Below are positions 1 to 64,000 of a DNA stretch of 64,000 nt, in pieces. Source of the stretch: Microbacterium sp. (GTDB lineage Bacteria > Actinomycetota > Actinomycetes > Actinomycetales > Microbacteriaceae); assembly GCA_019510305.1 (NCBI GenBank), contig JAEKKN010000023.1, positions 38,488-102,487 on the forward strand. Reading direction: 5' to 3'. The position numbers and the translations under genes were made by a program. Every line of letters begins with the position of its first letter. Position 1 is the first letter of the stretch. A model generated the notes under the pieces. The model had not been told where the DNA came from. It did not search any database and was given only the letters and a program-made list of their open reading frames with translations.

Positions 1-75
1 CTCGGCGAGAGGGTTCTCGAGGTCGACCGTGCGGACGGTCGCGCCTGTGAGGATGAGGTCGGCGATGGTCGTCAT
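1..75 (-). CDS. Amidohydrolase family protein, N-terminal fragment
   Basis: Only the first 25 codons lie in the window; the gene runs off the left edge. They include ADLILTGATVRTVD followed by NPLAE, the usual opening beta-strand region of YtcJ/imidazolonepropionase-like metal-dependent amidohydrolases. The ATG lies two bases after the stop of the upstream MoaF-domain gene. A GGAG eight bases before the ATG sits in the end of that gene, so the two are surely co-transcribed. Catalytic residues are outside the window, so substrate and exact subfamily cannot be judged. Confidence 0.6.
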   Translation of the reverse strand, partial: MTTIADLILTGATVRTVDLENPLAE

Positions 76-77
76 GT

Positions 78-917
78 TCAGCGCTCCAGGGCGCGTGCCG
101 GATCGTACTCGACGGGGTGGACGGTGTTCGACAGCAGGCGTCCGTGGGCGCCGAAGGTGAAGTGCGTCGGGGCGGTGCCCGACTCGTCCCAGCCGAACAG
201 CACGCCGTGCGAGCGGATCGCCTTCTGATCGCGGTGGTCGGCGATCGTCACCGAACCGCAGGGAATGACCTTCTCGCGCCAGGTGAAGACGTAGATGCCG
301 GGGCGGACCTTCCACACGGTGTTCGCGTCGGTGTCGGCGAGCCCCTGCTCGGGGCCGGCGAGGCACTGCCAGGTGTACCAGTGCGGCGACAGGTAGACGT
401 GCTCGTACGCGTGGGTGCTGGAGTACACCCACAGCACGCGGCGGCCGATGAGCTCCTCGGTCGGGGCCGGCGCTTCGCCGCGCGTCTCGATGCCCTCGAT
501 CAACCCGGGAACGAAGACCATCTGCACGGCGGTCTTGCCGGGAGAGGCCTGCCCGAGGATCGAGATGACCGAGAGCGCGTGGCCGCTGGCGAGGTCGAGG
601 ATCAGGGTGACGGCCTCGTTCGGCAGGTACTTGTGGTGGAACTGCGCGTAGAACAGGTCGTCGGCGACCTCGATCACCTCGCAGTCGTCTGTGTCCTCTG
701 CCGGGGCGGTCTCGTCGCCGGTTCCGGGTTCGTACTTCCAGCTGACGGTTCCGCGGCCGAACGTGTGCGTGACTCGGGTGCCGCGGTCATCGACCACGGT
801 GAACGTGCGGCCGTCGAGCGCGTCGCTGAGCTCGGCCTTGCTGGCGTCGAAGCCCGGTGCGAGGCCGTCGAGCGGCAGCCAGGTGGAGGTGTCGGACAGG
901 TTGACTACATCAGCCAT
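78..917 (-). CDS. MoaF-domain protein (first of two paralogues)
   Basis: A 279-residue soluble protein with no signal peptide. It has the two-part MoaF architecture: an N-terminal half with alternating beta-strands (residues about 1-140) and a C-terminal half with the family motif YEHVYLSPHWYTWQCLAG near residue 170, then a strand-rich WKVRPGIYVFTWREKVIP segment. MoaF is named from the Klebsiella moaEF operon, which belongs to the monoamine (tyramine oxidase) regulon; its biochemical role is not established, and the 'molybdenum cofactor' label in databases is doubtful. No moa/mog/moe genes are nearby. The start has a good GAAGGA six bases upstream. It lies between an APC permease (61 bp upstream) and an amidohydrolase (2 bp downstream), so a role in catabolism of an imported compound is likelier than cofactor synthesis. 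A paralogue lies at 10358-11146. Confidence 0.75.
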   Translation of the reverse strand: MADVVNLSDTSTWLPLDGLAPGFDASKAELSDALDGRTFTVVDDRGTRVTHTFGRGTVSWKYEPGTGDETAPAEDTDDCEVIEVADDLFYAQFHHKYLPNEAVTLILDLASGHALSVISILGQASPGKTAVQMVFVPGLIEGIETRGEAPAPTEELIGRRVLWVYSSTHAYEHVYLSPHWYTWQCLAGPEQGLADTDANTVWKVRPGIYVFTWREKVIPCGSVTIADHRDQKAIRSHGVLFGWDESGTAPTHFTFGAHGRLLSNTVHPVEYDPARALER

Positions 918-978
918 GAGGGTTCCTTCGTGGGTGGGGGTCGGATGCTGTGCGGTTCGGACGATGGGGCGAGGACGC

Positions 979-2427
979 TCAGCGCGTGCTGAACTTCTCG
1001 AGGTCGGTGGCGAGGCCGTCGTACACGGCCGGCCGAGACTTCTTCAGGTAGACGCCGTACACGATGCCGCCGATCACGGCGAGCACCAGAAGCAGCGGCA
1101 TGAGGCGGATGGCGAGCTCCTGCGAGCCGGCGACGATGTCGAAGTTCACGACCGCGAGGATCGAGATCGCCGCGATGCCGAGGAAACCGATTCCGGGGGC
1201 GATGAAGGTGCTCCACCACCTCGGGTCGCCCTTGCGGCGGAAGTACACGACGATCGAGATCGCGGCGAGGCCCTGCAGGATCAGGACGCTCAGGGTTCCG
1301 AATCCGAGCATCGCCGGCACCAGCGTGACGATCGGATCGGCTCCCGCGATCGCGAAGATGATCGCGACGACGGCGGCGAACGACGCCTGCACGATGCCGG
1401 CGAGCTGCGGGGCTCCGCTCGCGCGGGTGCGGGCGAGAGCCTGGGGCAGAATCCGGGCGCGGCCGAGCGAGTACAGGTAGCGGCTCGCCGAGTTGTGGAA
1501 GGCGAGCATCGCGGCGAACAGGCTCACCAGCAGCAGGATCATCATGACCGTCGTGAGGGGCCCACCGAGGTACTGCTGCGACAGCGTGAAGATGAGGTCG
1601 CCGGTCGGCAGATGCTCCAGGGCCGTGGCCTGCGCCTGGGCGACGCCGGTCGCGCTGACGACGGCCCACGTCGTGACACCGAGGATGACGCCGATCGCGA
1701 TGATCGCGGTGTAGGTGGCACGCGGGATCGTGCGCAGCGGCTGCTTGGCTTCTTCGCTGAACAGCGCGGTGGCCTCGAACCCCAGGAAGCCGGTCGCGGC
1801 GAGGAGCATGCCGATCGGCAGCGATCCCGAGAACACGGCCTCCGGGCTGAACGCGGCCACGTCGTAGCCGGTCTGCACCAGCACCGACACATCGAAGACG
1901 ACGAGCATCAACGTCTCGAGCACGAGGCACACGCCGAGCACCTTCGACGAGAAGTCGACGCCGATGCGTGCCAGCACGAAGCAGACGACGATCGACGCGA
2001 GCCCCCAGATCAGCCAGTGCACGTCGAGTCCGGTGAGGTCGCGGATGATCGTCTGCATGAAGAAGCCGCTCGTGCCGATCGTGCCGACGACGAAGAAGTT
2101 GTAGCCGAGGGTCGCGATGAGTCCCGCGATGAGACCGCCGGTGCGGCCGAGGCCCTTCACCACGAAGGCGTAGAAGCCGCCGGCGTTGACCAGTTGCTTC
2201 GACATCTGCGCGTAGCCGATCGCGAAGAGCAGGAGGATCCCCGCGACGAGGAAGAAGGACATCGGAGTGCCGCCGCCGTTGCCGAGTGCGACAGCCAGTG
2301 AGGCGACGACGACGATGCCGGTCAGCGGTGCGACGGCCGCCAGCACGAGGAAGACGATCCCGGCGACGCCCAGGGCACCGGGACGAAGAGCGGTGTGCTC
2401 GGTGGGCGGTGCGATCGAATCAGCCAC
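979..2427 (-). CDS. APC-superfamily amino acid/amine permease
   Basis: A 482-residue integral membrane protein with about 12 helices and the APC-family opening (ALGVAGIVFLVLAAVAPLTG, then an NAGGFYAFVVKGLGRTGG segment typical of the first two to three helices). It should import an amino acid, amine or related compound by proton or ion coupling. An in-frame ATG exists at 2481, but AAAGGAG lies five bases before a GTG at 2427, and the protein from there begins VADSIAPPTEH; I take the GTG. The gene is in line with the MoaF-domain gene and amidohydrolase downstream and divergent from two SDR genes, so it is the likely uptake step of this small pathway. The substrate is not predictable from sequence. 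Confidence 0.85.
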   Translation of the reverse strand: MADSIAPPTEHTALRPGALGVAGIVFLVLAAVAPLTGIVVVASLAVALGNGGGTPMSFFLVAGILLLFAIGYAQMSKQLVNAGGFYAFVVKGLGRTGGLIAGLIATLGYNFFVVGTIGTSGFFMQTIIRDLTGLDVHWLIWGLASIVVCFVLARIGVDFSSKVLGVCLVLETLMLVVFDVSVLVQTGYDVAAFSPEAVFSGSLPIGMLLAATGFLGFEATALFSEEAKQPLRTIPRATYTAIIAIGVILGVTTWAVVSATGVAQAQATALEHLPTGDLIFTLSQQYLGGPLTTVMMILLLVSLFAAMLAFHNSASRYLYSLGRARILPQALARTRASGAPQLAGIVQASFAAVVAIIFAIAGADPIVTLVPAMLGFGTLSVLILQGLAAISIVVYFRRKGDPRWWSTFIAPGIGFLGIAAISILAVVNFDIVAGSQELAIRLMPLLLVLAVIGGIVYGVYLKKSRPAVYDGLATDLEKFSTR

Positions 2428-2625
2428 GGCGACTCCTTTGTTCGGTGACGGCCGTGGGTTCGGAGAGCCTGCGCACGGCATCGACGACGAGGGGATCGTC
2501 GATAGAGCGAGTCTGCTCCGACGGCACTCGTCGCGCTTGACGCTGAGCGAAGGACGATGGTGCCAGGGTGCACAGCAGCGTCGCGGAGATAGGGGCGAGT
2601 GGATGCCGGGTAGCAGGATGACGGC

Positions 2626-3360
2626 ATGGATCTGCAGCTGCGCGGTACGAGCGCCCTCGTCACGGGCGCCGGGAGCGGCATCGGTCGCGCCGTGGCGTCG
2701 GCGCTCGCCGCGGAAGGCGTGCGGGTCGTGCTCCTCGACCGCGACGAGAGCGCCGTGCGCGATGCTGCCCGCTCGTGCCCGGATTCGATCGTCCTCGTCG
2801 CCGACGTCACCGACGAGGAGCAGACGTCCTCAGCACTCGTCTCTCTGGAGCGCCTGGATGCCGTGGTCTGCTGCGCCGGTATCTCCGGTCCCGTCGGCTC
2901 GGGCATAGAGGAGATCTCGCTCGGGGAATGGAACGCGGTCTTCGCCGTCAACGTCACGGGTCCCTTCCTCGTGCTGCGCCACGCGCTTCCTGCCCTGAGA
3001 GCGGCCGGCGCGGCATCCGTCGTCCTGGTATCCAGCGACTCCGCCTTCGTCGCCTCGCCGGGGATGGCGCCGTACTGCGCCTCGAAGGCGGCGCTCGTGC
3101 AGTTCGCGCGAGCCCTCTCCGTCGATCTCGCAGGCACCGGCATCCGGGTGAATACCGTCGCACCTTCGGTGGTCGACACTCCGATGAGCCGAGGCGATCT
3201 CGGCGACGCCGCGTTCGACGCGGCGGATTTCCCCGTGCAGACGGCAGACGAGGTGGCCGCCCACGTGGCCTATCTGGTGTCGCCGCGCAGTCGCGCGGTC
3301 AACGGAACCACCCTTCTCAGCGACTTCGGGTACACCGCCCGGTCGGGATTTCCCGCTTAG
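2626..3360 (+). CDS. SDR-family NAD(P)-dependent oxidoreductase
   Basis: A 244-residue classical short-chain dehydrogenase. The cofactor motif TGAGSGIG lies at residues 14-21, CCAGISG (variant NNAG) in the middle, the catalytic Ser in VLVSSDSAF, and the YCASK active-site pair (YxxxK) near residue 150. These enzymes interconvert an alcohol and a ketone. AGGA precedes the ATG by seven bases. It is divergent from the APC permease and 31 bp upstream of a second SDR, so both dehydrogenases probably act on intermediates of the same pathway. Confidence 0.85.
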   Translation: MDLQLRGTSALVTGAGSGIGRAVASALAAEGVRVVLLDRDESAVRDAARSCPDSIVLVADVTDEEQTSSALVSLERLDAVVCCAGISGPVGSGIEEISLGEWNAVFAVNVTGPFLVLRHALPALRAAGAASVVLVSSDSAFVASPGMAPYCASKAALVQFARALSVDLAGTGIRVNTVAPSVVDTPMSRGDLGDAAFDAADFPVQTADEVAAHVAYLVSPRSRAVNGTTLLSDFGYTARSGFPA

Positions 3361-3391
3361 CGCGCACGCGCCGAACAGACAGGAGCAGCAC

Positions 3392-4207
3392 ATGGGACTC
3401 GCAGTGGGATCGACGGTCTCGGGACGCGTCGTCGTCATCACCGGAGGGGGCACCGGCATCGGCGCCGCGATCGCCGAGCGGTATGCGGCCGAAGGCGCAC
3501 ACGTCGTCGTGGTGGGTCGCCGACCGGAGCCGCTAGAACGGGTCGCGAAGGCGGTCGGGGCGAGGACGATCGCGGCGGATGCGGCGGACACGGCCTCTGC
3601 GAAGGCCGCCGTCGCCGAGGTTCTCGCGACGTTCGGGCGCCTCGACGTGCTGGTCGCGAACGCCGGAGGCCACGGGTTCTCGCCCGTCGGCGAGACGGAT
3701 GACGCGGGGTGGGAAGCAGCGATCCGCGCCAACCTCACCACCGCCTTCATCATGGCGCGCGAGGCGCTGCCGGCGCTCTTGGAGTCGAAGGGGCAGATCG
3801 TGATCGTGTCGTCTCTCGCGGGACTCTTCGCTGGCCCCTCGGTCGCCGGCTACACCGTGGGCAAGCACGCTCTGATCGGCCTCACCCGCACCCTCGCCCG
3901 CGACTACGGCAAGCACGGCGTGCGCGTGAACGCCGTCTGCCCCGGGTGGGTGCAGACGCCGATGGCCGACGAGGAGATGGACGAGTTCGCCTCGCACGCG
4001 GGTCTCGTCTCCCGCGAAGAGGCGTATGCGGCGGTCACCGCCGATGTGCCGCTGCGACGACCGGCGCGCCCGGCCGAGATCGCCTCGGTCGTGCGGTTCC
4101 TGGGCTCGGGGGAGTCGTCGTACATCACCGGCTCTGTGATCGTCGCCGACGGCGGCTCGCACGTCGTGGACGTTCCGACCATCGCGTTTGATCACGCCGG
4201 GATGTAG
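3392..4207 (+). CDS. SDR-family oxidoreductase, second of the pair
   Basis: A 271-residue classical SDR with TGGGTGIG (residues about 17-24), VANAGG, a VSSLAG serine and YTVGK catalytic Tyr/Lys, followed by the PGWVQTPM substrate-loop region. AGGAG lies nine to ten bases before the ATG. Its end, with SGESSYITGSVIVADGG, matches the 3-oxoacyl-ACP-reductase-like SDR subgroup often used in catabolic operons. It follows the preceding SDR by 31 bp and they are almost certainly co-transcribed. The pair is only moderately similar, so they are probably sequential enzymes and not a recent duplication. Confidence 0.85.
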   Translation: MGLAVGSTVSGRVVVITGGGTGIGAAIAERYAAEGAHVVVVGRRPEPLERVAKAVGARTIAADAADTASAKAAVAEVLATFGRLDVLVANAGGHGFSPVGETDDAGWEAAIRANLTTAFIMAREALPALLESKGQIVIVSSLAGLFAGPSVAGYTVGKHALIGLTRTLARDYGKHGVRVNAVCPGWVQTPMADEEMDEFASHAGLVSREEAYAAVTADVPLRRPARPAEIASVVRFLGSGESSYITGSVIVADGGSHVVDVPTIAFDHAGM

Positions 4208-4254
4208 CGCCGCGAGGTCGCGTTCCCGGGTTCCTGGGCGGTCTGGACCCGGGT

Positions 4255-4450
4255 TCGGTCACGCGTCGGGCGGGTTCGGTGGAGGCATGGCCGCCGGATG
4301 TGTGACTGGAGCGCAGAGACGGTCACGGTTCAGGCGGCTTCCGCTGGGCTGAGTCGCCAGACGTGTGACTGGGGTGCGGAACTGGCCGCTGCCGGGGTGC
4401 CTTCGGCCGGGCCGCGAGATGTCCGCGACCAATGCCAGGGCGCTTGCGGC
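4255..4450. repeat. Degenerate tandem repeat of about 63 bp in an intergenic gap
   Basis: The 247-bp gap between the second SDR and the HAD gene holds no ORF I can support. It contains two clear, imperfect units whose best-conserved core, GTGTGACTGG, recurs at 4300-4309 and 4363-4372 (period 63). Flanking GGCGG-TTC-G-GG and C-GCC-GA-G-GTG words are also repeated. A third, weaker unit beginning GGTGCCTTCGG follows at about 4398. The cores resemble intergenic repeat debris. The core is seen directly; calling it a repeat family is inference. Confidence 0.45.
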
Positions 4451-4454
4451 GGGC

Positions 4455-5105
4455 TCAGCCGACCGTGAGCTCGAACCCGTCGGCGGTCGCGACGACGGCC
4501 ACCTGAGTGAGGTCGTCGACGTGGTGTTCGGGAGAGTGTGCGACCGCGTGCGCACCGACGCCGATCACACGCATGCCCGCAGCGTGGGCGGCCTGGATGC
4601 CGGCACCCGAGTCCTCGAAGACGATGCAGTCGGCCGGGTCGACGCCGAGCGTCTTCGCACCCAGCAGGAACCCTTCGGGGTCGGGCTTCGAGCGCGTCAC
4701 GTTCTCGGCGGTCACCGCGGTCGTCGGCACGACGAGATCCGCGGCGCCCATGCGGGCATTCATCAGCCGCAGGTCGGCCGACGTCACGATCGCGTGCGCG
4801 TGGGGCCGGAGCGCCTCGAGCAGCACGTCTGCTCCGGCGATCGCGACGACGCCGTCGACGTCCTTCGCCTCGTTCGCGAGCATCGAGGCGTTCTCGGCGA
4901 TGTTGATGGCGTGATCGCGCTCGGGCAGCATGATCGCCATGCTCTGGTGACCCTGGCGCCCGTGGATGACGCTGAGCACGTGCGCGGGATCGAGTCCGTG
5001 CGGCTCTGCCCACGCCAGCCAGATGCGCTCGACGGCGGCCGTCGAATCGACGAGGGTCCCGTCCATGTCGAGGAGGACGGCGCGGGCGTGGACGGTCTCG
5101 GTCAT
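4455..5105 (-). CDS. HAD-superfamily phosphatase (glycerol-3-/sugar-phosphatase type)
   Basis: A 216-residue haloacid-dehalogenase-like hydrolase. Motif I is DMDGT at residues 13-17 (two Asp nucleophile/acid), motif II is the TSA of IVTSADL, motif III lysine is in RSKPDPEGF, and motif IV is VFEDSGAG. An alpha-helical cap of the subclass I type follows motif I. Members of this subgroup dephosphorylate small sugar or polyol phosphates. TAGCCT lies six bases before the ATG with no Shine-Dalgarno, which suggests a leaderless transcript of its own, separate from the ABC transporter 116 bp upstream. Confidence 0.8.
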   Translation of the reverse strand: MTETVHARAVLLDMDGTLVDSTAAVERIWLAWAEPHGLDPAHVLSVIHGRQGHQSMAIMLPERDHAINIAENASMLANEAKDVDGVVAIAGADVLLEALRPHAHAIVTSADLRLMNARMGAADLVVPTTAVTAENVTRSKPDPEGFLLGAKTLGVDPADCIVFEDSGAGIQAAHAAGMRVIGVGAHAVAHSPEHHVDDLTQVAVVATADGFELTVG

Positions 5106-5221
5106 GCTCTCAGGCTAGCGTCCCGGGCTGAGCGCCCCTGCGGAGCTTCCCGTGCGAGAATCGTCGCCCCGAGAGCTGCGCAGGACGGCGATCCCCGTGA
5201 CATGAACGGATACTGATCCGC

Positions 5222-5914
5222 TCAGCCGCCGAGATACGCGCGGTGCAGCAACTCGGGATCGGACTTGAGCTGCTCCGACGTCCCCTGGAACGAGACCTGA
5301 CCGCCGGCGACGACGACGGCCTCGCGGGCGAGGCTCAGCGCGAGCTGGGTGAACTGCTCGACCAGCAGCACGCCGACGCCCGACTCGGCGATGGACTTCA
5401 CGATCGGCATGAGCCGCATGAAGACCACGGGGGCAAGGCCCAGCGACATCTCGTCGATCAGCAGCACACGTGGTTTCGCCGCGAAGGCCCGTGCGAGCAC
5501 GACCATCTGCTGCTCACCGCCCGACAGCAGCGCTGTCGGCGAGTCGATCCGCTTCTCGAGTTCGGGGAACTGCTCGAGCGCGGCGTCCAGCTCAGCCGGA
5601 GTCCGCGCGGTGAGCGAGATGTTCTCGCGCACCGTCAGCGATGGGAACACCGCCCGGCCCTGCTCGATGTGCACGATCCCGCGGCGGGCACGGGCGACGC
5701 GCGAGAGCTTGTCGATGGCCTCGCCGTCGAGGGTGAGCGTGCCGGCGGAGTGCGGAGTCACCCCCGACACGGACTCGATCAGACTGGTCTTGCCCGCGCC
5801 GTTCGGCCCGACGAGCGCGAGCACCTCTCCGCCGCGCACGGTGAGCGACACGTCGGAGATCACCGGCCCAGCTCCACGGCTGACGGTCACGCCGTCCAGG
5901 ACGAGTTCACTCAT
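5222..5914 (-). CDS. livF: Branched-chain amino acid-type ABC transporter, ATPase LivF
   Basis: A 230-residue ATPase with all motifs intact: Walker A GPNGAGKT near residue 36, Q-loop region HIEQGRAVFPSLTV (the LivF-type sequence), signature LLSGGEQQM, Walker B VLLIDEMSLGLAP and a switch-region LLVEQF. It is one of the two ATPases energising uptake. The ATG at 5914 overlaps the stop of the preceding permease-ATPase fusion by four bases (ATGA), which fixes the start against longer upstream options. It is the last gene of the transporter operon. HAAT transporters carry branched-chain amino acids but also urea, amides and aromatic acids, so the substrate is open. Confidence 0.92.
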   Translation of the reverse strand: MSELVLDGVTVSRGAGPVISDVSLTVRGGEVLALVGPNGAGKTSLIESVSGVTPHSAGTLTLDGEAIDKLSRVARARRGIVHIEQGRAVFPSLTVRENISLTARTPAELDAALEQFPELEKRIDSPTALLSGGEQQMVVLARAFAAKPRVLLIDEMSLGLAPVVFMRLMPIVKSIAESGVGVLLVEQFTQLALSLAREAVVVAGGQVSFQGTSEQLKSDPELLHRAYLGG

Positions 5915-7683
5915 GACAGCAGCTCCGTCTCTCCCATGTACGCCTTCACGACGTCGGGGTTCGCCAGCACCTCGGCCTGCGGGCCGCTCGCCAGCACTCG
6001 ACCGAAGTCGAGCACGGTGAGCATCGGGCACACCGAGCGCACGAGGTCGAGGTCGTGCTCGATGATGATCAGTGCGATGCCGTAGCGCCCGGGGAGCTCC
6101 CGCAGCCGTGCCGCGAGCGCCAGGTGCTCCTCGTGCGACAGGCCCGCGGCCGGCTCGTCGAGGATGAGCAGTCGGGGGCGCGCGATCACGTTCGCCGCGA
6201 CTTCGACCAGCCTCCGGGTGCCGACGTCGACGCTCGACAGGCGAGCCTTGGCCGGCGGGCAGCCGAAGAACTCCAGGACCTCGTCGATGTCGGATGCCGC
6301 GAGCCGCCGCCGCGCCACGAAGCGCACGTAGGCTCCGACGGTGAGCGCCGGCGGCACACGATCCTGCTGGAACGTGCGCCGAAGACCCAGGCGGGCGCGC
6401 CTCGTGGGGGAGAGGCCGGCGAGGTCGCGACCGCCCAGAAGCACGCGGCCGCCGTGCTTCGGCAGGAATCCGCCGATCGCGTCGACGAACGTCGACTTGC
6501 CGGCCCCGTTCGGCCCGATGAGGCCCATGATCGACGCGCTCGGCACCTGGAACGACACATCATCGAGGGCCTTCAGCGCCCCGAACTGCACCGTGAGCCC
6601 TTCGACGGTGAGCACGGGCGCGCCGTCGAGAGCGGCCTCGTCGACGGTCGCCGTGGTCGTGGTGGTGATGACCGCTGCATCGGCTTCGGCATCCGGAGGC
6701 AACGCCGTCAGCGCCGCGCCCGCGGTCCTGCGGTCCGCGCGGCGCCAGATCAGATCGCGGACGGTCTGTCCCAGGTTCGTGCCGCTGGTCAGAGCCTGCA
6801 CGCCGAGCACGCCGAAGACGACGAAGCCCCAGTTCTGGTCGATGCCCCACCGCTTGAGGAGCTCCGGCACGAGCACCCAGAGGATGCCGCCGAGGATCGC
6901 CATGTCGATGAGGTGCGCGCCCGACATGATCGCCAGGACATAGAGCGCGAGCGACTGCAGCGGAGTGAAGCTCGAGGCGAAGGGCAGTTGCACCTGGCCC
7001 GCGAGGAGACCACCGGCGATCCCGCCGAGGGCCGCTGACACGGCGAACGCCGTGAGCTTCGCGACCTGCACGCTCTGTCCTGCCGCCGCGGTGCCGCGCT
7101 CGGAGAAGGCGACGGCCTTCCACGACGAGCCCCAGCGCCCTCGCTGGAGGAAGAACACGCCGAGACCGCAGACGGCGAGCACGACGACGGAGAGGAAGAA
7201 GAACTGCCGGTCGTTCGAGAACAGCTCCGGGCGCTCGATCGAGGTGCCGTCGACAGAACCGGGGAACTGGATCTGCACGAGCGTGACGTCGGCTGCGGCG
7301 GCGAATCCCAGGGTGACGACCGCGAGATTCACTCCGCGCAGGCGCAGCGCCGGCAGCCCGACGATGATGCCCACGAGACCGGCGGCTATGCCGCCGAGCA
7401 CAAGCCAGACGACGAACCCGCCCGGCGCCTGCATCACGTTCAACAGCGAGACGATCCACGCGCCGACGGCCGCGAAGGTGAGCTGGCACAGGGCGATCAT
7501 CCCGGCCGAGCCGGTGACGATCCCGAGTCCGAGGATGGCGATGGCCGCGACGACCGCGCTGATCGCCAGGAAGACGAAATAGCCGGGCAGGGCGGCGCTG
7601 AGGATCGCGCCGATGCCGACGGCGGCTGCCGCGACGGCGAACGGCCAGGTGGACTTGAACCAGGAGCGGTCAGCGAGCGGCAT
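5911..7683 (-). CDS. livM-livG: LivM-LivG fusion: HAAT permease joined to ATPase
   Basis: A 590-residue fusion. Residues about 1-310 form a LivM-like permease with about ten hydrophobic segments and the family sequence GLPALRLRGVNLAVVTLGFA. An Ala/Thr-rich linker follows (about 325-350, including ITTTTTATVDE). The rest is a LivG-type ATPase with Walker A GPNGAGKS near residue 395, RRTFQQDRVPPALTV after it, and Walker B LLILDEPAAGLS. The signature region reads LSSVDVGTRRLVEVA where LivG proteins normally have LSYGQQRRLEIA, so this ATPase site looks degenerate. AAGGAGG precedes the ATG by six bases; the gene overlaps livH by 14 bases and livF by four. The fusion pairs one permease half with one ATPase half, leaving LivH and LivF as separate partners. 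Confidence 0.9.
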   Translation of the reverse strand: MPLADRSWFKSTWPFAVAAAAVGIGAILSAALPGYFVFLAISAVVAAIAILGLGIVTGSAGMIALCQLTFAAVGAWIVSLLNVMQAPGGFVVWLVLGGIAAGLVGIIVGLPALRLRGVNLAVVTLGFAAAADVTLVQIQFPGSVDGTSIERPELFSNDRQFFFLSVVVLAVCGLGVFFLQRGRWGSSWKAVAFSERGTAAAGQSVQVAKLTAFAVSAALGGIAGGLLAGQVQLPFASSFTPLQSLALYVLAIMSGAHLIDMAILGGILWVLVPELLKRWGIDQNWGFVVFGVLGVQALTSGTNLGQTVRDLIWRRADRRTAGAALTALPPDAEADAAVITTTTTATVDEAALDGAPVLTVEGLTVQFGALKALDDVSFQVPSASIMGLIGPNGAGKSTFVDAIGGFLPKHGGRVLLGGRDLAGLSPTRRARLGLRRTFQQDRVPPALTVGAYVRFVARRRLAASDIDEVLEFFGCPPAKARLSSVDVGTRRLVEVAANVIARPRLLILDEPAAGLSHEEHLALAARLRELPGRYGIALIIIEHDLDLVRSVCPMLTVLDFGRVLASGPQAEVLANPDVVKAYMGETELLS

Positions 7684-8530
7684 CCCACACCTCCTTGCGC
7701 TGGGTCCACAGCAACAGGACCACGATGAACAGGAACGGGAGGAAGTTGCGCACCAGGGCGACCTCGTCGAGCTGCGCGACCAGGCCGCCGAGCACGCCCA
7801 GCACGATGCCGCCGACGACGGCGAGGTCGAGCCGGCGGAAGCCGCCGAGCAGCGCGGCGGCAGCAGCGGGCACGATGAGCATCGAGAGCCCGGTGGCGTC
7901 GCTGGACTGCGTCGGCGCGACGATGATGATCGCGATGGCGCTGATGACTCCGGTGACGAACCACACCGAGATCGACAGCGGGCGGGAGCGGATGCCGAGC
8001 AGCTCCGCCGTGGTCGGACGCTCGGACAGCGCCCTCAGCTGCGTGCCCACCCTCGTGCGGCGGAGGACGACGCGAACGACCACCGCGGCCACGACCGCCA
8101 TCAGCACCGTGGCGACGGTCACCTGGCTGACGACGACGCCGCCGAACGAGAATGCCGGTCCCGCGATGATCGGCGTGAACGGCTGCGGTTTGTTGCCGAA
8201 CAGGATGAACGACAGCGAGATCAGCAGGAGCAGAGGTCCGACGGTCATCGCCGAGCGGGTCGTCGTGGACGCCTCCGAGAGCCAGGTCGCGGCGATCCAT
8301 CCGATCGCCGCCGACAGGAGCCCGGCGACGAGGATCCCGATGATCGAGCCGAGCCAGATCGGCAGGCCCAGTCTGCTCACGAACCACACGGCCGTGAACG
8401 CGCCGAACATCCCCGTGGCGGCCTGAGCGAAGTTGACGACCCGCACGAGGCGGCTCATCAGCGTCAGGCACACGCCGAGGACGGCGTAGAGTCCGCCGGC
8501 GGCGAGTCCGGCTATGGCGCCTTGCAGCAT
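7670..8530 (-). CDS. livH: HAAT ABC transporter permease LivH
   Basis: A 286-residue permease with about eight hydrophobic segments. Family features are GLYAVLGVCLTLMSRLVRVVNFAQ near the N-terminus (usually RVINFAHG) and RRTRVGTQLRALSERPTTAELLGI, the cytoplasmic coupling loop. AAAGGA precedes the ATG by six bases. It forms the membrane channel with the LivM half of the fusion protein. It is separated from the binding-protein gene upstream by 181 bp holding a large inverted repeat, so the transporter core and the binding protein may be expressed at different levels. Confidence 0.9.
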   Translation of the reverse strand: MLQGAIAGLAAGGLYAVLGVCLTLMSRLVRVVNFAQAATGMFGAFTAVWFVSRLGLPIWLGSIIGILVAGLLSAAIGWIAATWLSEASTTTRSAMTVGPLLLLISLSFILFGNKPQPFTPIIAGPAFSFGGVVVSQVTVATVLMAVVAAVVVRVVLRRTRVGTQLRALSERPTTAELLGIRSRPLSISVWFVTGVISAIAIIIVAPTQSSDATGLSMLIVPAAAAALLGGFRRLDLAVVGGIVLGVLGGLVAQLDEVALVRNFLPFLFIVVLLLWTQRKEVWDAAR

Positions 8531-8570
8531 GAGGCGTCCTTTCTGATCTGAGGGGTTCGAGCGGGCACTC

Positions 8571-8699
8571 CCGGTCGTTGAGCGAGGGAGCGAAGCGACC
8601 GAGACGAAACGCGTCAGCTGGCGTACGACGTCGGATGACGCGTTTCGTCTCGCTTCGCTCGCTCAACGACCGGGGAGGGCCCCTCGCTCAACGACCGGG
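8571..8699. repeat. Large inverted repeat of a palindromic interspersed element
   Basis: 8571-8616 reads CGGTCGTTGAGCGAGG onward to GAGACGAAACGCGTCA. 8636-8673 is the same element in reverse, lacking about eight bases of the middle. A third partial copy (CTCGCTCAACGACCGG) sits at 8682-8697. The arms can fold into a long hairpin with a loop at 8617-8635. It lies between the solute-binding-protein gene and livH within one operon. Related copies occur at 41521-41613 and 61541-61598. Likely effects are 3'-end stabilisation of the binding-protein mRNA or partial termination. Confidence 0.85.
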
Positions 8700-8711
8700 A
8701 GCGAAGAGCGA

Positions 8712-9878
8712 CTATTCACCGATGCGCAGCCAGTCTTCGGAGACCTTCTCCCAAGCGTTCGTGCCGGATTTCAAGATGATCGGCCAGCCGGCGGTGTTCT
8801 GCGTGCCGAACGCGTAGGGCGTTCCCACCATCGGGTTGTCGATCGGGTCCATGCCCTGCAGCGCCTTCGTCACGCTCTCGCGGGTGATGTCGCCCTTGAT
8901 GGACTTCAGCACCTCGATGAAGTACGTCGCGGCGAGGTAGCCGCCCTGGCTGAACGACGTGAGCGGGATGTCGTTCTTCTCCATCAGCGCCCGCCAGTCC
9001 TTGTTGATGTCGTTGTCGTCGGTGAACGGATAGAACTCGGCAGGCACGTAGATGCCGGCGCCCGCGTTGTCGACCGCCTTCGCGAAGTTCTCGCTGTAGA
9101 CGCTGGTGAGGTAGAGCCAGGTCACGTCGTCCCAACCCTGTGCGTTGGCGGCCTTGACCTGACCGATCGCGTCGGGCTCGACGGGGTTGATCGCGAGAGC
9201 CTTGCAGCCCTGCTCACGCGCCTTCACGATGTACGGCGTGTAGTCGGATGCTCCGTAGGGCACGGTGTCGTCGACGTACTTCGGCTTCTTGCCGGTGATC
9301 TCGGTCCACTTGTCGATCGCGGCCTGGTAGGTCGGCCGGGTGGAGCCGGCGATCTCGAGAAGCACGCAGATGTCGTCGAGGCCGAGGACCTCAGATCCGT
9401 ACTGCAGCGTCAGGGTCATGTCGTTGAACGGTCCGACGTTCGCAGGCGAGATGTTCTCGCTGTCGAAGCATCCCGTGTCCACGCCGATGCCGGGAATGGA
9501 GAGGATGCTCTCCTGCTCGTAGTACTTGGCGTTGATCTCGCACTCGATGAGGCTGGCCGAGCCGACGAGCGCGACCGCTCCGTCGCTGCCGACCAGTTCT
9601 CGGGCCGACGCCGTCGCCGTGGCGGGATCGCCCTTGTCGTCGAGCGCCTTGTACTCGATCTTCTGGCCGTTCAGACCACCTTCTTCGTTGAAGGCGTCGA
9701 ACACGGCTGCCGCCGCCTGCGACGCCTCCGGGAATGTCGCCGGGCCGCTGATCGTGTTGACGGATCCGACGACGATCGAACCGCCCCCGCTGCCGGATCC
9801 ACCGTCATCGGCGCAGCCGGACAGGATGAGGGCTGCCACGGCGAAAAGGGCCGCGGTGCCTGCTACTCGCTTGTTCAT
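8712..9878 (-). CDS. HAAT ABC transporter substrate-binding lipoprotein
   Basis: A 388-residue extracytoplasmic binding protein of the type 1 (leucine/amide-binding) fold. It has a lipoprotein signal with lipobox LSGC (Cys22) followed by a Gly/Ser-rich linker, then IVVGSVNTISGPATFPEASQ and an ALVGSASLIE segment that usually contacts ligand carboxylates. It captures ligand outside the membrane and feeds LivH/LivM. It lacks any residue set that I could use to assign a specific ligand. It is 43 bp downstream of the SnoaL-like gene and upstream of the inverted repeat. Confidence 0.9.
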   Translation of the reverse strand: MNKRVAGTAALFAVAALILSGCADDGGSGSGGGSIVVGSVNTISGPATFPEASQAAAAVFDAFNEEGGLNGQKIEYKALDDKGDPATATASARELVGSDGAVALVGSASLIECEINAKYYEQESILSIPGIGVDTGCFDSENISPANVGPFNDMTLTLQYGSEVLGLDDICVLLEIAGSTRPTYQAAIDKWTEITGKKPKYVDDTVPYGASDYTPYIVKAREQGCKALAINPVEPDAIGQVKAANAQGWDDVTWLYLTSVYSENFAKAVDNAGAGIYVPAEFYPFTDDNDINKDWRALMEKNDIPLTSFSQGGYLAATYFIEVLKSIKGDITRESVTKALQGMDPIDNPMVGTPYAFGTQNTAGWPIILKSGTNAWEKVSEDWLRIGE

Positions 9879-9921
9879 GTGCGTTGTTGCCTCTCGGTTC
9901 TCGGGTGTTGCTGTGTGTCGT

Positions 9922-10311
9922 TCAGTCGCGCAGTGCGCGATTGACCAGCTCGGTGTCGGTGAACTGCTCGAACGCGGCGACCCGCCCGTCGGTCAGCCGC
10001 CAGACGTGCGCGACGCGCGCGGCGAAGAAGCGCCCCGTCCGGATGTAGGTGCCGGAGTACGTGCCGATGCCGACGACGACGTCTCCGCCGTCGATGACCT
10101 CGTCGATCGCGAGCGTGTAGTCGTCCCACTCCTCCTGGATGCGCTGGAACACGTTGGCGGCGACGGCATCCGGTCCGACGTAGGTGCCTGCGTACGGGAA
10201 TCCCGCAGCCTCCGTCCACTGCACATCGTCGGCCAGCGGCGCCAGCATCCCCTCGAGGTCTCCTCGGTCGCTGGCGGCGTAGTGGGCGAGGATGATGTCT
10301 GCGTTCCTCAT
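9922..10311 (-). CDS. SnoaL-like (NTF2 fold) protein
   Basis: A 129-residue cone-shaped alpha+beta protein of the SnoaL-like nuclear transport factor 2 family. It opens with MRNADIILAHYAASDRGD, has the typical GMLAPLADDVQWTEAAGFP segment, and ends with AHVWRLTDGRVAAFEQFTD. Family members are small isomerases, hydrolases or dehydratases with an internal pocket, or ligand-binding proteins. AAGGAGA six bases before the ATG at 10311 defines the start. It sits between the second MoaF-domain gene and the binding protein, so it is likely an enzyme of the same pathway. Confidence 0.8.
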   Translation of the reverse strand: MRNADIILAHYAASDRGDLEGMLAPLADDVQWTEAAGFPYAGTYVGPDAVAANVFQRIQEEWDDYTLAIDEVIDGGDVVVGIGTYSGTYIRTGRFFAARVAHVWRLTDGRVAAFEQFTDTELVNRALRD

Positions 10312-10333
10312 CTGATCTCCTTCTGTTCCTTCT

Positions 10334-10356
10334 GGGTCCCTGAGCCTGTGGAAGGG
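10334..10356. repeat. Short interspersed repeat (CAGGCTCAGGGACCC type)
   Basis: This 23-bp element reads, on the minus strand, CCCTTC-CA-CAGGCTCAGGGACCC. It fills most of the 46-bp gap between the second MoaF-domain gene and the SnoaL-like gene. An almost identical copy (21 of 23 bases) lies inside hisS at 60897-60919. It resembles the TTCGACAGGCTCAGGGA repeats that I recall as common in Microbacteriaceae genomes. Confidence 0.75.
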
Positions 10357-10357
10357 G

Positions 10358-11146
10358 TCACACCGGCTGGGCGTCGGGGTAGGAGACGGAGCCGAGCGGG
10401 TAGATGTGGCCTCCTGCACGGGAGTGCTCGGCGTCGCCGTCGCCGTTGAGGCCGAGGAAGATCCCCGTGGTCATGAGCTGATAGCCGAGGTCGTGCAGCC
10501 AGACGCTGGCGACAGCGATGCGGAACTCGCGGAAGCAGAAGAGGTACAGGCCGTCGGCGAACTTCCACACGGTCGACAGGTCCATGTCGCCGTGACCGCG
10601 CTGCACCCCCTCCAGGCACTGCCACGCGTAGCGAAGGCTGGAGACGTAGACGTGCTCGTAGAGATGGTGCGGGCTGTAGCGGTATACGTTGCGCTTGCCG
10701 ATGAGATCGCGGCTCGGCCCTGGAACCTCGCCCGTCGCCGGACCACGGTCGGTGGTCGCGGCCCAGAAGTCCTGACCGACCTGCGGAACGCCCTCCACCG
10801 CCTCGGCGGCGATACGGGAGCGGACCACGGTCGCGCGGTGGGTCGTGGTCGAGTAGACGACGGTGATCGCTTCGCGTTCACGGCTCTCGAGAGGGATGTT
10901 CACGAACACGACGTCATCTCGCACGGCGACCGCATCGTAGGGGTCGGTTCCGGCCGCCTCGAATCCGGTCCAGGTGACGGCCACGGAATCGAAGGAGAGC
11001 GCGAGGATCGAGCCGTCGTCGAGTGTCAGCGTGAGGGCCGTGCCGGCGAGGGTCGTGTTCGGCAGGCGGAACGCGTCGATTCCGGCGGCGAACTCGTCGT
11101 AGGTGCGCCACTCATCGAGCGCCGGGTCTGTGGAGATGTCGGCCAT
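10358..11146 (-). CDS. MoaF-domain protein (second paralogue)
   Basis: A 262-residue paralogue of the MoaF-domain protein at 78-917. It keeps the C-terminal motif YEHVYVSSLRYAWQCLEG, the DLIGKRNVYRYSPHH segment before it, and WKFADGLYLFCFREFRI after it. It is the first gene of the group that continues with the SnoaL-like protein, binding protein and LivH/LivMG/LivF. AGGAC lies four bases before the ATG. Two divergent MoaF copies at the two ends of one locus suggest different ligands or a heteromer; neither is proven. The AraC regulator encoded 274 bp upstream on the same strand is the most likely controller. Confidence 0.75.
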   Translation of the reverse strand: MADISTDPALDEWRTYDEFAAGIDAFRLPNTTLAGTALTLTLDDGSILALSFDSVAVTWTGFEAAGTDPYDAVAVRDDVVFVNIPLESREREAITVVYSTTTHRATVVRSRIAAEAVEGVPQVGQDFWAATTDRGPATGEVPGPSRDLIGKRNVYRYSPHHLYEHVYVSSLRYAWQCLEGVQRGHGDMDLSTVWKFADGLYLFCFREFRIAVASVWLHDLGYQLMTTGIFLGLNGDGDAEHSRAGGHIYPLGSVSYPDAQPV

Positions 11147-11324
11147 GGGTGTCCTGACGTCGCACGCGGCGGAGCGTCGTCGCTCCGGGCACCGCGGCTT
11201 CGCGATGCGCTTGCCTCATGCTCGATCCGAGAGGGGCATCCGCTCAAGGCGTGCGCGACCATCGCGCGCCGAGAGTCAAACGGCGTGCCCTCCGGGGCAA
11301 GTCGGCTGGAGAGCAAAGTCCCCG

Positions 11325-11360
11325 CGCGTGCCACCATCGACGCTGCGCGCCACCGTCGAG
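11325..11360. promoter_or_regulatory. Possible AraC-type direct-repeat operator
   Basis: The gap 11147-11420 holds no ORF I trust. Within it, CCACCATCGA (11331-11340) and CCACCGTCGA (11350-11359) form a direct repeat spaced 19 bp, each preceded by a GCGCG word. Tandem half-sites about two helical turns apart are typical of AraC-family binding, and the regulator is encoded next to this gap. The spacing is slightly short and the words are GC-rich, so chance similarity is possible. Confidence 0.25.
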
Positions 11361-11420
11361 TGGACGTCGGGATCGTGGTGGCGTGTCCGGATCCGGGTGG
11401 CGGAGCGGATGCCGGGGGCG

Positions 11421-12377
11421 TCAGTGCGCGGCGCGGTACTCGCTGGGGGATACGCCGAAGGTGGTCTTGAACGCGCGGCTGAAGTGCGCGGCATCCACGA
11501 AGCCCCACCGTGCGGCGATCGCGGCGACCGGGCGATCGGCCAGCATCGGGTCGAGCAGATCGCGGCGGCACTGCTCGAGGCGGCGTGTGCGGATCCACGT
11601 GGACACCGTGACGCCCTGCTCCTGGAACAGGCCGTGCAGATGGCGGGTCGAGATGTAGTGCGCAGACGCGATCGACGCGGGGCCGAGGTCGGTCGACGCG
11701 AGATTGCGCTCGATGTAGGAGCGGATGCGCTGCACCAGGGCGCGGTGCGGGTCGGCGGACACCTCATCGAGTCCGAGCTCGCGGGTGAAGACCGTCGAGA
11801 CCAGATCGAGGGCGCTGTGGGCGAGGCGCGCCCCGGTCGTGCCTGCGAGCTGATCGAGGTTGCCGGCCAGTTGCGTCAGGTAGGGAACCACCATGCTCCC
11901 CAGCCCCTCCTGCCCTGAGATCCGTACGGCGGTGAGCTGGCCGATCATCTCAGGAGGCAGGCTGATCAGGTGCTTCGGGAACATCACGACCATGGTGCGG
12001 AAGTCTTCGTCGAACACCAGGGAATACGGGCGATCGGTGTCGTACACCGCGAGATCGCCCGGGCGCAGCACCGCCTCGCGGTCGTCCTGGATGAGCATGC
12101 CGGTTCCGGCGAGCATCAGGCTCACCTTGAAGAACGAGCGGTCGCCTCGGGCGATGAGCTCGGGCGTGCGCTCGACGACGTGGGAGGTCGCGCGCAGGTC
12201 GGTGACGTGGACCTCGTCGACGGATGCTGCGCGGATCATGCCGCGGAAATGGTCGGGTCCGCTGCTGGACACCTGGAGGGGGACGAACGACTCCGACACC
12301 GCGGCGCGGAAATCGCTGATGTTGCGCGCGATGAGAGTCGACACCGATTCGGCGGAGGCCATGGGTGCACCGTTCAT
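11421..12377 (-). CDS. AraC-family transcriptional regulator
   Basis: A 318-residue regulator. Residues about 30-190 match the AraC-binding-like domain (AraC_binding_2 type, as in NahR-like/MoaR-like catabolic activators), including LAVYDTDRPYSLVFDEDFRTM. Residues about 215-318 form the double helix-turn-helix with RWGFVDAAHFSRAFKTTFG and the final GVSPSEYRAAH. GAGGTGATC precedes the ATG at 12377; a second ATG five codons in is possible. It lies upstream of, and in line with, the MoaF/SnoaL/ABC transporter group and probably activates it in response to the pathway substrate. Confidence 0.85.
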   Translation of the reverse strand: MNGAPMASAESVSTLIARNISDFRAAVSESFVPLQVSSSGPDHFRGMIRAASVDEVHVTDLRATSHVVERTPELIARGDRSFFKVSLMLAGTGMLIQDDREAVLRPGDLAVYDTDRPYSLVFDEDFRTMVVMFPKHLISLPPEMIGQLTAVRISGQEGLGSMVVPYLTQLAGNLDQLAGTTGARLAHSALDLVSTVFTRELGLDEVSADPHRALVQRIRSYIERNLASTDLGPASIASAHYISTRHLHGLFQEQGVTVSTWIRTRRLEQCRRDLLDPMLADRPVAAIAARWGFVDAAHFSRAFKTTFGVSPSEYRAAH

Positions 12378-12427
12378 GAAAGATCACCTCGGGTGGTGGA
12401 ACGACGACGTTGTATACGATCCGTTCC

Positions 12428-12440
12428 GTGATGTTATCAC
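12428..12440. promoter_or_regulatory. Palindrome in the divergent promoter gap
   Basis: GTGATGTTATCAC is an inverted repeat (GTGAT-N3-ATCAC) in the 112-bp gap between the AraC gene and the divergent DUF998 gene. GTATAC occurs 15 bp to its left. Its place near the AraC promoter suggests an operator, but no regulator can be assigned. Confidence 0.35.
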
Positions 12441-12489
12441 CGACCGTGCCACGCCGGCACGACTTCTAGGATGTGGAGCGGAGGTGCGC

Positions 12490-13641
12490 ATGAAGGCGGT
12501 CGGCGACAGGGTGATGCAGGTGCTGCGCCAGCTGCGCGGACCCGACACATCGGACTCGGTGTTCGAGGCGACGGCCTTGATCGTGGGGGCGGTGTTCCTC
12601 GTTCTCGGCTTCGCGATCGGCTTCCCTGTGTTCTTTGGGCACGAGCTCACGATCAGCGGCACGGGATCGATCGGCAGCTTCGCCTCCTACGGCGGTGCGA
12701 TCACGGCGGTGCTCGCGTTCGTCCTCGGGCGCCTCGCCGTGCGCCCGGAGGAGATCCGTGAGGACGCCGTGCGCGACGGGTTCAGCGTGCCGGGTGACCG
12801 GCTGCGCTGGTACGACCTCGCCGCGATCGCCTTCGCGCACGCGGCGATCGCCTATCTGGGCTGGCTCGGCATCGCTGAGCTTCTCGAGCGCAGCTTCATC
12901 GGGGCGCCGGTCTTCCCTTTTCCCGGGGCGATCCTCGTGAGCGTCGCTTTCGCGCTCACGGCGTACGTGGCCTTCCTCAGCGCGGTCGCTCTCACCCCGA
13001 TGGTGCTCTCCCTCGTGCTCGCGGTGTTCCTCGTGGTCGGCGCCTTCGCCGCGATGCTCGCCTCGAGCGATCCCGACTGGTGGCGCAACAACCTGTCCGC
13101 GCTCGGCATGAGCACGAACAGCGCGTCGATCGCCTTCAACGCCACGCTGGTCATCGCGGGAGTGATGATCACCACGATCTCCCGCTACGCCACGGCGGGG
13201 CTCCCCGTCGACGAAGACGGGGCCCGTCGCGGACGCTTCATCGTGCGCGGAGGCCTCATCCTGATGGGCGTCTTCCTGGCGTGCGTCGGAGTCTTCCCGG
13301 TCGACGAGTTCTTCCTGGTGCACAACACCGTGGCGACCGGGATGACCGTCGTGTTCGCCATCGTCGTGGTGGGGTTGCCGTGGTTCCTGAGGTCGATACC
13401 CCGCGTGTTCGTCCTGTTCGGCTGGGCGTACGTTCTCGTGATCGTCATGCTCGGCGTCTTCTTCGCCGTGGGGTACTACAACCTCACCGCGGTCGAGCTG
13501 ATCGCAGCAGTGCTGATCTTCAGCTGGATCATCGTGTTCCTCCGCACAGCGGGCTCGGTGACCGGGGGCTCCCGAGGCGACCCGGCCTCGGCCCGAACGG
13601 ATCGGGCGCGGGCCGGGTCGCCCGATCTGCTCGCAGGCTGA
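12490..13641 (+). CDS. DUF998-type integral membrane protein
   Basis: A 383-residue polytopic protein with about nine to ten hydrophobic segments. The second half matches DUF998-like proteins (WWRNNLSALGMST, then GVFPVDEFFLVHNTVATG, corresponding to the conserved FP-D and HN residues). Function is unknown; DUF998 members are bacterial multi-pass proteins of uncertain role. GGAGG lies five bases before the ATG at 12490, so the long in-frame extension back to 11893 is not used. The last 15-20 codons overlap a strong hairpin, and the stop is only two bases from the stop of the convergent exporter gene. Confidence 0.75.
   Translation: MKAVGDRVMQVLRQLRGPDTSDSVFEATALIVGAVFLVLGFAIGFPVFFGHELTISGTGSIGSFASYGGAITAVLAFVLGRLAVRPEEIREDAVRDGFSVPGDRLRWYDLAAIAFAHAAIAYLGWLGIAELLERSFIGAPVFPFPGAILVSVAFALTAYVAFLSAVALTPMVLSLVLAVFLVVGAFAAMLASSDPDWWRNNLSALGMSTNSASIAFNATLVIAGVMITTISRYATAGLPVDEDGARRGRFIVRGGLILMGVFLACVGVFPVDEFFLVHNTVATGMTVVFAIVVVGLPWFLRSIPRVFVLFGWAYVLVIVMLGVFFAVGYYNLTAVELIAAVLIFSWIIVFLRTAGSVTGGSRGDPASARTDRARAGSPDLLAG
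13578..13620. terminator. Nested hairpin inside the 3' end of a gene, bidirectional terminator
   Basis: CGACCCGGCC (13578-13587) pairs with GGCCGGGTCG (13611-13620), and inside it GCCCG (13591-13595) pairs with CGGGC (13603-13607). The structure lies within the last codons of the DUF998 gene and just past the stop of the convergent exporter gene, in place of an intergenic terminator. There is no U-tract, which is usual in actinobacteria. Confidence 0.55.
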
Positions 13642-13643
13642 AC

Positions 13644-15038
13644 TCAGCCCCGACGCGCTCTGAGCGTGAACAGGGCCGTCAGGAGTCCTGCCGCGGCGAT
13701 CGCGGCCGCGCCGAGGAAGGCCGCGCTGTAGCCATCTGCCGCGCTGGTGCTCGCACCTGCGCTCACCGCGGTGAGGACGGCCAGTCCGACGGCCGAGCCT
13801 ATCTGATAGCTCGTGTTCACCAGGCCCGATGCGACGCCGGCTTCGTCGGGCGGTGCGCTGGCGATCGCCGTGCTCAGAGACGGGACGAAGGCGAGTGCCA
13901 TGCCGGAAGCGGCGACCAGCGAGGCCGGCAGCACGTGCAGGACGTACACGCCGTCCTCCGGCGCGAAGGCCAACCACGCCACACCGGCGCCGAGCAGGGC
14001 GAATCCGGAGACGACCATGGTGCGCGTCGTCAGCGTCGATGCGAGACGCGGGGAGACGAGAGTCATCCCGATCACGATCAGAACGGTCATCGGCACCAGT
14101 GCGGCACCGGCGGCGAAGGCCGAGGCGCCCAGGGACTTCTGCAGATACAGATTCAGGAAGAACCACATCGGAATCCACGCGGCTCCCAGCAGCAGCTGGG
14201 CGATGTTGGCGCCGGCGAGGTTGGGCAGACGCAACATCCCCAGGCGAAGCAACGGCTGCGCCGCACGAGTCTGTCGCGCGACGAAGAGGCCGAGCAGCAG
14301 CAGTCCTGCTGCCAGTGCGCCGATCGCCTCGACGCTGAGCCAGCCGGCTTCGGGGGCGCGGACGATGCCGTACACCGTGAGTGCCAGACCCGCGGTGCCC
14401 GTGAACGCGCCGGTCAGGTCGACGCGTCCGGAGCTGCGGGCGCCGGCGGGGAACGCCATCGGCGTGAGAGCGAGGATCACGACCGCGATCGGCACAGTGA
14501 TGTAGAACACCCAGGGCCAGCCGATGTACTCGGTGAGGACACCGCCGAGGAAGACTCCCGCGGTTCCGCCGATCGGTGCGGCCGCGCCGTAGACGGCGAA
14601 GGCGCGGGGAAGCTGGGGCGTTCCACCGAACAGCGCCATCAGGAGGGACAGCGCGGCGGGAGCGATCAGCGCCGCGCCCGCTCCCTGTACAGCCCGGGCG
14701 GCGATCTCGACCCAGGCATCACCGGCGGCGCCGGCGGCCAGGGAGCCGAGGAGCAGAACGGCCCATCCGATCGTGAAGACGCCTCGTGCCCCGAGGAGAT
14801 CGGAGAGTCGGCCGCCGAGCAGCAGCAGGCCGCCGAACGCCACGACGTAGGCGTTGAACACCCACGACAGGCTCTCGGACGTGAAGCCGACATCTCGGGC
14901 GATGTCGCTCAGAGCGACGCCGATGATCGAGGTGTCCATGATGACGACGAACTGGGCGGCTGCGATGAGCACCAGCCCCAATCCGCGGTGTGGTGCGTGC
15001 CGGAGCGTGTCGGCTCCAGCGCTCTGAGTCGTTGACAC
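13644..15038 (-). CDS. MFS transporter, DHA2 family (drug/metabolite exporter)
   Basis: A 464-residue protein with about 14 hydrophobic segments, the number seen in the DHA2 drug:H+ antiporter family. It has family motif A between helices 2 and 3 (GGRLSDLLGARGVF) and motif D1-like sequence (FVVIMDTSIIGVALSDIARD) at the first helix. It probably exports drugs or toxic metabolites. The start is GTG with GAGAGG about eight bases upstream. A perfect TACCC-N5-GGGTA palindrome 60 bp upstream of the start suggests control by a CsoR/RicR-family sensor encoded elsewhere. Confidence 0.88.
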   Translation of the reverse strand: MSTTQSAGADTLRHAPHRGLGLVLIAAAQFVVIMDTSIIGVALSDIARDVGFTSESLSWVFNAYVVAFGGLLLLGGRLSDLLGARGVFTIGWAVLLLGSLAAGAAGDAWVEIAARAVQGAGAALIAPAALSLLMALFGGTPQLPRAFAVYGAAAPIGGTAGVFLGGVLTEYIGWPWVFYITVPIAVVILALTPMAFPAGARSSGRVDLTGAFTGTAGLALTVYGIVRAPEAGWLSVEAIGALAAGLLLLGLFVARQTRAAQPLLRLGMLRLPNLAGANIAQLLLGAAWIPMWFFLNLYLQKSLGASAFAAGAALVPMTVLIVIGMTLVSPRLASTLTTRTMVVSGFALLGAGVAWLAFAPEDGVYVLHVLPASLVAASGMALAFVPSLSTAIASAPPDEAGVASGLVNTSYQIGSAVGLAVLTAVSAGASTSAADGYSAAFLGAAAIAAAGLLTALFTLRARRG

Positions 15039-15097
15039 AGGAAATCCTCTCCATCGTGGACGCCGACGGCCGGCATCCCTCGAAGAGGTGAAGCTAA

Positions 15098-15112
15098 TAC
15101 CCCCAGGGGGTA
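15098..15112. promoter_or_regulatory. TACCC-N5-GGGTA palindrome (CsoR/RicR-type operator)
   Basis: TACCCCCAGGGGGTA is a perfect inverted repeat; with flanking AA/TT the symmetry extends over 15096-15114. The form TACCC-N5-GGGTA is that of the mycobacterial RicR box and of CsoR-family (DUF156) copper or persulfide/formaldehyde sensor sites. It lies 60 bp before the GTG of the DHA2 exporter and 38 bp beyond the stop of the RpiR gene, so the exporter is its only obvious target. Confidence 0.65.
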
Positions 15113-15152
15113 TTCCCGAATGCGAGAATGATCTCGATCGGCGACGTCGGAA

Positions 15153-16013
15153 TCACTCCACGCGCAGCGGCCGAGTGGCGTCGGCGGTGCGCTGCAGCGC
15201 ATGCACGGAGTGTGCGTGCCGACGCTGGGCGACTCCGATGAAGAGCGCGTCGACGAGGGCGAGCTGAGCGATCCGGCTGACCATGGCGCCGGCGCGGAAG
15301 CGTGACTCCCTGGCATGCGTGAGCAGGATGTGATCGGCTTCTCGGGCGATGGGGGAGTCGGCCGCTCCCGCGATGGCGATCGTCGCGGTGCCGGTGGCTC
15401 GAGCCGTCTGCAGGAAGCGCAGGGTCTCGAGCGTGGTGCCCGAGTGGGAGAAGCCGATCGCCACCGACCTCGTCGCCGTGAGGGCGGCGGCGGCGCTCGC
15501 CTCGTGAGCGTCCGAGAGCACGATCGCGGATCGTCCGATGCGCAGCAGCTTGTGGCCGAGATCGTCGGCGGCGAGACGGCTCGCGCCGATCCCGAACAGC
15601 AGCAGCCGTTCGGAGGCGTCGATCGCGTCGATCGCGGATTCGAGCACGTCGTAGTCGAGGTTGCCGATCGTCTCCTCGATCGCGAGCAGCTCGAGTGCGG
15701 CGATCTTCGATGTCGCCTCGCGCAGGGAGTCGCCCGCGGAGATCTCGGAGCCGAATCCGCGCGGCTCCTTGAACTGCACGGACTCGCGCCCGAGCTCGGT
15801 GGCGAGCGAGACGCGCAGCGCCGCGTATCCGCCGGCCCCGATCGCCCGGCAGAACCGCACGACGGAAGCCACGGACGTGTCGCACGCCGCTGCCAGTTCG
15901 TTGATCGTGCAGTCGACGACGATCGAAGGGTTGTCCCTCACGGTTCGGGCGATGCGCGCCAGAGACGGCGGCAGGGTCTCGACGGCTGTCGCGATGGTGG
16001 TCTGGATGCTCAT
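15153..16013 (-). CDS. RpiR/MurR-family transcriptional regulator
   Basis: A 286-residue regulator with an N-terminal RpiR-type helix-turn-helix (residues about 1-75, including NELAAACDTSVASVVRFCRA) and a C-terminal SIS sugar-phosphate-binding domain (about 120-250, with GIGASRLAADDLGHKLLRIG and GFSHSGTT). It is divergently arranged with the MurNAc kinase and murQ. That is the classical MurR arrangement, so the likely ligand is MurNAc-6-phosphate or a related amino-sugar phosphate. GGAAG lies seven bases before the ATG at 16013; an upstream ATG at 16064 would run through the promoter region and is unlikely. Confidence 0.85.
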   Translation of the reverse strand: MSIQTTIATAVETLPPSLARIARTVRDNPSIVVDCTINELAAACDTSVASVVRFCRAIGAGGYAALRVSLATELGRESVQFKEPRGFGSEISAGDSLREATSKIAALELLAIEETIGNLDYDVLESAIDAIDASERLLLFGIGASRLAADDLGHKLLRIGRSAIVLSDAHEASAAAALTATRSVAIGFSHSGTTLETLRFLQTARATGTATIAIAGAADSPIAREADHILLTHARESRFRAGAMVSRIAQLALVDALFIGVAQRRHAHSVHALQRTADATRPLRVE

Positions 16014-16039
16014 GCCCGTCTTCCGTCTTGATTCGTGTC

Positions 16040-16084
16040 TGAACAATTGTTTCATGCAATACACGATTCACGTAGAGTATTTTC
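16040..16084 (+). promoter_or_regulatory. Divergent RpiR-kinase promoter with AACAATTGTT operator
   Basis: AACAATTGTT (16042-16051) is a perfect palindrome and nearly extends to a TGAA...TTCA repeat with one base missing on the left. It sits between the RpiR gene and the kinase gene. TAGAGT (16073-16078) ends six bases before the kinase ATG, which has no Shine-Dalgarno, so transcription probably starts at or next to the start codon. The palindrome lies about 35-45 bp upstream of that point, which is suitable for control by the RpiR protein. Confidence 0.5.
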
Positions 16085-16984
16085 ATGACCTCGTCCGTTC
16101 CTTCCGCGGCCATCGATCTCGGCAAGACGCGCTGCCGCCTTCTGCTGACCGACGGCGACGAGAGAATCCGAATCGACGGTGACGGCGCTCCAGGGCTCGC
16201 CTCCTCGCAGGGCGTCGACGCCGCCGTCGCGGCCATCGACGCATTGCTCAGGCATGTCGACGCGACTCTTGCGCATCTGGGCGTCGGCGCCGCGGGGGCG
16301 TGGGTGGCGCCCGAAGAGGCGGGCAAGCTCGCTCACCGTCTGGCCGCACGCACGGGCACCTCCGTCGTCGTCGCCTCTGACGTCGTGACCGCGCACCTCG
16401 GCGCGCTGGGCGGCGAGGCGGGGACTCTGCTGATCGCCGGAACGGGGGCTGCGGCGCTCGGCGTCGACGCCGGCGGCGCACGCCTCGTCGACGGGTGGGG
16501 GCCCGATCTCGGCGACTTCGGCAGCGGTTCGTGGCTCGGTCGCGAGATGCTGCGTGCGGTCGTCCGCGCAGACGTCGGTCTCGGCCCCGAGACCGCGCTG
16601 ACGCGCGTCGTCACGGAACGTGTGGGCGCGGCATCCGTCATCCTCTCGTGGATCGCCCGCGACGAGCCTCTCGCACGCCGCCTCGCCACTCTGGCGCCGT
16701 CTGTGCTCGATGCCGCGGAAAGCGGTGACGTCGTCGCCCTCGGCATCGCCGATGAGGCCGTGCGGCTGTTGACGGCGTCAGCCGCGGCCGCCTCGTCTTC
16801 CGTCGCGGTGGCTGTGCACGGCGGCCTCACGGATCATCCCTGGTTCCGCGCGAAGCTCGGTGCATCGCTCATGTCAGCGGGACGGACCGTCGTGCCCGCG
16901 GCGGGCGACGCCCTCGACGGCGCGCTCCTGCTCTCCCGCCGCACTGATCTTCCCCACGAAAGGTTCGCGCACCGTGCCGAATGA
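16085..16984 (+). CDS. BadF/BadG-family amino-sugar kinase (MurNAc/GlcNAc kinase)
   Basis: A 299-residue ASKHA-fold kinase of the BcrAD/BadFG family. Phosphate-1 motif is DLGKTRC at residues 11-17, phosphate-2 is LLIAGTGAAALG, and GWGPDLGDFGSGSWLG is the adenosine/sugar-binding segment found in N-acetylglucosamine kinases. The following murQ gene overlaps its end by 11 bases, so the substrate is probably N-acetylmuramate, as for MurK. The product MurNAc-6-P would be passed to MurQ. The start is probably leaderless. Confidence 0.8.
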   Translation: MTSSVPSAAIDLGKTRCRLLLTDGDERIRIDGDGAPGLASSQGVDAAVAAIDALLRHVDATLAHLGVGAAGAWVAPEEAGKLAHRLAARTGTSVVVASDVVTAHLGALGGEAGTLLIAGTGAAALGVDAGGARLVDGWGPDLGDFGSGSWLGREMLRAVVRADVGLGPETALTRVVTERVGAASVILSWIARDEPLARRLATLAPSVLDAAESGDVVALGIADEAVRLLTASAAAASSSVAVAVHGGLTDHPWFRAKLGASLMSAGRTVVPAAGDALDGALLLSRRTDLPHERFAHRAE

Positions 16985-17909
16985 CGATCTCCGCCTGACC
17001 GAACTGCTCGACGAGCTCTCGCGCCTCAGCACCGAGGATTCGACGACCGAACGCGGAGATCTCGATCTGCTCGAAACCGTCGACCTCGTGCGTGCGATGA
17101 ATGCCGAGGATCGCGGGGTGCCCGACGCCGTGGCGGCCCGGGCCGCCGAGATCGCCGCCGCGGTCGACGGCATCACCGCACGGTTCCGCCGAGGGGGCCG
17201 CCTCATCTACATCGGCGCCGGCACCGCCGGCCGGGTGGGCGTGCTCGATGCGAGCGAGTGCCCGCCGACCTTCGGCACCGACCCCTCGATGGTGGTGGGA
17301 CTCATCGCCGGAGGCGAGACGGCGATCCGGTCCGCAGTCGAGAACGCGGAGGATGACGCGGACGCCGCCGAGAGGTCGTTGCGTGACCTCGACCTCACTG
17401 AACGCGACGTGGTCGTCGGGATCTCCGCGTCGGGTCGCACCCCGTACGTCGTGGGCGGCCTGCGATACGCGCGCCGTGCCGGCGCGCTCACCGTCGCCAT
17501 CGCCTCGAACGATCACTCGGCGATCGGTGCAGAGGCTGATGTCGCGATCGAGGTGACCACGGGCCCCGAGTTCATCTCGGGCTCCACTCGGCTGAAGTCC
17601 GGGACAGCGCAGAAGCTCGTCGTGAACATGCTCACTACGCTGTCGATGATCAAGCTGGGCAAGACGTACCGCGGTGTCATGGTCGACCTGGTCGCGACAA
17701 ACGAGAAGCTGCGGGCGCGGTCGATCCGCACCGTGTCTCAGCTCGCGGGCGTCGGCACAGAGGAGGCGTCGGACGCTCTCTCCGCAGCTGACGGCTCGGT
17801 CAAGCTCGCGCTGCTGATGCTCGCCACCGGAGCGGATGCGGACGCGGCGGCATCCGCACTGGCCGCCGCCGATGGCATCCTGCGTCAGGCGATCGCCTCG
17901 CTCGCCTGA
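16974..17909 (+). CDS. murQ: N-acetylmuramic acid 6-phosphate etherase
   Basis: A 311-residue SIS-domain lyase. IYIGAGTAGRVGVLDASECP carries the sugar-phosphate-binding residues and the catalytic Glu of the family; VVVGISASGRTPYVVGGL and GPEFISGSTRLKSGTAQK complete the MurQ signature. It removes the lactyl ether from MurNAc-6-P to give GlcNAc-6-P plus D-lactate in cell-wall recycling. The GTG start, with GAAAGG upstream, overlaps the kinase gene by 11 bases. No transporter lies beside the pair, so uptake must be encoded elsewhere. The stop is four bases from the convergent amine oxidase stop. Confidence 0.93.
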   Translation: MPNDDLRLTELLDELSRLSTEDSTTERGDLDLLETVDLVRAMNAEDRGVPDAVAARAAEIAAAVDGITARFRRGGRLIYIGAGTAGRVGVLDASECPPTFGTDPSMVVGLIAGGETAIRSAVENAEDDADAAERSLRDLDLTERDVVVGISASGRTPYVVGGLRYARRAGALTVAIASNDHSAIGAEADVAIEVTTGPEFISGSTRLKSGTAQKLVVNMLTTLSMIKLGKTYRGVMVDLVATNEKLRARSIRTVSQLAGVGTEEASDALSAADGSVKLALLMLATGADADAAASALAAADGILRQAIASLA

Positions 17910-17913
17910 CGAC

Positions 17914-19890
17914 TCAGTGCCCGCAGGCGCAGGCGGCGCCCCCGCCGCAGCATCCGCCATCCGCTTCGCCGTGCGCCTGGGACGACTCCGGCACGTCCAT
18001 CGCCGGGTTCTGATCGAGGAAGCCGTAGGGCTTGAGCCAGAACCCTGCGTAGTCGACGGGCATGATCGGCCAGTCCTCGGGGCGAGGGAAGTGCGTGAGG
18101 CCGAACGTGTGCCAGAGCACGATGTCCTCCCCGTCCAGCGACCGGTCGCGGGCCGCGTACTCGGGCAGGCCCGCACCTCCCTGATGCGCGTTCGGGTAGC
18201 GTCCGGCCGGCCAGATCTGCCCCGGCTCGTGCTGGGTCGCCCACAGGTGCCTGGTCGCGAACGCGGCTCTAGCGGCCACGGATGACGCCGGATCCGCCAT
18301 CAGGAGCGCGGTGGGCTCAGGAATCAGGTGATACGCGGTGGGCCGTCCGACCGCGTTCGTGCGCGATGCGCTCTGCACCTCCCACACCCGGGCGACCGAG
18401 GTGTCGGCGTCTCGCTGCGCCCGCTTCTCAGTGGTCAGCGGCGTCTCCGACCAGCTGAAGGCGTTGCCGAAGGGGTTGTCCGGACCCATCGGCACGCGCT
18501 GCGCGTCGATCTCGACCAGACGGTTGTCTTCGCCGTCGATCGCGACGTCGAGGCGCGCGCTGAACAGGTGCTGGTGCACCGGGGCGAACACGCCGGGGGC
18601 GAGCTCGGTGGCGTGTCTCTGAGGCACGCCCGGCTCACCCGCCCCGACGAACACGATGCCCGTGGCCTTCGCCACGACCTCGATGGATCCGTCGAGGTAG
18701 AAGTGCCAGTAGAAGCCGTAGTCGTAGTTGCCGATCGTCGAGAAGTACGAGACGACGAAGCGGCGCGAGCGGCGCACATCCGAGCGGCCATCGAGGTTCG
18801 TGTGCTTCCAGAGGATGCCGTAGTCCTCCTCGTGCATGCAGACGACGTTCGGGATGCGCACGGGATGTCCGTGGTCGTCGGCGACGTAGCCGTCGAGGTA
18901 GCGGATCACACCGAAGCAGTCGCAGCCGAGCTCGAGGTGGTTGGCGTTCTTGCCGAGGAGGTACTCGCCGGCGTCGAAGTAGCTGATCCAGAAGCGACCA
19001 GGGGCGGTGTCGCCGTAAGGCACGACCATCTCGGGCACGCTGGCGCGGCTGAGCACCGAGCGGCCGTCGAAGGTCACGTCATGGAGCACGAGGCCCTCGC
19101 GCGCGTTGAAGCTCACCCGCATCGCCCAGTTCTCCCACTCGACCAGCGAACCGCTCACCGCGAAGCTCGGTCCTTCGGGCTGGCTGATCTCGATGGGCTT
19201 GACGGTGGTGCGCGCTTCACCCTGCACCTCGGGATAGTAGTTGCCGTGACCGGCGGGAACGGGGACGTCGCCCACATCCTCGACGCGGATGACGCTGTTC
19301 GAGGTGAGATCGATGTGCACGATCAGGCCTTCGACGGGGTGCGCCCAGGGCGAGTCGTCCTCGTCGTATCGCAGGAAGGTCAGCGAGCGGATGACGCGGC
19401 GCCCGACCTCGTCGGCGCGGCCCGTGTAGCCCGGCGCGAGCGGGCCGCAGAATGCGAGGTCGATGTGATCGGCGAGACCGCGGCGCGTCATCGCGGCCTG
19501 CCACTCCGGCGACGCCTTCGCGATGACTTCGGCGCGCTCGTACTCCTCGAAGAGGTACTGCGGCTGCCCGTACGGCGGGGCGTCGTTCGGGACCCGCTCG
19601 GCCCGCACGACCTCGCCGCGCGTGATCGAGACGACGACCTCGGTGGCGACGCCCGTGGCGATGTCGAGCAGGGTCGCGTCGACTCGTCGATCGATCGGTG
19701 CGCCAGGCGTCCAACCGGCGAGTTCGGCCTTGGTGGGCTCATCCGGAAGGAGCATCGGCACCCGGACGGTCTCGCCCAGGAGGCCCGCCGCGTCGAGCAC
19801 GGCGCGGGCTGCGGCGATCTCGGCTCCGGTGAGCGGATCGAGCGGGTGGGGGACGGCGAACTTCTCGATGGTGACGGGCTGGTGGGACAT
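17914..19890 (-). CDS. Copper-containing primary-amine oxidase (topaquinone)
   Basis: A 658-residue copper amine oxidase. The topaquinone precursor is Tyr389 in IGNYDYGFYW, the catalytic base is Asp306 in YFDAGEYLLG, and copper ligands are His439/His441 in HQHLFSAR plus a His in LTHFPRPEDW. The 83-residue Asp-Tyr spacing matches the Arthrobacter globiformis enzyme closely. It oxidises primary amines (phenethylamine, tyramine, histamine type) to aldehyde, ammonia and H2O2. It has no signal peptide, so it is cytoplasmic. The C-terminus has an unusual GGCCGGGAACACGH tail with four Cys and a final His. GAGG precedes the ATG by eight bases. An operator matching that at the nearby tetR start lies 17 bp upstream of the ATG. 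Confidence 0.93.
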   Translation of the reverse strand: MSHQPVTIEKFAVPHPLDPLTGAEIAAARAVLDAAGLLGETVRVPMLLPDEPTKAELAGWTPGAPIDRRVDATLLDIATGVATEVVVSITRGEVVRAERVPNDAPPYGQPQYLFEEYERAEVIAKASPEWQAAMTRRGLADHIDLAFCGPLAPGYTGRADEVGRRVIRSLTFLRYDEDDSPWAHPVEGLIVHIDLTSNSVIRVEDVGDVPVPAGHGNYYPEVQGEARTTVKPIEISQPEGPSFAVSGSLVEWENWAMRVSFNAREGLVLHDVTFDGRSVLSRASVPEMVVPYGDTAPGRFWISYFDAGEYLLGKNANHLELGCDCFGVIRYLDGYVADDHGHPVRIPNVVCMHEEDYGILWKHTNLDGRSDVRRSRRFVVSYFSTIGNYDYGFYWHFYLDGSIEVVAKATGIVFVGAGEPGVPQRHATELAPGVFAPVHQHLFSARLDVAIDGEDNRLVEIDAQRVPMGPDNPFGNAFSWSETPLTTEKRAQRDADTSVARVWEVQSASRTNAVGRPTAYHLIPEPTALLMADPASSVAARAAFATRHLWATQHEPGQIWPAGRYPNAHQGGAGLPEYAARDRSLDGEDIVLWHTFGLTHFPRPEDWPIMPVDYAGFWLKPYGFLDQNPAMDVPESSQAHGEADGGCCGGGAACACGH

Positions 19891-19907
19891 CGGCCTACCT
19901 CACTATT

Positions 19908-19923
19908 TCGAGCGAATGCTCAA
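19908..19923. promoter_or_regulatory. TetR operator copy 1, before the amine oxidase
   Basis: TCGAGCGAATGCTCAA contains the perfect inverted repeat GAGC-N4-GCTC. It is 14 of 16 identical to the site at 20771-20786 beside the TetR gene. It lies 18-33 bp before the amine oxidase ATG, where a bound repressor would block the promoter or early elongation. The rest of the gap (19924-20148) shows no further structure. Confidence 0.65.
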
Positions 19924-20148
19924 TAAACGGGTTGCGATGATGCTACGCCGGGGTTGCGGGCGTGCACAAGCCCCGCGGTGATCCGGCTGTCCGCCGGGCT
20001 GCGGTGTGCGAAACGTCGGAGTCGCTGCGCGCCGCGCCGCCTCCCGGCATCCGCCGACGGCGTGCCGCGCGGGCCGTCCGACTTTTCCAACGCGCCGCCG
20101 CGCGGGGAGGGGGCTGCGTGCGGATGCGGGGGAGTGCGTTCGTGCCGG

Positions 20149-20733
20149 TCAGGAGCGCCAGGGGGCGAGGATGCTGTCGAGCACCGCGATGTGGGCGGCG
20201 GCATCCTGCGGCTCGGTCACTTCGACGACCTGCTGGCCATAGGTGATCGAGCGGAGCAGGGCCATCACGGCCTCGGTCGGGGTTCCCGCTGCGAGTTCGC
20301 CGTCGGCGACCGCTTCGGCGAGCGCGCTGCGGATTCCGCTCTGCCAGGTCGCGAGCGTCGGCGCCGCGGCGTCGGGTGCCGATGCGAGTGTGGCGAGGCG
20401 GCCCCAGAACCCGACGACGACACGCGCTTCTGCGCGGGTGCGGTCGTCGACCGGCAGTACTTCGCGCATGAGCGCATCGAGGCGGGCGAGGCCTCTGAGG
20501 CCGGCCGTGGCGATCGTGATGCGCTCGTCGGTGCGGCGGGTCACCTCGGCGGCTGCGGCGCGGATGACCTCGTCGAATCCGTCGAAATAATGCCAGAGCG
20601 ATCCGGTGGCGACGCCGAGCTCCTTCGCGACGGCGCGCGATGACACGTTCTCGTGGCCGTCCCGTGCGGCGACGGCGAGCAGCGCCTCGGCGATCTGCCG
20701 GCGGCGCTCATCGTGATCGACGACGCGGGGCAC
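20149..20733 (-). CDS. TetR-family transcriptional regulator
   Basis: A 194-residue one-component repressor. The N-terminal helix-turn-helix domain includes SSRAVAKELGVATGSLWHYF, with a C-terminal ligand-binding helical domain. I choose the GTG at 20733: CAGGAT lies exactly six bases before it, a spacing shared with other leaderless starts here. The ATG at 20751 is an alternative. It is divergent from a small membrane-protein gene and upstream of the amine oxidase. Nearly identical operators at 20771-20786 and 19908-19923 imply that it represses itself, the amine oxidase and probably the divergent gene. The inducer may be the amine or its aldehyde (inference). Confidence 0.82.
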   Translation of the reverse strand: MPRVVDHDERRRQIAEALLAVAARDGHENVSSRAVAKELGVATGSLWHYFDGFDEVIRAAAAEVTRRTDERITIATAGLRGLARLDALMREVLPVDDRTRAEARVVVGFWGRLATLASAPDAAAPTLATWQSGIRSALAEAVADGELAAGTPTEAVMALLRSITYGQQVVEVTEPQDAAAHIAVLDSILAPWRS

Positions 20734-20770
20734 ATGCCCATCCTGCCCCATCGAAGAGCGCCTAGCTTTT

Positions 20771-20792
20771 TTGAGCGAATGATCAATATAAT
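20771..20792 (+). promoter_or_regulatory. TetR operator copy 2 and divergent leaderless promoter
   Basis: TTGAGCGAATGATCAA (20771-20786) is the second TetR site, with outer arms TTGA/TCAA. It abuts a consensus -10 TATAAT at 20787-20792, which ends six bases before the GTG of the divergent membrane-protein gene. The site is 38-53 bp upstream of the TetR start. One bound TetR could therefore control both directions. Confidence 0.65.
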
Positions 20793-20798
20793 CCAGGC

Positions 20799-21326
20799 GT
20801 GGATCACGCTCTGACTGCGGCGCACTGGCTGACGGCGGGGGCGGCACTCGTTTCGGCCGCCGCCTGCGTCGCGGCGTGGCGTGCGGTGCCGTGGCAGGGG
20901 CGGCAATCCGCGCTCGCATCAGCGGCAGCCATGCTGGCCCTCGCCGCAGGCGAGGTCCCTGCCGGGATCGGGTTGCTCCTCGGGGCGGTTCTTCTCGTCT
21001 CGGCGATGCTGGGGACGGCGGGGGTGCGCGGGACGATGGCGGCCGCGACCTGCTGCCATCGAGCGGTCGGGTCTCTGGTCATGGCGATCTGCGTCTTCCA
21101 GGGCGCATCCGGTGGGACCGCCTCAGCGTCGACGGCGCATGCCGGGCACGGGCTCACGGGAGTCCTCGCCGTGCTCGGAGCCGTCGGCGTCGTCGGGATC
21201 GTCGTCTGGACCGTGGTGACGCAGTGGTTCATGGAACCTGTTCATCGCGGTCGCGCCGGTCGGTTGCTCGCTCTGGAGTCGTGGGCGATGGCCGCCGGCA
21301 TGGCGATGATGCACGCCGCCGCCTGA
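20799..21326 (+). CDS. Small integral membrane protein, DUF5134-like
   Basis: A 175-residue protein with five hydrophobic segments (about residues 5-25, 38-55, 55-72, 118-140 and 155-173) and a His-containing HAGHGLTG loop. It ends with ALESWAMAAGMAMMHAAA, a Met/His-rich last helix that resembles DUF5134 proteins. Such Met/His patterns can bind metals, but function is unknown. The GTG start has a perfect TATAAT six bases upstream and no Shine-Dalgarno, so it is leaderless. The overlapping TetR operator ties it to the amine oxidase regulator; a role in copper supply to the oxidase is possible but only inference. Confidence 0.65.
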   Translation: MDHALTAAHWLTAGAALVSAAACVAAWRAVPWQGRQSALASAAAMLALAAGEVPAGIGLLLGAVLLVSAMLGTAGVRGTMAAATCCHRAVGSLVMAICVFQGASGGTASASTAHAGHGLTGVLAVLGAVGVVGIVVWTVVTQWFMEPVHRGRAGRLLALESWAMAAGMAMMHAAA

Positions 21327-21341
21327 TCCTCCGGTCGCTGA

Positions 21342-21665
21342 TCAGTGCGCCCCGCCGAACTCGATCAGCCCGACGCCGACGGCGATCAACGCGACGCCCG
21401 CGGCCATCACGAGCGAGAAGTGGTCTTTGAAGATCACTCGGCCGAGGACCGCTGTGATCGCGACTCCGGCTGCGGCCCACACGCCGTAGGCGACGCCGAC
21501 CGGCATCCCCATCGCGAGGATCGCTCCGAGAAGACTGAAGGCCGCCAGGTAGCCGACCACGATCACGGGAATCCAGCGCTTGCGACGCAGCCCCTCCGAT
21601 GCGCGCAGGCTCAGGGTCGCCGTGACCTCGCTCGCGATCGCCAGAGCGAGCAGAGCCCAGGTCAC
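21342..21665 (-). CDS. SMR-family efflux subunit (second of a pair)
   Basis: A 107-residue protein with four transmembrane helices of the small multidrug resistance family. The conserved membrane glutamate is in LAIASEVTATLSLRASEG (helix 1), and GMPVGVAYGVWAAAGVAITA covers the helix 2-3 signature. It starts with GTG overlapping the stop of the upstream SMR gene by four bases (GTGA). Paired SMR genes commonly encode asymmetric heterodimers (EbrAB, YkkCD type) that export cationic compounds by proton exchange. The stop is 15 bp from the convergent small membrane-protein gene. Confidence 0.88.
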   Translation of the reverse strand: MTWALLALAIASEVTATLSLRASEGLRRKRWIPVIVVGYLAAFSLLGAILAMGMPVGVAYGVWAAAGVAITAVLGRVIFKDHFSLVMAAGVALIAVGVGLIEFGGAH

Positions 21666-22027
21666 GACGTCGCCTCCTTCGTGTGACCTGCACGCGAGCC
21701 GAGTTCGACGAGGAGCACCCCGACGACGATCACCGCGATGCCGACGATCTGCACCGCGCCGAGCAGCTCGCCGAAAAGCACGGCTCCCATCACGGCGGTC
21801 AGCACCACGCCGATCGCCGACCAGATGCCGTAGGCGACGCCCACCGGCATCCCGCGGTCGAGGACGACCGAGAGCAGCCAGAGGGATCCGGAATAGCCGA
21901 TCACGACCGCGATGAGCCAGAGCGGGTGCCTGAAGCCCTCGGCTGCGCGCAGCGACAAGGTGGCGGTGACTTCGAGGGCGATCGCGGTCAGGAGCGGCGG
22001 CCAGGCCGAGGGGCGGGTGCGTGTCAT
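21662..22027 (-). CDS. SMR-family efflux subunit (first of a pair)
   Basis: A 121-residue four-helix SMR protein with helix-1 glutamate in LTAIALEVTATLSLRAAEGF and GMPVGVAYGIWSAIGVV, the EmrE-like helix 3. AAAGG lies six to seven bases before the ATG. It is slightly longer than its partner, with a short polar tail (RAGHTKEATS). I looked for a guanidine riboswitch in the 202-bp gap upstream because some SMR pairs are guanidine exporters and found none. The gap shows nothing else I can assign beyond the start region of gapB. Confidence 0.88.
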   Translation of the reverse strand: MTRTRPSAWPPLLTAIALEVTATLSLRAAEGFRHPLWLIAVVIGYSGSLWLLSVVLDRGMPVGVAYGIWSAIGVVLTAVMGAVLFGELLGAVQIVGIAVIVVGVLLVELGSRAGHTKEATS

Positions 22028-22229
22028 CGATCGCCTTTCTGCGTCTCGTGATGAGAACCTGGGGGATGCTCTCCTGATTCCCCGTCGGGCGGATCGACTA
22101 TTCCGCAGCGCGAGAGGATTCGTCGCCCTGTGCCGACCGCGCGTACCCTGAGAGCACCCCCGATGCTCCACCCGGCGATTCCGCGCGCCGGCCACTCTTC
22201 GGCGCGCGCTCACAGATGCAAGGATGCAG

Positions 22230-23666
22230 ATGACCGACGTACACGGCGACGACTGGCTGGCACGCGAGGAACTGGCCGAGCGGATGATCCCGCTCATCGG
22301 CTCCCTCCGACGGGAACGCGATGTGATCACCTCGCTGCATGGGCACCGCCTGCTCGGGCTGTCGGCGACCGGCATCGTCGAGGTGCACGACCGCGTCGCG
22401 CGGCTGGGGCACGCTCCGCTGGCGCTCGAGGACACGCTCGCAGTGCTCGAGGCCGTGCACGCTCTCGCGCCCGGGGCGGCATCCATCGACGTCGCCCGGC
22501 TCGTCGAAGGACGCGGCATCGGCGCGCTCGAGGAGTACCTCGCCGAGGCGCTCGCCCCGGCGTCCGGTGCCGTCGCAGCCGACCCCACCGACGTCGTGCT
22601 CTACGGTTTCGGTCGCATCGGGCGTCTGCTCGCCCGCATCCTCATCGCCCACACTGGTGGCGGCAGCGGTCTGCGCCTGCGCGCGATCGTCGTTCGCCGT
22701 GGCTCGGAGAACGACCTGGTCAAGCGCGCCTCGCTGCTGCAGCGCGACTCGGTGCACGGCAGCTTCGCCGGCTCCGTCACCGTCGACGAGCAGGCCGAGC
22801 AGATCATCGCGAACGGCACGCGCATCCAGGTCATCTACTCCGACGACCCCGCCTCGATCGACTACGCCGCCCACGGCATCCACGACGCGATCGTCGTCGA
22901 CAACACCGGGCGCTGGCGTGACGAGGCCGGCCTCTCGCAGCACCTGCGCGCGAACGGCGTCGCCCGTGTGCTGCTGACGGCACCGGGCAAGAGCCCGCTC
23001 AAGAACATCGTGCACGGCATCAACCACGGCACGATCGAGCCGTCCGACCGCATCCTGTCTGCGGCATCCTGCACGACCAACGCGATCACACCCGTGCTCG
23101 CCGCGATCGACGAGGCGTACGGCGTCGTCAAGGGTCACGTCGAGACCGTGCACTCGTTCACGAACGACCAGAACCTCATCGACAACTTCCACAAGGGCGA
23201 TCGACGAGGACGTTCGGCCGTGCTGAACATGGTCATCACCGAGACGGGTGCGGCGAAGGCGGTGTCCAAGGCGCTGCCGCAGCTCGAGGGCAGGCTCACC
23301 GGCAGCTCCATCCGCGTGCCCACACCCGACGTCTCGCTCGCCGTTCTGCACCTGACCATCGCTCGTCCTGCGACCAAGGAGCAGGTCAACGACTACCTGC
23401 GCCGGGTGTCGTTGCACTCCAAGCTGCGCCAGCAGATCGACTATGTGGAGTCGCCCGAGGTCGTCTCGACGGACTTCGTCGGCTCGCATCGCGCGGGCAT
23501 CGTCGATGGGCTCGCGACGATCGCCGACGAGGACACCCTCATCCTCTACGTCTGGTACGACAACGAGTTCGGCTACTCCTGCCAGGTCATCCGCGTGCTC
23601 GAGACCATGGCGGGATCGCACCCGGTCGTCCTGCCCGCACGACGCGTGGTGACGCTCGAGGGCTGA
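22230..23666 (+). CDS. gapB: Glyceraldehyde-3-phosphate dehydrogenase, long GapB type
   Basis: A 478-residue GAPDH with a roughly 125-residue N-terminal extension before the Rossmann motif LYGFGRIGRLLARI. The catalytic cysteine is in SAASCTTNAITP, about 155 residues later, and the substrate/cofactor segments NEFGYSCQV and ETVHSFTNDQNLID are intact. The extended form matches the 480-residue GapB/GapX of Corynebacterium, which works mainly in gluconeogenesis. Of two ATGs, 22224 and 22230, only the second has a usable Shine-Dalgarno (AAGGA, five-base spacer). The closeness of pckG fits a gluconeogenic role. Confidence 0.9.
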   Translation: MTDVHGDDWLAREELAERMIPLIGSLRRERDVITSLHGHRLLGLSATGIVEVHDRVARLGHAPLALEDTLAVLEAVHALAPGAASIDVARLVEGRGIGALEEYLAEALAPASGAVAADPTDVVLYGFGRIGRLLARILIAHTGGGSGLRLRAIVVRRGSENDLVKRASLLQRDSVHGSFAGSVTVDEQAEQIIANGTRIQVIYSDDPASIDYAAHGIHDAIVVDNTGRWRDEAGLSQHLRANGVARVLLTAPGKSPLKNIVHGINHGTIEPSDRILSAASCTTNAITPVLAAIDEAYGVVKGHVETVHSFTNDQNLIDNFHKGDRRGRSAVLNMVITETGAAKAVSKALPQLEGRLTGSSIRVPTPDVSLAVLHLTIARPATKEQVNDYLRRVSLHSKLRQQIDYVESPEVVSTDFVGSHRAGIVDGLATIADEDTLILYVWYDNEFGYSCQVIRVLETMAGSHPVVLPARRVVTLEG

Positions 23667-23694
23667 TGTCGGCGGAGCAGGGCATCATGGTGTC

Positions 23695-24756
23695 ATGACG
23701 CCCAGCGCCCTGCTCTCCGAACGGCTGCGATCGCATCGGCTGACGGCTCCGGCCCGGTCGGTGACAGATGCCGCGGCGCACATGCTCGCGGTGCAGAGCC
23801 AGGAGTTCCTGGGCGGAAGATGGGCGCTCGGGATCCGCTCCTCCGGATCGCCGACGCTGTCCGCAGTCGACCGCGCCTTCGCGAACGGGCGACTCGTCCG
23901 GTCGTGGACCATGCGCGGCACTCTGCACATCATCCCCGCCACCGATCTGCGCTGGGTGCTCTCCGTGACCGGTGCCCGCCAGCGACAGCAGGTCGCCGGC
24001 CGGCACCGGGAACTCGGCATCGACGCGGAGCTCCTGGCCCGCGTCGCACAGACGTTGCGCACGAAACTCGCAGATGGCGGGCGCACCAGGGCCCAGCTGC
24101 TCGACGACATCGCCGAGCTCGGCATCGACCCGGCAGCGCAGCGCGGCGTGCACATCATCGGGGCGCTGTGCGTGGATGCCGTGCTCGTGCAGGGACCGGT
24201 GGTCGCGCGCGACGGCGCCGTGGGGCGGGAGCAGCTGTTCGTCCTCGTCGACGAGCACATCCGAGAAGCGCCGTTTCCCGACGATCCGCTGGCCGAGATG
24301 TTCGTGCGGTACATCGACGGCCACGGGCCTGCGGGCGCCGCCGACTTCGCCTGGTGGTCGGGGCTCACCCTGGGGGTGGCGCGCGAGGCCGTCGAACGCG
24401 GCCGGCAGCGTGTCGACGAGGTGTCCGAGGGGCTCTTCGTCTCGTCTTCGCGCCCTCGGCGGGCGTCGGGCGGCGACGTGGTGCGCGCTCTGCCGATGTT
24501 CGACGAGTACTACATCTCGTATGCCGATCGCGCGCCCGTCGCCGACGTGGAGGCGATGAGGCGCATCGGTCCCGGGAAGAACGGCATGGTCCGCGCGAGC
24601 CTGCTCGCCGACGGACGCATCGCGGGTGCGTGGACGCATTCGGCGGCAGTCGGCAAGCATCGCGACGCACCCGTCGCCGAGCCCTTCGACTCTTCGCTCG
24701 ACCCGGGTGCGGTCGTCGCGGCGCTCCAGCGCTACAGCGATTTCGTCAGCGGCTGA
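23695..24756 (+). CDS. Winged-helix DNA-binding domain protein (HTH_42/AlkX-like)
   Basis: A 353-residue protein of the winged-helix DNA-binding family PF06224 (related to YcaQ/AlkX/AlkZ glycosylases). It includes MLAVQSQEFLGGRWALGIRS, RSWTMRGTLHIIPATDLRW (the family's conserved TMRGTLHI region) and a C-terminal DEYYISYADR. The AlkZ/YcaQ branch removes cross-linked or alkylated bases; this actinobacterial branch is not biochemically defined. CATCAT lies six bases before the ATG and no Shine-Dalgarno is visible. It is 28 bp downstream of gapB. Confidence 0.75.
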   Translation: MTPSALLSERLRSHRLTAPARSVTDAAAHMLAVQSQEFLGGRWALGIRSSGSPTLSAVDRAFANGRLVRSWTMRGTLHIIPATDLRWVLSVTGARQRQQVAGRHRELGIDAELLARVAQTLRTKLADGGRTRAQLLDDIAELGIDPAAQRGVHIIGALCVDAVLVQGPVVARDGAVGREQLFVLVDEHIREAPFPDDPLAEMFVRYIDGHGPAGAADFAWWSGLTLGVAREAVERGRQRVDEVSEGLFVSSSRPRRASGGDVVRALPMFDEYYISYADRAPVADVEAMRRIGPGKNGMVRASLLADGRIAGAWTHSAAVGKHRDAPVAEPFDSSLDPGAVVAALQRYSDFVSG

Positions 24757-24774
24757 GCATCGAGCGGTCCCGCC

Positions 24775-26217
24775 TCACTCGTCGGCGTGCCGCAGGAGGA
24801 AGTTGTACACCTCGTTGTCGTCGACGCCGGGGAAGGCGCCGCGGGGGAGCGGCGAGAACATGTGCGTGTGCACGCGCGCGCTCGGCCATGCCTTTCCCTG
24901 CCAGCGTTCGGCGAGATCCGCCGGAGGACGCCGGCAGCACGCCTCGTCGGGGCACGTCGACACGGCTCGATCAGCGGTCTCCCGTCCTCGCCACCAGCGC
25001 GCGTCGTCGAAGGGCACACCGACCGTCACCGAGAACTCGCCGTCGCTCGACGAACCGGTCTGGGTCGAGCACCAGAAGGTGCCAGACGGGGTGTCGGTGT
25101 ACTGATGGTGCTCGGTCGTGCGGTTCTGCTGGGTGAAAGCTCCTCGCGCCTGGAACTTGCGGCACACGCGCTGCCCTTCGACGGCTCCCGTGACGTCCAT
25201 GGGCAGGGGCAGATCGTCGTTCTCGTAGACGCGCGTGATGGCGCCGGTCTCATCCACGCGGAGGAAGTGCAGCGGCATCCCCAGGTGCTGCGTGAGCAGG
25301 TTCGTCATGCGCATGCCAGCGGCCTCGTGCGTCACGCCGAACGCGTCGCGGAAATCCTCCACCGCGAGGTTGCGGTCCTTCTTCGCCTGCTGCAGGAAGG
25401 TGACGGATGCGGTCTCGGGCATAAGGCACGAGGCGGCGAAGTAGTTGATCTCGAGCCGCTGCTGCAGGAAGTCGGCGTAGGAGGTGGGTGGACGGTGGCC
25501 GAGCAGACGGTGCGCCATCGCCTGCAAAGCCATCGATCGCAATCCGTGGCCGCCGGGGATCGACGCGGGCGGCAGATAGATGCGCCCGCTCTCGAGGTCG
25601 GTCACCGAGCGCGTGGAATGCGGCAGGTCGCTGACGTAGATGAGCTCGAATCCGAGCTTCTCGGCCATGATGTTCACGGTGCGGTGGGTGAGCGCCCCCT
25701 GCACGTGCCCGGCCTGGCGGAGCTGCTTCTCCGCCAGCTTCTCGATGTCGGGGAGGTAGTTGTGCTGCGAGCGCATGCGCAACCGCAGCTCGGTGTTCGC
25801 CCGTCGCGCTTCTTCGGGGGTGGCGATGGCTTCGCGCTCCCGGCGCTGCAGTTCGCGGTGCAGGCCCAGCAGCGATTCGATCGTCTCGTCGCTCATGCCC
25901 TTCGTGACGCGGACGGGCGCGATGCCGAGCTGACGGAACACCGGGCTCTCCTGCGCTCGCTCGAGCTCGATCTCGAGAGCGGCTCGCCGGTTCGGCGGCT
26001 CGCCCGAGATGAGATCGGTGACTTCGGTGTGCGTCGCGTGCGCGATCGCCTGGAGCAGCGACAGCTTGGGTTCGCGCTTGCCGTTCTCGATCAGGCTGAG
26101 CTGCGAGCCGGCCACGCCGACCAGTGCGCCGAGTTCGTCGAGCGTGAAGCCGTTCTCGAGCCGGTGATGGCGGATGCGGTGGCCGAGCGTCGTGAGATGG
26201 ATGCCGGTAGGAGACAT
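24775..26217 (-). CDS. RamB/ScfR-like transcriptional regulator (XRE + ImmA/IrrE domain)
   Basis: A 480-residue regulator. Residues about 8-70 form an XRE helix-turn-helix (LGALVGVAGSQLSLIENGKR). Residues about 180-330 match the ImmA/IrrE-like domain, and the C-terminal third is the short-chain fatty acyl regulator domain with several Cys and HTHMFSPLPRGAFPGVDDNE. This is the layout of RamB, which controls acetate and glyoxylate genes in Corynebacterium and Mycobacterium. It is divergent from pckG. TAAGAT lies six bases before the ATG, so translation is likely leaderless. A perfect palindrome 17-32 bp upstream of its start is a likely operator. Confidence 0.85.
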   Translation of the reverse strand: MSPTGIHLTTLGHRIRHHRLENGFTLDELGALVGVAGSQLSLIENGKREPKLSLLQAIAHATHTEVTDLISGEPPNRRAALEIELERAQESPVFRQLGIAPVRVTKGMSDETIESLLGLHRELQRREREAIATPEEARRANTELRLRMRSQHNYLPDIEKLAEKQLRQAGHVQGALTHRTVNIMAEKLGFELIYVSDLPHSTRSVTDLESGRIYLPPASIPGGHGLRSMALQAMAHRLLGHRPPTSYADFLQQRLEINYFAASCLMPETASVTFLQQAKKDRNLAVEDFRDAFGVTHEAAGMRMTNLLTQHLGMPLHFLRVDETGAITRVYENDDLPLPMDVTGAVEGQRVCRKFQARGAFTQQNRTTEHHQYTDTPSGTFWCSTQTGSSSDGEFSVTVGVPFDDARWWRGRETADRAVSTCPDEACCRRPPADLAERWQGKAWPSARVHTHMFSPLPRGAFPGVDDNEVYNFLLRHADE

Positions 26218-26233
26218 TCCTTGATCTTAGCGA

Positions 26234-26249
26234 AAGAATCACGATTCTT
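26234..26249. promoter_or_regulatory. Palindromic operator between the RamB-like gene and pckG
   Basis: AAGAATCACGATTCTT is a perfect inverted repeat (AAGAATC-AC-GATTCTT). It overlaps the probable RamB-like promoter (its -10 TAAGAT is at 26224-26229) and lies about 80 bp before pckG. A looser GATTC...GAATC repeat and two GCGAAAG/GCCGAAAG words surround it. It is the likely binding site of the adjacent regulator or of another carbon-source regulator. Confidence 0.5.
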
Positions 26250-26329
26250 ATCGGCTCGAATCGCCGAAAGTCATCGAAGAGTCAGAAGAAGATGGATGCA
26301 ACGGCCCCCACTTCAAAGGAGCAGCAGTC

Positions 26330-28192
26330 ATGGCGATCGCCGAAGTCTTCACCCCTCGCGCAGCATCCGTCGCCCCCGTGCGCACGTTCGGGACGGCACC
26401 GACCTATGACACCCCCGCGATGACCGAGCTGGCCGAATGGGTCGACGGGATCGCCGCGCTCACGCAGCCCGCCCGCATCCACTGGGTCGACGGTTCGCGC
26501 GCCGAGAACGACTGGCTGCTGCGCGGCTTGGTCGACGAGGGCAAGCTCATCAAGCTCAACCCCGAATGGCGCCCCGGTTCCTACCTCGCACGCTCGCACC
26601 CGAGCGACGTCGCCCGCACCGAGGGTCGCACGTTCATCTCCTCCGAGCGCGAAGAAGATGCGGGTCCCACGAACAACTGGGCGCCGCCGGCCGAGATGCG
26701 TCAGAAGATGACCGAGGTCTTCGAAGGCTCGATGCGCGGGCGGACGATGTACGTCGTGCCGTTCTCGATGGGGCCCGTCGGCGGTCCGCTGTCGCACATC
26801 GGCGTCCAGGTCACCGACAGCGCCTACGCCGTCACCTCGATCGGCATCATGACCCGTGTCGGCGACGCGGTCACCCGGCAGATCGCCGACGGCGCCCCGT
26901 GGGTCAAGACCGTGCACTCGGTCGGCGCACCGCTCGCCGAGGGCGAAACCGACGTCGAGTGGCCGTGCAACGACGACAAGTACATCGTGCACTTCCCCGA
27001 GACGCTCGAGGTCTACTCCTTCGGCTCGGGATACGGCGGCAACGCGATCCTCGCGAAGAAGTGCTTCGCGCTGCGGATCGCCTCGGTGATCGCCCGCGAC
27101 GAAGGCTGGCTCGCAGAGCACATGCTGCTCATCCGCGTGATCTCCCCGGAGGGCAAGGCCTACCATGTGGCCGCCGCGTTCCCCTCGGCCTGCGGCAAGA
27201 CGAACCTCGCGATGCTGCGCCCGACGATCCCCGGGTGGAAGGTCGAGACCCTCGGCGACGACATCGCCTGGATCCGTCCGGGCGAAGACGGCCGCATGTG
27301 GGCCATCAACCCGGAAGCCGGGTTCTTCGGAGTCGCGCCGGGAACCGGCGAGTCGACGAACGTCACGGCGGTCGAGACGCTCTGGGGCAACACGATCTTC
27401 ACGAACGTCGCGCTCCGACCCGACGGTGACGTCTGGTGGGAGGGTCTGACCGACCAGGCGCCTGCGAACCTCATCGACTGGGAGGGCAACCCGTGGACGC
27501 CGGAGTCCGGACGGCCCGCGGCGCACCCGAACTCGCGCTTCACGGTGTCGGCGGCGCAGTGCCCGCAGATCTCCGAGGACTGGGAGTCGGCGGTTCCGCT
27601 CGATGTCATCCTGTTCGGCGGGCGCCGCGCGAGCAACGTTCCGCTCGTCGTCGAGGCGACCGACTGGACCCACGGCGTCTTCCTCGGCTCCAACATCTCC
27701 TCCGAGCGCACGGCCGCGGCCGAGGGCACGGTCGGTGAACTGCGCCGGGACCCGTTCGCGATGCTGCCGTTCTGCGGGTACAACATGGCCGACTACTTCG
27801 CGCACTGGCTGAAGGTCGGCCGCACCCTGCGCTTCGACCGTGCACCGCGGATCTTCCAGGTGAACTGGTTCCGTCGCGGCGACGACGGCCGCTTCCTGTG
27901 GCCCGGCTTCGGCGACAACTCGCGCGTCGTCGACTGGATCATCCGCCGGGTCTCGGGTGAGGTGGGCGCGGTCGACAGCCCGATCGGCCGTCTGCCGATC
28001 ACCTCCGACCTCAACCTCGACGGTCTCGACATCCCCGCCGAAGACCTCGACGAGCTGTTCTCGGTCGACGCCGAAGCGTGGAAGACCGAGGCCGATCTCA
28101 CCGAGGCGTTCTACGACACCTTCGGAGACAAGCTCCCGGCCGCGCTGCGCGCCGAGCTGGCATCGCTGCGGTACCGCCTGGCGAACGCCTGA
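26330..28192 (+). CDS. pckG: Phosphoenolpyruvate carboxykinase (GTP)
   Basis: A 620-residue GTP-dependent [18 protein letters not shown] near residue 285 is the P-loop with the hyper-reactive Cys of the GTP class, GDDIAW carries metal ligands, and [12 protein letters not shown] and [22 protein letters not shown] are GTP-site and C-lobe signatures. It converts oxaloacetate to PEP for gluconeogenesis. AAAGGAG lies eight bases before the ATG. Its divergent partner is a RamB-like regulator, so expression should follow acetate or organic-acid use. It ends in a pair of strong hairpins. Confidence 0.97.
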
Positions 28193-28200
28193 CACAGACG

Positions 28201-28294
28201 GGGCGCCGGCATCGGGGGATACGGCGCCCTTCCACCCCGCGAGGCGGGATGCTCGAGACGAACCCATGGCTGAGTGGTCTCGAGCATCCCGCCT
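28201..28294. terminator. Two hairpins between convergent pckG and an ABC exporter
   Basis: The first hairpin is GGGCGCCG (28201-28208) with CGGCGCCC (28222-28229). The second is larger: the arm beginning AGGCGGGATG (28242-28259) pairs over 18 bp with 28277-28294. Both lie between the two stop codons (28192 and 28317) and can act on either strand. No U-tract is seen. Confidence 0.75.
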
Positions 28295-28316
28295 TCGCGT
28301 TCTTCGGGAGGCCGGG

Positions 28317-30200
28317 TCAGGCCAGGAGCTGGTGGCGGGCGAGGTCTCGGTAGAGCGGAGTCGACTCGATGAGCTCGGCGTGCGTGCCGCTGCCGACGAC
28401 GACGCCGTCCTGCAGCACGACGATGAGGTCGCTGTCGACGACGGTCGACAGCCGATGCGCGATCACGATGAGCGTGCGGTCGGCCGACACGGCGTCGATC
28501 GCCTCGCGCATGCGCTGCTCGTTCACGCCGTCGAGCGATGAGGTCGACTCGTCGAGCAGCAGGATCGGAGCGTCGGTGAGCAGTGCGCGGGCGATCGCGA
28601 GACGCTGACGCTCGCCGCCCGACAGCATCACGCCGTCTTCGCCCACGGGGGCGTCGAGTCCGAGAGGGTTGCGTTCGAGCACCTCGCCGAGATTCACGGC
28701 GCGGAGCACGCGCTCGCAGTCGGCATCGGATGCGGCGGGTGAGGCGAGCCGCAGGTTGTCGGCGAGCGTTCCGGCGAGCGTGGGAGCATCCTGCTCCACG
28801 TAACCGAAGTGTGCTCGCAGCTCTTCGCGCGGGTAGGTGCGCGCATCGTGACCGTGCAGGCGGATGGACCCGCCTGTGGGGTCGTAGAAACGCTCGACCA
28901 AAGAGAGGATCGTGCTCTTGCCCGCGCCGCTGGGACCGACGAGCGCCACCCGAGACCCCCGGGGTACCGTGAAGGAGACGCCTCGGAGCACGTCCCGCTC
29001 GGAGGCGGGGTTCGGGTCGTTCGACGGGTCGAGGTGCGCGTCTGCGAGCAGGGTGCGCGCTTCTCTCGCCGCCTTCTCCCGCGCGGCCACCACGTTCTCC
29101 GGATATCGGAAGCGCACGTCGCGGAACTCCAGGGCCGGAGCATCGGGGTCCGCGGGGTCGCGGGGGAGCGACGCCGTGATCTCGGCATCCGCCTGATCCT
29201 CCGTGGGGAGGTCGAGGACCTCCTGGATGCGTCCCAGGGCGCCGAGGGCCTGGTTCACCGAGGTGATCGCGCCGAAGGTCGTGGCCAGCGGCATCACGAG
29301 CATGAACAGGAACATGATGAACGTGATCAGGGAGGCGATCGTGATGGTTCCCGCCGCGACCCGGAATCCGCCGACCCCGAGAACGACGAGCAGCGACAGC
29401 TGCAGGGCGATGCCTGCGATCGGGACGACCAGCGAGGAGATCTTCGCGATCTGCACGCCGATGCCGTATGCGTCGGCGGCGAGATCCGACACTGCGGCCG
29501 TCTCACGCTCGGTGGCGCCGGAGGCACGGACGGTGCGGATCGATCCGACGGCGCGTTCGACGCCGGAGGCGAGCTCTCCGACCTTGACCTGCTGAGCCGT
29601 CGAGGCGGTGCGGATGCGCCCGCTGAGGGCGACGACCACGGTCACAGATGCTCCGATCACCACCACGATGAGCAGGAGCAGCAGGGGGTCGATCACGAGC
29701 ATCGCGATCAAAGCGCCAAGGAACAGGATCGCGCTGCCGACGGCATCAGCCAGTCCCTGTGTGAGCACCGCGTAGAGCAGGGTCGTGTCGGTGCCGACGC
29801 GCGACACGAGGTCACCGGTGCGCCGTGCGTCGAACTCGCTGATCGGCAGATGCAGGATGCGGGCGATGAGCTTGCGCCGGCTCGAATGCACGACGGCGGT
29901 GCCGGTGCGCTGCAGCAGGTAGTGCTGATATCCCGAGAGGATCGACGAGACCACCACGAAGCCGACGAGCAGCCAGATCAACAGGCCGAGGCCGCGGTTG
30001 CCCTGCACGGCGTCGATGACCTGGCCGACGAGCAGCGGCTGCACGAGCGACGTCGCGGCTCCCGCGACGCTGAGGATCGCGACGACGATCAACGTGCGCT
30101 TGTGCTCGAAGAGGAACGGGAGGAGCTGACGGAACGTGGCGCGCGGACCGTCCTGCTGCGCGCCGCGTCTCAGGCGGCGGGATGTCGCCGTGCTGGACAT
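28317..30200 (-). CDS. ABC transporter, fused permease-ATPase (exporter type)
   Basis: A 627-residue type IV ABC half-exporter. The first 330 residues form the six-helix membrane domain, then an ATPase with Walker A GPSGAGKS near 423, signature LSGGERQR near 527, Walker B ILLLDES near 547 and IAHRLSTV. Half-exporters dimerise to export lipids, peptides or drugs. The ATG at 30200 has GAGG seven to eight bases upstream. An unusual 30-residue Ala/Arg-rich insert (AAREKAAREARTLLADAH onward) separates the FRYPENV strand from DVLRGVSF at the start of the ATPase. Upstream, GAAGTAC is repeated 11 bp apart in the promoter region. Confidence 0.9.
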   Translation of the reverse strand: MSSTATSRRLRRGAQQDGPRATFRQLLPFLFEHKRTLIVVAILSVAGAATSLVQPLLVGQVIDAVQGNRGLGLLIWLLVGFVVVSSILSGYQHYLLQRTGTAVVHSSRRKLIARILHLPISEFDARRTGDLVSRVGTDTTLLYAVLTQGLADAVGSAILFLGALIAMLVIDPLLLLLIVVVIGASVTVVVALSGRIRTASTAQQVKVGELASGVERAVGSIRTVRASGATERETAAVSDLAADAYGIGVQIAKISSLVVPIAGIALQLSLLVVLGVGGFRVAAGTITIASLITFIMFLFMLVMPLATTFGAITSVNQALGALGRIQEVLDLPTEDQADAEITASLPRDPADPDAPALEFRDVRFRYPENVVAAREKAAREARTLLADAHLDPSNDPNPASERDVLRGVSFTVPRGSRVALVGPSGAGKSTILSLVERFYDPTGGSIRLHGHDARTYPREELRAHFGYVEQDAPTLAGTLADNLRLASPAASDADCERVLRAVNLGEVLERNPLGLDAPVGEDGVMLSGGERQRLAIARALLTDAPILLLDESTSSLDGVNEQRMREAIDAVSADRTLIVIAHRLSTVVDSDLIVVLQDGVVVGSGTHAELIESTPLYRDLARHQLLA

Positions 30201-30291
30201 GCGGAACCTCGTTCTGGAGATGTGTACTTCGACCGTACTTCGTGCCGAATCCGAGTCTGTGGATGGGCTGTGTGGTCGACGGAGGGGCGCA

Positions 30292-30639
30292 TCAGCGGTG
30301 GATGAGCTCCTGCCAGTTCTCCGGCACGCGGCCTGCCGGTCCCGGTACGGGCTGATCTGCGGGATGGCTCCTCGGCGCCGCGAGCCTCGGCCCCTCGAGC
30401 GTGGTCTCGTCCGCATAATCCCAGTACCATTCCTCGCCCGGCTCGAAGCTCTGCATGAGCCGGTGGCCCGTTTCGCGGAAGTGGGCGCTGGCGTGCTGAC
30501 CGGGTGACGTGTCGCAGCAGCCGATGTGTCCGCAGGCGGCGCAGCGGCGCAGGTGCACCCAGAACCCGCCGTCCGCGTCGCACTCGACGCATCCGGTCCC
30601 GGACGGCGCCGCGTTCGTGTCGATGTCGGAAATCATCAT
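30292..30639 (-). CDS. UBP-type zinc finger protein
   Basis: A 115-residue protein with a zf-UBP domain: CVECDADGGFWVHLRRCAAC, GHIGCCD, HASAHFRETGHRLM supply the Cys/His ligand pattern, and FEPGEEWYWDYADE is the aromatic strand of the ubiquitin-binding fold. In eukaryotes the fold binds the free tail of ubiquitin; actinobacterial versions have no assigned role. AGAGGAAGAG precedes the ATG. It is 11 bp downstream of the cNMP-binding flavoprotein gene, an arrangement I recall as recurrent in actinobacteria, so they should work together. Confidence 0.85.
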   Translation of the reverse strand: MMISDIDTNAAPSGTGCVECDADGGFWVHLRRCAACGHIGCCDTSPGQHASAHFRETGHRLMQSFEPGEEWYWDYADETTLEGPRLAAPRSHPADQPVPGPAGRVPENWQELIHR

Positions 30640-30650
30640 CTCTTCCTCTC

Positions 30651-32306
30651 TCAGAATGCCAGCGCGCGGTGGACGGACGCCACCGCGCTCGATCCTTCGC
30701 CGACAGCGGCCGCGACCCGCTTCATCGAGCCGCGCCGCACGTCTCCTGCCGCGAACACCCGTGGTGCCGACGTCTCGAACGGCAACGGCTCACGACCGAG
30801 CCCCTGCCACTGCGCGAGGGTCTGGATCCCCACATCGGTGCCGGTGCGGATGAACCCCTCGGCGTCGCGGTCGAGCGTCGGCAGCCAGGACGTCGCGGGC
30901 GTCGCTCCGATGAAGCAGAACAGCCCCCGAGCGTCGACCTCGCCGACGGTGTCGATGCGCACCGACTCCAGCGTGCCGTCCCCGTCGAGTCCGGTGACGT
31001 TCGAGGATGTGTGGACATGCACACGCGGGTCGTCGGCGAGACGGTCGGCCAGGTAGCTCGACATTCGCGTGCCCAGGTCGTGGCCCCGCACGACGAGGTG
31101 CACGGGCGAGCCGTGGGCTGCGAGGTAGAGCGCGGCTTGTCCAGCGGAGTTCGCGCCGCCGACCACCACCACGGGCTTGCCCTGCACCTGGCGCAGCTCG
31201 AGCGGAGTGGCGGCGTAGTACACCCCGGAACGCTCGAAGTCCGCCCATCGATCGAGGTCGAGTCGACGATACGCCGCTCCCGAAGTGACGACCGCGCTGC
31301 GCGCGCGGATCAGACGACCGTCCGACAGGGCGATGTCGAGCAGGTCGGGTCCGGCCCGAGTCAGCCCGACCGCTTCGCACGGCGCATAGACCCGCACGCC
31401 GAACTTCAGCGCCTGGAGTATCGCCTGGCCGATCAGATCGCCGCCGCTGACGCCGAAAGGAAACCCCAGGAAGTTCTCGATGCGTGACGTGGCTGCGGCC
31501 TGTCCGCCCGGTGCGACGGCATCCAGCAGAACAGTGCTCAGACCCTCGGAGGCTCCGTAGATGGCGGCCGCGAGTCCGGCAGGGCCGCCGCCGACCACGA
31601 CGAGATCGACGACCTCATCCGCCTGTGCCTGATAGCTGAGGCCGAGGCGCTCGGCGACGAGGCCGGGAGTCGCGCGCTTGAGCGGTTCGCCCTGGATGAA
31701 GGCGACCGGAAGGTCACCGACCGTGATGTCATGCGAGTCGAGCGAGCCCAGCTCGCCGGGTGGGAGAGCCACGGCCTTGTGCACCAGGTCGAGGCGCTCG
31801 GCGAAACGACGCAACGCCAGGAGGTCGTTCGACGACGCGGTTCCCACGAACTTCAGGGTCATGGCGGCAGGCCCCGTGCGGAGCGATTCACGGCGCGCCC
31901 ACAGAGCGTGCAGGATCAGATCGCACAGTTCGTCGTCCTCGTTCATGAGGGCACGCAGTGCCGCCCGGCTCACGCGGTGGACCCGTCCCGGTTGCATCAC
32001 GCGCGCCGTCAGAAACGCGCTCTGCCCGTTCAACAGCCCCAGTTCGCCGGCGAAGGAGCGCGGACCCATGGTGGTGATGACGGCCTCTTCGATCCAGCGT
32101 GCGGCGCCGCGGACGATCTGAATCTCACCGGATTCGATGACGATGAGGTCGTAGTCCGCGTCGCCGGCGCGGAACACATGGTCGCCGGCGGCGACGTCCT
32201 CCGCGGTGCCGGCCGCGACCAGCCGTCCCCACTGCTCATCGGTGAGCACAGGCGACATGACCGGATCCGCCTCTTCCGGTCCGTCGTGCTCTTCGATTCC
32301 GTCCAA
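30651..32306 (-). CDS. Cyclic-nucleotide-binding-domain thioredoxin-reductase-like flavoprotein
   Basis: A 551-residue protein. Residues about 20-140 form a CRP-like cNMP-binding domain (GSFAGELGLLNGQ-like segment). Residues about 230-551 are a thioredoxin-reductase-like enzyme with FAD motif VVGGGPAGLAAAIYG, NADPH motif VVGGANSAGQAAL and the late FAD segment RVFAAGDVRRGS. The redox CxxC expected after GVYYAATP is absent, so it cannot reduce thioredoxin in the usual way. The start is TTG at 32306, supported by GGAGG six bases upstream; an ATG 16 codons later lacks a good site. It precedes the UBP zinc finger gene. Confidence 0.88.
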   Translation of the reverse strand: MDGIEEHDGPEEADPVMSPVLTDEQWGRLVAAGTAEDVAAGDHVFRAGDADYDLIVIESGEIQIVRGAARWIEEAVITTMGPRSFAGELGLLNGQSAFLTARVMQPGRVHRVSRAALRALMNEDDELCDLILHALWARRESLRTGPAAMTLKFVGTASSNDLLALRRFAERLDLVHKAVALPPGELGSLDSHDITVGDLPVAFIQGEPLKRATPGLVAERLGLSYQAQADEVVDLVVVGGGPAGLAAAIYGASEGLSTVLLDAVAPGGQAAATSRIENFLGFPFGVSGGDLIGQAILQALKFGVRVYAPCEAVGLTRAGPDLLDIALSDGRLIRARSAVVTSGAAYRRLDLDRWADFERSGVYYAATPLELRQVQGKPVVVVGGANSAGQAALYLAAHGSPVHLVVRGHDLGTRMSSYLADRLADDPRVHVHTSSNVTGLDGDGTLESVRIDTVGEVDARGLFCFIGATPATSWLPTLDRDAEGFIRTGTDVGIQTLAQWQGLGREPLPFETSAPRVFAAGDVRRGSMKRVAAAVGEGSSAVASVHRALAF

Positions 32307-32415
32307 TCGGCGCCTCCGATGCTCGTGGCGTCAACGGTATCCGTTGACTGGGCGCGGATTCCACCGCGCGCGGGTATTTCGTTCTGCACATCCGAGCGCG
32401 GCCGAGATGTGTCTG

Positions 32416-32619
32416 TCAGCGCTGGCCGAACCGCCGGTGAGCCGCCTGCTTGCTGACGCCGAGTGCACTCGCGATCGCCTGCCACGAGTAGCCGAGGTTG
32501 CGTGCTCGACGCACCTGGGTCTCTTCGGCGCGAGCGATGTCCTGGCGTATGGCGGCGAGGCGGTGCAGCTCTGACAGCGGCTCGCCCCCTTCGTGCTGTG
32601 CGATCGCGGGTGTCGTCAT
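32416..32619 (-). CDS. Small helix-turn-helix protein, probably autoregulatory
   Basis: A 67-residue protein. The N-terminal half is a charged helix (LHRLAAIRQDIARAEETQVR); the C-terminal half is a compact HTH, SWQAIASALGVSKQAAHRRF, of the AsnC/sigma-region-4-like type. AAAGGAG lies seven bases before the ATG at 32619, which excludes the longer reading back to 32820. Two inverted repeats built from GTCAA/TTGAC cover its promoter, so it very likely represses itself. It heads the group with the cNMP flavoprotein and UBP zinc finger and may control them. Confidence 0.75.
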   Translation of the reverse strand: MTTPAIAQHEGGEPLSELHRLAAIRQDIARAEETQVRRARNLGYSWQAIASALGVSKQAAHRRFGQR

Positions 32620-32634
32620 CTCGATTCTCCTTTC

Positions 32635-32681
32635 GTCAACCATTGTTGACGAGCTCGGTCGATCTGTCAACATGCCTTGAC
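32635..32681 (-). promoter_or_regulatory. Promoter with two GTCAA/TTGAC operators
   Basis: On the minus strand, TTGACA (plus positions 32665-32670) and AACAAT (32642-32647) are separated by 17 bp, a near-consensus promoter. GTCAACCATTGTTGAC (32635-32650) and GTCAACATGCCTTGAC (32666-32681) are inverted repeats whose centres are 31 bp apart, about three helical turns. They cover the -10 and -35 boxes. The arrangement predicts cooperative repression by the small HTH protein. Confidence 0.75.
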
Positions 32682-32730
32682 GAGTCGCACGATCTCCCGA
32701 ATGCATCCATCCGGATGGCACACTGAACGG

Positions 32731-33762
32731 ATGCTGTCCACACCCAAGCTCGTGCCCGGTGACAGAATCGCCGTCCTCTCTCCGGCCTTCGCTGCCCCGG
32801 CCGTCGCCCCGGAGCTGCACGAACAGGCCCTAGAACGACTGACCGAGCTGACCGGGCTCATCCCCGTCGAGTACCCGACCACGCGTGAGCTCGGCGCGAG
32901 CCCGGAGGCGCGAGCGGCTGACGTCAACGCGGCGTTCGCCGATTCCGGCATCCGCGCGATCCTCGCCACCATCGGCGGAGACGACCAGCTCATGGTCGTG
33001 CCGCACCTCGATGCCGCGCTCGCGATCGCCGACCCGAAGCCGTTCGTGGGCTACAGCGACAACACGAACATCCTCAACTGGCTGTGGGGCAACGGCATCC
33101 GCGGCTACTACGGCGGCTCGACCGCCGTGCATCTCGGCCCGGGGCCCGCCGTCGACGACATCCACGCTCGCTCGTTGCGCGCCCTGCTCATGGATGGTGC
33201 CGCGCTCGAGATCACCGAGCCGGGGGAGTCGGAGGACGTCGGCAGGCGCTGGGCCGACCCGCGCGCCCTCACCGAGTACGGTGATCGGGTGCCCACCGAA
33301 CCATGGACGTGGGCGGGGCCGCCGAGACGCGTGGCGGGGCGCACCTGGGGAGGTTGCCTCGAATCGATCGACGGACTGGCGTTCTTGGGCCGGTTGCCGC
33401 ACGCGCAGGAACTCGACGGAGCGATCCTTCTGCTGGAGACGAGCGAGGAGCGCCCATCAGCCGGCTGGGTGGCCCGCTGGCTGCGCGGGCTCGGAGAACT
33501 CGGCATCCTTGAGGCGGCAGCGGGCGTGATGGTGGCCCGCCCGCCCGTGAGCGACTTCGAGTTCCGTCCTTCGCCGGCCGAGGCGAAGGCTCTGCGTGAT
33601 GCTCAACGCGACGTGGTGCTCGACGTCGTCGCGCGGTACAACCCGGATGCCGTGGTGTGTGTCGGCGTGCCGTTCGGTCATACCCGCCCACAGTGGATCC
33701 TGCCCTACGGCGGCACCATGGTGCTCGACGGCGGCGCCAGGAGGATCACCGCCCACTACTGA
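32731..33762 (+). CDS. S66-family LD-carboxypeptidase
   Basis: A 343-residue serine peptidase of the LdcA/MccF family. Features are PGDRIAVLSPAFA at the N-terminus, IGGDDQLMVVPHLD (family GGDD), FVGYSDNTNILNWLW with the nucleophilic Ser, and Glu/His of the triad in GGCLESI and CVGVPFGHTRPQW. It removes terminal D-Ala from muropeptides or cleaves microcin-like aminoacyl nucleotides; MccF-like immunity is an alternative. The ATG at 32731 has CACACT six bases upstream and no Shine-Dalgarno, so it may be leaderless. Confidence 0.85.
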   Translation: MLSTPKLVPGDRIAVLSPAFAAPAVAPELHEQALERLTELTGLIPVEYPTTRELGASPEARAADVNAAFADSGIRAILATIGGDDQLMVVPHLDAALAIADPKPFVGYSDNTNILNWLWGNGIRGYYGGSTAVHLGPGPAVDDIHARSLRALLMDGAALEITEPGESEDVGRRWADPRALTEYGDRVPTEPWTWAGPPRRVAGRTWGGCLESIDGLAFLGRLPHAQELDGAILLLETSEERPSAGWVARWLRGLGELGILEAAAGVMVARPPVSDFEFRPSPAEAKALRDAQRDVVLDVVARYNPDAVVCVGVPFGHTRPQWILPYGGTMVLDGGARRITAHY

Positions 33763-33801
33763 GAAATGGCCGCGCCCCGGAGGCGGGCACGGCCATTTCT
33801 C
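33761..33801. terminator. Bidirectional hairpin terminator
   Basis: GAGAAATGGCCG (33761-33772) pairs exactly with CGGCCATTTCTC (33790-33801). The stem overlaps the stop of the LD-carboxypeptidase and lies 11 bp from the stop of the convergent MHS transporter. AAAT/ATTT at the base gives a short A/T run on both sides. Confidence 0.85.
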
Positions 33802-33811
33802 TCAGAGAGGG

Positions 33812-35272
33812 TCAGAGTTCCACAGCAGCGGCGAGGCCCAGGTCCTCTTCGTAGTCGTGGTCCTTCGTCTCTGTCGACAGCAGGAGGGCCACGAACGTGA
33901 GCACGCCCATCACCGACAGGTACAGGCCGACGAGCCAGGGTGCGCCGCCGGCCCATTCCCACAGCTTCAGCGCGATCAGCGGAGCCACCGCCGCGCCGAG
34001 GATCGACGAGACGTTGTACGAGATCGCCGAGCCGGTGTACCGCACGTTCGTCGGGAACAACTCGGGCAGCAGGGCGCCCATCGGGCCGAACGTCGCGCCC
34101 ATCAGCATGAAGCCGAACACGAGGAACGCCTGCGTCAGCGCTCCGGTGAACTTCGGGTCGACCGCCGGCATGAGGAAGGCGTTGAACGAGAGGCCGAACA
34201 CGATGATGAGCCCGGTGACCCACAGCAGCAGTTTGCGGCGGCCGATCGCGTCGGCGATGGGTCCCGAGAGCAGGGTGAAGATGCCGAAGAACACCACGCC
34301 GATGATCTGCATGAGCACGAAGTCGGTGTATCCGAAGCCGAGGCCTGGATAGAACTGCGCCGCGAACGCGGTGGCGTCGAAATCCTTGCCGGTGGCTTCC
34401 GCTGCGGCCCGAGCGGCAGCGGAGGCCGTCTCGAGCGATGCGGCCTTGGTGCCGTAAGCGAGCGTGAAGTTCGTCATCAGGTAGAACAGCACGTAGGTCG
34501 CCAGCATGATGAACGTGCCGAGGATCAGCTGCTTCCAGTGGTGACGGAACACGGTGGCGAGCGGCAGCTTGCGGATCGCGCCCTTCTGCTCGGCCTTCTT
34601 GAACGTGTCGGATTCGACGAGCTTCAACCGCACCCACAGGCCGATGATGACCATGACGGCGGAGAACAGGAACGGGATGCGCCAGCCCCACGACAGGAAC
34701 GCTTCGGACTTCAGCGCCGGGTTCTCGGAGTGCGGCAGAGCCCAGTTGATGCCGAGGAACAGGAAGTTCGCGATGATGAAGCCGAGCGGCGCCCCGAGCT
34801 GCGGGAAGGTGCCGTACCAGGCGCGCTTGCCCTTCGGGGCGTTCTCGGTGGCGACCAGTGCGGCCCCTGACCACTCGCCGCCGAGCGCGAAGCCCTGAGC
34901 GAGTCGCAGGATCAGCAGCAGCAGCGCGGCCCACCATCCGATCACCTGGTAGGTGGGCAGCAGCCCGATCAGGAACGTTGCGATGCCCATCGTGAGAAGC
35001 GAGGCGACGAGGGTGGCCTTGCGCCCGAACTTGTCGCCGAAGTGGCCGAACACGACGGCCCCGATGGGACGAGCGACCATGGCGGCGCCGAAGACAGCGA
35101 ATGACGAGAGCAGGGACGTCGTGTCGTCTCCCGTCGGGAAGAACAGCACGGGAAAGACGAGCACGGCCGCTGTCGCGTAGGCGTAGAAGTCGTAGAACTC
35201 GATCGTCGTGCCGACGAGGCTCGCGGTGATGACGCGCGAGCGGGGGTTCGCGGGCGCCGTTGTCGTACTCAA
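33812..35272 (-). CDS. MFS transporter, metabolite:H+ symporter (MHS) type
   Basis: A 486-residue MFS carrier with about 12 helices. The opening (LVGTTIEFYDFYAYATAAVL), GHFGDKFGRKATL and the LRLAQGFALGGEWSGA segment are hallmarks of the MHS/ShiA-ProP family, which imports dicarboxylates, shikimate, betaine or similar acids. An unusual inserted Ala-rich loop follows TLAYGTKAASLETASAA. The start is TTG at 35272 with GGAGGAG three to four bases upstream; no ATG or GTG fits better. Substrate unknown; the adjacent galactosidase operon gives no firm clue. Confidence 0.85.
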   Translation of the reverse strand: MSTTTAPANPRSRVITASLVGTTIEFYDFYAYATAAVLVFPVLFFPTGDDTTSLLSSFAVFGAAMVARPIGAVVFGHFGDKFGRKATLVASLLTMGIATFLIGLLPTYQVIGWWAALLLLILRLAQGFALGGEWSGAALVATENAPKGKRAWYGTFPQLGAPLGFIIANFLFLGINWALPHSENPALKSEAFLSWGWRIPFLFSAVMVIIGLWVRLKLVESDTFKKAEQKGAIRKLPLATVFRHHWKQLILGTFIMLATYVLFYLMTNFTLAYGTKAASLETASAAARAAAEATGKDFDATAFAAQFYPGLGFGYTDFVLMQIIGVVFFGIFTLLSGPIADAIGRRKLLLWVTGLIIVFGLSFNAFLMPAVDPKFTGALTQAFLVFGFMLMGATFGPMGALLPELFPTNVRYTGSAISYNVSSILGAAVAPLIALKLWEWAGGAPWLVGLYLSVMGVLTFVALLLSTETKDHDYEEDLGLAAAVEL

Positions 35273-35357
35273 AGTGCTCCTCCGATCATTGCTCCACGCG
35301 GAGCACCTGGGGAGTTTACGCCTTCCTGAGTGTTTGCTGGGCGAAGCGCCCTGCGCG

Positions 35358-37082
35358 TCACTCCTCTGTGACGCCGAGTGACAATGCGGGGAGGAAGGCG
35401 GCCACGGGGGACAGCAGCTGCTCGAGCTCCAGCACGACGAGGCGGTTCTCACCCGGGACGGTGGCGGGCTCAGGCACGTACATCGTTCGGGTCGGTCCAT
35501 TGCGCCAGTAGCGTCCGAGGAAGAAGCCGTTCACGAATGCGTAGCCCTTGCTCCACTCCGACGTGTCGAGGAAGAGGTCGGCCGGAGCGTCGAGATCGAA
35601 CGACGCCGTCCATGCCGAGGGGCCGGTCTCGGCGGGGGAGAACGAGGCGGATTCCGCGATGGCAGACACGTCGAGCGGCGTCGACGTCCAGCCGGTGAGG
35701 GGCTCGCCGTTCAGCGTGACACCGCCGATCAGGCCCTTCTCCTCGCCGAGCCGGTGGTCGTAGTTCACGCGCCCCTGGTCTTCGACGAGGATGCTGAGCG
35801 CCGCGCCGGGCGGAATCGTGATCGCGCGGTCGTGCCGGGTGCGGGCGAGCGTGCCCACCGACACTCCGTCGACGCTGACCCACGCGAGGTCGCGAACGTC
35901 GCCGATGACCAGCTGGCCGCCTCGTGCTCCCGGCAGTTCGAGGTCGTAGCGGACGAGAGCGCTGAGATGGCCGAGCGCATCGAACGAGAGCGGATGCTCT
36001 GCCCGATCGGTGGGTGCCGGAGCATGCGTCCACGCTCCCGCGCGGGTCAGCGGCACGGAGAACTCAGGCGCCTCGGTTGCTGCTGCCGGAAGCTCGCCGG
36101 GAACCGGTGCGTACTTCGCGATGACGTCGCGGAACGCGAAGAACTTCGCCGTCGGATTGCCTGCTTCGTCGAGCGGGGCGTCGTAGTCGTAGGACGTGAC
36201 GAGCGGCAGATACCGGCCCTTGTCGTTCGCGCCGTTCGTCAGGCCGAAGTTCGTGCCGCCGTGGAACATGTAGATGTTGACCGAGGCGCCGGCGGCGAGC
36301 AGGTCGTCGAGGTCGGATGCCGCGGCATCCGTGTCGGTGGTGTGGTGGACCCCGCCCCACCAGTCGAACCAGCCGTCCCAGAACTCCGAGCACATGAGAG
36401 GTCCGGTGGGCTGGTGACGACGTAGCGTCGCGAGGCGCTCCGTGCTGCGCGAGCCGAAGGAGCCGGTCTTGTGGAGTTCGGGCAGGCTGCCGTCGGCGAG
36501 CATCTGGTCGGTGGGCTGGTCGACCGTCGTGAGCGGCACGGTGATGCCGGCGGCGCGAGTCACCTCGACGAGCGCGCGCAGATAGTCCTTGTCGGCGCCG
36601 TAGGCGCCGTACTCGTTCTCGACCTGGACGAGGATGACGGGACCGCCGCGGTCGATCTGCCGCGGTGCGACGATCTCGTACACGCGGCGCAGGTAGGCGC
36701 TGACGTCGGCGAGATACGACGGCTCGGAGGAGCGGAGCTCGCGTCCATCACCGGTGAGCCAGACGGGGAGACCGCCGTTGTGCCACTCGGCGCAGATGTA
36801 GGGGCCGGGACGGACGATCGCGTCCATGCCCTCAGCGGCCACGAGGTCGAGGAAGCGACCGAGGTCGTTCCAGCCGCTGGCATCCCACTCGCCGCGCCGT
36901 GGCTCGTGAGCGTTCCACGCGACATAGGTCTCGATGGTGTTCAGCCCCATCAGGCGGGCCTTGCGGATGCGATCCTGCCACTGATCCGGGTGCACGCGGA
37001 AGTAGTGGATGGCGCCCGCGATCACGCGGTGCGGCCGACCCTCGCGGAGGAAGTCGGTGTCGCCGATGGAGAAGCTGGTCAC
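35358..37082 (-). CDS. Glycoside hydrolase family 35 beta-galactosidase
   Basis: A 574-residue cytoplasmic GH35 enzyme. IAGAIHYFRVHPDQW and RPGPYICAEWHNGGLP are family signatures; the acid/base Glu is in VENEYGAYG and the nucleophile Glu in MCSEFWDGWFDWWGG; a C-terminal galactose-binding beta domain ends the protein. It releases terminal galactose from oligosaccharides. The start is GTG at 37082 with only a weak site. It is in line with a sugar ABC transporter and a LacI regulator, so it hydrolyses the imported galactoside. A strong hairpin between it and the binding-protein gene may lower its expression. Confidence 0.92.
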   Translation of the reverse strand: MTSFSIGDTDFLREGRPHRVIAGAIHYFRVHPDQWQDRIRKARLMGLNTIETYVAWNAHEPRRGEWDASGWNDLGRFLDLVAAEGMDAIVRPGPYICAEWHNGGLPVWLTGDGRELRSSEPSYLADVSAYLRRVYEIVAPRQIDRGGPVILVQVENEYGAYGADKDYLRALVEVTRAAGITVPLTTVDQPTDQMLADGSLPELHKTGSFGSRSTERLATLRRHQPTGPLMCSEFWDGWFDWWGGVHHTTDTDAAASDLDDLLAAGASVNIYMFHGGTNFGLTNGANDKGRYLPLVTSYDYDAPLDEAGNPTAKFFAFRDVIAKYAPVPGELPAAATEAPEFSVPLTRAGAWTHAPAPTDRAEHPLSFDALGHLSALVRYDLELPGARGGQLVIGDVRDLAWVSVDGVSVGTLARTRHDRAITIPPGAALSILVEDQGRVNYDHRLGEEKGLIGGVTLNGEPLTGWTSTPLDVSAIAESASFSPAETGPSAWTASFDLDAPADLFLDTSEWSKGYAFVNGFFLGRYWRNGPTRTMYVPEPATVPGENRLVVLELEQLLSPVAAFLPALSLGVTEE

Positions 37083-37105
37083 GATGAAGCGCTTTCGGTG
37101 AAGAA

Positions 37106-37134
37106 GGGCGGGCGCGCCGACGGCGCGCCCGCCC
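37106..37134 (-). terminator. 14-bp-stem hairpin between binding protein and GH35 genes
   Basis: GGGCGGGCGCGCCG (37106-37119) pairs with 37121-37134 around a single A. It lies in the 60-bp gap after the binding-protein stop. It could act as a partial terminator or protect the upstream mRNA, giving more binding protein than enzyme. AAGCGCTT (37087-37094), a small LacI-like palindrome, follows it. Confidence 0.6.
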
Positions 37135-37142
37135 TGAGGGTG

Positions 37143-38501
37143 TTACTTGTTGACGGAGAAGCCCTGCGAGTTGCCGTACTCGGCCAGCGCGTCCTGCCAT
37201 GCGGTCAGGCCCTCGTTGAGGTCCGTGCCGTTCTGGTAGGACTGGCCGACAGTGTCGCCGAAGATGCTGTTCGCGTAGACCTGGTAGGGCAGGTAGTTCC
37301 AGCCCTTGACGACGTTCTTCGCGGCATCCGCGAGCACCTCGTTGATCTTCTGGCCGCCGAAGTACTCCGGGGCCTCGCTGAGGAACTCGTCGCTCGAGAG
37401 CTCGGCGTTGGTCGACGGGAAGCCGCCGGACTCGAGGAAGATCTTGATGCTGTCCTCGGAGTTGTTGAGCCACCACAGGAAGCCGGCTGCGAGAGCCGGG
37501 TTCTTGCTCTGCGTCGTGACGGCCTGGCCGCCGCCGCCGTTCTCGGCGCTCGCCGGGGCGCCGTCGTAGGTCGGCATCGGGGCGACTCGCCAGTTGCCGG
37601 ATCCGTCGGGGGAGCCGGAGATCAGGTTGCCGGGCATCCAGGCGCCGATGATGAGCGTCGCGATGCTGCCGTCGCCGAGGCCGCGGAACCACTCGTCGCT
37701 CCAGCTGGAGGTCGGGGCGACGAGGCCCTCGGTGACCAGGCGGTTCCAGTTCTCGGTCCACTTCTTCGAACCGGCATCCTGCAGGTCGATCGTGACGTCC
37801 GTGCCATCGGTCTGGAACGGCTGGCCGCCGGCCTGCCAGATCATCGAGGTCGCGAAGCCCGCGTCGCCGGTGTCGTTGGTGATGTACGCGTCGGGGTTGG
37901 CCGCGTGGATCGCCTTGGCCGCCTCGTAGTACTCGTCCCACGTGGTGGGCACGGCGATGCCTGCGGCGTCGAAGACGGCCTTGTTGTAGAACAGCGCCAT
38001 GGGGCCCGAGTCCTGCGGCAGACCGTAGATGGCGTCGCCGTTGGTGACGGAGCCCCAGGTGGACGCGGTGTAGTCGTCCTCGAAATCGGCGAAGCCGTAC
38101 TGCGCGAGATCGACGAAGGAGTCGGTCAGCGAGAACTGGGGGAACGCCTGGTACTCGACCTGCACGACGTCGGGAGCGCCCGAGCCGGCCTTGATGGCGT
38201 TCTGGAGCTTCGTGTACTCGTCGTTGTTGGTGCCCGCGTTGACGAGGTTGACCTTGACGTTCGGGTAGGCCTTCTCGAAGGCCTCGACCTGAGCCTCGGC
38301 AGACGGCGTCCACGACCAGTACGTGATCTCGCCGCCCTTCTCGAGCGCGGCCTTGACCGAGTCGAAGGTGCCGTCGCCCGCGGCAGAGCCGCCGTCGGAG
38401 GAACCGCCGGTCGAGCAGCCGGCCAGGGCGATGGCCGCCACGGTTCCGGCCGCGAGCACGGCGAGGGCGCGCCGTGCAGCGGAGGAGGGAAGGTGCTTCA
38501 T
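37143..38501 (-). CDS. Sugar ABC transporter substrate-binding lipoprotein
   Basis: A 452-residue family 1 solute-binding protein. A 28-residue signal ends in lipobox LAGC (Cys29) followed by a Gly/Ser linker. KGGEITYWSWTPSAEAQVEAF and VKVNLVNAGTNNDEYTKLQ are typical of carbohydrate uptake (CUT1) binding proteins, as is LPQDSGPMALFYNKAVFDAA. It binds oligosaccharide outside the cell for the MalF/MalG-like permeases. AAAGGA lies seven bases before the ATG. The gene is placed after the permeases, unlike the common binding-protein-first order. Confidence 0.9.
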   Translation of the reverse strand: MKHLPSSAARRALAVLAAGTVAAIALAGCSTGGSSDGGSAAGDGTFDSVKAALEKGGEITYWSWTPSAEAQVEAFEKAYPNVKVNLVNAGTNNDEYTKLQNAIKAGSGAPDVVQVEYQAFPQFSLTDSFVDLAQYGFADFEDDYTASTWGSVTNGDAIYGLPQDSGPMALFYNKAVFDAAGIAVPTTWDEYYEAAKAIHAANPDAYITNDTGDAGFATSMIWQAGGQPFQTDGTDVTIDLQDAGSKKWTENWNRLVTEGLVAPTSSWSDEWFRGLGDGSIATLIIGAWMPGNLISGSPDGSGNWRVAPMPTYDGAPASAENGGGGQAVTTQSKNPALAAGFLWWLNNSEDSIKIFLESGGFPSTNAELSSDEFLSEAPEYFGGQKINEVLADAAKNVVKGWNYLPYQVYANSIFGDTVGQSYQNGTDLNEGLTAWQDALAEYGNSQGFSVNK

Positions 38502-38562
38502 TGCTGTGTCCTTTCGGGAGGGTGGTCCGGCTTTGGACCGTGTTGCAGGGAGTGCGGGCGAG

Positions 38563-39453
38563 CTACTGCTTGACGCTTCCCGCGGTGAGACCTGACTGCC
38601 AGAAACGCTGCAGCAGCAGGAAGGCGATCACGATCGGGATGATCGTGAGGAGCGAGCCGGTGATCACGAGGTTGTAGATCGGCTGGGATCCGGCGCCGAT
38701 CGCCTGCGAGCTCCACTGGTTGAGGCCGACCGTGAGCGGGTACCAGTCGGGATCGGAGAGCATGATGAGCGGCAGGAAGTAGTTGTTCCACGTCGCGACC
38801 ACGGTGAAGAGCGCGACCGTCACGATGCCGGGAGCCAGCAGGCGCAGCGAGACCGTGAAGAACGTGCGGAACTCGCCGGCGCCGTCTATGCGGGCGGCCT
38901 CGAGCAGCTCGGTGGGCACGGATTCCGTGGCGAACACCCAGATCAGGTACAGCCCGAACGGGCTGATCAGAGACGGGATGATCACGGCCCACGGCGTGTT
39001 CGTGAGGCCGAGCTCGCTGAACAGCAGGAAGGTCGGCACGGCGAGGGCGGTACCCGGCACGGCGACGGCTCCGAGCACAACGGCGAAGACCGCACGGCGA
39101 CCGGGGAAGCGGAACTTCGCGAGGCCGTATCCGGCCATGGTGGCCAGCAGCGTCGCACCGCCGGCGCCGACGACGACGTAGAGCAGCGTGTTGCCGAGCC
39201 AGCGCAGGAAGATGCCGTCGCGGTACGAGAAGGTCGCGGCGAGGTTGTCGAAGAGTGCGAAGTCGTCGGCGAACCACAACCCGAAGGAGCTGAACAGGCC
39301 GCCCTGGGTCTTGGTCGCGCTGAAGAGCAGCCAGACCAGGGGAACCAGCGTGTACACGCCGTACGCGATCATGACGATCAACAGGATGTTCGACTTGCGC
39401 GGGTTGAGCGGGTCGTGACGCTTGCGGCTGGGACGGGCGAGGGGGAGTGCCAT
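38563..39453 (-). CDS. Carbohydrate ABC transporter permease, MalG-like
   Basis: A 296-residue permease with six helices. The inner-membrane EAA loop, ELLEAARIDGAGEFRTFFTV, identifies it as a CUT1 permease contacting the ATPase. GGAGG lies nine bases before the ATG. The stop of the other permease ends one base away. No ATPase gene is present in the cluster, so a shared ATPase of the MsiK type is probably used, as in other actinobacteria. Confidence 0.9.
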   Translation of the reverse strand: MALPLARPSRKRHDPLNPRKSNILLIVMIAYGVYTLVPLVWLLFSATKTQGGLFSSFGLWFADDFALFDNLAATFSYRDGIFLRWLGNTLLYVVVGAGGATLLATMAGYGLAKFRFPGRRAVFAVVLGAVAVPGTALAVPTFLLFSELGLTNTPWAVIIPSLISPFGLYLIWVFATESVPTELLEAARIDGAGEFRTFFTVSLRLLAPGIVTVALFTVVATWNNYFLPLIMLSDPDWYPLTVGLNQWSSQAIGAGSQPIYNLVITGSLLTIIPIVIAFLLLQRFWQSGLTAGSVKQ

Positions 39454-39454
39454 G

Positions 39455-40369
39455 TCAGCGCACCTCCGACTTCGAGCCGCGCAGCTGCACGACGTAGGCG
39501 ATGACGGCGGTGATGACGCCCATGATGATGGCGATCGTGGCCGCGTAGTTGAACTGCTGGCCCGCGAAGGACAGGTTGTAGGCGTACATGTTCGGGGTGA
39601 AGTAGGTCGTGATGACGTTGGGGGCGAGCGGACGCAGGATGTTCGGCTCGTTGAACAGCTGGAAGCTGCCGATGATCGAGAAGATGGTCGCGATCACGAG
39701 GGCGCCGCGCACCGAGGGGATCTTGATCGAGAAGATCGTGCGCCATGCGCCTGCGCCGTCGAGCGACGCGGCCTCGTACATGTCGGTCGGAATGGTCTTC
39801 AGCGAGGAGTAGAAGATCAGCATGTTGTAGCCGACGAACTCCCAGGTGACGATGTTGCCGATCGAGACCAGCATCCATTCCTTGGCGAACGGGGTGATCC
39901 CGTCGAATCCGAGGAGGTCGTTGACGTTGCCGGCGAGGCCGAACTGGTCGCCGTAGATGTAACCCCACATGAGGACGGCGACGACGGCCGGCACGGCGTA
40001 CGGCAGGAAGATCAGGATGCGGAAGAACGATGCTCCGCGCAGCCGGGCGCTGTCGAGGGCGAGAGCGGCTCCGAGTGCGAGTGCGAGCATGATCGGCACC
40101 TGCACGACGAGGAACAGCAGCACTCGTCCGAACGCCTCCCAGAACTGCGGGTCGGTCAGGGCGCGCACGTAGTTGTCGAATCCGACGAACGCGTTGCCGC
40201 CGATGAGCTTCTCCTGGAAGAAGCTCAGGTAGAGCGCATAGGCGAGGGGGGTGAGGAACACCAGGGCGAACACGACCATGAAGGGGCCTACGAATGCCCA
40301 GCCCTTCCAGTCGCGCTTCTCGCGGCGGATGCCGAGGGCTCCGGCCGCCGCAGTGATATCAGTCGTCAT
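39455..40369 (-). CDS. Carbohydrate ABC transporter permease, MalF-like
   Basis: A 304-residue six-helix CUT1 permease; EAASLDGAGAWRTIFSIKIP is the conserved EAA loop. It pairs with the MalG-like permease. The ATG at 40369 is preceded by GGAG nine bases upstream; the longer reading to 40420 would enter the operator region and is not preferred. It is the first gene of the operon and lies 111 bp from the divergent LacI start, with two identical operators in between. Confidence 0.9.
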   Translation of the reverse strand: MTTDITAAAGALGIRREKRDWKGWAFVGPFMVVFALVFLTPLAYALYLSFFQEKLIGGNAFVGFDNYVRALTDPQFWEAFGRVLLFLVVQVPIMLALALGAALALDSARLRGASFFRILIFLPYAVPAVVAVLMWGYIYGDQFGLAGNVNDLLGFDGITPFAKEWMLVSIGNIVTWEFVGYNMLIFYSSLKTIPTDMYEAASLDGAGAWRTIFSIKIPSVRGALVIATIFSIIGSFQLFNEPNILRPLAPNVITTYFTPNMYAYNLSFAGQQFNYAATIAIIMGVITAVIAYVVQLRGSKSEVR

Positions 40370-40421
40370 CGACGAGTTCTCCAGTTCGGGCGGTGCGCTG
40401 CTTCGTTGCGCATCCACCATG

Positions 40422-40469
40422 TGTCAACGTCAACATAAGCGATCGACTGGTAATGTGTCAACGTCAACA
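40422..40469. promoter_or_regulatory. Two LacI-type operators in the divergent promoter
   Basis: TGTCAACGTCAACA occurs exactly twice, at 40422-40435 and 40456-40469, in both cases preceded by ATG. It is an imperfect palindrome around a central CG (TGT-N2-ACGT-N2-ACA), the form used by LacI-family repressors. The copies are 34 bp apart and cover the promoter region between the malF-like gene and lacI. Confidence 0.75.
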
Positions 40470-40479
40470 CAGAACGGAT

Positions 40480-41523
40480 GTGATCGTGTCCGAACAGGGA
40501 ACGGCAGAGTCGCCGCAGCGTCGACGCGAGCCGTCGATGGAAGACGTCGCCCGAGAGGCCGGCGTGTCGGGGCAGACGGTGTCGCGGGTGGTCAATGCAC
40601 GCGGCTATGTCGGTGCTGCCACGAGAGAGCGCGTCGAGACGGCGATGCAGCGGCTCGGCTACCGGCCGAACAGCGCCGCTCGTGCCTTGCGGTCAGGGCG
40701 CTTCCGCACCATCGGCGTGGTCATGTTCTCGTTCAGCTCCTACGGCAACCAGCGCACGCTCGATGCGATCGCGGTCCGCGCCGCCGAGCTCGGCTACGCG
40801 TTGACGCTCATTCCGGTCGCGTCCAGTGCCCGTGAGACGGTGGCCGGGGCGTTCCGGCGGCTCGAAGAGCACGCGGTCGACGGCATCATCATCGTGATCG
40901 AGGCGCACCAGCTCGACGAGGCCGACATCGAGATCCCCGATGCGCTGCCGGTCGTGTTCGTCGACTCCAACCGCTCGACCGAGCATCCGTTCGTCGACAC
41001 CGACCAGGCGCAGGGCGCGCGTCTCGCGACCGAGCATCTTCTCGATCTCGGACATGCGACCGCGTGGCACGTCGCGGGACCGGCGAAGTCGTACTCGGCT
41101 GAGCGGCGCCGTGAGGCCTGGCAGGCGACACTGGAGTCACGAGGGCTCGAGATCCCCGAGGCGATCGAGGGTGACTGGAGCGCTGCCTCGGGATACGAAG
41201 CAGGACGCCGCCTGGCCTCGATCGAAGGCTTGACGGCGGTGTTCGCGGCGAACGAGCAGATGGCGATCGGCGTGCTCCGGGCGTTCCGCGAAGCGGGCCT
41301 CGATGTGCCGGGCGACGTCAGCGTGGTCGGTTTCGACGGCCTGCCCGATGCGGCTCAGCTGTGGCCGCCGCTGACCACTGTGCAGCAGCATCCCGAGCGT
41401 GTCGGCGCTCTGGCTGTCGATGCGCTGCTCGCCGAGCTCGAAGGCGAGGAGCGGGTGCAGACGCCGCTGGTCGGCACCGAGCTCGTCGTCCGCGCGAGCA
41501 CCGCGGCGCCGCGCTCTTCCTGA
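40480..41523 (+). CDS. LacI-family transcriptional regulator
   Basis: A 347-residue repressor. The helix-turn-helix is MEDVAREAGVSGQTVSRVVN, with the hinge helix RLGYRPNSAARALRSG, and a periplasmic-binding-protein-like ligand domain follows (AIGVLRAFREAGLDVPGDVS near the end). It should repress the galactoside transporter and GH35 operon until sugar binds. The start is GTG at 40480 or 40486; neither has a strong Shine-Dalgarno, and upstream readings would lie in the operators. The stop codon TGA is itself the first triplet of an interspersed repeat. Confidence 0.9.
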   Translation: MIVSEQGTAESPQRRREPSMEDVAREAGVSGQTVSRVVNARGYVGAATRERVETAMQRLGYRPNSAARALRSGRFRTIGVVMFSFSSYGNQRTLDAIAVRAAELGYALTLIPVASSARETVAGAFRRLEEHAVDGIIIVIEAHQLDEADIEIPDALPVVFVDSNRSTEHPFVDTDQAQGARLATEHLLDLGHATAWHVAGPAKSYSAERRREAWQATLESRGLEIPEAIEGDWSAASGYEAGRRLASIEGLTAVFAANEQMAIGVLRAFREAGLDVPGDVSVVGFDGLPDAAQLWPPLTTVQQHPERVGALAVDALLAELEGEERVQTPLVGTELVVRASTAAPRSS

Positions 41524-41613
41524 CGCGTTTCGTCTCGGTCGCTGCGGTCCCTCGCTCAGCGACCGGTGACGAGCGGAGGACCTCATCGCTGCGCTCCCTC
41601 GCTCAGCGAACGG
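41521..41613. repeat. Interspersed palindromic repeats after the LacI gene
   Basis: 41521-41566 (TGACGCGTTTCGTCTCGG onward to CGCTCAGCGACCGG) is the same element as at 8571-8673. A partial copy, CGCTGCGCTCCCTCGCTCAG, ends near 41613. The first copy begins on the stop codon of the LacI gene. These may serve as 3'-end structures between the LacI and the convergent small membrane-protein gene. Confidence 0.8.
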
Positions 41614-41620
41614 GGGTCGA

Positions 41621-41977
41621 TCACCAGATGGCGGCGATGCCTGCGTTCGCTGCGGTGAGGATGCCGACCAGCCAGAACACTGCGGGAGCGATCTTCTCGC
41701 CGCGCTTCTGCCGTGCCGTGCCGATGCCGAGCAGGGCGCCGATCACGAGCAGGATCACGAGCTTCGTGCCGATCTTCGCGTAGTTCATCTCGGCGCCATC
41801 CGGCAGCCCCCAGGGAGCGGCGAGCACGAGGCCCGCGACCGCGGCGATGCTCATGCCGATGCTCATCAGACGGGTGAACTCCCGCTTTCCGCCGAAGGCC
41901 TGCACGGCCCAGGCGCCGAACAGCACGGCGAAGCCGATCAGGTGGACGAACAGCACGATGTGGCGCAGAGTCTCCAT
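41621..41977 (-). CDS. Small conserved membrane protein, four helices
   Basis: A 118-residue hydrophobic protein: helices at about residues 5-25, 36-55, 68-85 and 97-117, with METLRHIVLFVHLIGFAVLF and a conserved charged middle (EMNYAKIGTKLVILLVIG). I know no function for it; similar four-helix proteins are common in Microbacteriaceae. TACGGT lies six bases before the ATG and no Shine-Dalgarno is seen, so it is probably leaderless and monocistronic. It sits between the rib operon terminator and the repeat cluster. Confidence 0.75.
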   Translation of the reverse strand: METLRHIVLFVHLIGFAVLFGAWAVQAFGGKREFTRLMSIGMSIAAVAGLVLAAPWGLPDGAEMNYAKIGTKLVILLVIGALLGIGTARQKRGEKIAPAVFWLVGILTAANAGIAAIW

Positions 41978-42052
41978 GCCCTCACCGTACGCCCGAGCGG
42001 TATTCCGCCGCCAGGTAGGCGAGCCTCAGCAGGCTTTCGCCCTCATGAGAAG

Positions 42053-42115
42053 AGGTCAACCGCGCGAAGGAAGGACGGACGCGGTCATTCCGTCCTCGTC
42101 TCGTGCGGTTGACCT
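42053..42115 (-). terminator. Nested hairpin downstream of the rib operon
   Basis: AGGTCAACCGC (42053-42063) pairs with GCGGTTGACCT (42105-42115); inside, GGACGGA (42073-42079) pairs with TCCGTCC (42089-42095). It begins 24 bp beyond the ribH stop, on the only side where a rib transcript would end. It is the likely terminator of the rib operon. Confidence 0.7.
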
Positions 42116-42138
42116 ATTCTCGGATGCCGCGGCGAGCC

Positions 42139-42612
42139 TCAGCCGCGAAGGTCGCGGATGACCAGAGCGGTGCGGAGCGCAGCATCCGCCGCCTCCGCTC
42201 CCTTGTCCTCCTTGGAGCCTTCGATGCCCGCGCGATCGAGACCCTGCTGTTCGTCGTCGAGGGTGAGCACACCGAAGCCGACCGGCTTGCCCGCGTCGAG
42301 CGAGACCCGGGTGAGCCCGTCGGTCGTGGCCGACGAGACGTACTCGAAGTGGGGTGTGCCGCCGCGGATGATCACACCGAGAGCGACCACCGCATCCGCT
42401 CCGCCGGCGAAGGCCGCCTGCGCCGCCACCGCGAGTTCGAACGAACCCGGTACCCGCACCAGGCGATGCGTCGCCTGCGCGGCGTTCAGAACGCGCTCGG
42501 CTCCGGCGATCAGGCCGTCCGTGATGACCTCGTGCCAGGTGCCGGCGATGATGACGACGTTCAGCCCGCGTCCGTCGATGTTCCCGGCCTGTGGAGCTCC
42601 TGCGCCGCTCAT
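42139..42612 (-). CDS. ribH: 6,7-dimethyl-8-ribityllumazine synthase
   Basis: A 157-residue lumazine synthase. VVIIAGTWHEVITDGLIAGA is the N-terminal strand-helix, RVPGSFELAVAAQ the phosphate site, and ALGVIIRGGTPHFEYVSS carries the catalytic His. It condenses the DHBP product of RibB with the pyrimidine from RibD and the GTP cyclohydrolase route. Its ATG overlaps the ribBA stop by four bases. It is the last gene of the riboswitch-controlled operon. Confidence 0.97.
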   Translation of the reverse strand: MSGAGAPQAGNIDGRGLNVVIIAGTWHEVITDGLIAGAERVLNAAQATHRLVRVPGSFELAVAAQAAFAGGADAVVALGVIIRGGTPHFEYVSSATTDGLTRVSLDAGKPVGFGVLTLDDEQQGLDRAGIEGSKEDKGAEAADAALRTALVIRDLRG

Positions 42613-43871
42613 GCGTGGTCCTTTCCTTGAGCGAGAGCCTCTGCGAGCTCCGCCTGATCGATGATGTGACCCATGCGGTCACGCTTGGTCTCGAGGTACT
42701 GGTGGTTGTTCGGGCCGACTCCGACGATCAGCGGCACCTGCTCGATCACGTCGAGTCCGAGACTGCGCAGCTGGTTCACCTTGTCGGTGTTGTTCGTCAG
42801 CAGACGCACCTTCGAGATGCCGAGATCCGCGAGGATGCCGGCCGCCGCCGCATACTCGCGGGCGTCGGCAGGCAGCCCGAGGGCGAGATTGGCGTCGACC
42901 GTGTCGAGGCCCTCCTCCTGCAGGCTGTAGGCGCGCAGCTTGTTGATGAGGCCGATGCCGCGGCCCTCGTGACCGCGCATGTAGATGACGACACCGCCCT
43001 CCTGCTCGATCGCATCGAGCGCCGCGTCCAGCTGCGGGCCGCACTCGCACTTGAGCGATCCGAAGGCCTCTCCGGTCAGGCACTCGGAGTGCACGCGAAC
43101 GAGCGCTGTCTCGCCGGGCTCGCCCTTGACGACCGCGATGTGATCGGTTCCGCTCACGCGGTCCTTGTAGGCGAGGAAGCGGAAGGTGCCGTGCGAGGTG
43201 GGGACGGTGGCGTCCGCCCGCAGACTCACGCGGCGCGTGGTGGTCGTCGACGCGCCCTCGGGGTCGATCTCGTTCAGGTGCGCGATCAGCTGCTCGATCG
43301 TGATGACAGGCACGCCGTCGCGGGCGCCCAGCTCGATGAGCCCCGGCATCCGCATCATGCTGCCGTCTTCCGCGACGACCTCGGCGATCGCTCCGACCGG
43401 ACGGAGTCCGGCGAGCTTCATGAGATCGACCGCGGCTTCGGTGTGCCCGCTGCGTTCGCGGACCCCGCCGTCCACAGCCCGCAGCGGCAGCACGTGTCCT
43501 GGCCGGATCAGATCGCCCGCGCCGGACTGCGGGTTCGCCAGCACGTTCAGCGTGTGCGCGCGGTCGTGCGCGCTGATGCCGGTGGTGACCCCTGACGCGG
43601 CGTCGACGCTGATCGTGTACGCGGTCGAGCGGGCGTCTTCGCTGACTGCGACCATGGGCTGCAGGTTCAGGGCGTCGGCGAGATCGGTCGGCATCGGGGC
43701 GCAGATGAAGCCAGACGACCACCGGACCGTCCACGCCACCCACTCGGGCGTCGCGAGCTCGGCGGAAAGGATGACATCGCCCTCGTTCTCGCGGTTCTCG
43801 TCATCCGCGACGAGCACAGGGCGGCCGGCGCGCAGCGCCTCGATGGCCTCGGGGATGGTGGACAGGCTCAT
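42609..43871 (-). CDS. ribBA: Bifunctional DHBP synthase / GTP cyclohydrolase II
   Basis: A 420-residue fusion. Residues 1-205 are RibB (DHBP synthase) with DDENRENEGDV as the acidic metal/substrate loop and the catalytic His in ERSGHTEAAVDL. Residues 210-420 are RibA (GTP cyclohydrolase II), with zinc ligands in CLTGEAFGSLKCECG and RGHEGRGIGL as the substrate loop. AGGAGG lies seven bases before the ATG. It overlaps ribE by four bases and ribH by four, indicating coupled translation. Confidence 0.97.
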   Translation of the reverse strand: MSLSTIPEAIEALRAGRPVLVADDENRENEGDVILSAELATPEWVAWTVRWSSGFICAPMPTDLADALNLQPMVAVSEDARSTAYTISVDAASGVTTGISAHDRAHTLNVLANPQSGAGDLIRPGHVLPLRAVDGGVRERSGHTEAAVDLMKLAGLRPVGAIAEVVAEDGSMMRMPGLIELGARDGVPVITIEQLIAHLNEIDPEGASTTTTRRVSLRADATVPTSHGTFRFLAYKDRVSGTDHIAVVKGEPGETALVRVHSECLTGEAFGSLKCECGPQLDAALDAIEQEGGVVIYMRGHEGRGIGLINKLRAYSLQEEGLDTVDANLALGLPADAREYAAAAGILADLGISKVRLLTNNTDKVNQLRSLGLDVIEQVPLIVGVGPNNHQYLETKRDRMGHIIDQAELAEALAQGKDHA

Positions 43872-44500
43872 CGCGAGCCTCCTTCCGTTGCGATCTCGCG
43901 GAATGCGAGCAGACGCTCGACGTGTCGGGCGAGGATGTCGGTCTCGAGGTTCACCCGATCGCCGGCGACACGCGCTCCGAGGGTCGTCGCGGCGAGTGTC
44001 TCGGGGATCAGCGAGACCTCGAACCAGGCCTGCTCTTCGGCCGGCGTGCTGACCGCGCTCACCGTGAGAGACGTGCCGTCGACGGAGATGGAGCCCTTGT
44101 CGACGACGAGAGGCGCGAGGTCGGCGGGCAGCGAGACGCGCAGCACGCTCCACTGCGCTCCGGGGCGCACCTCGAGCACTGCGCCGACGCCGTCGACGTG
44201 GCCCTGCACGATGTGCCCGCCGAGACGAGCGCCCACCGGCATCGCCTTCTCGATGTTCACGCGGGTGCCGACGACGGCGCCGCCGATCGCAGCCACATCC
44301 AGGGTCTGCTTCATGACGTCGGTGTCGAAGGTGTCGGCAGTCGAGCCGACGACGGTCAGGCAGACGCCCGACACTGCTATCGACTCGCCGTGCACGGCAT
44401 CCACTGCCGCCTTCGGCGCGCGCACCGTCAGGCGCCAGCCGTCGCCGGCGGGCGCGATGGCGGTGATCTCGCCGATCTCCTCGATGATTCCTGTGAACAT
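43868..44500 (-). CDS. ribE: Riboflavin synthase, alpha chain
   Basis: A 210-residue protein with two lumazine-binding repeats. The first begins MFTGIIEEIGEI and has VSGVCLTVVG; the second begins at about residue 98, with GHIVQGHVDG and VDGTSLTVSAV. It dismutates two lumazines to riboflavin. The ATG shares its A with the final base of the ribD stop (TGATG). GAAGGA lies eight to nine bases upstream. The length is standard. Confidence 0.97.
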   Translation of the reverse strand: MFTGIIEEIGEITAIAPAGDGWRLTVRAPKAAVDAVHGESIAVSGVCLTVVGSTADTFDTDVMKQTLDVAAIGGAVVGTRVNIEKAMPVGARLGGHIVQGHVDGVGAVLEVRPGAQWSVLRVSLPADLAPLVVDKGSISVDGTSLTVSAVSTPAEEQAWFEVSLIPETLAATTLGARVAGDRVNLETDILARHVERLLAFREIATEGGSR

Positions 44501-45537
44501 CAGGCTTTTCCTTCTTCCAAGAGATCTTCCGTGAGGCGGGCGACCGCGAGCAAGTCGGGTCCGAGCGGCACCCATTCATCGACCGTCAGCCGGCGAGCGA
44601 CGTCGATCGACGGCACGCCGATGTCGGTGAGCGCGAGGCGGTCGCCGCCGAGCAGCACGGGGGCGATGTAGGCGAGCACGCGGTCGGCGAGCCCCTCGGC
44701 GATGAACGCGCTGGCGAGCGTCGGCCCGCCTTCGATGAAGACGCTCTGCACCCCGCGGGCGTGCAGGTCGGCGACGACGGCGCGCAGGTCGCGGGTGTCG
44801 TAGAACAGAGGGGAGAGCGGATGCCGGTGCACCGCGGCGTCCGCCGGCGTTCCGCGTGAGCCGATCACCACGGGGATCGGCTGATGGTCGTAGAGGGCGT
44901 CGCCGTCACGGGCGGTGAGCGCGGGGTCGTCGGCCAGGACTGTTCCGGTGCCGACGACGATCGCATCCGCCGCGGAGCGACGTCGGTGCACGTCGGCGCG
45001 GGCGGCGGGTCCGGTGATCCACTGGCTTGTGCCGTCGGATGCTGCGGCGCGGCCGTCGAGGCTCTGCGCCCATTTGACGGTGATCTCGGGCCGGCCGAGT
45101 CGCTGCGCCGTGAGCCACCCCTCGATGAGTGCGTGCGCGGCATCCGCCTGCTCACCGGCCTCGACGCTGACTCCCGCGGAGCGGAGCCGATCGGCTCCGC
45201 CGCCCGAGACGGCGCCCGGGTCGTCGAGCGCGTACACGACACGGGTGATGCCGGCCTCGATGAGGGCGACGGCGCAGGGCCCTGTGCGTCCGGTGTGGTT
45301 GCAGGGTTCGAGAGTGACGACGGCGGTCGCGCCGTGCGCCGCGCCCGGCGCGAGTTTCGACAGTGCGTCGACCTCGGCGTGAGGAGTGCCGGCGCCGTGG
45401 TGCCAGCCCTCAGCGAGGACCTCGCCGTCGGGGGAGAGGATGACGGCGCCGACCTGCGGGTTGGCTCCGCGCGGTCCCTGCGCTGCGAGTTCGAGAGCGC
45501 GTGTCATCGCGTGGCGCTCCGCCTCGTTCACTGCCAT
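44500..45537 (-). CDS. ribD: Riboflavin-specific deaminase/reductase RibD
   Basis: A 345-residue bifunctional enzyme. The N-terminal deaminase has HAEVDAL and EPCNHTGRTGPC zinc ligands; the C-terminal reductase begins near TVKWAQSLDGR and has SVFIEGGPTLASAFI. It performs the second and third pathway steps. GAGGAGG lies seven bases before the ATG. The start overlaps a short leader ORF that follows the FMN riboswitch, so translation may be coupled to the leader. Confidence 0.96.
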   Translation of the reverse strand: MAVNEAERHAMTRALELAAQGPRGANPQVGAVILSPDGEVLAEGWHHGAGTPHAEVDALSKLAPGAAHGATAVVTLEPCNHTGRTGPCAVALIEAGITRVVYALDDPGAVSGGGADRLRSAGVSVEAGEQADAAHALIEGWLTAQRLGRPEITVKWAQSLDGRAAASDGTSQWITGPAARADVHRRRSAADAIVVGTGTVLADDPALTARDGDALYDHQPIPVVIGSRGTPADAAVHRHPLSPLFYDTRDLRAVVADLHARGVQSVFIEGGPTLASAFIAEGLADRVLAYIAPVLLGGDRLALTDIGVPSIDVARRLTVDEWVPLGPDLLAVARLTEDLLEEGKA

Positions 45538-45599
45538 CCGTCGTCCTCCTCTGAGGCTCCGGGGTTCACGAAGGGTACGACGAGCGCACGCGTGCGCAT
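45528..45599 (-). CDS. 23-codon leader ORF between FMN riboswitch and ribD
   Basis: An ATG lies directly after the 3' strand of the riboswitch, with GGGAGG (part of the riboswitch) eight bases upstream. It reads MRTRALVVPFVNPG, then nine more residues to a TGA inside the fourth codon of ribD, overlapping it by ten bases. If it is translated, the riboswitch would hide its ribosome site and ribD would be coupled to it. Peptide function is unlikely; a regulatory role is plausible. Confidence 0.45.
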   Translation of the reverse strand: MRTRALVVPFVNPGASEEDDGWQ

Positions 45600-45600
45600 C

Positions 45601-45740
45601 GTGCTGCCTCCCTTCCGGACTAGCGAGATCTCTCTCGCATCACCGTCGGTACCGGAATTCCACCGGATCGGAATCTCGACGAATCGAGACTCTCGCGGAC
45701 TGTCACCGCCGGTTCGGATTCTCACCGACCCCGGAGCACG
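45601..45740 (-). ncRNA. FMN riboswitch (RFN element)
   Basis: Read on the minus strand, conserved RFN blocks are present in order: GTGCTCCGGGGTCGGTGAGA at the 5' strand, AACCGGCGGTGACAGTCCGC, then GGTGGAATTCCGGTACCGAC, GACGGTGATGC and AGTCCGGAAGGGAGGCAGCA at the 3' end. P1 forms from GTGCT and AGCAC. It binds FMN and lowers rib expression. The 3' strand carries a GGGAGG that can be a ribosome site, so control is probably translational. Confidence 0.95.
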
Positions 45741-45751
45741 TTGATGCTCTG

Positions 45752-45796
45752 AGTGTACTCAACGCGCCTGGGAGCGATTCATTCCACGACATGGAA
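45752..45796 (-). promoter_or_regulatory. rib operon promoter and upstream palindrome
   Basis: On the minus strand TACACT (45752-45757) ends about 11 bases before the 5' end of the RFN element, so transcription should start a few bases upstream of P1. TTCCACGACATGGAA (45782-45796) is a perfect inverted repeat (TTCCA-N5-TGGAA) at roughly the -35 to -50 region. Its binding protein is unknown. Confidence 0.45.
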
Positions 45797-45881
45797 CGGA
45801 ACGCGACTGCGACGTGGCCCCCACTCCACCCATTCGCATGCGTGAGGAAAGGCGTGACGATACGGCCTCGGTGGCTGCGTG

Positions 45882-46745
45882 CTACTTCAGCAGACGCGAC
45901 AGGCGACGGTCGGCCAGCGGCTTGCCACCGGTCTGGCAGGTGGGGCAGTACTCCATCGAGCGGTCGGCGAAGAACACGCTGCGCACGGTGTCGCCGCACA
46001 CGGGGCACGCCTCACCACGGCGCGCGTGCACCTGCATGCCCCGGCGTTTGGCGTCTTTGAGGTCGGCCGGGGGCTTGCCGGCGGCGGCGGTCACGGCATC
46101 CGTCAGCGTCGCGTGCATCGACGCGAACAGGCGATCGATCTCGTCGTCGTCGAGCTTCGCCGCGATCGCGTACGGCGACATGCGCGCCGCGTGCAGGATC
46201 TCGTCGGAGTAGGCGTTGCCGATGCCCGCGATCACACCCTGATCGCGCAGCAGACCCTTGATCTGCGTGCGGCGCCCCTCGAGGAGCCCCGCGAAGACCT
46301 CGCGGGTGAACGAGGGGTCGAGGGGATCCGGTCCGAGCCGTGCGATGCCCGGGACGTCGTGCGGATCGCGCACCACGTACACCGCGAGCGACTTCTTGGT
46401 GCCCGCCTCGGTGAGGTCGAATCCGCTGCCGTCGTCGAAGGCGATGCGCAGGGCGATCGGGGACTTGCCCGGTTTGATCAGCGTCGTCGGGAGCTGATCG
46501 AACCAGCGCAGCCATCCGGCTTTGGCGAGATGGAACACAAGATGCAGATCGGGTCCGCAGGACAACACGACGAACTTGCCCTGTCGAGCGGATGCCGTCA
46601 CCTCGGCCCCCTGCAGCGCGTGAATCGGCGGATCGTAGGTCTTCAACGCCGCGATCGCGGCGACGGTCGCGCGCGTGATCGTGCGCCCGACGGCGCGTTC
46701 GGCGAGGAACGCGGTCAGGCCCTGTACTTCCGGCATCTCCGGCAT
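45882..46745 (-). CDS. Fpg/Nei-family DNA glycosylase/AP lyase
   Basis: A 287-residue base-excision glycosylase. The catalytic N-terminal Pro-Glu after Met (MPEMPEV), the H2TH segment AGIGNAYSDEILHAARMSP and a C-terminal zinc finger (CPVC...CPTC) are all present. It excises oxidised bases. Length and motifs fit an active enzyme; whether it prefers 8-oxoG or pyrimidines is not certain. CAGGAT lies six bases before the ATG. Confidence 0.9.
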   Translation of the reverse strand: MPEMPEVQGLTAFLAERAVGRTITRATVAAIAALKTYDPPIHALQGAEVTASARQGKFVVLSCGPDLHLVFHLAKAGWLRWFDQLPTTLIKPGKSPIALRIAFDDGSGFDLTEAGTKKSLAVYVVRDPHDVPGIARLGPDPLDPSFTREVFAGLLEGRRTQIKGLLRDQGVIAGIGNAYSDEILHAARMSPYAIAAKLDDDEIDRLFASMHATLTDAVTAAAGKPPADLKDAKRRGMQVHARRGEACPVCGDTVRSVFFADRSMEYCPTCQTGGKPLADRRLSRLLK

Positions 46746-46826
46746 GGACCAATCCTGTCACCGGCATCCGACGCTGTCATCCGTCGCACCGCCGCGATCT
46801 CGTTCTCCAGCCGATCCGTCGCAGAT

Positions 46827-47393
46827 TCAGTCGAGCACCGGCCACGTCACCGGGGCGCGGTCGTCTGTCGCCAGCAACCCGGCGAGCCAGCCGTCGTCGC
46901 GACCGCGCTGGCTGGTCAGCGCTTGGCGCTGCAGGCCTTCGTAGCGGAATCCGAGTGCGCGGGCGGTGCGGGCTGACGGGATGTTCCCGGCGACAGCCTG
47001 CCAGCGGATGCGGGCGAGCCCGAGCTCTGCGAAGCCCCAGTCGATCACCGCTGCGGCAGCCTCGACGATGTACCCCTTGCCGCGTGCCTGCTCTGCGACC
47101 CAGAACCCCAGCTCGGCGTGGCCGCCGGCGTGATGCTCGGCGATGTCATGCAGCCCGATCATGCCGACGAGGACGTCGGCATGGCGGATGCCCCACACGG
47201 TCTCCGTCTTCGTGGCCCAGGATCGGCCGACGAGATCGACGAAGTCCTCGGCGTCCTTCCGCGTGTACGGGCTCGGCACCGTCGTCCACTTCGGGATCTC
47301 GGGATCCTGGCACGCGTGCTCGATCGCCTCGACATCCTTCAGAGTCGGTGCGCTCAGGACGAGGCGGTCGGTGGTGAGGATGACCGGTTCCAT
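46827..47393 (-). CDS. GNAT-family N-acetyltransferase (RimJ/RimL-like)
   Basis: A 188-residue acetyltransferase. ELGFWVAEQARGKGYIVEAA is the acetyl-CoA-binding motif A region, followed by WGFAELGLARIRWQAV and N-x2-S motif B (GNIPSARTARALGFRYEG). The opening, ILTTDRLVLSAPTLKD, is typical of the RimJ/RimL group that acetylates protein N-termini or small molecules. TAGGAT lies six bases before the ATG, so it is likely leaderless; it is divergent from mfd. Confidence 0.85.
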   Translation of the reverse strand: MEPVILTTDRLVLSAPTLKDVEAIEHACQDPEIPKWTTVPSPYTRKDAEDFVDLVGRSWATKTETVWGIRHADVLVGMIGLHDIAEHHAGGHAELGFWVAEQARGKGYIVEAAAAVIDWGFAELGLARIRWQAVAGNIPSARTARALGFRYEGLQRQALTSQRGRDDGWLAGLLATDDRAPVTWPVLD

Positions 47394-47457
47394 CCCGGCA
47401 TCCTATGTCCCACCTCGGCCGGAGCCGATGTCCGACCCCCCGGTCTAAGCTTGTCCG

Positions 47458-50400
47458 GTGACTGTTCCGGGGATTCTGCGCGCCTTGGAAGAGGCGTCTC
47501 TGTACCGTGACGCCCTCAGCTGGGCGCACACCGATGCCGACCTCGGACTGGTCGACGGGCTCGATGCGCCTGCGCTCGCGGGGCTCCTCGACAAGCGCGC
47601 CACCGCAGGGCATCCCGCCGCCCTCCTCGCCGTCGTCCCCACCGGGCGCCGGGCCGAAAGCCTTGCGCAGGCTCTCGCCGCGTACATCCCCGATGCGGAG
47701 GTGCTGACCTTCCCGGCCTGGGAGACGCTGCCGCACGAGCGGCTCAGCCCGAGCCCCGACACGGTCGGCCAGCGTCTGCAGACGCTGCGTCGCGTCGCCG
47801 GGTGGACGGGTGATCACCCGATCGTGGTCGTGGCCTCGGTGCGTGCGGCTCTGCAGCCGATCGCCGGGAACCTCGGCGAGATCGCGCCTGTCGTCCTGAA
47901 GACCGGAGGCCGCGGTTACGATCTCGACGGCGTCGCCGAGCAGCTCGTCGAACGCGCCTACTCGCGCGTCGACATGGTCTCGCGCCGTGGAGAGTTCGCG
48001 GTGCGCGGCGGCATCCTCGACGTCTTCCCGCCGATCTCCGAACATCCGTACCGCGTCGAGTTCTTCGGCGACGAGGTCGACCAGATCCGTGCGTTCTCGG
48101 TCGCCGACCAGCGATCCCTTCCCGGCGACGTGGATCTCGTCGATCTGGCGCCCAGCCGCGAGCTGCTGCTCACGCAGGATGTGCGCGACAACGCCCGCCG
48201 CCTGAAGGACGCGTTCCCTGCCATCGCGGGGATGCTCGAGAAGATGGCCGAGGGCATACCCGTCGAGGGCATGGAGTCGCTGCTTCCCGCCGTCGCCGGC
48301 CCGCTCAAGTCGCTCGTCGAGTACATGCCCGAAGGGGCGGCGACCGCCGTGGTCGACCCCGAGCGCGCGAGCGCCCGCGCGATCATCCTCGGCGACACGA
48401 ACCGCGAGTTCCTCGATGCGGCGTGGAGTGCGGCGACCTCAGGGGCGTCCGCTCCCATCGATCTGGGAGCAGGCGACTTCCTCACGATCGCGCAGTTGCG
48501 CGAGGTCGTGCGCGACCGAGGCGGTGTGTGGTGGCGACTCAGCCCGTTCGCGATGGGGGGAGAGGACGCCGAGACGGTCGACGCCGCCGTCATCCCGTCG
48601 TTCCACGGCAACGTCGACGGCGCGATCTCGTTCGTCGACGCGAAGATCCAGGACGGCTGGCGCGTCATCGTCATCGCGACCGGCACCGGCCTGGTCGACC
48701 GCGCGCGCGACGTGCTCTCCGACCGCGGGATCGCTGCCCGAATCGTCGAGGATCTCGTGGCCGCGCCGGATGCCGGCGTCGCCACCCTCACAGCGGGCAG
48801 CGTGGAGGCGGGATTCCAGATCGCCGAGGCGAAGCTCGCCGTCCTCACCGACAACGAGTTCTACGGCCGCACGATCGGCGGAGACCAGCGTGTCGTCAAG
48901 AAGCTCGCCTCGAAGCGCAAGAACGTCGTCGACCCGCTGCAGCTCAAGCAGGGCGACTTCGTCGTGCACGCCACGCACGGAATCGGACGCTTCGTCGAGA
49001 TGACGCAGCGCGAGGTGTCGACCGGCGGCCGCAACGCGACCAAGTCGGTGCGCGACTACCTCGTGCTCGAGTACGCGCCCTCCAAGCGCGGTTACCCGGG
49101 CGACAAGCTCTTCGTGCCCACCGACCAGCTCGATCTGCTCTCGAAGTACGTGGGCGGCGAGGCGCCGACCCTCTCGAAGATGGGCGGCAGCGACTGGGCG
49201 GCGGCGAAGGGCAAGGCCCGCAGGGCCGTGCGCGACATCGCGGTCGAGCTGGTGAAGCTGTACTCGGCGCGCATGAGCGCAAAGGGGTACGCCTTCGGGC
49301 CCGACACCCCGTGGCAGCGCGAGTTGGAAGAGGCGTTCCCGTTCGCCGAGACACACGACCAGCTGCAGACGATCGAGGAGATCAAGGCCGACATGGAGCG
49401 GCCGATCCCGATGGATCGCCTGCTCTCGGGCGACGTCGGCTTCGGCAAGACCGAGGTGGCCGTGCGCGCCGCCTTCAAGGCGATCCAGGACGGCAAGCAG
49501 GTCGCGATGCTCGTGCCGACGACCCTGCTCGTCAAGCAGCACCTCGAGACCTTCACCGAGCGTTTCGCCGGGTTCCCGGTGAAGGTGCGCCCGCTCTCGC
49601 GCTTCCAGACCGACAAAGAGGCCCGGCTCACCCTCGCCGGCCTCCTCGACGGCACGGTCGACATGGTCATCGGCACGCATCGCATCCTCACCGATCAGGT
49701 CATGTTCAAGGACCTCGGGTTGATGATCATCGACGAGGAGCAGCGTTTCGGCGTCGAGCACAAGGACGCGCTGAAGAAGATGAAGACGAACGTCGACATC
49801 CTCGCCATGAGCGCGACGCCCATCCCTCGAACGCTCGAGATGGCGGTCACCGGCATCCGCGAGATGTCGACCCTGCAGACGCCGCCGGAGGACAGGCATC
49901 CGATCCTCTCCTTCGTCGGTCCCCGCAGCGACAAACAGATCGCCGCCGCGATCCGGCGCGAGATCCTGCGCGAGGGGCAGGTGTTCTTCGTGCACAACCG
50001 GGTGCAGTCGATCCAGCGCGTGGCCGCCGAGATCGCCGAGCTCGTGCCCGAAGCGCGCATCGCCGTCGCACACGGGCAGCTGGGCGAGCACCAGCTCGAG
50101 CAGGTGGTCGACGACTTCTGGGAGCGCAAGTTCGACGTGCTCGTGTGCACCACGATCGTCGAGACCGGGCTCGACATCTCCAACGCGAACACGATCATCA
50201 TCGACCGCGCCGACAAATACGGACTCAGCCAGCTGCATCAGCTGCGCGGTCGCGTCGGCCGAGGGCGCGAGCGCGCCTACGCGTACTTCCTCTACGACGA
50301 GGCGAAGCCGCTGAGCGAGACGGCCGCCGATCGCCTGCAGACGATCGCCGTGAACAACGACCTCGGCTCGGGCATGCAGGTCGCGCTCAAGGACCTCGAG

Positions 50401-51021
50401 CTCCGCGGCGCGGGCAACATGCTGGGGGCCGAGCAGGCGGGGCACATCGCCGGCGTCGGCTTCGACCTGTACCTGCGCATGATCGGCGAGGCCGTCTCGA
50501 CCTTCCGCGGCGAGGACGTCGAGTCCGGCCAGGAGCTGCGTCTCGAACTGCCCCTGGACGCGCGCATCCCCGAGGACTACATCGACAGCGAGCGACTGCG
50601 TCTCGAGGCGTACCAGAAGCTCTCGGCGGCCTCGGCGGCCACGGCCAAGGAGGAGGCGATCGATCTCGTGATCGAGGAGCTCACCGACCGCTACGGTGCG
50701 CTGCCGCCCGAAGCCGAGGGGCTGATCGCGATCGCGCGTCTGCGCCGTCGGGCTGCTCGGGCGGGTCTGACCGATGTGGTCACGATGGGGTCGAACCTGC
50801 GGATCGCGCCGGCGCGCTTCGAGGACTCGATCAAGGTGCGGATGCAGCGGCTCTACCCGAAGGCGAAGCTGGTCGGCGGGGGCGAGGCGCTGGTCGTGCC
50901 GATGCCCACGGTGCCGGCCGCAGTCGGCGTCGGGCTCGAGCCGCTCGCCGACGCGGCGCTGCTGGAATGGGTCGCGCAGCTGTTCACCGCGCTCTTCCCC
51001 GAGCCCGTCAAGGCCGAGTGA
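47458..51021 (+). CDS. mfd: Transcription-repair coupling factor
   Basis: A 1187-residue Mfd. The N-terminal UvrB-like module holds VPTGRRAESLAQALAAYIP and VSRRGEFAVRGGILDVFP; the RNA-polymerase-interacting segment starts near LKQGDFVVHATHGIGRFVEM. The translocase follows, with Walker A GDVGFGKTEVA near residue 660, DEEQ box IIDEEQRFG near 760, SATPIPRTLEM, and QLRGRVGRGRERAYAY, then the C-terminal autoinhibitory domain. It removes stalled polymerase and recruits UvrA. The GTG start has TAAGCT six bases upstream and no Shine-Dalgarno, so it is leaderless. Confidence 0.97.
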   Translation: MTVPGILRALEEASLYRDALSWAHTDADLGLVDGLDAPALAGLLDKRATAGHPAALLAVVPTGRRAESLAQALAAYIPDAEVLTFPAWETLPHERLSPSPDTVGQRLQTLRRVAGWTGDHPIVVVASVRAALQPIAGNLGEIAPVVLKTGGRGYDLDGVAEQLVERAYSRVDMVSRRGEFAVRGGILDVFPPISEHPYRVEFFGDEVDQIRAFSVADQRSLPGDVDLVDLAPSRELLLTQDVRDNARRLKDAFPAIAGMLEKMAEGIPVEGMESLLPAVAGPLKSLVEYMPEGAATAVVDPERASARAIILGDTNREFLDAAWSAATSGASAPIDLGAGDFLTIAQLREVVRDRGGVWWRLSPFAMGGEDAETVDAAVIPSFHGNVDGAISFVDAKIQDGWRVIVIATGTGLVDRARDVLSDRGIAARIVEDLVAAPDAGVATLTAGSVEAGFQIAEAKLAVLTDNEFYGRTIGGDQRVVKKLASKRKNVVDPLQLKQGDFVVHATHGIGRFVEMTQREVSTGGRNATKSVRDYLVLEYAPSKRGYPGDKLFVPTDQLDLLSKYVGGEAPTLSKMGGSDWAAAKGKARRAVRDIAVELVKLYSARMSAKGYAFGPDTPWQRELEEAFPFAETHDQLQTIEEIKADMERPIPMDRLLSGDVGFGKTEVAVRAAFKAIQDGKQVAMLVPTTLLVKQHLETFTERFAGFPVKVRPLSRFQTDKEARLTLAGLLDGTVDMVIGTHRILTDQVMFKDLGLMIIDEEQRFGVEHKDALKKMKTNVDILAMSATPIPRTLEMAVTGIREMSTLQTPPEDRHPILSFVGPRSDKQIAAAIRREILREGQVFFVHNRVQSIQRVAAEIAELVPEARIAVAHGQLGEHQLEQVVDDFWERKFDVLVCTTIVETGLDISNANTIIIDRADKYGLSQLHQLRGRVGRGRERAYAYFLYDEAKPLSETAADRLQTIAVNNDLGSGMQVALKDLELRGAGNMLGAEQAGHIAGVGFDLYLRMIGEAVSTFRGEDVESGQELRLELPLDARIPEDYIDSERLRLEAYQKLSAASAATAKEEAIDLVIEELTDRYGALPPEAEGLIAIARLRRRAARAGLTDVVTMGSNLRIAPARFEDSIKVRMQRLYPKAKLVGGGEALVVPMPTVPAAVGVGLEPLADAALLEWVAQLFTALFPEPVKAE

Positions 51022-51022
51022 C

Positions 51023-51406
51023 ATGACACGACCTTCTCCCAAGCGGATGCTGCAGGTGCTCGCTCTCGTGCTCGCGGCTGTGACCGCAGGGCTCGTGCTG
51101 TTCATACCCAGCTACACGGTGGTGACGAGCGACTCCCGCGGCAACGAGTCGACCAGCACTCTGAGCATCTGGGAGTACAACGGCCCCATGTTCGCGCTCG
51201 TCGTCGCGATTCCTGTCGTCATCGCTCTGATCCCGGTCGTGACGCGCGGCCGGTGGTGGCCCCTCGTGAGCGTCGCCTCCGCCGGCCTTCTGCTCGGATT
51301 CGCGTTCCTCGGCGCGATGAGCATCGGCATGGCTTTCCTGCCCGCCGCGCTGGCGTCCGTCATCGCTGCGATGCTGAGGCCGCGGATAGGCTCGAGCGAC
51401 GCCTGA
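51023..51406 (+). CDS. Small membrane protein downstream of mfd
   Basis: A 127-residue protein with an N-terminal helix (about 9-28), an external loop containing SDSRGNESTSTLSIWEYNG, then three more hydrophobic segments. No known family is evident to me. The ATG is one base after the mfd stop, so it is probably co-translated with mfd. Function unknown. Confidence 0.6.
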   Translation: MTRPSPKRMLQVLALVLAAVTAGLVLFIPSYTVVTSDSRGNESTSTLSIWEYNGPMFALVVAIPVVIALIPVVTRGRWWPLVSVASAGLLLGFAFLGAMSIGMAFLPAALASVIAAMLRPRIGSSDA

Positions 51407-51472
51407 TACGGTCGTCTCTCCGCACGCCGCCGCGAGAGCGACAGGTGTGCACCGAGACATCGGTCTTCCGAT

Positions 51473-52303
51473 TCAGGCCCAGAGCCACCGCAAGGCATCG
51501 GGCAGGAGCGTCCCGCCGTGGTTCGGACTGTGCCCGCCGTCGCCGACGACGAAGCGCAAGTCGAACCCGGCCCGCGCCAAAGCTGCCGCTGTCTCGAGGT
51601 TCTCGGCGAACCAGTTCCCCTCCTGATCGTTCCAGCCGATGTCGCGATGCGCCGCGTGCAGCAGGACTCGCAGTGGCTGGCGCGCACCTGCAGCCATCAA
51701 TGCGGGGTAAGGATTGCCGCCGGGGATCTGCGCGAAGCTGGCGTTGAAAGCGATGACGCGTCGGATGCTATCGGGGCGCTGCCACGCCACGGTGAACGCC
51801 CCGTTCCCTCCTGAGCTTCCGCCGCAGATGCCGCGCAGGCGGGGATCATCTGTCAGCGCCGTGGTCTCGGCGACGCGCGGGAGCACCTCATTGAGTAGGA
51901 ACCCCGCGTAGCGGCCGTCGCCGGCGTCGTACTCGTTGTTGCGATTCTTCGGTTCCGCGGCATCTGAAAACATCCCAGGGTCGACGAAGATTCCCACCAT
52001 CGGCGGGAGCTCAGGGGCGATATTGTCGAGCACGATCCCCGCGCGCACGTCGCCGTCCGGATCGAGATACCACCAACCGTCGTTGAAGATCATCACGGCG
52101 GCAGGTACCGACGGATCGTGACTGTGCGGCGTGTGCACCCAGACCGTGCGGGTAGTCCCCGGGTAGACGATACTGTCGTCGATCACGAACGAGCGGATGC
52201 TGCCGGGCAGCACCTCGGAGCGCTGCGACGAGTCCGGACCGTAGGCGTACACGACGGGATCATCGGCGATCGGCATGGCTCGGTATGCGAATTCCTGCGT
52301 CAT
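51473..52303 (-). CDS. Alpha/beta-hydrolase, Fes/esterase-D-like
   Basis: A 276-residue esterase. [10 protein letters not shown] (GxSxG type) carries the nucleophile, [18 protein letters not shown] is the oxyanion region of enterochelin-esterase-like proteins, and the catalytic His is in [11 protein letters not shown]. The [14 protein letters not shown] loop is also typical. Substrate unknown; it may act on a small ester. The ATG overlaps the stop of the SDR gene by four bases, so the two are a unit. Confidence 0.82.
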
Positions 52304-53184
52304 CCCAGCGAGAGCCCTCCGTCGGTGGTGAGAACCTGGCCGACCACCCAGGAGCCGGCATCTGTGGACAGCCAGCCGATCAACCGCGCCGGATCGTCGG
52401 GACGTCCGACCCGCCCGAACGGCGTCGTCGGAAGCCACTTCTCGAACTCGCTCAGGTCGCGGTCGGTGCTGTCGGCGTCGAGGTATCCCGTGTTGACCGG
52501 ACCCGGGTTGATCGTGTTCAGCACCAACCCGACCTCCAGCAGCTCGGCGGCGACCGTGCGGGTGATTCCGGCCAGCGCCGCCTTGCTCGTGGCGTAGGCG
52601 ACCTCGCCGCGCATCGGGCCGTGGCCCTGACCCGATGTCATCCAGATCACGTGCCCGGTGGGGCGGACGAATGGCCCGAGAGTGCCGAGGCGGTCGCCGG
52701 GGCGCGCTTGCCCGGCGTCCTCGCCGCCGAGCAGGTCGCGCAGCCGACGGGCCAGCCCGGCAGTGAGCAGCAGCGACGCGCGCGCGTTCGCGGCCCAGTG
52801 CGCGTCGAGCCGGTCGGCGGTCATGTCGAAGATGGTGCCGTCGGATCCGCTCATGGCCTGATTGCAGACGAGGATGTCGATCGCGCCGGTGAGGGCGGTT
52901 GCGGCATCCAAGAGCTCCTCGATGGCTCCCGCGTCGCGGAGGTCGGCGTGGTGGTCGCCCATCACCGCGCCGGCCGCCAGGGCGTCGGCCACGCCCTGGC
53001 GAACCGCGTCGAGGTCGTCACCGCCCCAGGGATGGTCGAGGTCGTGCGGGCGGAAATGGTGGATGAGGACGTTCGCGCCCAGGAGCGCGAGCTCGGTTGC
53101 GGTGGCGAAGCCGATGCCGCGGCGCCGGGAGACGCCGGTGACGAGAGCGGTCTTGCCGAGCAGAGGAAGGTCGTCGAAGGACAT
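52300..53184 (-). CDS. SDR-family oxidoreductase paired with esterase
   Basis: A 294-residue short-chain dehydrogenase with a [10 protein letters not shown] cofactor motif, longer than the usual TGxxxGIG. It has CNQAMSG in place of NNAG, and the Tyr/Lys pair in [11 protein letters not shown]. The coenzyme loop resembles 3-ketoacyl-reductase-like enzymes of the SDR family. It ends with [12 protein letters not shown]. It forms a two-gene unit with the esterase downstream. A weak GAAAG precedes the ATG. Confidence 0.82.
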
Positions 53185-53419
53185 GCGTTGCTTTCGGTGA
53201 GGGTGATGCCGGGCACGCCTGTCGGCGGCCTCACGGCGCGGATCGGAGCGGCTCACCTGCATTGCATGCCTGCCAGCGTAGTGCAGCGGGCATCCGCCGT
53301 GCACCTCCCTCGGTGCTGTGCGCATTCCTCTGCGGAATACCTCGGTCCGTCCGAGAGAAGCGCATTTCTCCGAGCGAAGCCTGCGGCATCGGCGCCCAGG
53401 CAGGACTAGTCTGGGCCGC

Positions 53420-54022
53420 ATGTTGTACGAGCACCTCGGGGCTCGGCCCCGGATCCATGACACCGCCGTCGTCGCTCCCACCGCCGTGATCTCCGGCGAC
53501 GTGGAGATCGGGCCGCACTGCCAGGTCCTGCACGGGGCGGTGATCACCGCCGAAGGCGGCCCCATCACACTCGCGGAGCATGTGATCGTCATGGAGAACG
53601 CGCTGATCCGTGCGACCGCGGCGAACTCGGTGCACATCGGCGCCCACACCCTCGTCGGCACGCTCGCCAGCATCGCGGGTGCGACGGTGGGGGAGGAGGT
53701 GTTCTTCGCCTCCGGCGCGCGCGTCTTCAACGGCGCGCTCGTCGGCGATCGCTGCGAAGTGCGCGTGAACGCGGTCGTGATGCGGCGAGCGGTGCTGCTG
53801 CCGGAGACGGTCGTTCCGATCGGCTGGGTGGCAGCGGGCGACCCCGTGCAGCTCTTCTCGCCGGATCGCGACGCGGAGATCGCGGCCGCGCAGCCCGAGC
53901 TCGACTTCCCCGGCCATGTGTTCGGCGTGGATCGCGACACCCCTGACCTCATGGTGCAGCTCACCGAGCGCTACGGCACCTCGCTCGCGCGGCACCGCGA
54001 CGATGGCGAGGTCGGTGGATAG
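53420..54022 (+). CDS. Left-handed beta-helix (gamma-carbonic-anhydrase-like) protein
   Basis: A 200-residue hexapeptide-repeat protein (VISGDVEIGPHCQVLHGAVI, then VHIGAHTLVGTLASIAGATV). The fold is that of gamma-carbonic anhydrases and related acyltransferases. By hand alignment, the three zinc histidines are not at their usual places (R for the first; VGTLASIAG where the AHxxxxH pair is expected), so carbonic anhydrase activity is doubtful. TAGTCT lies seven bases before the ATG; it is probably leaderless. Confidence 0.7.
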   Translation: MLYEHLGARPRIHDTAVVAPTAVISGDVEIGPHCQVLHGAVITAEGGPITLAEHVIVMENALIRATAANSVHIGAHTLVGTLASIAGATVGEEVFFASGARVFNGALVGDRCEVRVNAVVMRRAVLLPETVVPIGWVAAGDPVQLFSPDRDAEIAAAQPELDFPGHVFGVDRDTPDLMVQLTERYGTSLARHRDDGEVGG

Positions 54023-54048
54023 CGGCATCCGCGACGCCACACGCGAGT

Positions 54049-54086
54049 GCGGGGTGGACGGACGCCGCAGCATCCGTCCACCCCGC
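54049..54086. terminator. Hairpin between convergent genes (LbH protein and gdhA)
   Basis: GCGGGGTGGACGGA (54049-54062) pairs over 14 bp with TCCGTCCACCCCGC (54073-54086), with a ten-base loop. It lies between stops at 54022 and 54101 and can terminate transcription in both directions. Confidence 0.85.
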
Positions 54087-54100
54087 GTCGACGTGGTGCG

Positions 54101-55552
<1,452 letters not shown>

Positions 55553-55602
55553 TTACCGGCAGGCTCGCTGTGATCTTCTTCACGTGACGAGCGGATGCCG
55601 GG

Positions 55603-58290
55603 TCACCCGGTGTTCTGCAGACCGGCCGCGACCCCGCTGACCGAGAGCAGAAGAAGGCGCCGCTGCTCGTCGTCGGCACCGGATCCGGTCGTCGCGGGAG
55701 CGGTGCGCAGCGCCCGGAGCGCGCGCAGCTGCAGCAGGGACAGCGCGTCGACGTAGGGCGTGCGCAGCTGCACGGCGCGCTGCAGGATCGGCTTGTTCTC
55801 GAGAAGGCGCTCGCCGCCGGTGAGGCGGATCACCCACTCGCGGGTCAGCCGCAGCTCGTCGAGCACGAGCGACGCGAGGTCGTCGCGGTCGCCGAGCTCG
55901 AGGTACTGGCGGGCGATGCGCTCGTCGGTCTTCGCGAGGCTCATCGCCACGTTGTCGATCAACGTGCGAAGCAGCGGCCAGTCGCGGTAGGCCTCGGCGA
56001 GACGCTGCTCGTCGCCGACCGCGGCCAGAGCCGTACCCAGGCCGAACCAGCCGGCCAGGTTGATGCGCGCCTGCGTCCACGCGAACACCCAAGGGATCGC
56101 GCGCAGGTCCTCCAGCGACTCCACCGACAGGCCTCGTCGCGCCGGCCGTGAGCCGAGCGCGAGCAGGCCGATCTCCTCGAGAGGCGTCACGGTCGCGAAC
56201 CACGGAGCGAAGCCCTCGGCCTTGACCAGCGAGAAGAACCGCTCGCGAGAGGCGGTGTCGAGCACCGAGGCGATGTCCGCGAAGCGGGTGGCAGCCTCGC
56301 TCGTGCGCTCCTCGACCGTGGGCGAGGAGGCCAGCAGCGTGGCGGCGGCCACCTGGTCGATGTGCCGCATCGCGATGGCGGGCTCGCCGTAGCGGGCGAA
56401 GATGACCTCGCCCTGCTCGGTGAGCTTGAAGCGGCCGTCGACCGAATGCGGCGGCTGGGCGAGGATCGCCGAGTTCGCCGGGCCGCCTCCACGCCCGAGC
56501 GCGCCGCCGCGGCCGTGGAACAGGGTCAGTTCGAGACCTTCGTCTTTCGCCCACTGCGCGATCTTCTCCTGCGCCTCGTAGAGCGCGAGGTTGGCCGCGA
56601 CGGGACCGACGTCCTTCGACGAATCGGAGTAGCCGAGCATCACCTCGAGGCGGCCGCCGGTGGCGGCCATGCGCTCCTGGAACTCGGGGAAGGTCACGGC
56701 TTCGGCGAGGATCTCGGGAGCCGCCTGGAGGTCGGCGAAGGTCTCGAACAGCGGCACGACGTCGAGGACAGGGGCGTCATCGCCCAGCGCGTGCTTCGCG
56801 AGACGATGCACGGCCGCGAGGTCGGATGCCGCCTGCGTGAACGACACGACGTAGCGGCCGGCTGCGCGGAGGCCGCGGTCGCGCTGGATCTCGGCGATGG
56901 CGCGGAAGACCTCCAGCACCTCCTCGGTCTGCGCGCTCAGCGCTCCACCGCCCTCGATCTCAGCGAGCGCGGTGGCGTGCACCTGCGAGTGCTGACGGAC
57001 TTCGAGCTCCGTCAGGTGGAATCCGTAGGTCTCGACCTGCCAGATCAGGTGCTGCACGCCGCCGAAAGCGTGGCGGCGGGCGCCGGCATCCGCGAGCGAA
57101 GACTGCAGCGAACGCAGATCCGCCAGAAGCTCCTCGGGAGCGGCGTAGCGGTCGTCCTCGCCACGCCGCGTGGCGGCGATGCGATGCGCCAGCACCAGCA
57201 GCACGCGGCGGTGCGGCTCGTCGGGAGAGCGGGTAGCGAGGTCATTCGCGGTCTCGGCGTGAGAGGCGGCGAAGCGCTCCCAGATCGCGGTCACCTCGGC
57301 GCTCGGGGGCGTGCCCTGCGCGTCGAGGGTGAGGGTGCGGCCGATCCGTTCGACCGCGCGCTCGAGGCCGCGGAGCACATGGTCGGCCGCGATCTGCGAG
57401 GCTTCGCGGGTGACGGATGCCGTGACGAACGGGTTTCCGTCGCGGTCGCCGCCGACCCACGATCCGACGCGCACGAACGCGGGGACGATGGGCGCGCTGG
57501 AGCCGGAAGCGTCTCCGCGCAGCGCGTCGTCGATGCGGCGGTACACGTGCGGCACGGTCGTGAACAGCGTCTCGTCGAAGACGCTCATGACAGTGCGCAC
57601 CTCGTCGGTGGGCGTGGGCTTCTGGGCGCGCAGCGGCGCCGTGCGCCACAGCGTGTCGATCTCCTCGAGCATCCGGCGGTGTGCGCGGTGCTGCTCGGCG
57701 CCCCCCTCGCTGGCCGCATCGTGCTGCGTGAGCAGTTCGGAGAGGCGGCGGATGCTGCTGGAAACCGCGCGACGCCGCGCCTCGGTGGGGTGCGCCGTGA
57801 AGACAGGGTGGAAGCGCAGGCCCTCGAGCCTGCGGCGCGCCTCGTCGTCGCCCACCTCCGTCTTCAATCGGGCGTAGGCGGTGGCTACCGTGTCCGCTGC
57901 GTCTTCGCGCCCGGGCTGGCCGGCACGCTCGCGGAGCACGCGCACACGCTGATGCTCCTCGGCGAGGTTGACGAGGTGGAAGTAGCACGTGAACGCACGT
58001 GCGACCTCGTCCGCCCGTTCGACGGTGAACGACTCGGCGATGGCCGCCGCGCGGTCGAACGCATCGGGGGTCTCCTCGTCGTACGCCTGGATCGTGGCGA
58101 GGCGCAGACGCTCGACATCTTCGAAGAGATCGTCGCCGCCGGCCTCGCGGAGCACCTGGCCGAGCAGGGCTCCGAGCATCCTGACGTCGGAGCGCATGGC
58201 ATCGGGAATGCCGCGGCCTGCTTCGAAGCGTCCGATGACGCGGATCGCCTCGGTGTTCGTGGGCTCGGGAAAGGACTGTGCGGGGGTCAC
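55603..58290 (-). CDS. ppc: Phosphoenolpyruvate carboxylase
   Basis: An 895-residue PEPC. The catalytic His is in FTAHPTEARRR; GYSDSSKDVG and FHGRGGALGRGGGP supply active-site Lys/Arg segments; the C-terminus, GLQNTG, is the intact conserved end needed for activity. It carboxylates PEP to oxaloacetate. The start is GTG at 58290 with TACGCT six bases upstream, so it is leaderless. With pckG in the same window it closes the PEP-oxaloacetate node. Confidence 0.96.
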   Translation of the reverse strand: MTPAQSFPEPTNTEAIRVIGRFEAGRGIPDAMRSDVRMLGALLGQVLREAGGDDLFEDVERLRLATIQAYDEETPDAFDRAAAIAESFTVERADEVARAFTCYFHLVNLAEEHQRVRVLRERAGQPGREDAADTVATAYARLKTEVGDDEARRRLEGLRFHPVFTAHPTEARRRAVSSSIRRLSELLTQHDAASEGGAEQHRAHRRMLEEIDTLWRTAPLRAQKPTPTDEVRTVMSVFDETLFTTVPHVYRRIDDALRGDASGSSAPIVPAFVRVGSWVGGDRDGNPFVTASVTREASQIAADHVLRGLERAVERIGRTLTLDAQGTPPSAEVTAIWERFAASHAETANDLATRSPDEPHRRVLLVLAHRIAATRRGEDDRYAAPEELLADLRSLQSSLADAGARRHAFGGVQHLIWQVETYGFHLTELEVRQHSQVHATALAEIEGGGALSAQTEEVLEVFRAIAEIQRDRGLRAAGRYVVSFTQAASDLAAVHRLAKHALGDDAPVLDVVPLFETFADLQAAPEILAEAVTFPEFQERMAATGGRLEVMLGYSDSSKDVGPVAANLALYEAQEKIAQWAKDEGLELTLFHGRGGALGRGGGPANSAILAQPPHSVDGRFKLTEQGEVIFARYGEPAIAMRHIDQVAAATLLASSPTVEERTSEAATRFADIASVLDTASRERFFSLVKAEGFAPWFATVTPLEEIGLLALGSRPARRGLSVESLEDLRAIPWVFAWTQARINLAGWFGLGTALAAVGDEQRLAEAYRDWPLLRTLIDNVAMSLAKTDERIARQYLELGDRDDLASLVLDELRLTREWVIRLTGGERLLENKPILQRAVQLRTPYVDALSLLQLRALRALRTAPATTGSGADDEQRRLLLLSVSGVAAGLQNTG

Positions 58291-58382
58291 CCTTCGAGCG
58301 TATCCCGGCCGGGAAGGGTGCTCTGAACGGATGACGGCACGTAACGAACTCTTCACGAACCCGGCTGCGTACGATGGACACG

Positions 58383-59552
58383 ATGCGAATCTCGGCGAAA
58401 CACCTCCGTGGCCAGCAGTTCCCCGCCGTCCTCCTGCTGCTGGCAGCGGGGCTCGGGCTTCTGCTCGCGAACCTGGCGACGCATGACGCGATTGCTGCGA
58501 TCCTCGACTTCCACATCGCCGTACCCGGCACCGCGCTCGATCTGTCGGTCGCGCACTGGGTGTCGGACGGACTGCTGGCGGTGTTCTTCCTCGTCGTCGC
58601 CATCGAGCTGCGGCACGAACTCACGCACGGCGAGCTCGACTCGGCGAGCAAGGCCATCCAGCCGGCGATCGCGGCCGCCGGAGGCGTGCTCGTGCCGATC
58701 GCCGTCTACCTGCTGTTCGCGGGGGCCGACAGCGGCACGGCGTCGGGCTGGCCGATCCCCACTGCGACCGACATCGCCTTCGCCCTCGGCGTGCTCGCGA
58801 TGTTCGGACGTGGGCTGCCGTCCACGGTTCGAGTGTTCCTGCTCGCTCTCGCGATCCTCGACGACATCATCGGCATCGTCTTCATCGCCGTGCTGTTCGC
58901 GCACGACGTGCAGTGGCTCCTGCTCGGTATCGCCGTCGTCGCTGTCGCCGCGTTCTGGGTGCTCAGCCGGATGCTGCACCGCCACGGACACCCGGCCGTG
59001 GCCGTGCTCATGGTCGTCGTCGGGTTGCTCGCCTGGGGACTCGTCGCGGCCTCCGGCATCCACGCGACCATCGCCGGGGTGCTGCTGGGGCTGGTGATGG
59101 CTCCCGTGCCCGCGGCGCGCGTGCGGCATGCCCTCGAGCCCACGGTGAACGGCCTGATCCTGCCGTTGTTCGCCTTCGTCGCCGCGTTCGTCGTGATCCC
59201 GGCGGTCGCGCCGAGCGAACTGTCGCCGGCGTTCTGGGGCATCGTCGTCGCGCTTCCCGTCGGCAAGGTGATCGGCATCTCGCTGTTCGGCTGGGTCGCG
59301 ATGCGCATCCGTCCGCGCGGTGCCCCGCCCGCCCTGCCGTTCGCCGACATCGTCGCAGCCGGCACCCTGGGCGGCATCGGCTTCACGGTGTCGCTGCTGC
59401 TCGCGAACCTCGCGTTCGCCGGAGATGCCGGGGTACGCGATCAGGCGATCCTCGGGGTGCTGATCGGCTCGCTCATCGCTCTCGTGCTCGCCGGCTTCTT
59501 CGTCTCGCTGCGAGCCGGGTGGTACCGGCGTGCAGCGGCTGCGACATCATGA
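58383..59552 (+). CDS. nhaA: Na+/H+ antiporter NhaA
   Basis: A 389-residue NhaA. The ion-binding Asp pair is in LAILDDIIGIVFIA, with the PTATDIAFALGVLA segment (helix IV) and the FFLVVAIELRHELTHGEL loop. It exports Na+ in exchange for protons. The start is ATG at 58383, with TACGAT seven bases upstream and no Shine-Dalgarno. An ATG at 58374 lies inside that -10 box and is less likely. It overlaps a possible mazG ATG. Confidence 0.93.
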   Translation: MRISAKHLRGQQFPAVLLLLAAGLGLLLANLATHDAIAAILDFHIAVPGTALDLSVAHWVSDGLLAVFFLVVAIELRHELTHGELDSASKAIQPAIAAAGGVLVPIAVYLLFAGADSGTASGWPIPTATDIAFALGVLAMFGRGLPSTVRVFLLALAILDDIIGIVFIAVLFAHDVQWLLLGIAVVAVAAFWVLSRMLHRHGHPAVAVLMVVVGLLAWGLVAASGIHATIAGVLLGLVMAPVPAARVRHALEPTVNGLILPLFAFVAAFVVIPAVAPSELSPAFWGIVVALPVGKVIGISLFGWVAMRIRPRGAPPALPFADIVAAGTLGGIGFTVSLLLANLAFAGDAGVRDQAILGVLIGSLIALVLAGFFVSLRAGWYRRAAAATS

Positions 59553-59572
59553 GCACGTCGGAAGGAGACGCC

Positions 59573-60211
59573 GTGACCGAAGCGCCGGAGGATCCGCTGC
59601 GTCAGGTCGCGGAGACGATGCGAGCGGTGCGCGAGACGTGCGTGTGGTCCCAGCAGATCACACATCGCGACCTCGTCCCGTATCTGATCGAGGAATCGCA
59701 CGAGGTGATCGACGCGGTCGAGAACGGCTCGCGCGCCGACCTGCAGGAGGAGCTCGGGGACCTGCTCTGGCAGGTGCTCTTCCACTCCGCGATCGCCGCG
59801 CAGGATCCCGATCATCCCTTCGACATCGACGATGTCGCGCGGGGGCTGAACGAGAAGATGGTGCGACGGCATCCCCACGTCTTCGCCGACGCGGTCGCTC
59901 GCACCCCCGATGAGGTGCTCGTGCACTGGAACGCCGCCAAGGCCGCCGAGAAGCGCACGCGCCGCAGCGCTCTCGATGGGATCCCGCGCGGGATGCCCGC
60001 GCTCGCCCTCGCCCAGAAGATGCTCGGTCGCGCTGCAGGGGTGGACGTGTCTGTCGCTCCGACCACAGAGGCGCCGGCCTCGGAATCCGAGCTCGGAGAT
60101 GCGCTCCTCGCCCTCGTGGCGAGTGCGAGGGAGAACGGCTGGGACGCGGAGCGGGCTCTGCGCGAGCGGCTTCGTGAGATGGAAGATCAGGTGCGCGCGG
60201 CGGAGAGTTGA
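59573..60211 (+). CDS. mazG: MazG-family nucleoside triphosphate pyrophosphohydrolase
   Basis: A 212-residue MazG. The EEx12-28ExxD motif is spread over EESHEVIDAVENG and EELGDLLWQVLFHS, and HPHVFAD is a family signature. It hydrolyses NTPs to NMPs plus PPi, cleaning damaged nucleotides. A GTG at 59573 has GGAAGGAG five bases upstream and is preferred; an ATG at 59549 overlapping the nhaA stop (ATGA) is the alternative. The pair mfd-mazG is common in actinobacteria, but here they are 8.5 kb apart. Confidence 0.93.
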   Translation: MTEAPEDPLRQVAETMRAVRETCVWSQQITHRDLVPYLIEESHEVIDAVENGSRADLQEELGDLLWQVLFHSAIAAQDPDHPFDIDDVARGLNEKMVRRHPHVFADAVARTPDEVLVHWNAAKAAEKRTRRSALDGIPRGMPALALAQKMLGRAAGVDVSVAPTTEAPASESELGDALLALVASARENGWDAERALRERLREMEDQVRAAES

Positions 60212-60235
60212 GCTCCGACCTGGAAAGATGGTCGC

Positions 60236-61534
60236 GTGGCTACCGTGAACCCGCCCCGTGGCATGCGTGACATCCTCCCCGCCGACAAGACGCGCCGTGA
60301 GCGCGTCCTCTCCGTGATCCGCGAGCGCTACCGCTCGCACGGATTCGACGAGATCGAGACGCCGGCTCTCGAGGAGTACTCGCGCCTGCACGCCGGGATC
60401 GGGGGCGACAACGAGAAGCTCGCCTACAACGTGCTGCGCCGCGGACTCGACGCCGAGGCGATCCGCGAAGCCGCCGCAGACCCCGCAGCGCTCGCCGACC
60501 TCGGACTCCGCTACGACCTGACCGTGCCGCTCGCCCGTTTCTACGCGAGCAACCGCGGTCAGCTGCCGGGCGTCTTCCGCTCCATCCAGATCGGCCCGGT
60601 GTGGCGCGCAGAGCGCCCGCAGAAGGGCCGCTACCGCCAGTTCGTGCAGTGCGACATCGACGTCATCGGCGACGATTCGTCTCGCGCCGAGGCCGAACTC
60701 ATGGTCGCCTCACTCGACGCGCTGGACGCGCTCGGTCTGGAGGGATCGACCGTCCGCATCAACGATCGCAGGGCTCTGGATTGGATGCTGGAGAGCTTCG
60801 GCTTCACGTTGGACGAGCGGCCGGGCGTGCTCATCACGATCGACAAACTCGACAAGATCGGTCCGGACGGGGTCGCCGCTGAGCTCCGCGAACGCGCCCT
60901 TCGGCAGGCTCAGGGACCCAGTTCGAACGCTGCCGTCGACGCGTTCGAGGCGTTCCTCCGTCGCCCGCAGACCATGGAGTTCAACCCGTTCGGCGAGCGG
61001 CAGATCCGCAAGGCGCTGCCCGAGAACGCGCCCGACGAGGTCGTGGCGCACCTGGTCGGCATCGGCGAGGCCGTCGCTGCGGGCACCGGCCGTGCAGACA
61101 TCCCGCTCGTCTTCGACCCGTTCCTCGTTCGAGGCATGGGGTACTACACCGGGACGATCATGGAGCTCGCGCACCCCTCGGTCGACTACTCGCTCGGCGG
61201 TGGCGGGCGATACGACGGCATGATCGGACGGTTCCTGGGACAGCAGGTCCCCGCCGTCGGGTTCTCGCTCGGCTTCGAGCGACTGGTCGATCTCGTGACG
61301 TCGGACACGGATGCTGCGCCCCGGGCTGTCGTGCTGATCCACGACGCCGATGTGCCGGTCGCCGAACTCGTCGCGCACAAGGCCCGCCTGATCGCCGACG
61401 GAGCGCGGGTACGCCTCGAGCGCCGTACCAAGAACCTGAAGGCGCTGCTCGAGCGTTCCGCCGCCGACGGATACACGGCCTTCGCGACCGTCGGCGCCGG
61501 ATCGGCTGAGCTGGAGCTCAAGCCCTTGAACTGA
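60236..61534 (+). CDS. hisS: Histidyl-tRNA synthetase with an in-frame repeat
   Basis: A 432-residue class II synthetase. PRGMRDILP, LRYDLTVPLARF (motif 2 region), GPVWRAERPQKGRYRQF, the His-specific RGMGYYTGTIMEL and GGGGRYDGMIGRF are intact, as is the anticodon-binding C-terminal domain. It charges tRNA-His. The start is GTG. A 23-bp interspersed repeat inside the gene (60897-60919) adds LRQAQGPSS at about residues 222-230, in a region that tolerates insertions. Confidence 0.95.
   Translation: MATVNPPRGMRDILPADKTRRERVLSVIRERYRSHGFDEIETPALEEYSRLHAGIGGDNEKLAYNVLRRGLDAEAIREAAADPAALADLGLRYDLTVPLARFYASNRGQLPGVFRSIQIGPVWRAERPQKGRYRQFVQCDIDVIGDDSSRAEAELMVASLDALDALGLEGSTVRINDRRALDWMLESFGFTLDERPGVLITIDKLDKIGPDGVAAELRERALRQAQGPSSNAAVDAFEAFLRRPQTMEFNPFGERQIRKALPENAPDEVVAHLVGIGEAVAAGTGRADIPLVFDPFLVRGMGYYTGTIMELAHPSVDYSLGGGGRYDGMIGRFLGQQVPAVGFSLGFERLVDLVTSDTDAAPRAVVLIHDADVPVAELVAHKARLIADGARVRLERRTKNLKALLERSAADGYTAFATVGAGSAELELKPLN
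60897..60919 (+). repeat. Interspersed repeat copy inside hisS
   Basis: CCCTTCGG-CAGGCTCAGGGACCC is 21 of 23 identical to the intergenic element at 10334-10356. It is in frame with hisS and encodes LRQAQGP in a predicted loop between LDKIGPDGVAAELRERA and AAVDAFEAFLRR. It appears to be a mobile or spreading short repeat that landed in a coding sequence without breaking it. Confidence 0.7.
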
Positions 61535-61540
61535 GCCGCC

Positions 61541-61598
61541 GCTCGGTCGCTGCGCTCCCTCGCTCAACGACCGGGTCCGGGCCGCTTCAACGACCAGG
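61541..61598. repeat. Interspersed palindromic repeat between hisS and a SGNH hydrolase
   Basis: GCTCGGTCGCTGCGCTCCCTCGCTCAACGACCGG fills 61541-61574; a partial copy, CTTCAACGACCAGG, is at 61585-61598. It matches copies at 8571-8699 and 41521-41613. It ends two bases before the GTG of the next gene, so it supplies the sequence just upstream of the start. Confidence 0.8.
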
Positions 61599-61600
61599 AC

Positions 61601-62455
61601 GTGCCGCTCATCGACGGAGCCGGGGCCGTTCACCGGACGTTCACGGCGTCGGGGTCGAATCGGAGAGTGCGACGCCTCCGCCCTCTCCTCGCCGTCGGTC
61701 TCCTCCTCGCGGCATCCATCGTCGGCATCCGCCTTCTCCTCTCCCGTCAGGCGGCGATCGCCCGTCGCCGCATCGGCAAACCGCTCGGAGAGGAGTCCGT
61801 CGACGCAGACCGCCTGTGGAGGCGCAAGCTCGACGGGGAGCCGATCGAGCTGCTGCTGCTCGGCGACTCCCTCGCGGCCGGTCTGGGCGCCCAGACGCGC
61901 AAGCAGACGCTCGGCGGGCGGCTGTCCAAGGCTCTCGCCGTACGGCTCCAGCGTCCCGTGCGGCTCACCACAGGCGCGGTCGTCGGCGCGGAGTCGCCCG
62001 ATCTCGGCTCGCAGATCGATGCGCTCCCCGCCGGCTACCGGCCGCACGTCGCCGTGATCGTGGTCGGCGGCAACGACGTGACCCACCGGATCCCGGTCGC
62101 AGTGTCGGCACGGCACCTGGAGAAGGCGATCGGACGGCTGCTCGCGGTGGGCGCCGAGGTCGTCGTCGGCACGTGCCCGGATCTCGGCGCCCTCCGTGCC
62201 GTCCCGCAGCCGCTGCGGCGGCTCGCCGCGAGCATGTCGCGTCGGCTCGCCGAGGTTCAGGCGGAGACTGCGGTGCGGGCGGGCGCCGAACCGGTCGACC
62301 TGCGTCGCGCCATCGGCCCGATGTTCTTCGACGCTCCGGAGGAGATGTTCAGCCTCGACCTGTTCCACCCGAGCGCGCTCGGCTACCGTCGCACCGCCGA
62401 GGCGCTGCTCCCCGCGGTCTGCCGCGCTGCGGGCAAGGTCACTCCGGTGCGCTGA
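61601..62455 (+). CDS. SGNH/GDSL-family hydrolase, membrane-anchored
   Basis: A 284-residue lipase/esterase-fold protein. Residues about 28-47 form an N-terminal transmembrane or signal-anchor helix. LLGDSLAAGLGA is block I (nucleophile Ser), GGND block III, and DLFHPSALGY block V with the catalytic Asp/His. Substrate is unknown; such enzymes deacylate lipids or sugar esters at the cell surface. The GTG start follows a repeat and has GGAC as the only upstream Shine-Dalgarno-like sequence. Its end overlaps the convergent VOC gene by 17 bases. Confidence 0.82.
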   Translation: MPLIDGAGAVHRTFTASGSNRRVRRLRPLLAVGLLLAASIVGIRLLLSRQAAIARRRIGKPLGEESVDADRLWRRKLDGEPIELLLLGDSLAAGLGAQTRKQTLGGRLSKALAVRLQRPVRLTTGAVVGAESPDLGSQIDALPAGYRPHVAVIVVGGNDVTHRIPVAVSARHLEKAIGRLLAVGAEVVVGTCPDLGALRAVPQPLRRLAASMSRRLAEVQAETAVRAGAEPVDLRRAIGPMFFDAPEEMFSLDLFHPSALGYRRTAEALLPAVCRAAGKVTPVR

Positions 62456-62948
62456 ACGAGGCGGCCCACTCGGCGACGCGTCGGGCGCTCTCCTCTTCGG
62501 AGAGGTCTTCGACGCGCGTCATGACCGACCACCGCACCCCGAACGGGTCGCGGATGCTCGCGAACCGGTCGCCCGAGACGAAGTCGGACGGGGCCTCCCG
62601 CACCGTGGCTCCCGCAGCGACCGCGCGCTCGACGACGGCATCGACATCGGACACATACAGTCCCATCGAGTAGCAGTCGTCCTCTCCACCGGGCGCGGGC
62701 ACGAGGTGGTACTCCGGGTTCGGCTCGCCGAGCTGCAGCAGCCCCGTGCCGAAGTCGAGGTCGGCATGCGCGACGACGCCGCCGAACTCGGTCACGTCGA
62801 CCACCCGAGCGCCGAAGACGTCGCGGTAGAACTCGATCGCCTCCTTGGCTCCGGGGATCGCGAGGAAGGGGGTGAGCGAGGTCGCGCGGTGCGGACGACC
62901 GTCAGTGGTGTGCTCGCCGGTCACGCCGGCCGTGGTGTGGTTCGTCAT
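62439..62948 (-). CDS. VOC-family protein (glyoxalase/bleomycin-resistance type)
   Basis: A 169-residue vicinal-oxygen-chelate protein. TPFLAIPGAKEAIEFYRDVF and FASIRDPFGVRWSVMTRV are the opening and closing motifs of PhnB-like members. It could bind metal or act as a small-molecule-binding protein. TAGCCT lies six bases before the ATG; leaderless. It overlaps the end of the convergent SGNH hydrolase gene by 17 bases. Confidence 0.82.
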   Translation of the reverse strand: MTNHTTAGVTGEHTTDGRPHRATSLTPFLAIPGAKEAIEFYRDVFGARVVDVTEFGGVVAHADLDFGTGLLQLGEPNPEYHLVPAPGGEDDCYSMGLYVSDVDAVVERAVAAGATVREAPSDFVSGDRFASIRDPFGVRWSVMTRVEDLSEEESARRVAEWAASFSAPE

Positions 62949-63041
62949 GGATCCAGGCTAGGAAGAAGCGGTTGCCGCGGGCTTGAACATCCGCGACAGC
63001 TTCACTCGGGCGCGGTCGGCGAGGGATCGTACGCTGGTGCG

Positions 63042-63821
63042 ATGGTGAATCCCACGCGCGGAGTGCTCTACCCTGCGAGGCTGCCCGACTTCCATCGGCT
63101 GCCTGCGACCGGAGCCGCGGGCGAAGTCGTCGTGTGGTTCTGGATCCCCGAGTGGGACATCGAGCCGGGTCGCTCGTCGCGTCAGGAGATCGTGGGCTAT
63201 CCGGCGCTCAACCTCGTCGTCGAGCCCGACGCCGTGACCCTGTCGGGCGCGACGACGCGTGCGACTCATCGTGATCTCCGCGGCACGGGCTGGGCGGTGG
63301 GCGCTCTGCTGCGCCCAGCCGCGGTCGCAGCGCTGATCGACGCTCCCGTCGCGGTGGTCGACGAGGAGCAGATGCTCGAGGAGCCCGAGCTGCTCGCGTC
63401 GGTGACGTCGGCGATGAAATCGGGGGAGGGTCATCGGGAGCGCGCGGTGGCGGCTTTCTCACGCTGGATCGCCGAGCGCGTCGGGCCGCTGGATGCCGCG
63501 GCCCGCCAGGCGAACGCGCTCGTCGACGTGCTCCTCGGCGATGACGCTGCGTCGAGCGTCGAGGAGGCGGCGCTGCGACTGGCGGTGTCGGTGCGCACGC
63601 TGCAGCGCCTCGCGCACCGTCACGTGGGGCTCTCGCCCGCGGCGATGATCCGCAGGCGTCGGTTGCAGGATGCCGCCCAGCAGCTGCGTGCGGACCCGGG
63701 AGTCGATCTCGCGACCCTCGCGGCCGAGTTCGGATACGCCGATCACGCCCACCTCACGAGGGATTTCCGCGCGGTGCTCGGGATCGCCCCGAGCGCGTAT
63801 CGGGCCGACGCGCGCCGCTGA
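63042..63821 (+). CDS. AraC-family regulator with DUF6597-like N-terminus
   Basis: A 259-residue regulator. The N-terminal domain, VVWFWIPEWDIEPGRSS and VGYPALNLVVEPDAVTLSGA, resembles DUF6597-like sensor domains; the C-terminal helix-turn-helix spans about 165-259 with AAEFGYADHAHLTRDFRAVL and GIAPSAYRADAR. TACGCT lies six bases before the ATG with no Shine-Dalgarno; leaderless. It is divergent from the VOC gene, which may be its target. Confidence 0.82.
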   Translation: MVNPTRGVLYPARLPDFHRLPATGAAGEVVVWFWIPEWDIEPGRSSRQEIVGYPALNLVVEPDAVTLSGATTRATHRDLRGTGWAVGALLRPAAVAALIDAPVAVVDEEQMLEEPELLASVTSAMKSGEGHRERAVAAFSRWIAERVGPLDAAARQANALVDVLLGDDAASSVEEAALRLAVSVRTLQRLAHRHVGLSPAAMIRRRRLQDAAQQLRADPGVDLATLAAEFGYADHAHLTRDFRAVLGIAPSAYRADARR

Positions 63822-63911
63822 CGTTCAGTTCGTCGGGAGCGGGTCCGCGACGCGCCGCTTTTGGGCCGGCATCCTCCGACAGAAGAGAATCGTCCCTACG
63901 AAGCGATCGCG

Positions 63912-64000
63912 TCAGCGACGTGCGAGGCGAAGGCGCAGCATCCGATATCCGACGCCGACCAGCACGACGCCCGTGCCGACCAGCGACGCGACGACGGGCA
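63912..64000 (-). CDS. Membrane protein, C-terminal fragment
   Basis: The window's right edge cuts a minus-strand frame that ends in a hydrophobic segment and basic tail: PVVASLVGTGVVLVGVGYRM, then LRLRLARR and a stop. It looks like a last transmembrane helix with positive cytoplasmic residues. Too little remains for a name. The 90 bp between it and the AraC gene shows no other feature. Confidence 0.4.
   Translation of the reverse strand, partial: PVVASLVGTGVVLVGVGYRMLRLRLARR

Follow-up and report, generated by a model that had tools for sequence, protein, structure and literature searches.

We favor, on balance, the reading that the stretch of DNA analyzed here (the window, 64,000 nucleotides), from Microbacterium sp., a soil-type actinobacterium, carries a catabolic locus for tyramine- or octopamine-type amines, in which MoaF, by a reaction that we infer, would transform para-hydroxyaryl intermediates through acid-base catalysis without a cofactor. 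Annotations still class MoaF among the molybdenum cofactor proteins, yet its occurrence tracks that of homoprotocatechuate catabolism and amine oxidases rather than that of MoaC. The catalytic glutamate that it appears to have in common with a quinone-methide enzyme family makes it a candidate enzyme that can be assayed directly on a short list of substrates.

Two MoaF genes, whose products are 32% identical, flank a block encoding an APC permease, two SDRs, a HAD protein, a HAAT importer, a SnoaL protein and an AraC regulator. The features of the locus are:

1..75, minus strand: amidohydrolase, first 25 codons (gene call, NCBIfam), the rest lying left of the window (C84:36916-38562)
78..917, minus strand: MoaF1, 279 aa, with Pfam MoaF_N at 11-121 (E 1e-28) and MoaF_C at 151-265 (E 9e-51)
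979..2427 (alternative start 2481), minus strand: APC-type permease (Pfam AA_permease_2, E 2e-23)
2626..3360, plus strand: SDR1 oxidoreductase (Pfam)
3392..4207, plus strand: SDR2 oxidoreductase (Pfam)
4455..5105, minus strand: HAD phosphatase-like protein (Pfam)
5222..5914, minus strand: LivF-type ATPase of the HAAT importer (Pfam ABC_tran, scanned as 5222-6031; start from the gene call)
5911..7683, minus strand: LivM-type permease fused to a LivG-type ATPase (Pfam BPD_transp_2, ABC_tran, BCA_ABC_TP_C)
7670..8530, minus strand: LivH-type permease (Pfam BPD_transp_2)
8712..9878, minus strand: substrate-binding protein (Pfam Peripla_BP_6)
9922..10311, minus strand: SnoaL/NTF2-like protein (Pfam SnoaL_2, E 3e-17)
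10358..11146, minus strand: MoaF2, 262 aa (Pfam MoaF_C, E 4e-34)
11421..12377, minus strand: AraC-type regulator (Pfam)
17914..19890, minus strand: copper amine oxidase (CuAO) of the phenylethylamine-oxidase type (Pfam, E 2e-151)
20149..20733, minus strand: TetR-type regulator adjoining CuAO (Pfam TetR_C_6, E 7e-7)

The initial annotation had described the two MoaF genes and, within 78-12377, the permease, SDRs, HAD protein, HAAT importer, SnoaL-like protein and AraC regulator, all of which are borne out by Pfam and the gene call, and PDB matches agree with Pfam on the copper amine oxidase that it had placed at 17914-19890. The amidohydrolase that it had put in the same 12-kb span was not found there, its gene beginning at window position 75 and running leftwards out of the window; an orthologue was assigned to Pfam Amidohydro_3. 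As it had claimed, the locus showed no molybdenum-cofactor gene; the MoaC of this genome lies on another contig (C27). The importer is complete by Pfam and gene call, with a binding protein, two permeases and two ATPases. The binding protein shows weak similarity to solved Leu/Ile/Val-binding proteins, and the APC permease scores far under the cut-off of the NCBIfam ethanolamine permease model. The PDB sequences nearest to CuAO are those of phenylethylamine oxidase (E ~1e-189), the solved form of which we take to be the Arthrobacter enzyme, its best match. CuAO and MoaF2 do not form an adjacent pair: their HMM matches begin 7.6 kb apart, and AraC, DUF998, MFS and further genes lie between them (gene call). 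An NTF2-like gene likewise follows MoaF in Rhizobium, Agrobacterium and Roseateles.

The neighborhood is conserved beyond this genome. Of 149 genomes of the genus, 19 have MoaF1-type and MoaF2-type matches less than 20 kb from each other (separations of 7.6 to 19.7 kb), a proximity that is more than chance. Among 80 named MoaF1 loci, those of the 80 best-ranking of 502 relatives (both 10-kb flanks present for 59), we found SDR1 in 67, the amidohydrolase in 66, SDR2 in 65, APC in 55, LivMG in 47, MoaF2 in 26, CuAO in 24, HAD in 19 and a sulfatase in 16; no sulfatase was recognized in locus L034 or among those window genes that the scans covered. Amycolatopsis (L116, with CuAO) and Actinocrispum (L134) keep the order AraC-MoaF2-SnoaL-binding protein-LivH-LivMG-LivF-SDR2-SDR1-MoaF1-amidohydrolase, in a version of the block that lacks APC and HAD. 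MoaF1 and MoaF2, whose clades are supported at 95/98 and 100/99, are ancient paralogues with different partners.

Among 249 genomes of the family, we then compared the 25 that have MoaF with the 224 that do not (13 versus 72 genera). The homoprotocatechuate dioxygenase HpaD scores above its cut-off in 24/25 of the former and 71/224 of the latter (p 2e-10), a difference that persists when genera are counted (13/13 versus 27/72, p 1.6e-5), and in 16 of the 25 MoaF genomes it lies on the same contig as MoaF, at most 50 kb away. CuAO is likewise enriched (18/25 versus 57/224, p 6e-6), with 17 of the 25 having it no more than 20 kb from MoaF, while its association per genus is not significant (9/13 versus 31/72, p 0.13). 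In the genome of the window, HpaD sits on another contig, and the nearest ring pathway is paa, for which a para-hydroxyl group is unnecessary.

Other MoaF loci also contain amine-related genes. The third MoaF of this genome has as neighbors an APC permease, a flavin amine oxidase, an ALDH and an SDR pair; the amine oxidase has therefore been swapped there for an unrelated one. MoaF also lies among homoprotocatechuate genes on four plasmids, three of which carry a kinase and phospho-lyase-type pair. About 32 kb of pTC2 from P. aurescens TC1 hold CuAO, an amidohydrolase, two MoaF genes, HpaG/E/D/H/I, a phenylacetaldehyde dehydrogenase, an APH-type kinase and a class III PLP enzyme. Such a kinase and class III PLP pair is close to MoaF in four lineages, no more than a few. 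In two lineages a PLP enzyme is encoded close to MoaF2, and its nearest solved structures are the phospholyase 5g4i and then the ethanolamine-phosphate phospho-lyase 6tor, i.e., a predicted amino-alcohol route; the genome of the window has only a 35% match to the PLP enzyme of the pair, located elsewhere. Where present, this pair could be an alternative for the work that we assign to a MoaF lyase.

Both MoaF proteins match the N- and C-terminal MoaF domains (PF10703 and PF17409) above the curated cut-offs, and their AF2 models (pLDDT 91.9 for MoaF1, 92.7 for MoaF2) are beta-rich and of calycin type, with an internal duplication. Searched against 177,635 PDB sequences at E up to 10, the MoaF profile gave five matches: 4q51, a protein named OT3 and three phenolic acid decarboxylases (PADs; E 0.16-0.41). 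The first of these, a Burkholderia cenocepacia MoaF titled putative cofactor protein F, without a function in the title, is a full-length homologue (30-32% identity, TM 0.81-0.88). PAD was matched by the MoaF1 sequence alone at E 0.84 and was absent at E up to 1 with MoaF2 alone; hhalign of MoaF against PAD gave a probability of 16-20%. Among the Foldseek rows of probability 1.0, PADs account for many with both models and for most with MoaF2, at E above 1e-3; 5hal and, for MoaF1, BFA1 ranked higher, and avidins were also present. The PADs (PF05870; PDB 2p8g, 4alb, 2gc9, 3nx1) would thus have a calycin-type domain in common with MoaF, with the catalytic Glu and the second Tyr in register. In contrast to PADs, MoaF has two tandem domains, and neither MoaF1 nor MoaF2 matches PF05870 at E 0.001. 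Across 141 MoaF proteins, Glu215, aligned to the PAD catalytic Glu, is invariant, and Tyr165, the second PAD Tyr, is kept in 139, as are Tyr171, Glu172, His173, Tyr175 and Trp183. The position of the first PAD Tyr is mostly Trp (W 89, Y 41, F 8, N 1, gap 2), and the catalytic Arg is replaced at position 193 by Leu or His (L 101, H 36, A 1, Q 1, gap 2). According to published accounts (PMC5488193, PMC10116590), PADs hydrate 4-hydroxystyrenes via a quinone methide, using the catalytic Glu and a Tyr pair, and Phe in place of either Tyr abolished the PAD activity tested. Sequence and model comparisons thus suggest that the MoaF C-terminal domain is remotely related to PAD, with the catalytic Glu and one Tyr retained and the Arg lost, and they make Glu215, Tyr165 and Tyr171 of MoaF1 a candidate active site.

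In the model that we favor, phenethylamine-type aromatic monoamines such as tyramine and dopamine, probably also their beta-hydroxylated forms (octopamine, noradrenaline, synephrine) and perhaps N-acyl or O-sulfate conjugates, would enter the cell through the APC permease and the HAAT importer. CuAO and an aldehyde dehydrogenase would convert them to arylacetates, which, judging from gene content and linkage in many genomes, would drain into homoprotocatechuate meta-cleavage or into the phenylacetate pathway. The proposed substrate of MoaF is a para-hydroxyaryl intermediate that would react via a quinone methide and most probably lose its benzylic hydroxyl, and SDR1 and SDR2 may tune redox state or stereochemistry at the same part of the molecule. 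What counts against a lyase that removes the benzylic hydroxyl is that the SDR pair and the SnoaL protein would then be without a clear task. Also weighing against the model are the remoteness of the PAD relation, the replacement of the first PAD Tyr in most MoaF proteins, the small number of lineages with the kinase and PLP pair near MoaF, the CuAO association that is not significant per genus, the separate contig of HpaD and the paa genes as nearest ring pathway in this genome, and regulators that are not of the LuxR type of MoaR. The initial annotation had proposed a locus for the uptake and catabolism of an amine- or amide-containing nutrient, with MoaF binding or converting an intermediate. 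The amine part is well supported, and the nutrient can be specified more closely, as aromatic monoamines that end up in homoprotocatechuate or phenylacetate; the amidohydrolase lies outside 78-12377, and the role of MoaF is one that we infer.

A more specific reading, put forward tentatively, is that MoaF is an octopamine, noradrenaline and synephrine (and arylglycol) dehydratase, a duplicated, PAD-like, cofactor-free hydro-lyase using a para-quinone methide route. The products would be 4-hydroxyphenylacetaldehyde and ammonia or methylamine, and MoaF1 and MoaF2 would differ by the rest of the substrate (primary or secondary amine, or amine or glycol). This is the chemistry of octopamine and synephrine dehydratases (EC 4.2.1.87 and 4.2.1.88), which MoaF could perform, giving 4-hydroxyphenylacetaldehyde to this pathway, with no sequence link between them; to our knowledge these activities have no assigned genes, and our literature search found no paper naming the enzymes. 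If MoaF does dehydrate beta-hydroxy arylamines, bacterial octopamine, synephrine and noradrenaline breakdown would have its genes, the two activities would gain theirs and a misnamed protein its function, which would matter for annotation and for the chemistry of biogenic amines in soil, in plants and in the gut.

MoaF might instead be a non-catalytic, lipocalin-like binder that holds reactive aryl aldehydes or hands them over among the amine oxidase, the SDRs and the aldehyde dehydrogenase. The predicted duplicated calycin-type fold, the avidins and BFA1 among its neighbors, and the frequent adjacency of MoaF to aldehyde-producing and aldehyde-consuming enzymes are in line with this, but the enzyme-like conservation of polar residues and the prevalence of PADs, which are enzymes, among the MoaF2 matches make it unlikely. 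We regard as similarly improbable an isomerase (tautomerase) or decarboxylase role for MoaF in a different branch, acting for example on an SDR-made beta-keto amine, on 4-hydroxymandelaldehyde to give 2,4'-dihydroxyacetophenone, or on a hydroxycinnamate released by the amidohydrolase from hydroxycinnamoyl amides. The SDRs are the most constant partners of MoaF1, the amidohydrolase occurs in 66 of the 80 loci, cupin genes lie near MoaF at two loci (one annotated as 2,4'-dihydroxyacetophenone dioxygenase family), and the remote likeness to PAD would also fit. However, 137 of the 139 MoaF proteins with a residue at the PAD Arg position have Leu or His there, which argues against cinnamate decarboxylation, and the HpaD linkage suggests that the final product carries a benzylic CH2, contrary to a ketone route to benzoates.

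That the locus serves a non-amine nutrient, e.g., an aryl alcohol or an N-acyl compound, with the amine oxidase a chance neighbor, appears quite unlikely: MoaF loci on Rhizobium and Roseateles plasmids do have a GMC oxidoreductase and ALDH with no annotated amine oxidase in the stretch, but CuAO proximity in the family and among the 80 relatives, the flavin amine oxidase beside the third MoaF and the kinase and PLP pairs all speak for amines. As for molybdenum cofactor synthesis, the name is all that favors it and we give it practically no credence. MoaC, the sole cofactor gene tested, is missing from 13 of the 25 MoaF genomes and shows no association with MoaF (12/25 versus 140/224, p 0.20; genera 9/13 versus 46/72, p 1.0), which contradicts such a role, and none of the annotated plasmid stretches around MoaF names a cofactor gene. 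With the neighborhood conserved and MoaC unassociated, the initial annotation's proposal was not refuted by the test that it had itself set. One paper terms a Cupriavidus moaF MoCo-unrelated, but as a fluoride transporter, perhaps a different gene (PMC11540253).

The monoamine regulon of Klebsiella aerogenes (moaR, moaEF, tyn, maoCA, atsBA) is alike in its MoaF-SDR cluster, MoaE being presumably an SDR, with an amine oxidase nearby, a clustering that is present in our loci. A further likeness is the sulfatase that adjoins the MoaF1 block in two relatives of the window, M. hydrocarbonoxydans C1-2 (L057) and M. suaedae (L062). Tyramine, dopamine, octopamine and norepinephrine are given as inducers of the regulon, and atsBA and moaEF among its members, in one account (PMC6813237). 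Unlike the regulon, the window locus has two MoaF paralogues, HAAT and APC transporters and an amidohydrolase, and AraC and TetR regulators instead of the LuxR-type MoaR; LuxR-type regulators adjoin MoaF on two of the plasmids (L141 and L144).

The two MoaF genes MoaF1 and MoaF2 frame the locus at 78-12377. Pfam together with a codon-based gene call recovered every gene listed in the initial annotation, with one correction: the amidohydrolase does not lie within this span, as it starts at position 75 of the window and exits the window leftwards, with only 25 codons inside. The following features were obtained, the last of them a copper amine oxidase (CuAO).

78-917, MoaF1
979-2427, APC permease
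2626-4207, other strand, SDR1 and SDR2
HAD protein
HAAT-type ABC importer, with one permease fused to an ATPase
SnoaL-like protein
10358-11146, MoaF2
11421-12377, AraC regulator
17914-19890, CuAO, best match phenylethylamine oxidase

MoaF1 and MoaF2 share 32% identity, and the best named match of MoaF1, from M. hydrocarbonoxydans C1-2, is 95% identical. We considered an ephedrine-dehydrogenase-type role for the SDR pair, the PDB matches being unspecific for both proteins. The amidohydrolase was weighed as an N-formamide deformylase, and its nearest solved structures are uncharacterised hydrolases. Further along the window, at 42139-43871, Pfam identifies the riboflavin genes RibH and RibBA.

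The distribution of MoaF is patchy: it occurs in 25 of 249 Microbacteriaceae genomes, in 39 of 149 Microbacterium genomes and in 4 of 396 genomes sampled across the phylum, of which two are again Microbacterium. MoaF1- and MoaF2-type matches lie 7.6 to 19.7 kb apart in 19 of the 149 genus genomes. We counted partners up to 10 kb on each side of MoaF1-type genes in named genomes, using the best 80 of 502 relatives; both flanks were complete in only 59 of the 80, so the counts are lower bounds. Among these best 80 of 502 loci, SDR1 was found in at least 67, the amidohydrolase in at least 66, SDR2 in at least 65, APC in at least 55 and LivMG in at least 47, followed by MoaF2 (at least 26), a GMC oxidoreductase and an aldehyde dehydrogenase (at least 25 each) and CuAO (at least 24), and by the rarer SnoaL (at least 23), HAD (at least 19) and sulfatase (at least 16); the MoaF neighbourhood is conserved. 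The order AraC-MoaF2-SnoaL-binding protein-LivH-LivMG-LivF-SDR2-SDR1-MoaF1-amidohydrolase recurs in another family, in Amycolatopsis regifaucium and Actinocrispum wychmicini; both blocks are devoid of APC and HAD, and A. regifaucium carries CuAO immediately before MoaF1. The sulfatases lie near the MoaF1 block, as do an FGE-type sulfatase-modifying protein (at least 5 of the best 80 of 502 loci) and an NMT1-type binding protein (at least 12), for example in the MoaF stretches L099 (13333-19059) and, past the amidohydrolase, L057 and L062; the sulfatase echoes the arylsulfatase of the Klebsiella monoamine regulon.

In a tree of 60 MoaF proteins, left from 141 after thinning at 78% identity, MoaF1 and MoaF2 form separate supported clades (95/98 and 100/99), with the long branches L026, L056, L041 and L027 placed unsurely. 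The MoaF2 clade takes in Rhizobium and Roseateles proteins. The paralogues are therefore old, and each tends to keep its own partners: MoaF1 the amidohydrolase, APC and amine oxidase, and MoaF2 SnoaL, the HAAT importer and AraC, with a GMC or zinc alcohol dehydrogenase in several loci. MoaF also has matches in 42 plasmid records, of which we examined 12, one of them lacking annotation, as well as a second stretch of one. Five stretches, L140, L148, L149 and L150 (Rhizobium, Agrobacterium) and L143 (Roseateles), carry an SDR, MoaF, an NTF2-like protein, a helix-turn-helix regulator (annotated AraC in L148) and a HAAT importer in the same order, and four of the five also have GMC and aldehyde dehydrogenase genes. 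Homoprotocatechuate or 4-hydroxyphenylacetate genes lie within the stretches of L143, L148 and L149, and none lie within those of L140 or L150. On pTC2 of P. aurescens TC1, the region from 79.8 to 111.4 kb holds CuAO, amidohydrolase, MoaF, a permease, an FAD monooxygenase, Hpa genes, phenylacetaldehyde dehydrogenase, an SDR, an APH-type kinase, a class III PLP enzyme, AraC and a second MoaF, so that four plasmids combine Hpa genes with MoaF. On the Klebsiella plasmid and on two from Pseudomonas, MoaF is accompanied by an SDR and by a permease, a class III PLP enzyme or both; an Arthrobacter YC-RL1 plasmid has APC and TetR with MoaF, and the MoaF locus of an Azoarcus plasmid includes an SDR, APC and a LuxR-type regulator.

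Four gene families were compared across the same 249 family genomes. HpaD, the homoprotocatechuate ring-cleaving dioxygenase, scored above cut-off in 24 of 25 MoaF genomes (all but G156, an 88% complete draft) vs 71 of 224 others (p 2e-10). In 16 of 25, HpaD and MoaF share a contig and lie within 50 kb of each other. As genomes are not independent, counts per genus are safer, and here too HpaD is found in 13 of 13 genera with MoaF vs 27 of 72 (p 1.6e-5). CuAO is present in 18 of 25 MoaF genomes vs 57 of 224 others (p 6e-6), an association that is weak per genus (9 of 13 vs 31 of 72, p 0.13); its position tells more than its presence: in 17 of 25 genomes no more than 20 kb separate it from MoaF, and it is this proximity that carries the case. 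The initial annotation had proposed that MoaF has no molybdenum role, and the cofactor gene MoaC is indeed not associated with MoaF in these genomes (12 of 25 vs 140 of 224, p 0.20). MoaF thus does not follow that gene, and a molybdenum role was rejected on this basis. Comparison shows the gene content, its conservation and its linkage to genes for amine oxidases and for the homoprotocatechuate route, with none to MoaC.

Structure models were obtained with high confidence (pLDDT 91.9 for MoaF1, 92.7 for MoaF2), and the protein is internally duplicated, its N- and C-terminal MoaF domains matching each other at an hhalign probability of 94%. A profile built from 31 MoaF proteins gave five matches with E up to 10 among 177,635 PDB sequences: the MoaF structure 4q51, a protein named OT3 and three phenolic acid decarboxylases (PADs) at E 0.16 to 0.41. 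The single-sequence search retrieved one PAD for MoaF1 (E 0.84) and no PAD at E up to 1 for MoaF2. Foldseek returned, for both models and after 4q51, many PADs at probability 1.0 with E above 1e-3; the PADs are outranked by BFA1 and 5hal for MoaF1 and by 5hal for MoaF2, and avidins are also among the matches. The alignments place Glu215 (MoaF1 numbering) on the catalytic Glu of PADs and Tyr165 on the second of their two catalytic Tyr, the N-terminal domain aligning much worse (1.9% vs 16.4%). We counted residues in 141 MoaF proteins (149 minus 8 duplicates); 5 of 139 MoaF-labelled genes, all split or cut by contig ends, were left out for length. Glu215 is invariant in all 141, and Tyr165, Tyr171, Glu172, His173, Tyr175 and Trp183 are invariant except in two proteins deleted there. 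Where PADs have their catalytic Arg, 137 of 139 MoaF proteins have Leu or His; at the site of the first PAD Tyr, 89 have Trp, 41 Tyr, 8 Phe and 1 Asn. MoaF is thus remotely PAD-like, with a conserved Glu. Plain membership among the decarboxylases (PF05870) was rejected, given the lack of a PF05870 match and the lost Arg. MoaF proteins of the genus g84 (L027:1003-1749, L028:1450-2151) lack about 39 residues spanning Tyr165 to Trp183 and keep Glu215; these are either naturally occurring variants or genes in decay.

In PADs, the Glu acts as general acid-base, and the role of the Tyr pair is to deprotonate or hold the oxygen of the phenol; these enzymes also hydrate 4-hydroxystyrenes via a quinone methide, an activity abolished when Glu72 is replaced by Ala, or either Tyr19 or Tyr21 by Phe (PMC5488193, PMC10116590, PMC13358373). 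On a para-hydroxyaryl substrate, such a domain can thus introduce a benzylic hydroxyl independently of any cofactor, and could remove one in the reverse direction. From the gene families, we infer that amines would be imported and oxidized to aryl aldehydes, which would be further oxidized to arylacetates before ring cleavage; more tentatively than these steps, MoaF would act on a para-hydroxyaryl intermediate. Its most likely reaction would be to strip the benzylic hydroxyl from octopamine-, noradrenaline- or synephrine-like amines, or from the glycol arising from amine oxidation followed by SDR reduction, yielding the arylacetaldehyde that the pathway needs. Removal of a benzylic hydroxyl agrees with the benzylic CH2 that the homoprotocatechuate route requires, with the constancy of the SDR partners and with the MoaF loci devoid of an annotated amine oxidase; it explains neither the SnoaL protein nor the presence of two SDRs.

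A hint about the substrate comes from a kinase and a phospho-lyase-type enzyme, which together form a known route from 1,2-amino alcohols to aldehydes. Near MoaF2 in L050 (Microbacteriaceae genus g15) and L143, an APH-type kinase adjoins a PLP enzyme whose nearest solved structure is the phospholyase 5g4i (E 1e-154 and 6e-120), the second nearest being the ethanolamine-phosphate phospho-lyase 6tor; two more g15 genomes, G158 and G208, have 82% identical PLP copies near MoaF2. Of the four plasmids with Hpa genes and MoaF, pTC2, L143 and L149 also carry within the stretch a kinase gene and one for a class III PLP enzyme, the L149 pair being recognised by annotation only. The pTC2 PLP enzyme shares 59% identity with its L050 counterpart, has a kinase of the APH type close by and counts 446 residues, the length of the 5g4i chain; in nature it may act on an aryl amino-alcohol phosphate. 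The gene (L159:11938-13278, CP000476.1:105937-107277) lies about 3.3 kb from MoaF, near Hpa genes. As the route converts 1,2-amino alcohols, the place of the pair suggests beta-hydroxy arylamines as substrates. Against this hint, the pair lies near MoaF in few lineages (by BLAST, at least 2 of the best 80 of 502 loci), and the genome of the window has only a 35% match to the PLP enzyme, elsewhere in the genome.

In Klebsiella, the moaEF operon and the monoamine regulon have been known since 1995-96 (PMC6813237, PMC9386226). Compared with that regulon, the actinobacterial locus has two MoaF paralogues, two importer kinds and other regulators, which makes it a new form of the same kind of system. 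Excerpts from the open-licence PMC literature yielded no paper assigning MoaF a reaction, which is no proof of absence. They describe a LuxR solo in P. fluorescens F113 which keeps a linked operon repressed during early growth, a MoaF promoter having been cloned for such tests (PMC8546723), a Cupriavidus moaF termed a MoCo-unrelated fluoride transporter (PMC11540253), a B. thailandensis protein table in which a MoaF protein and 3,4-dihydroxyphenylacetate 2,3-dioxygenase are both raised (PMC12322963), and the occurrence of the MoaF domain in short exported proteins (PMC8967166).

Left of the locus, the genome of the window carries a paa phenylacetate cluster (PaaK and PaaZ above cut-off) as well as genes for an aldehyde dehydrogenase and a GMC oxidoreductase; HpaD is on a different contig. 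The paa genes, comprising PaaK, PaaZ, a thiolase and a hydratase, are found left of the window at L034:90-6752 (G000:C84:20090-26752), separated from the amine locus by a Dak1/PTS EI-type group. The same genome has a third MoaF, MoaF3, clustered with an APC permease and the following genes.

L033:9458-13403 (G000:C86, about 75.5-79.4 kb), MoaF3, cupin, flavin amine oxidase and aldehyde dehydrogenase, with an SDR pair behind

This SDR pair is 62% identical to SDR2 and 45% to SDR1. The MoaF3 cluster is a second amine locus of the genome, in which a non-homologous amine oxidase, the flavin enzyme, replaces the copper enzyme.
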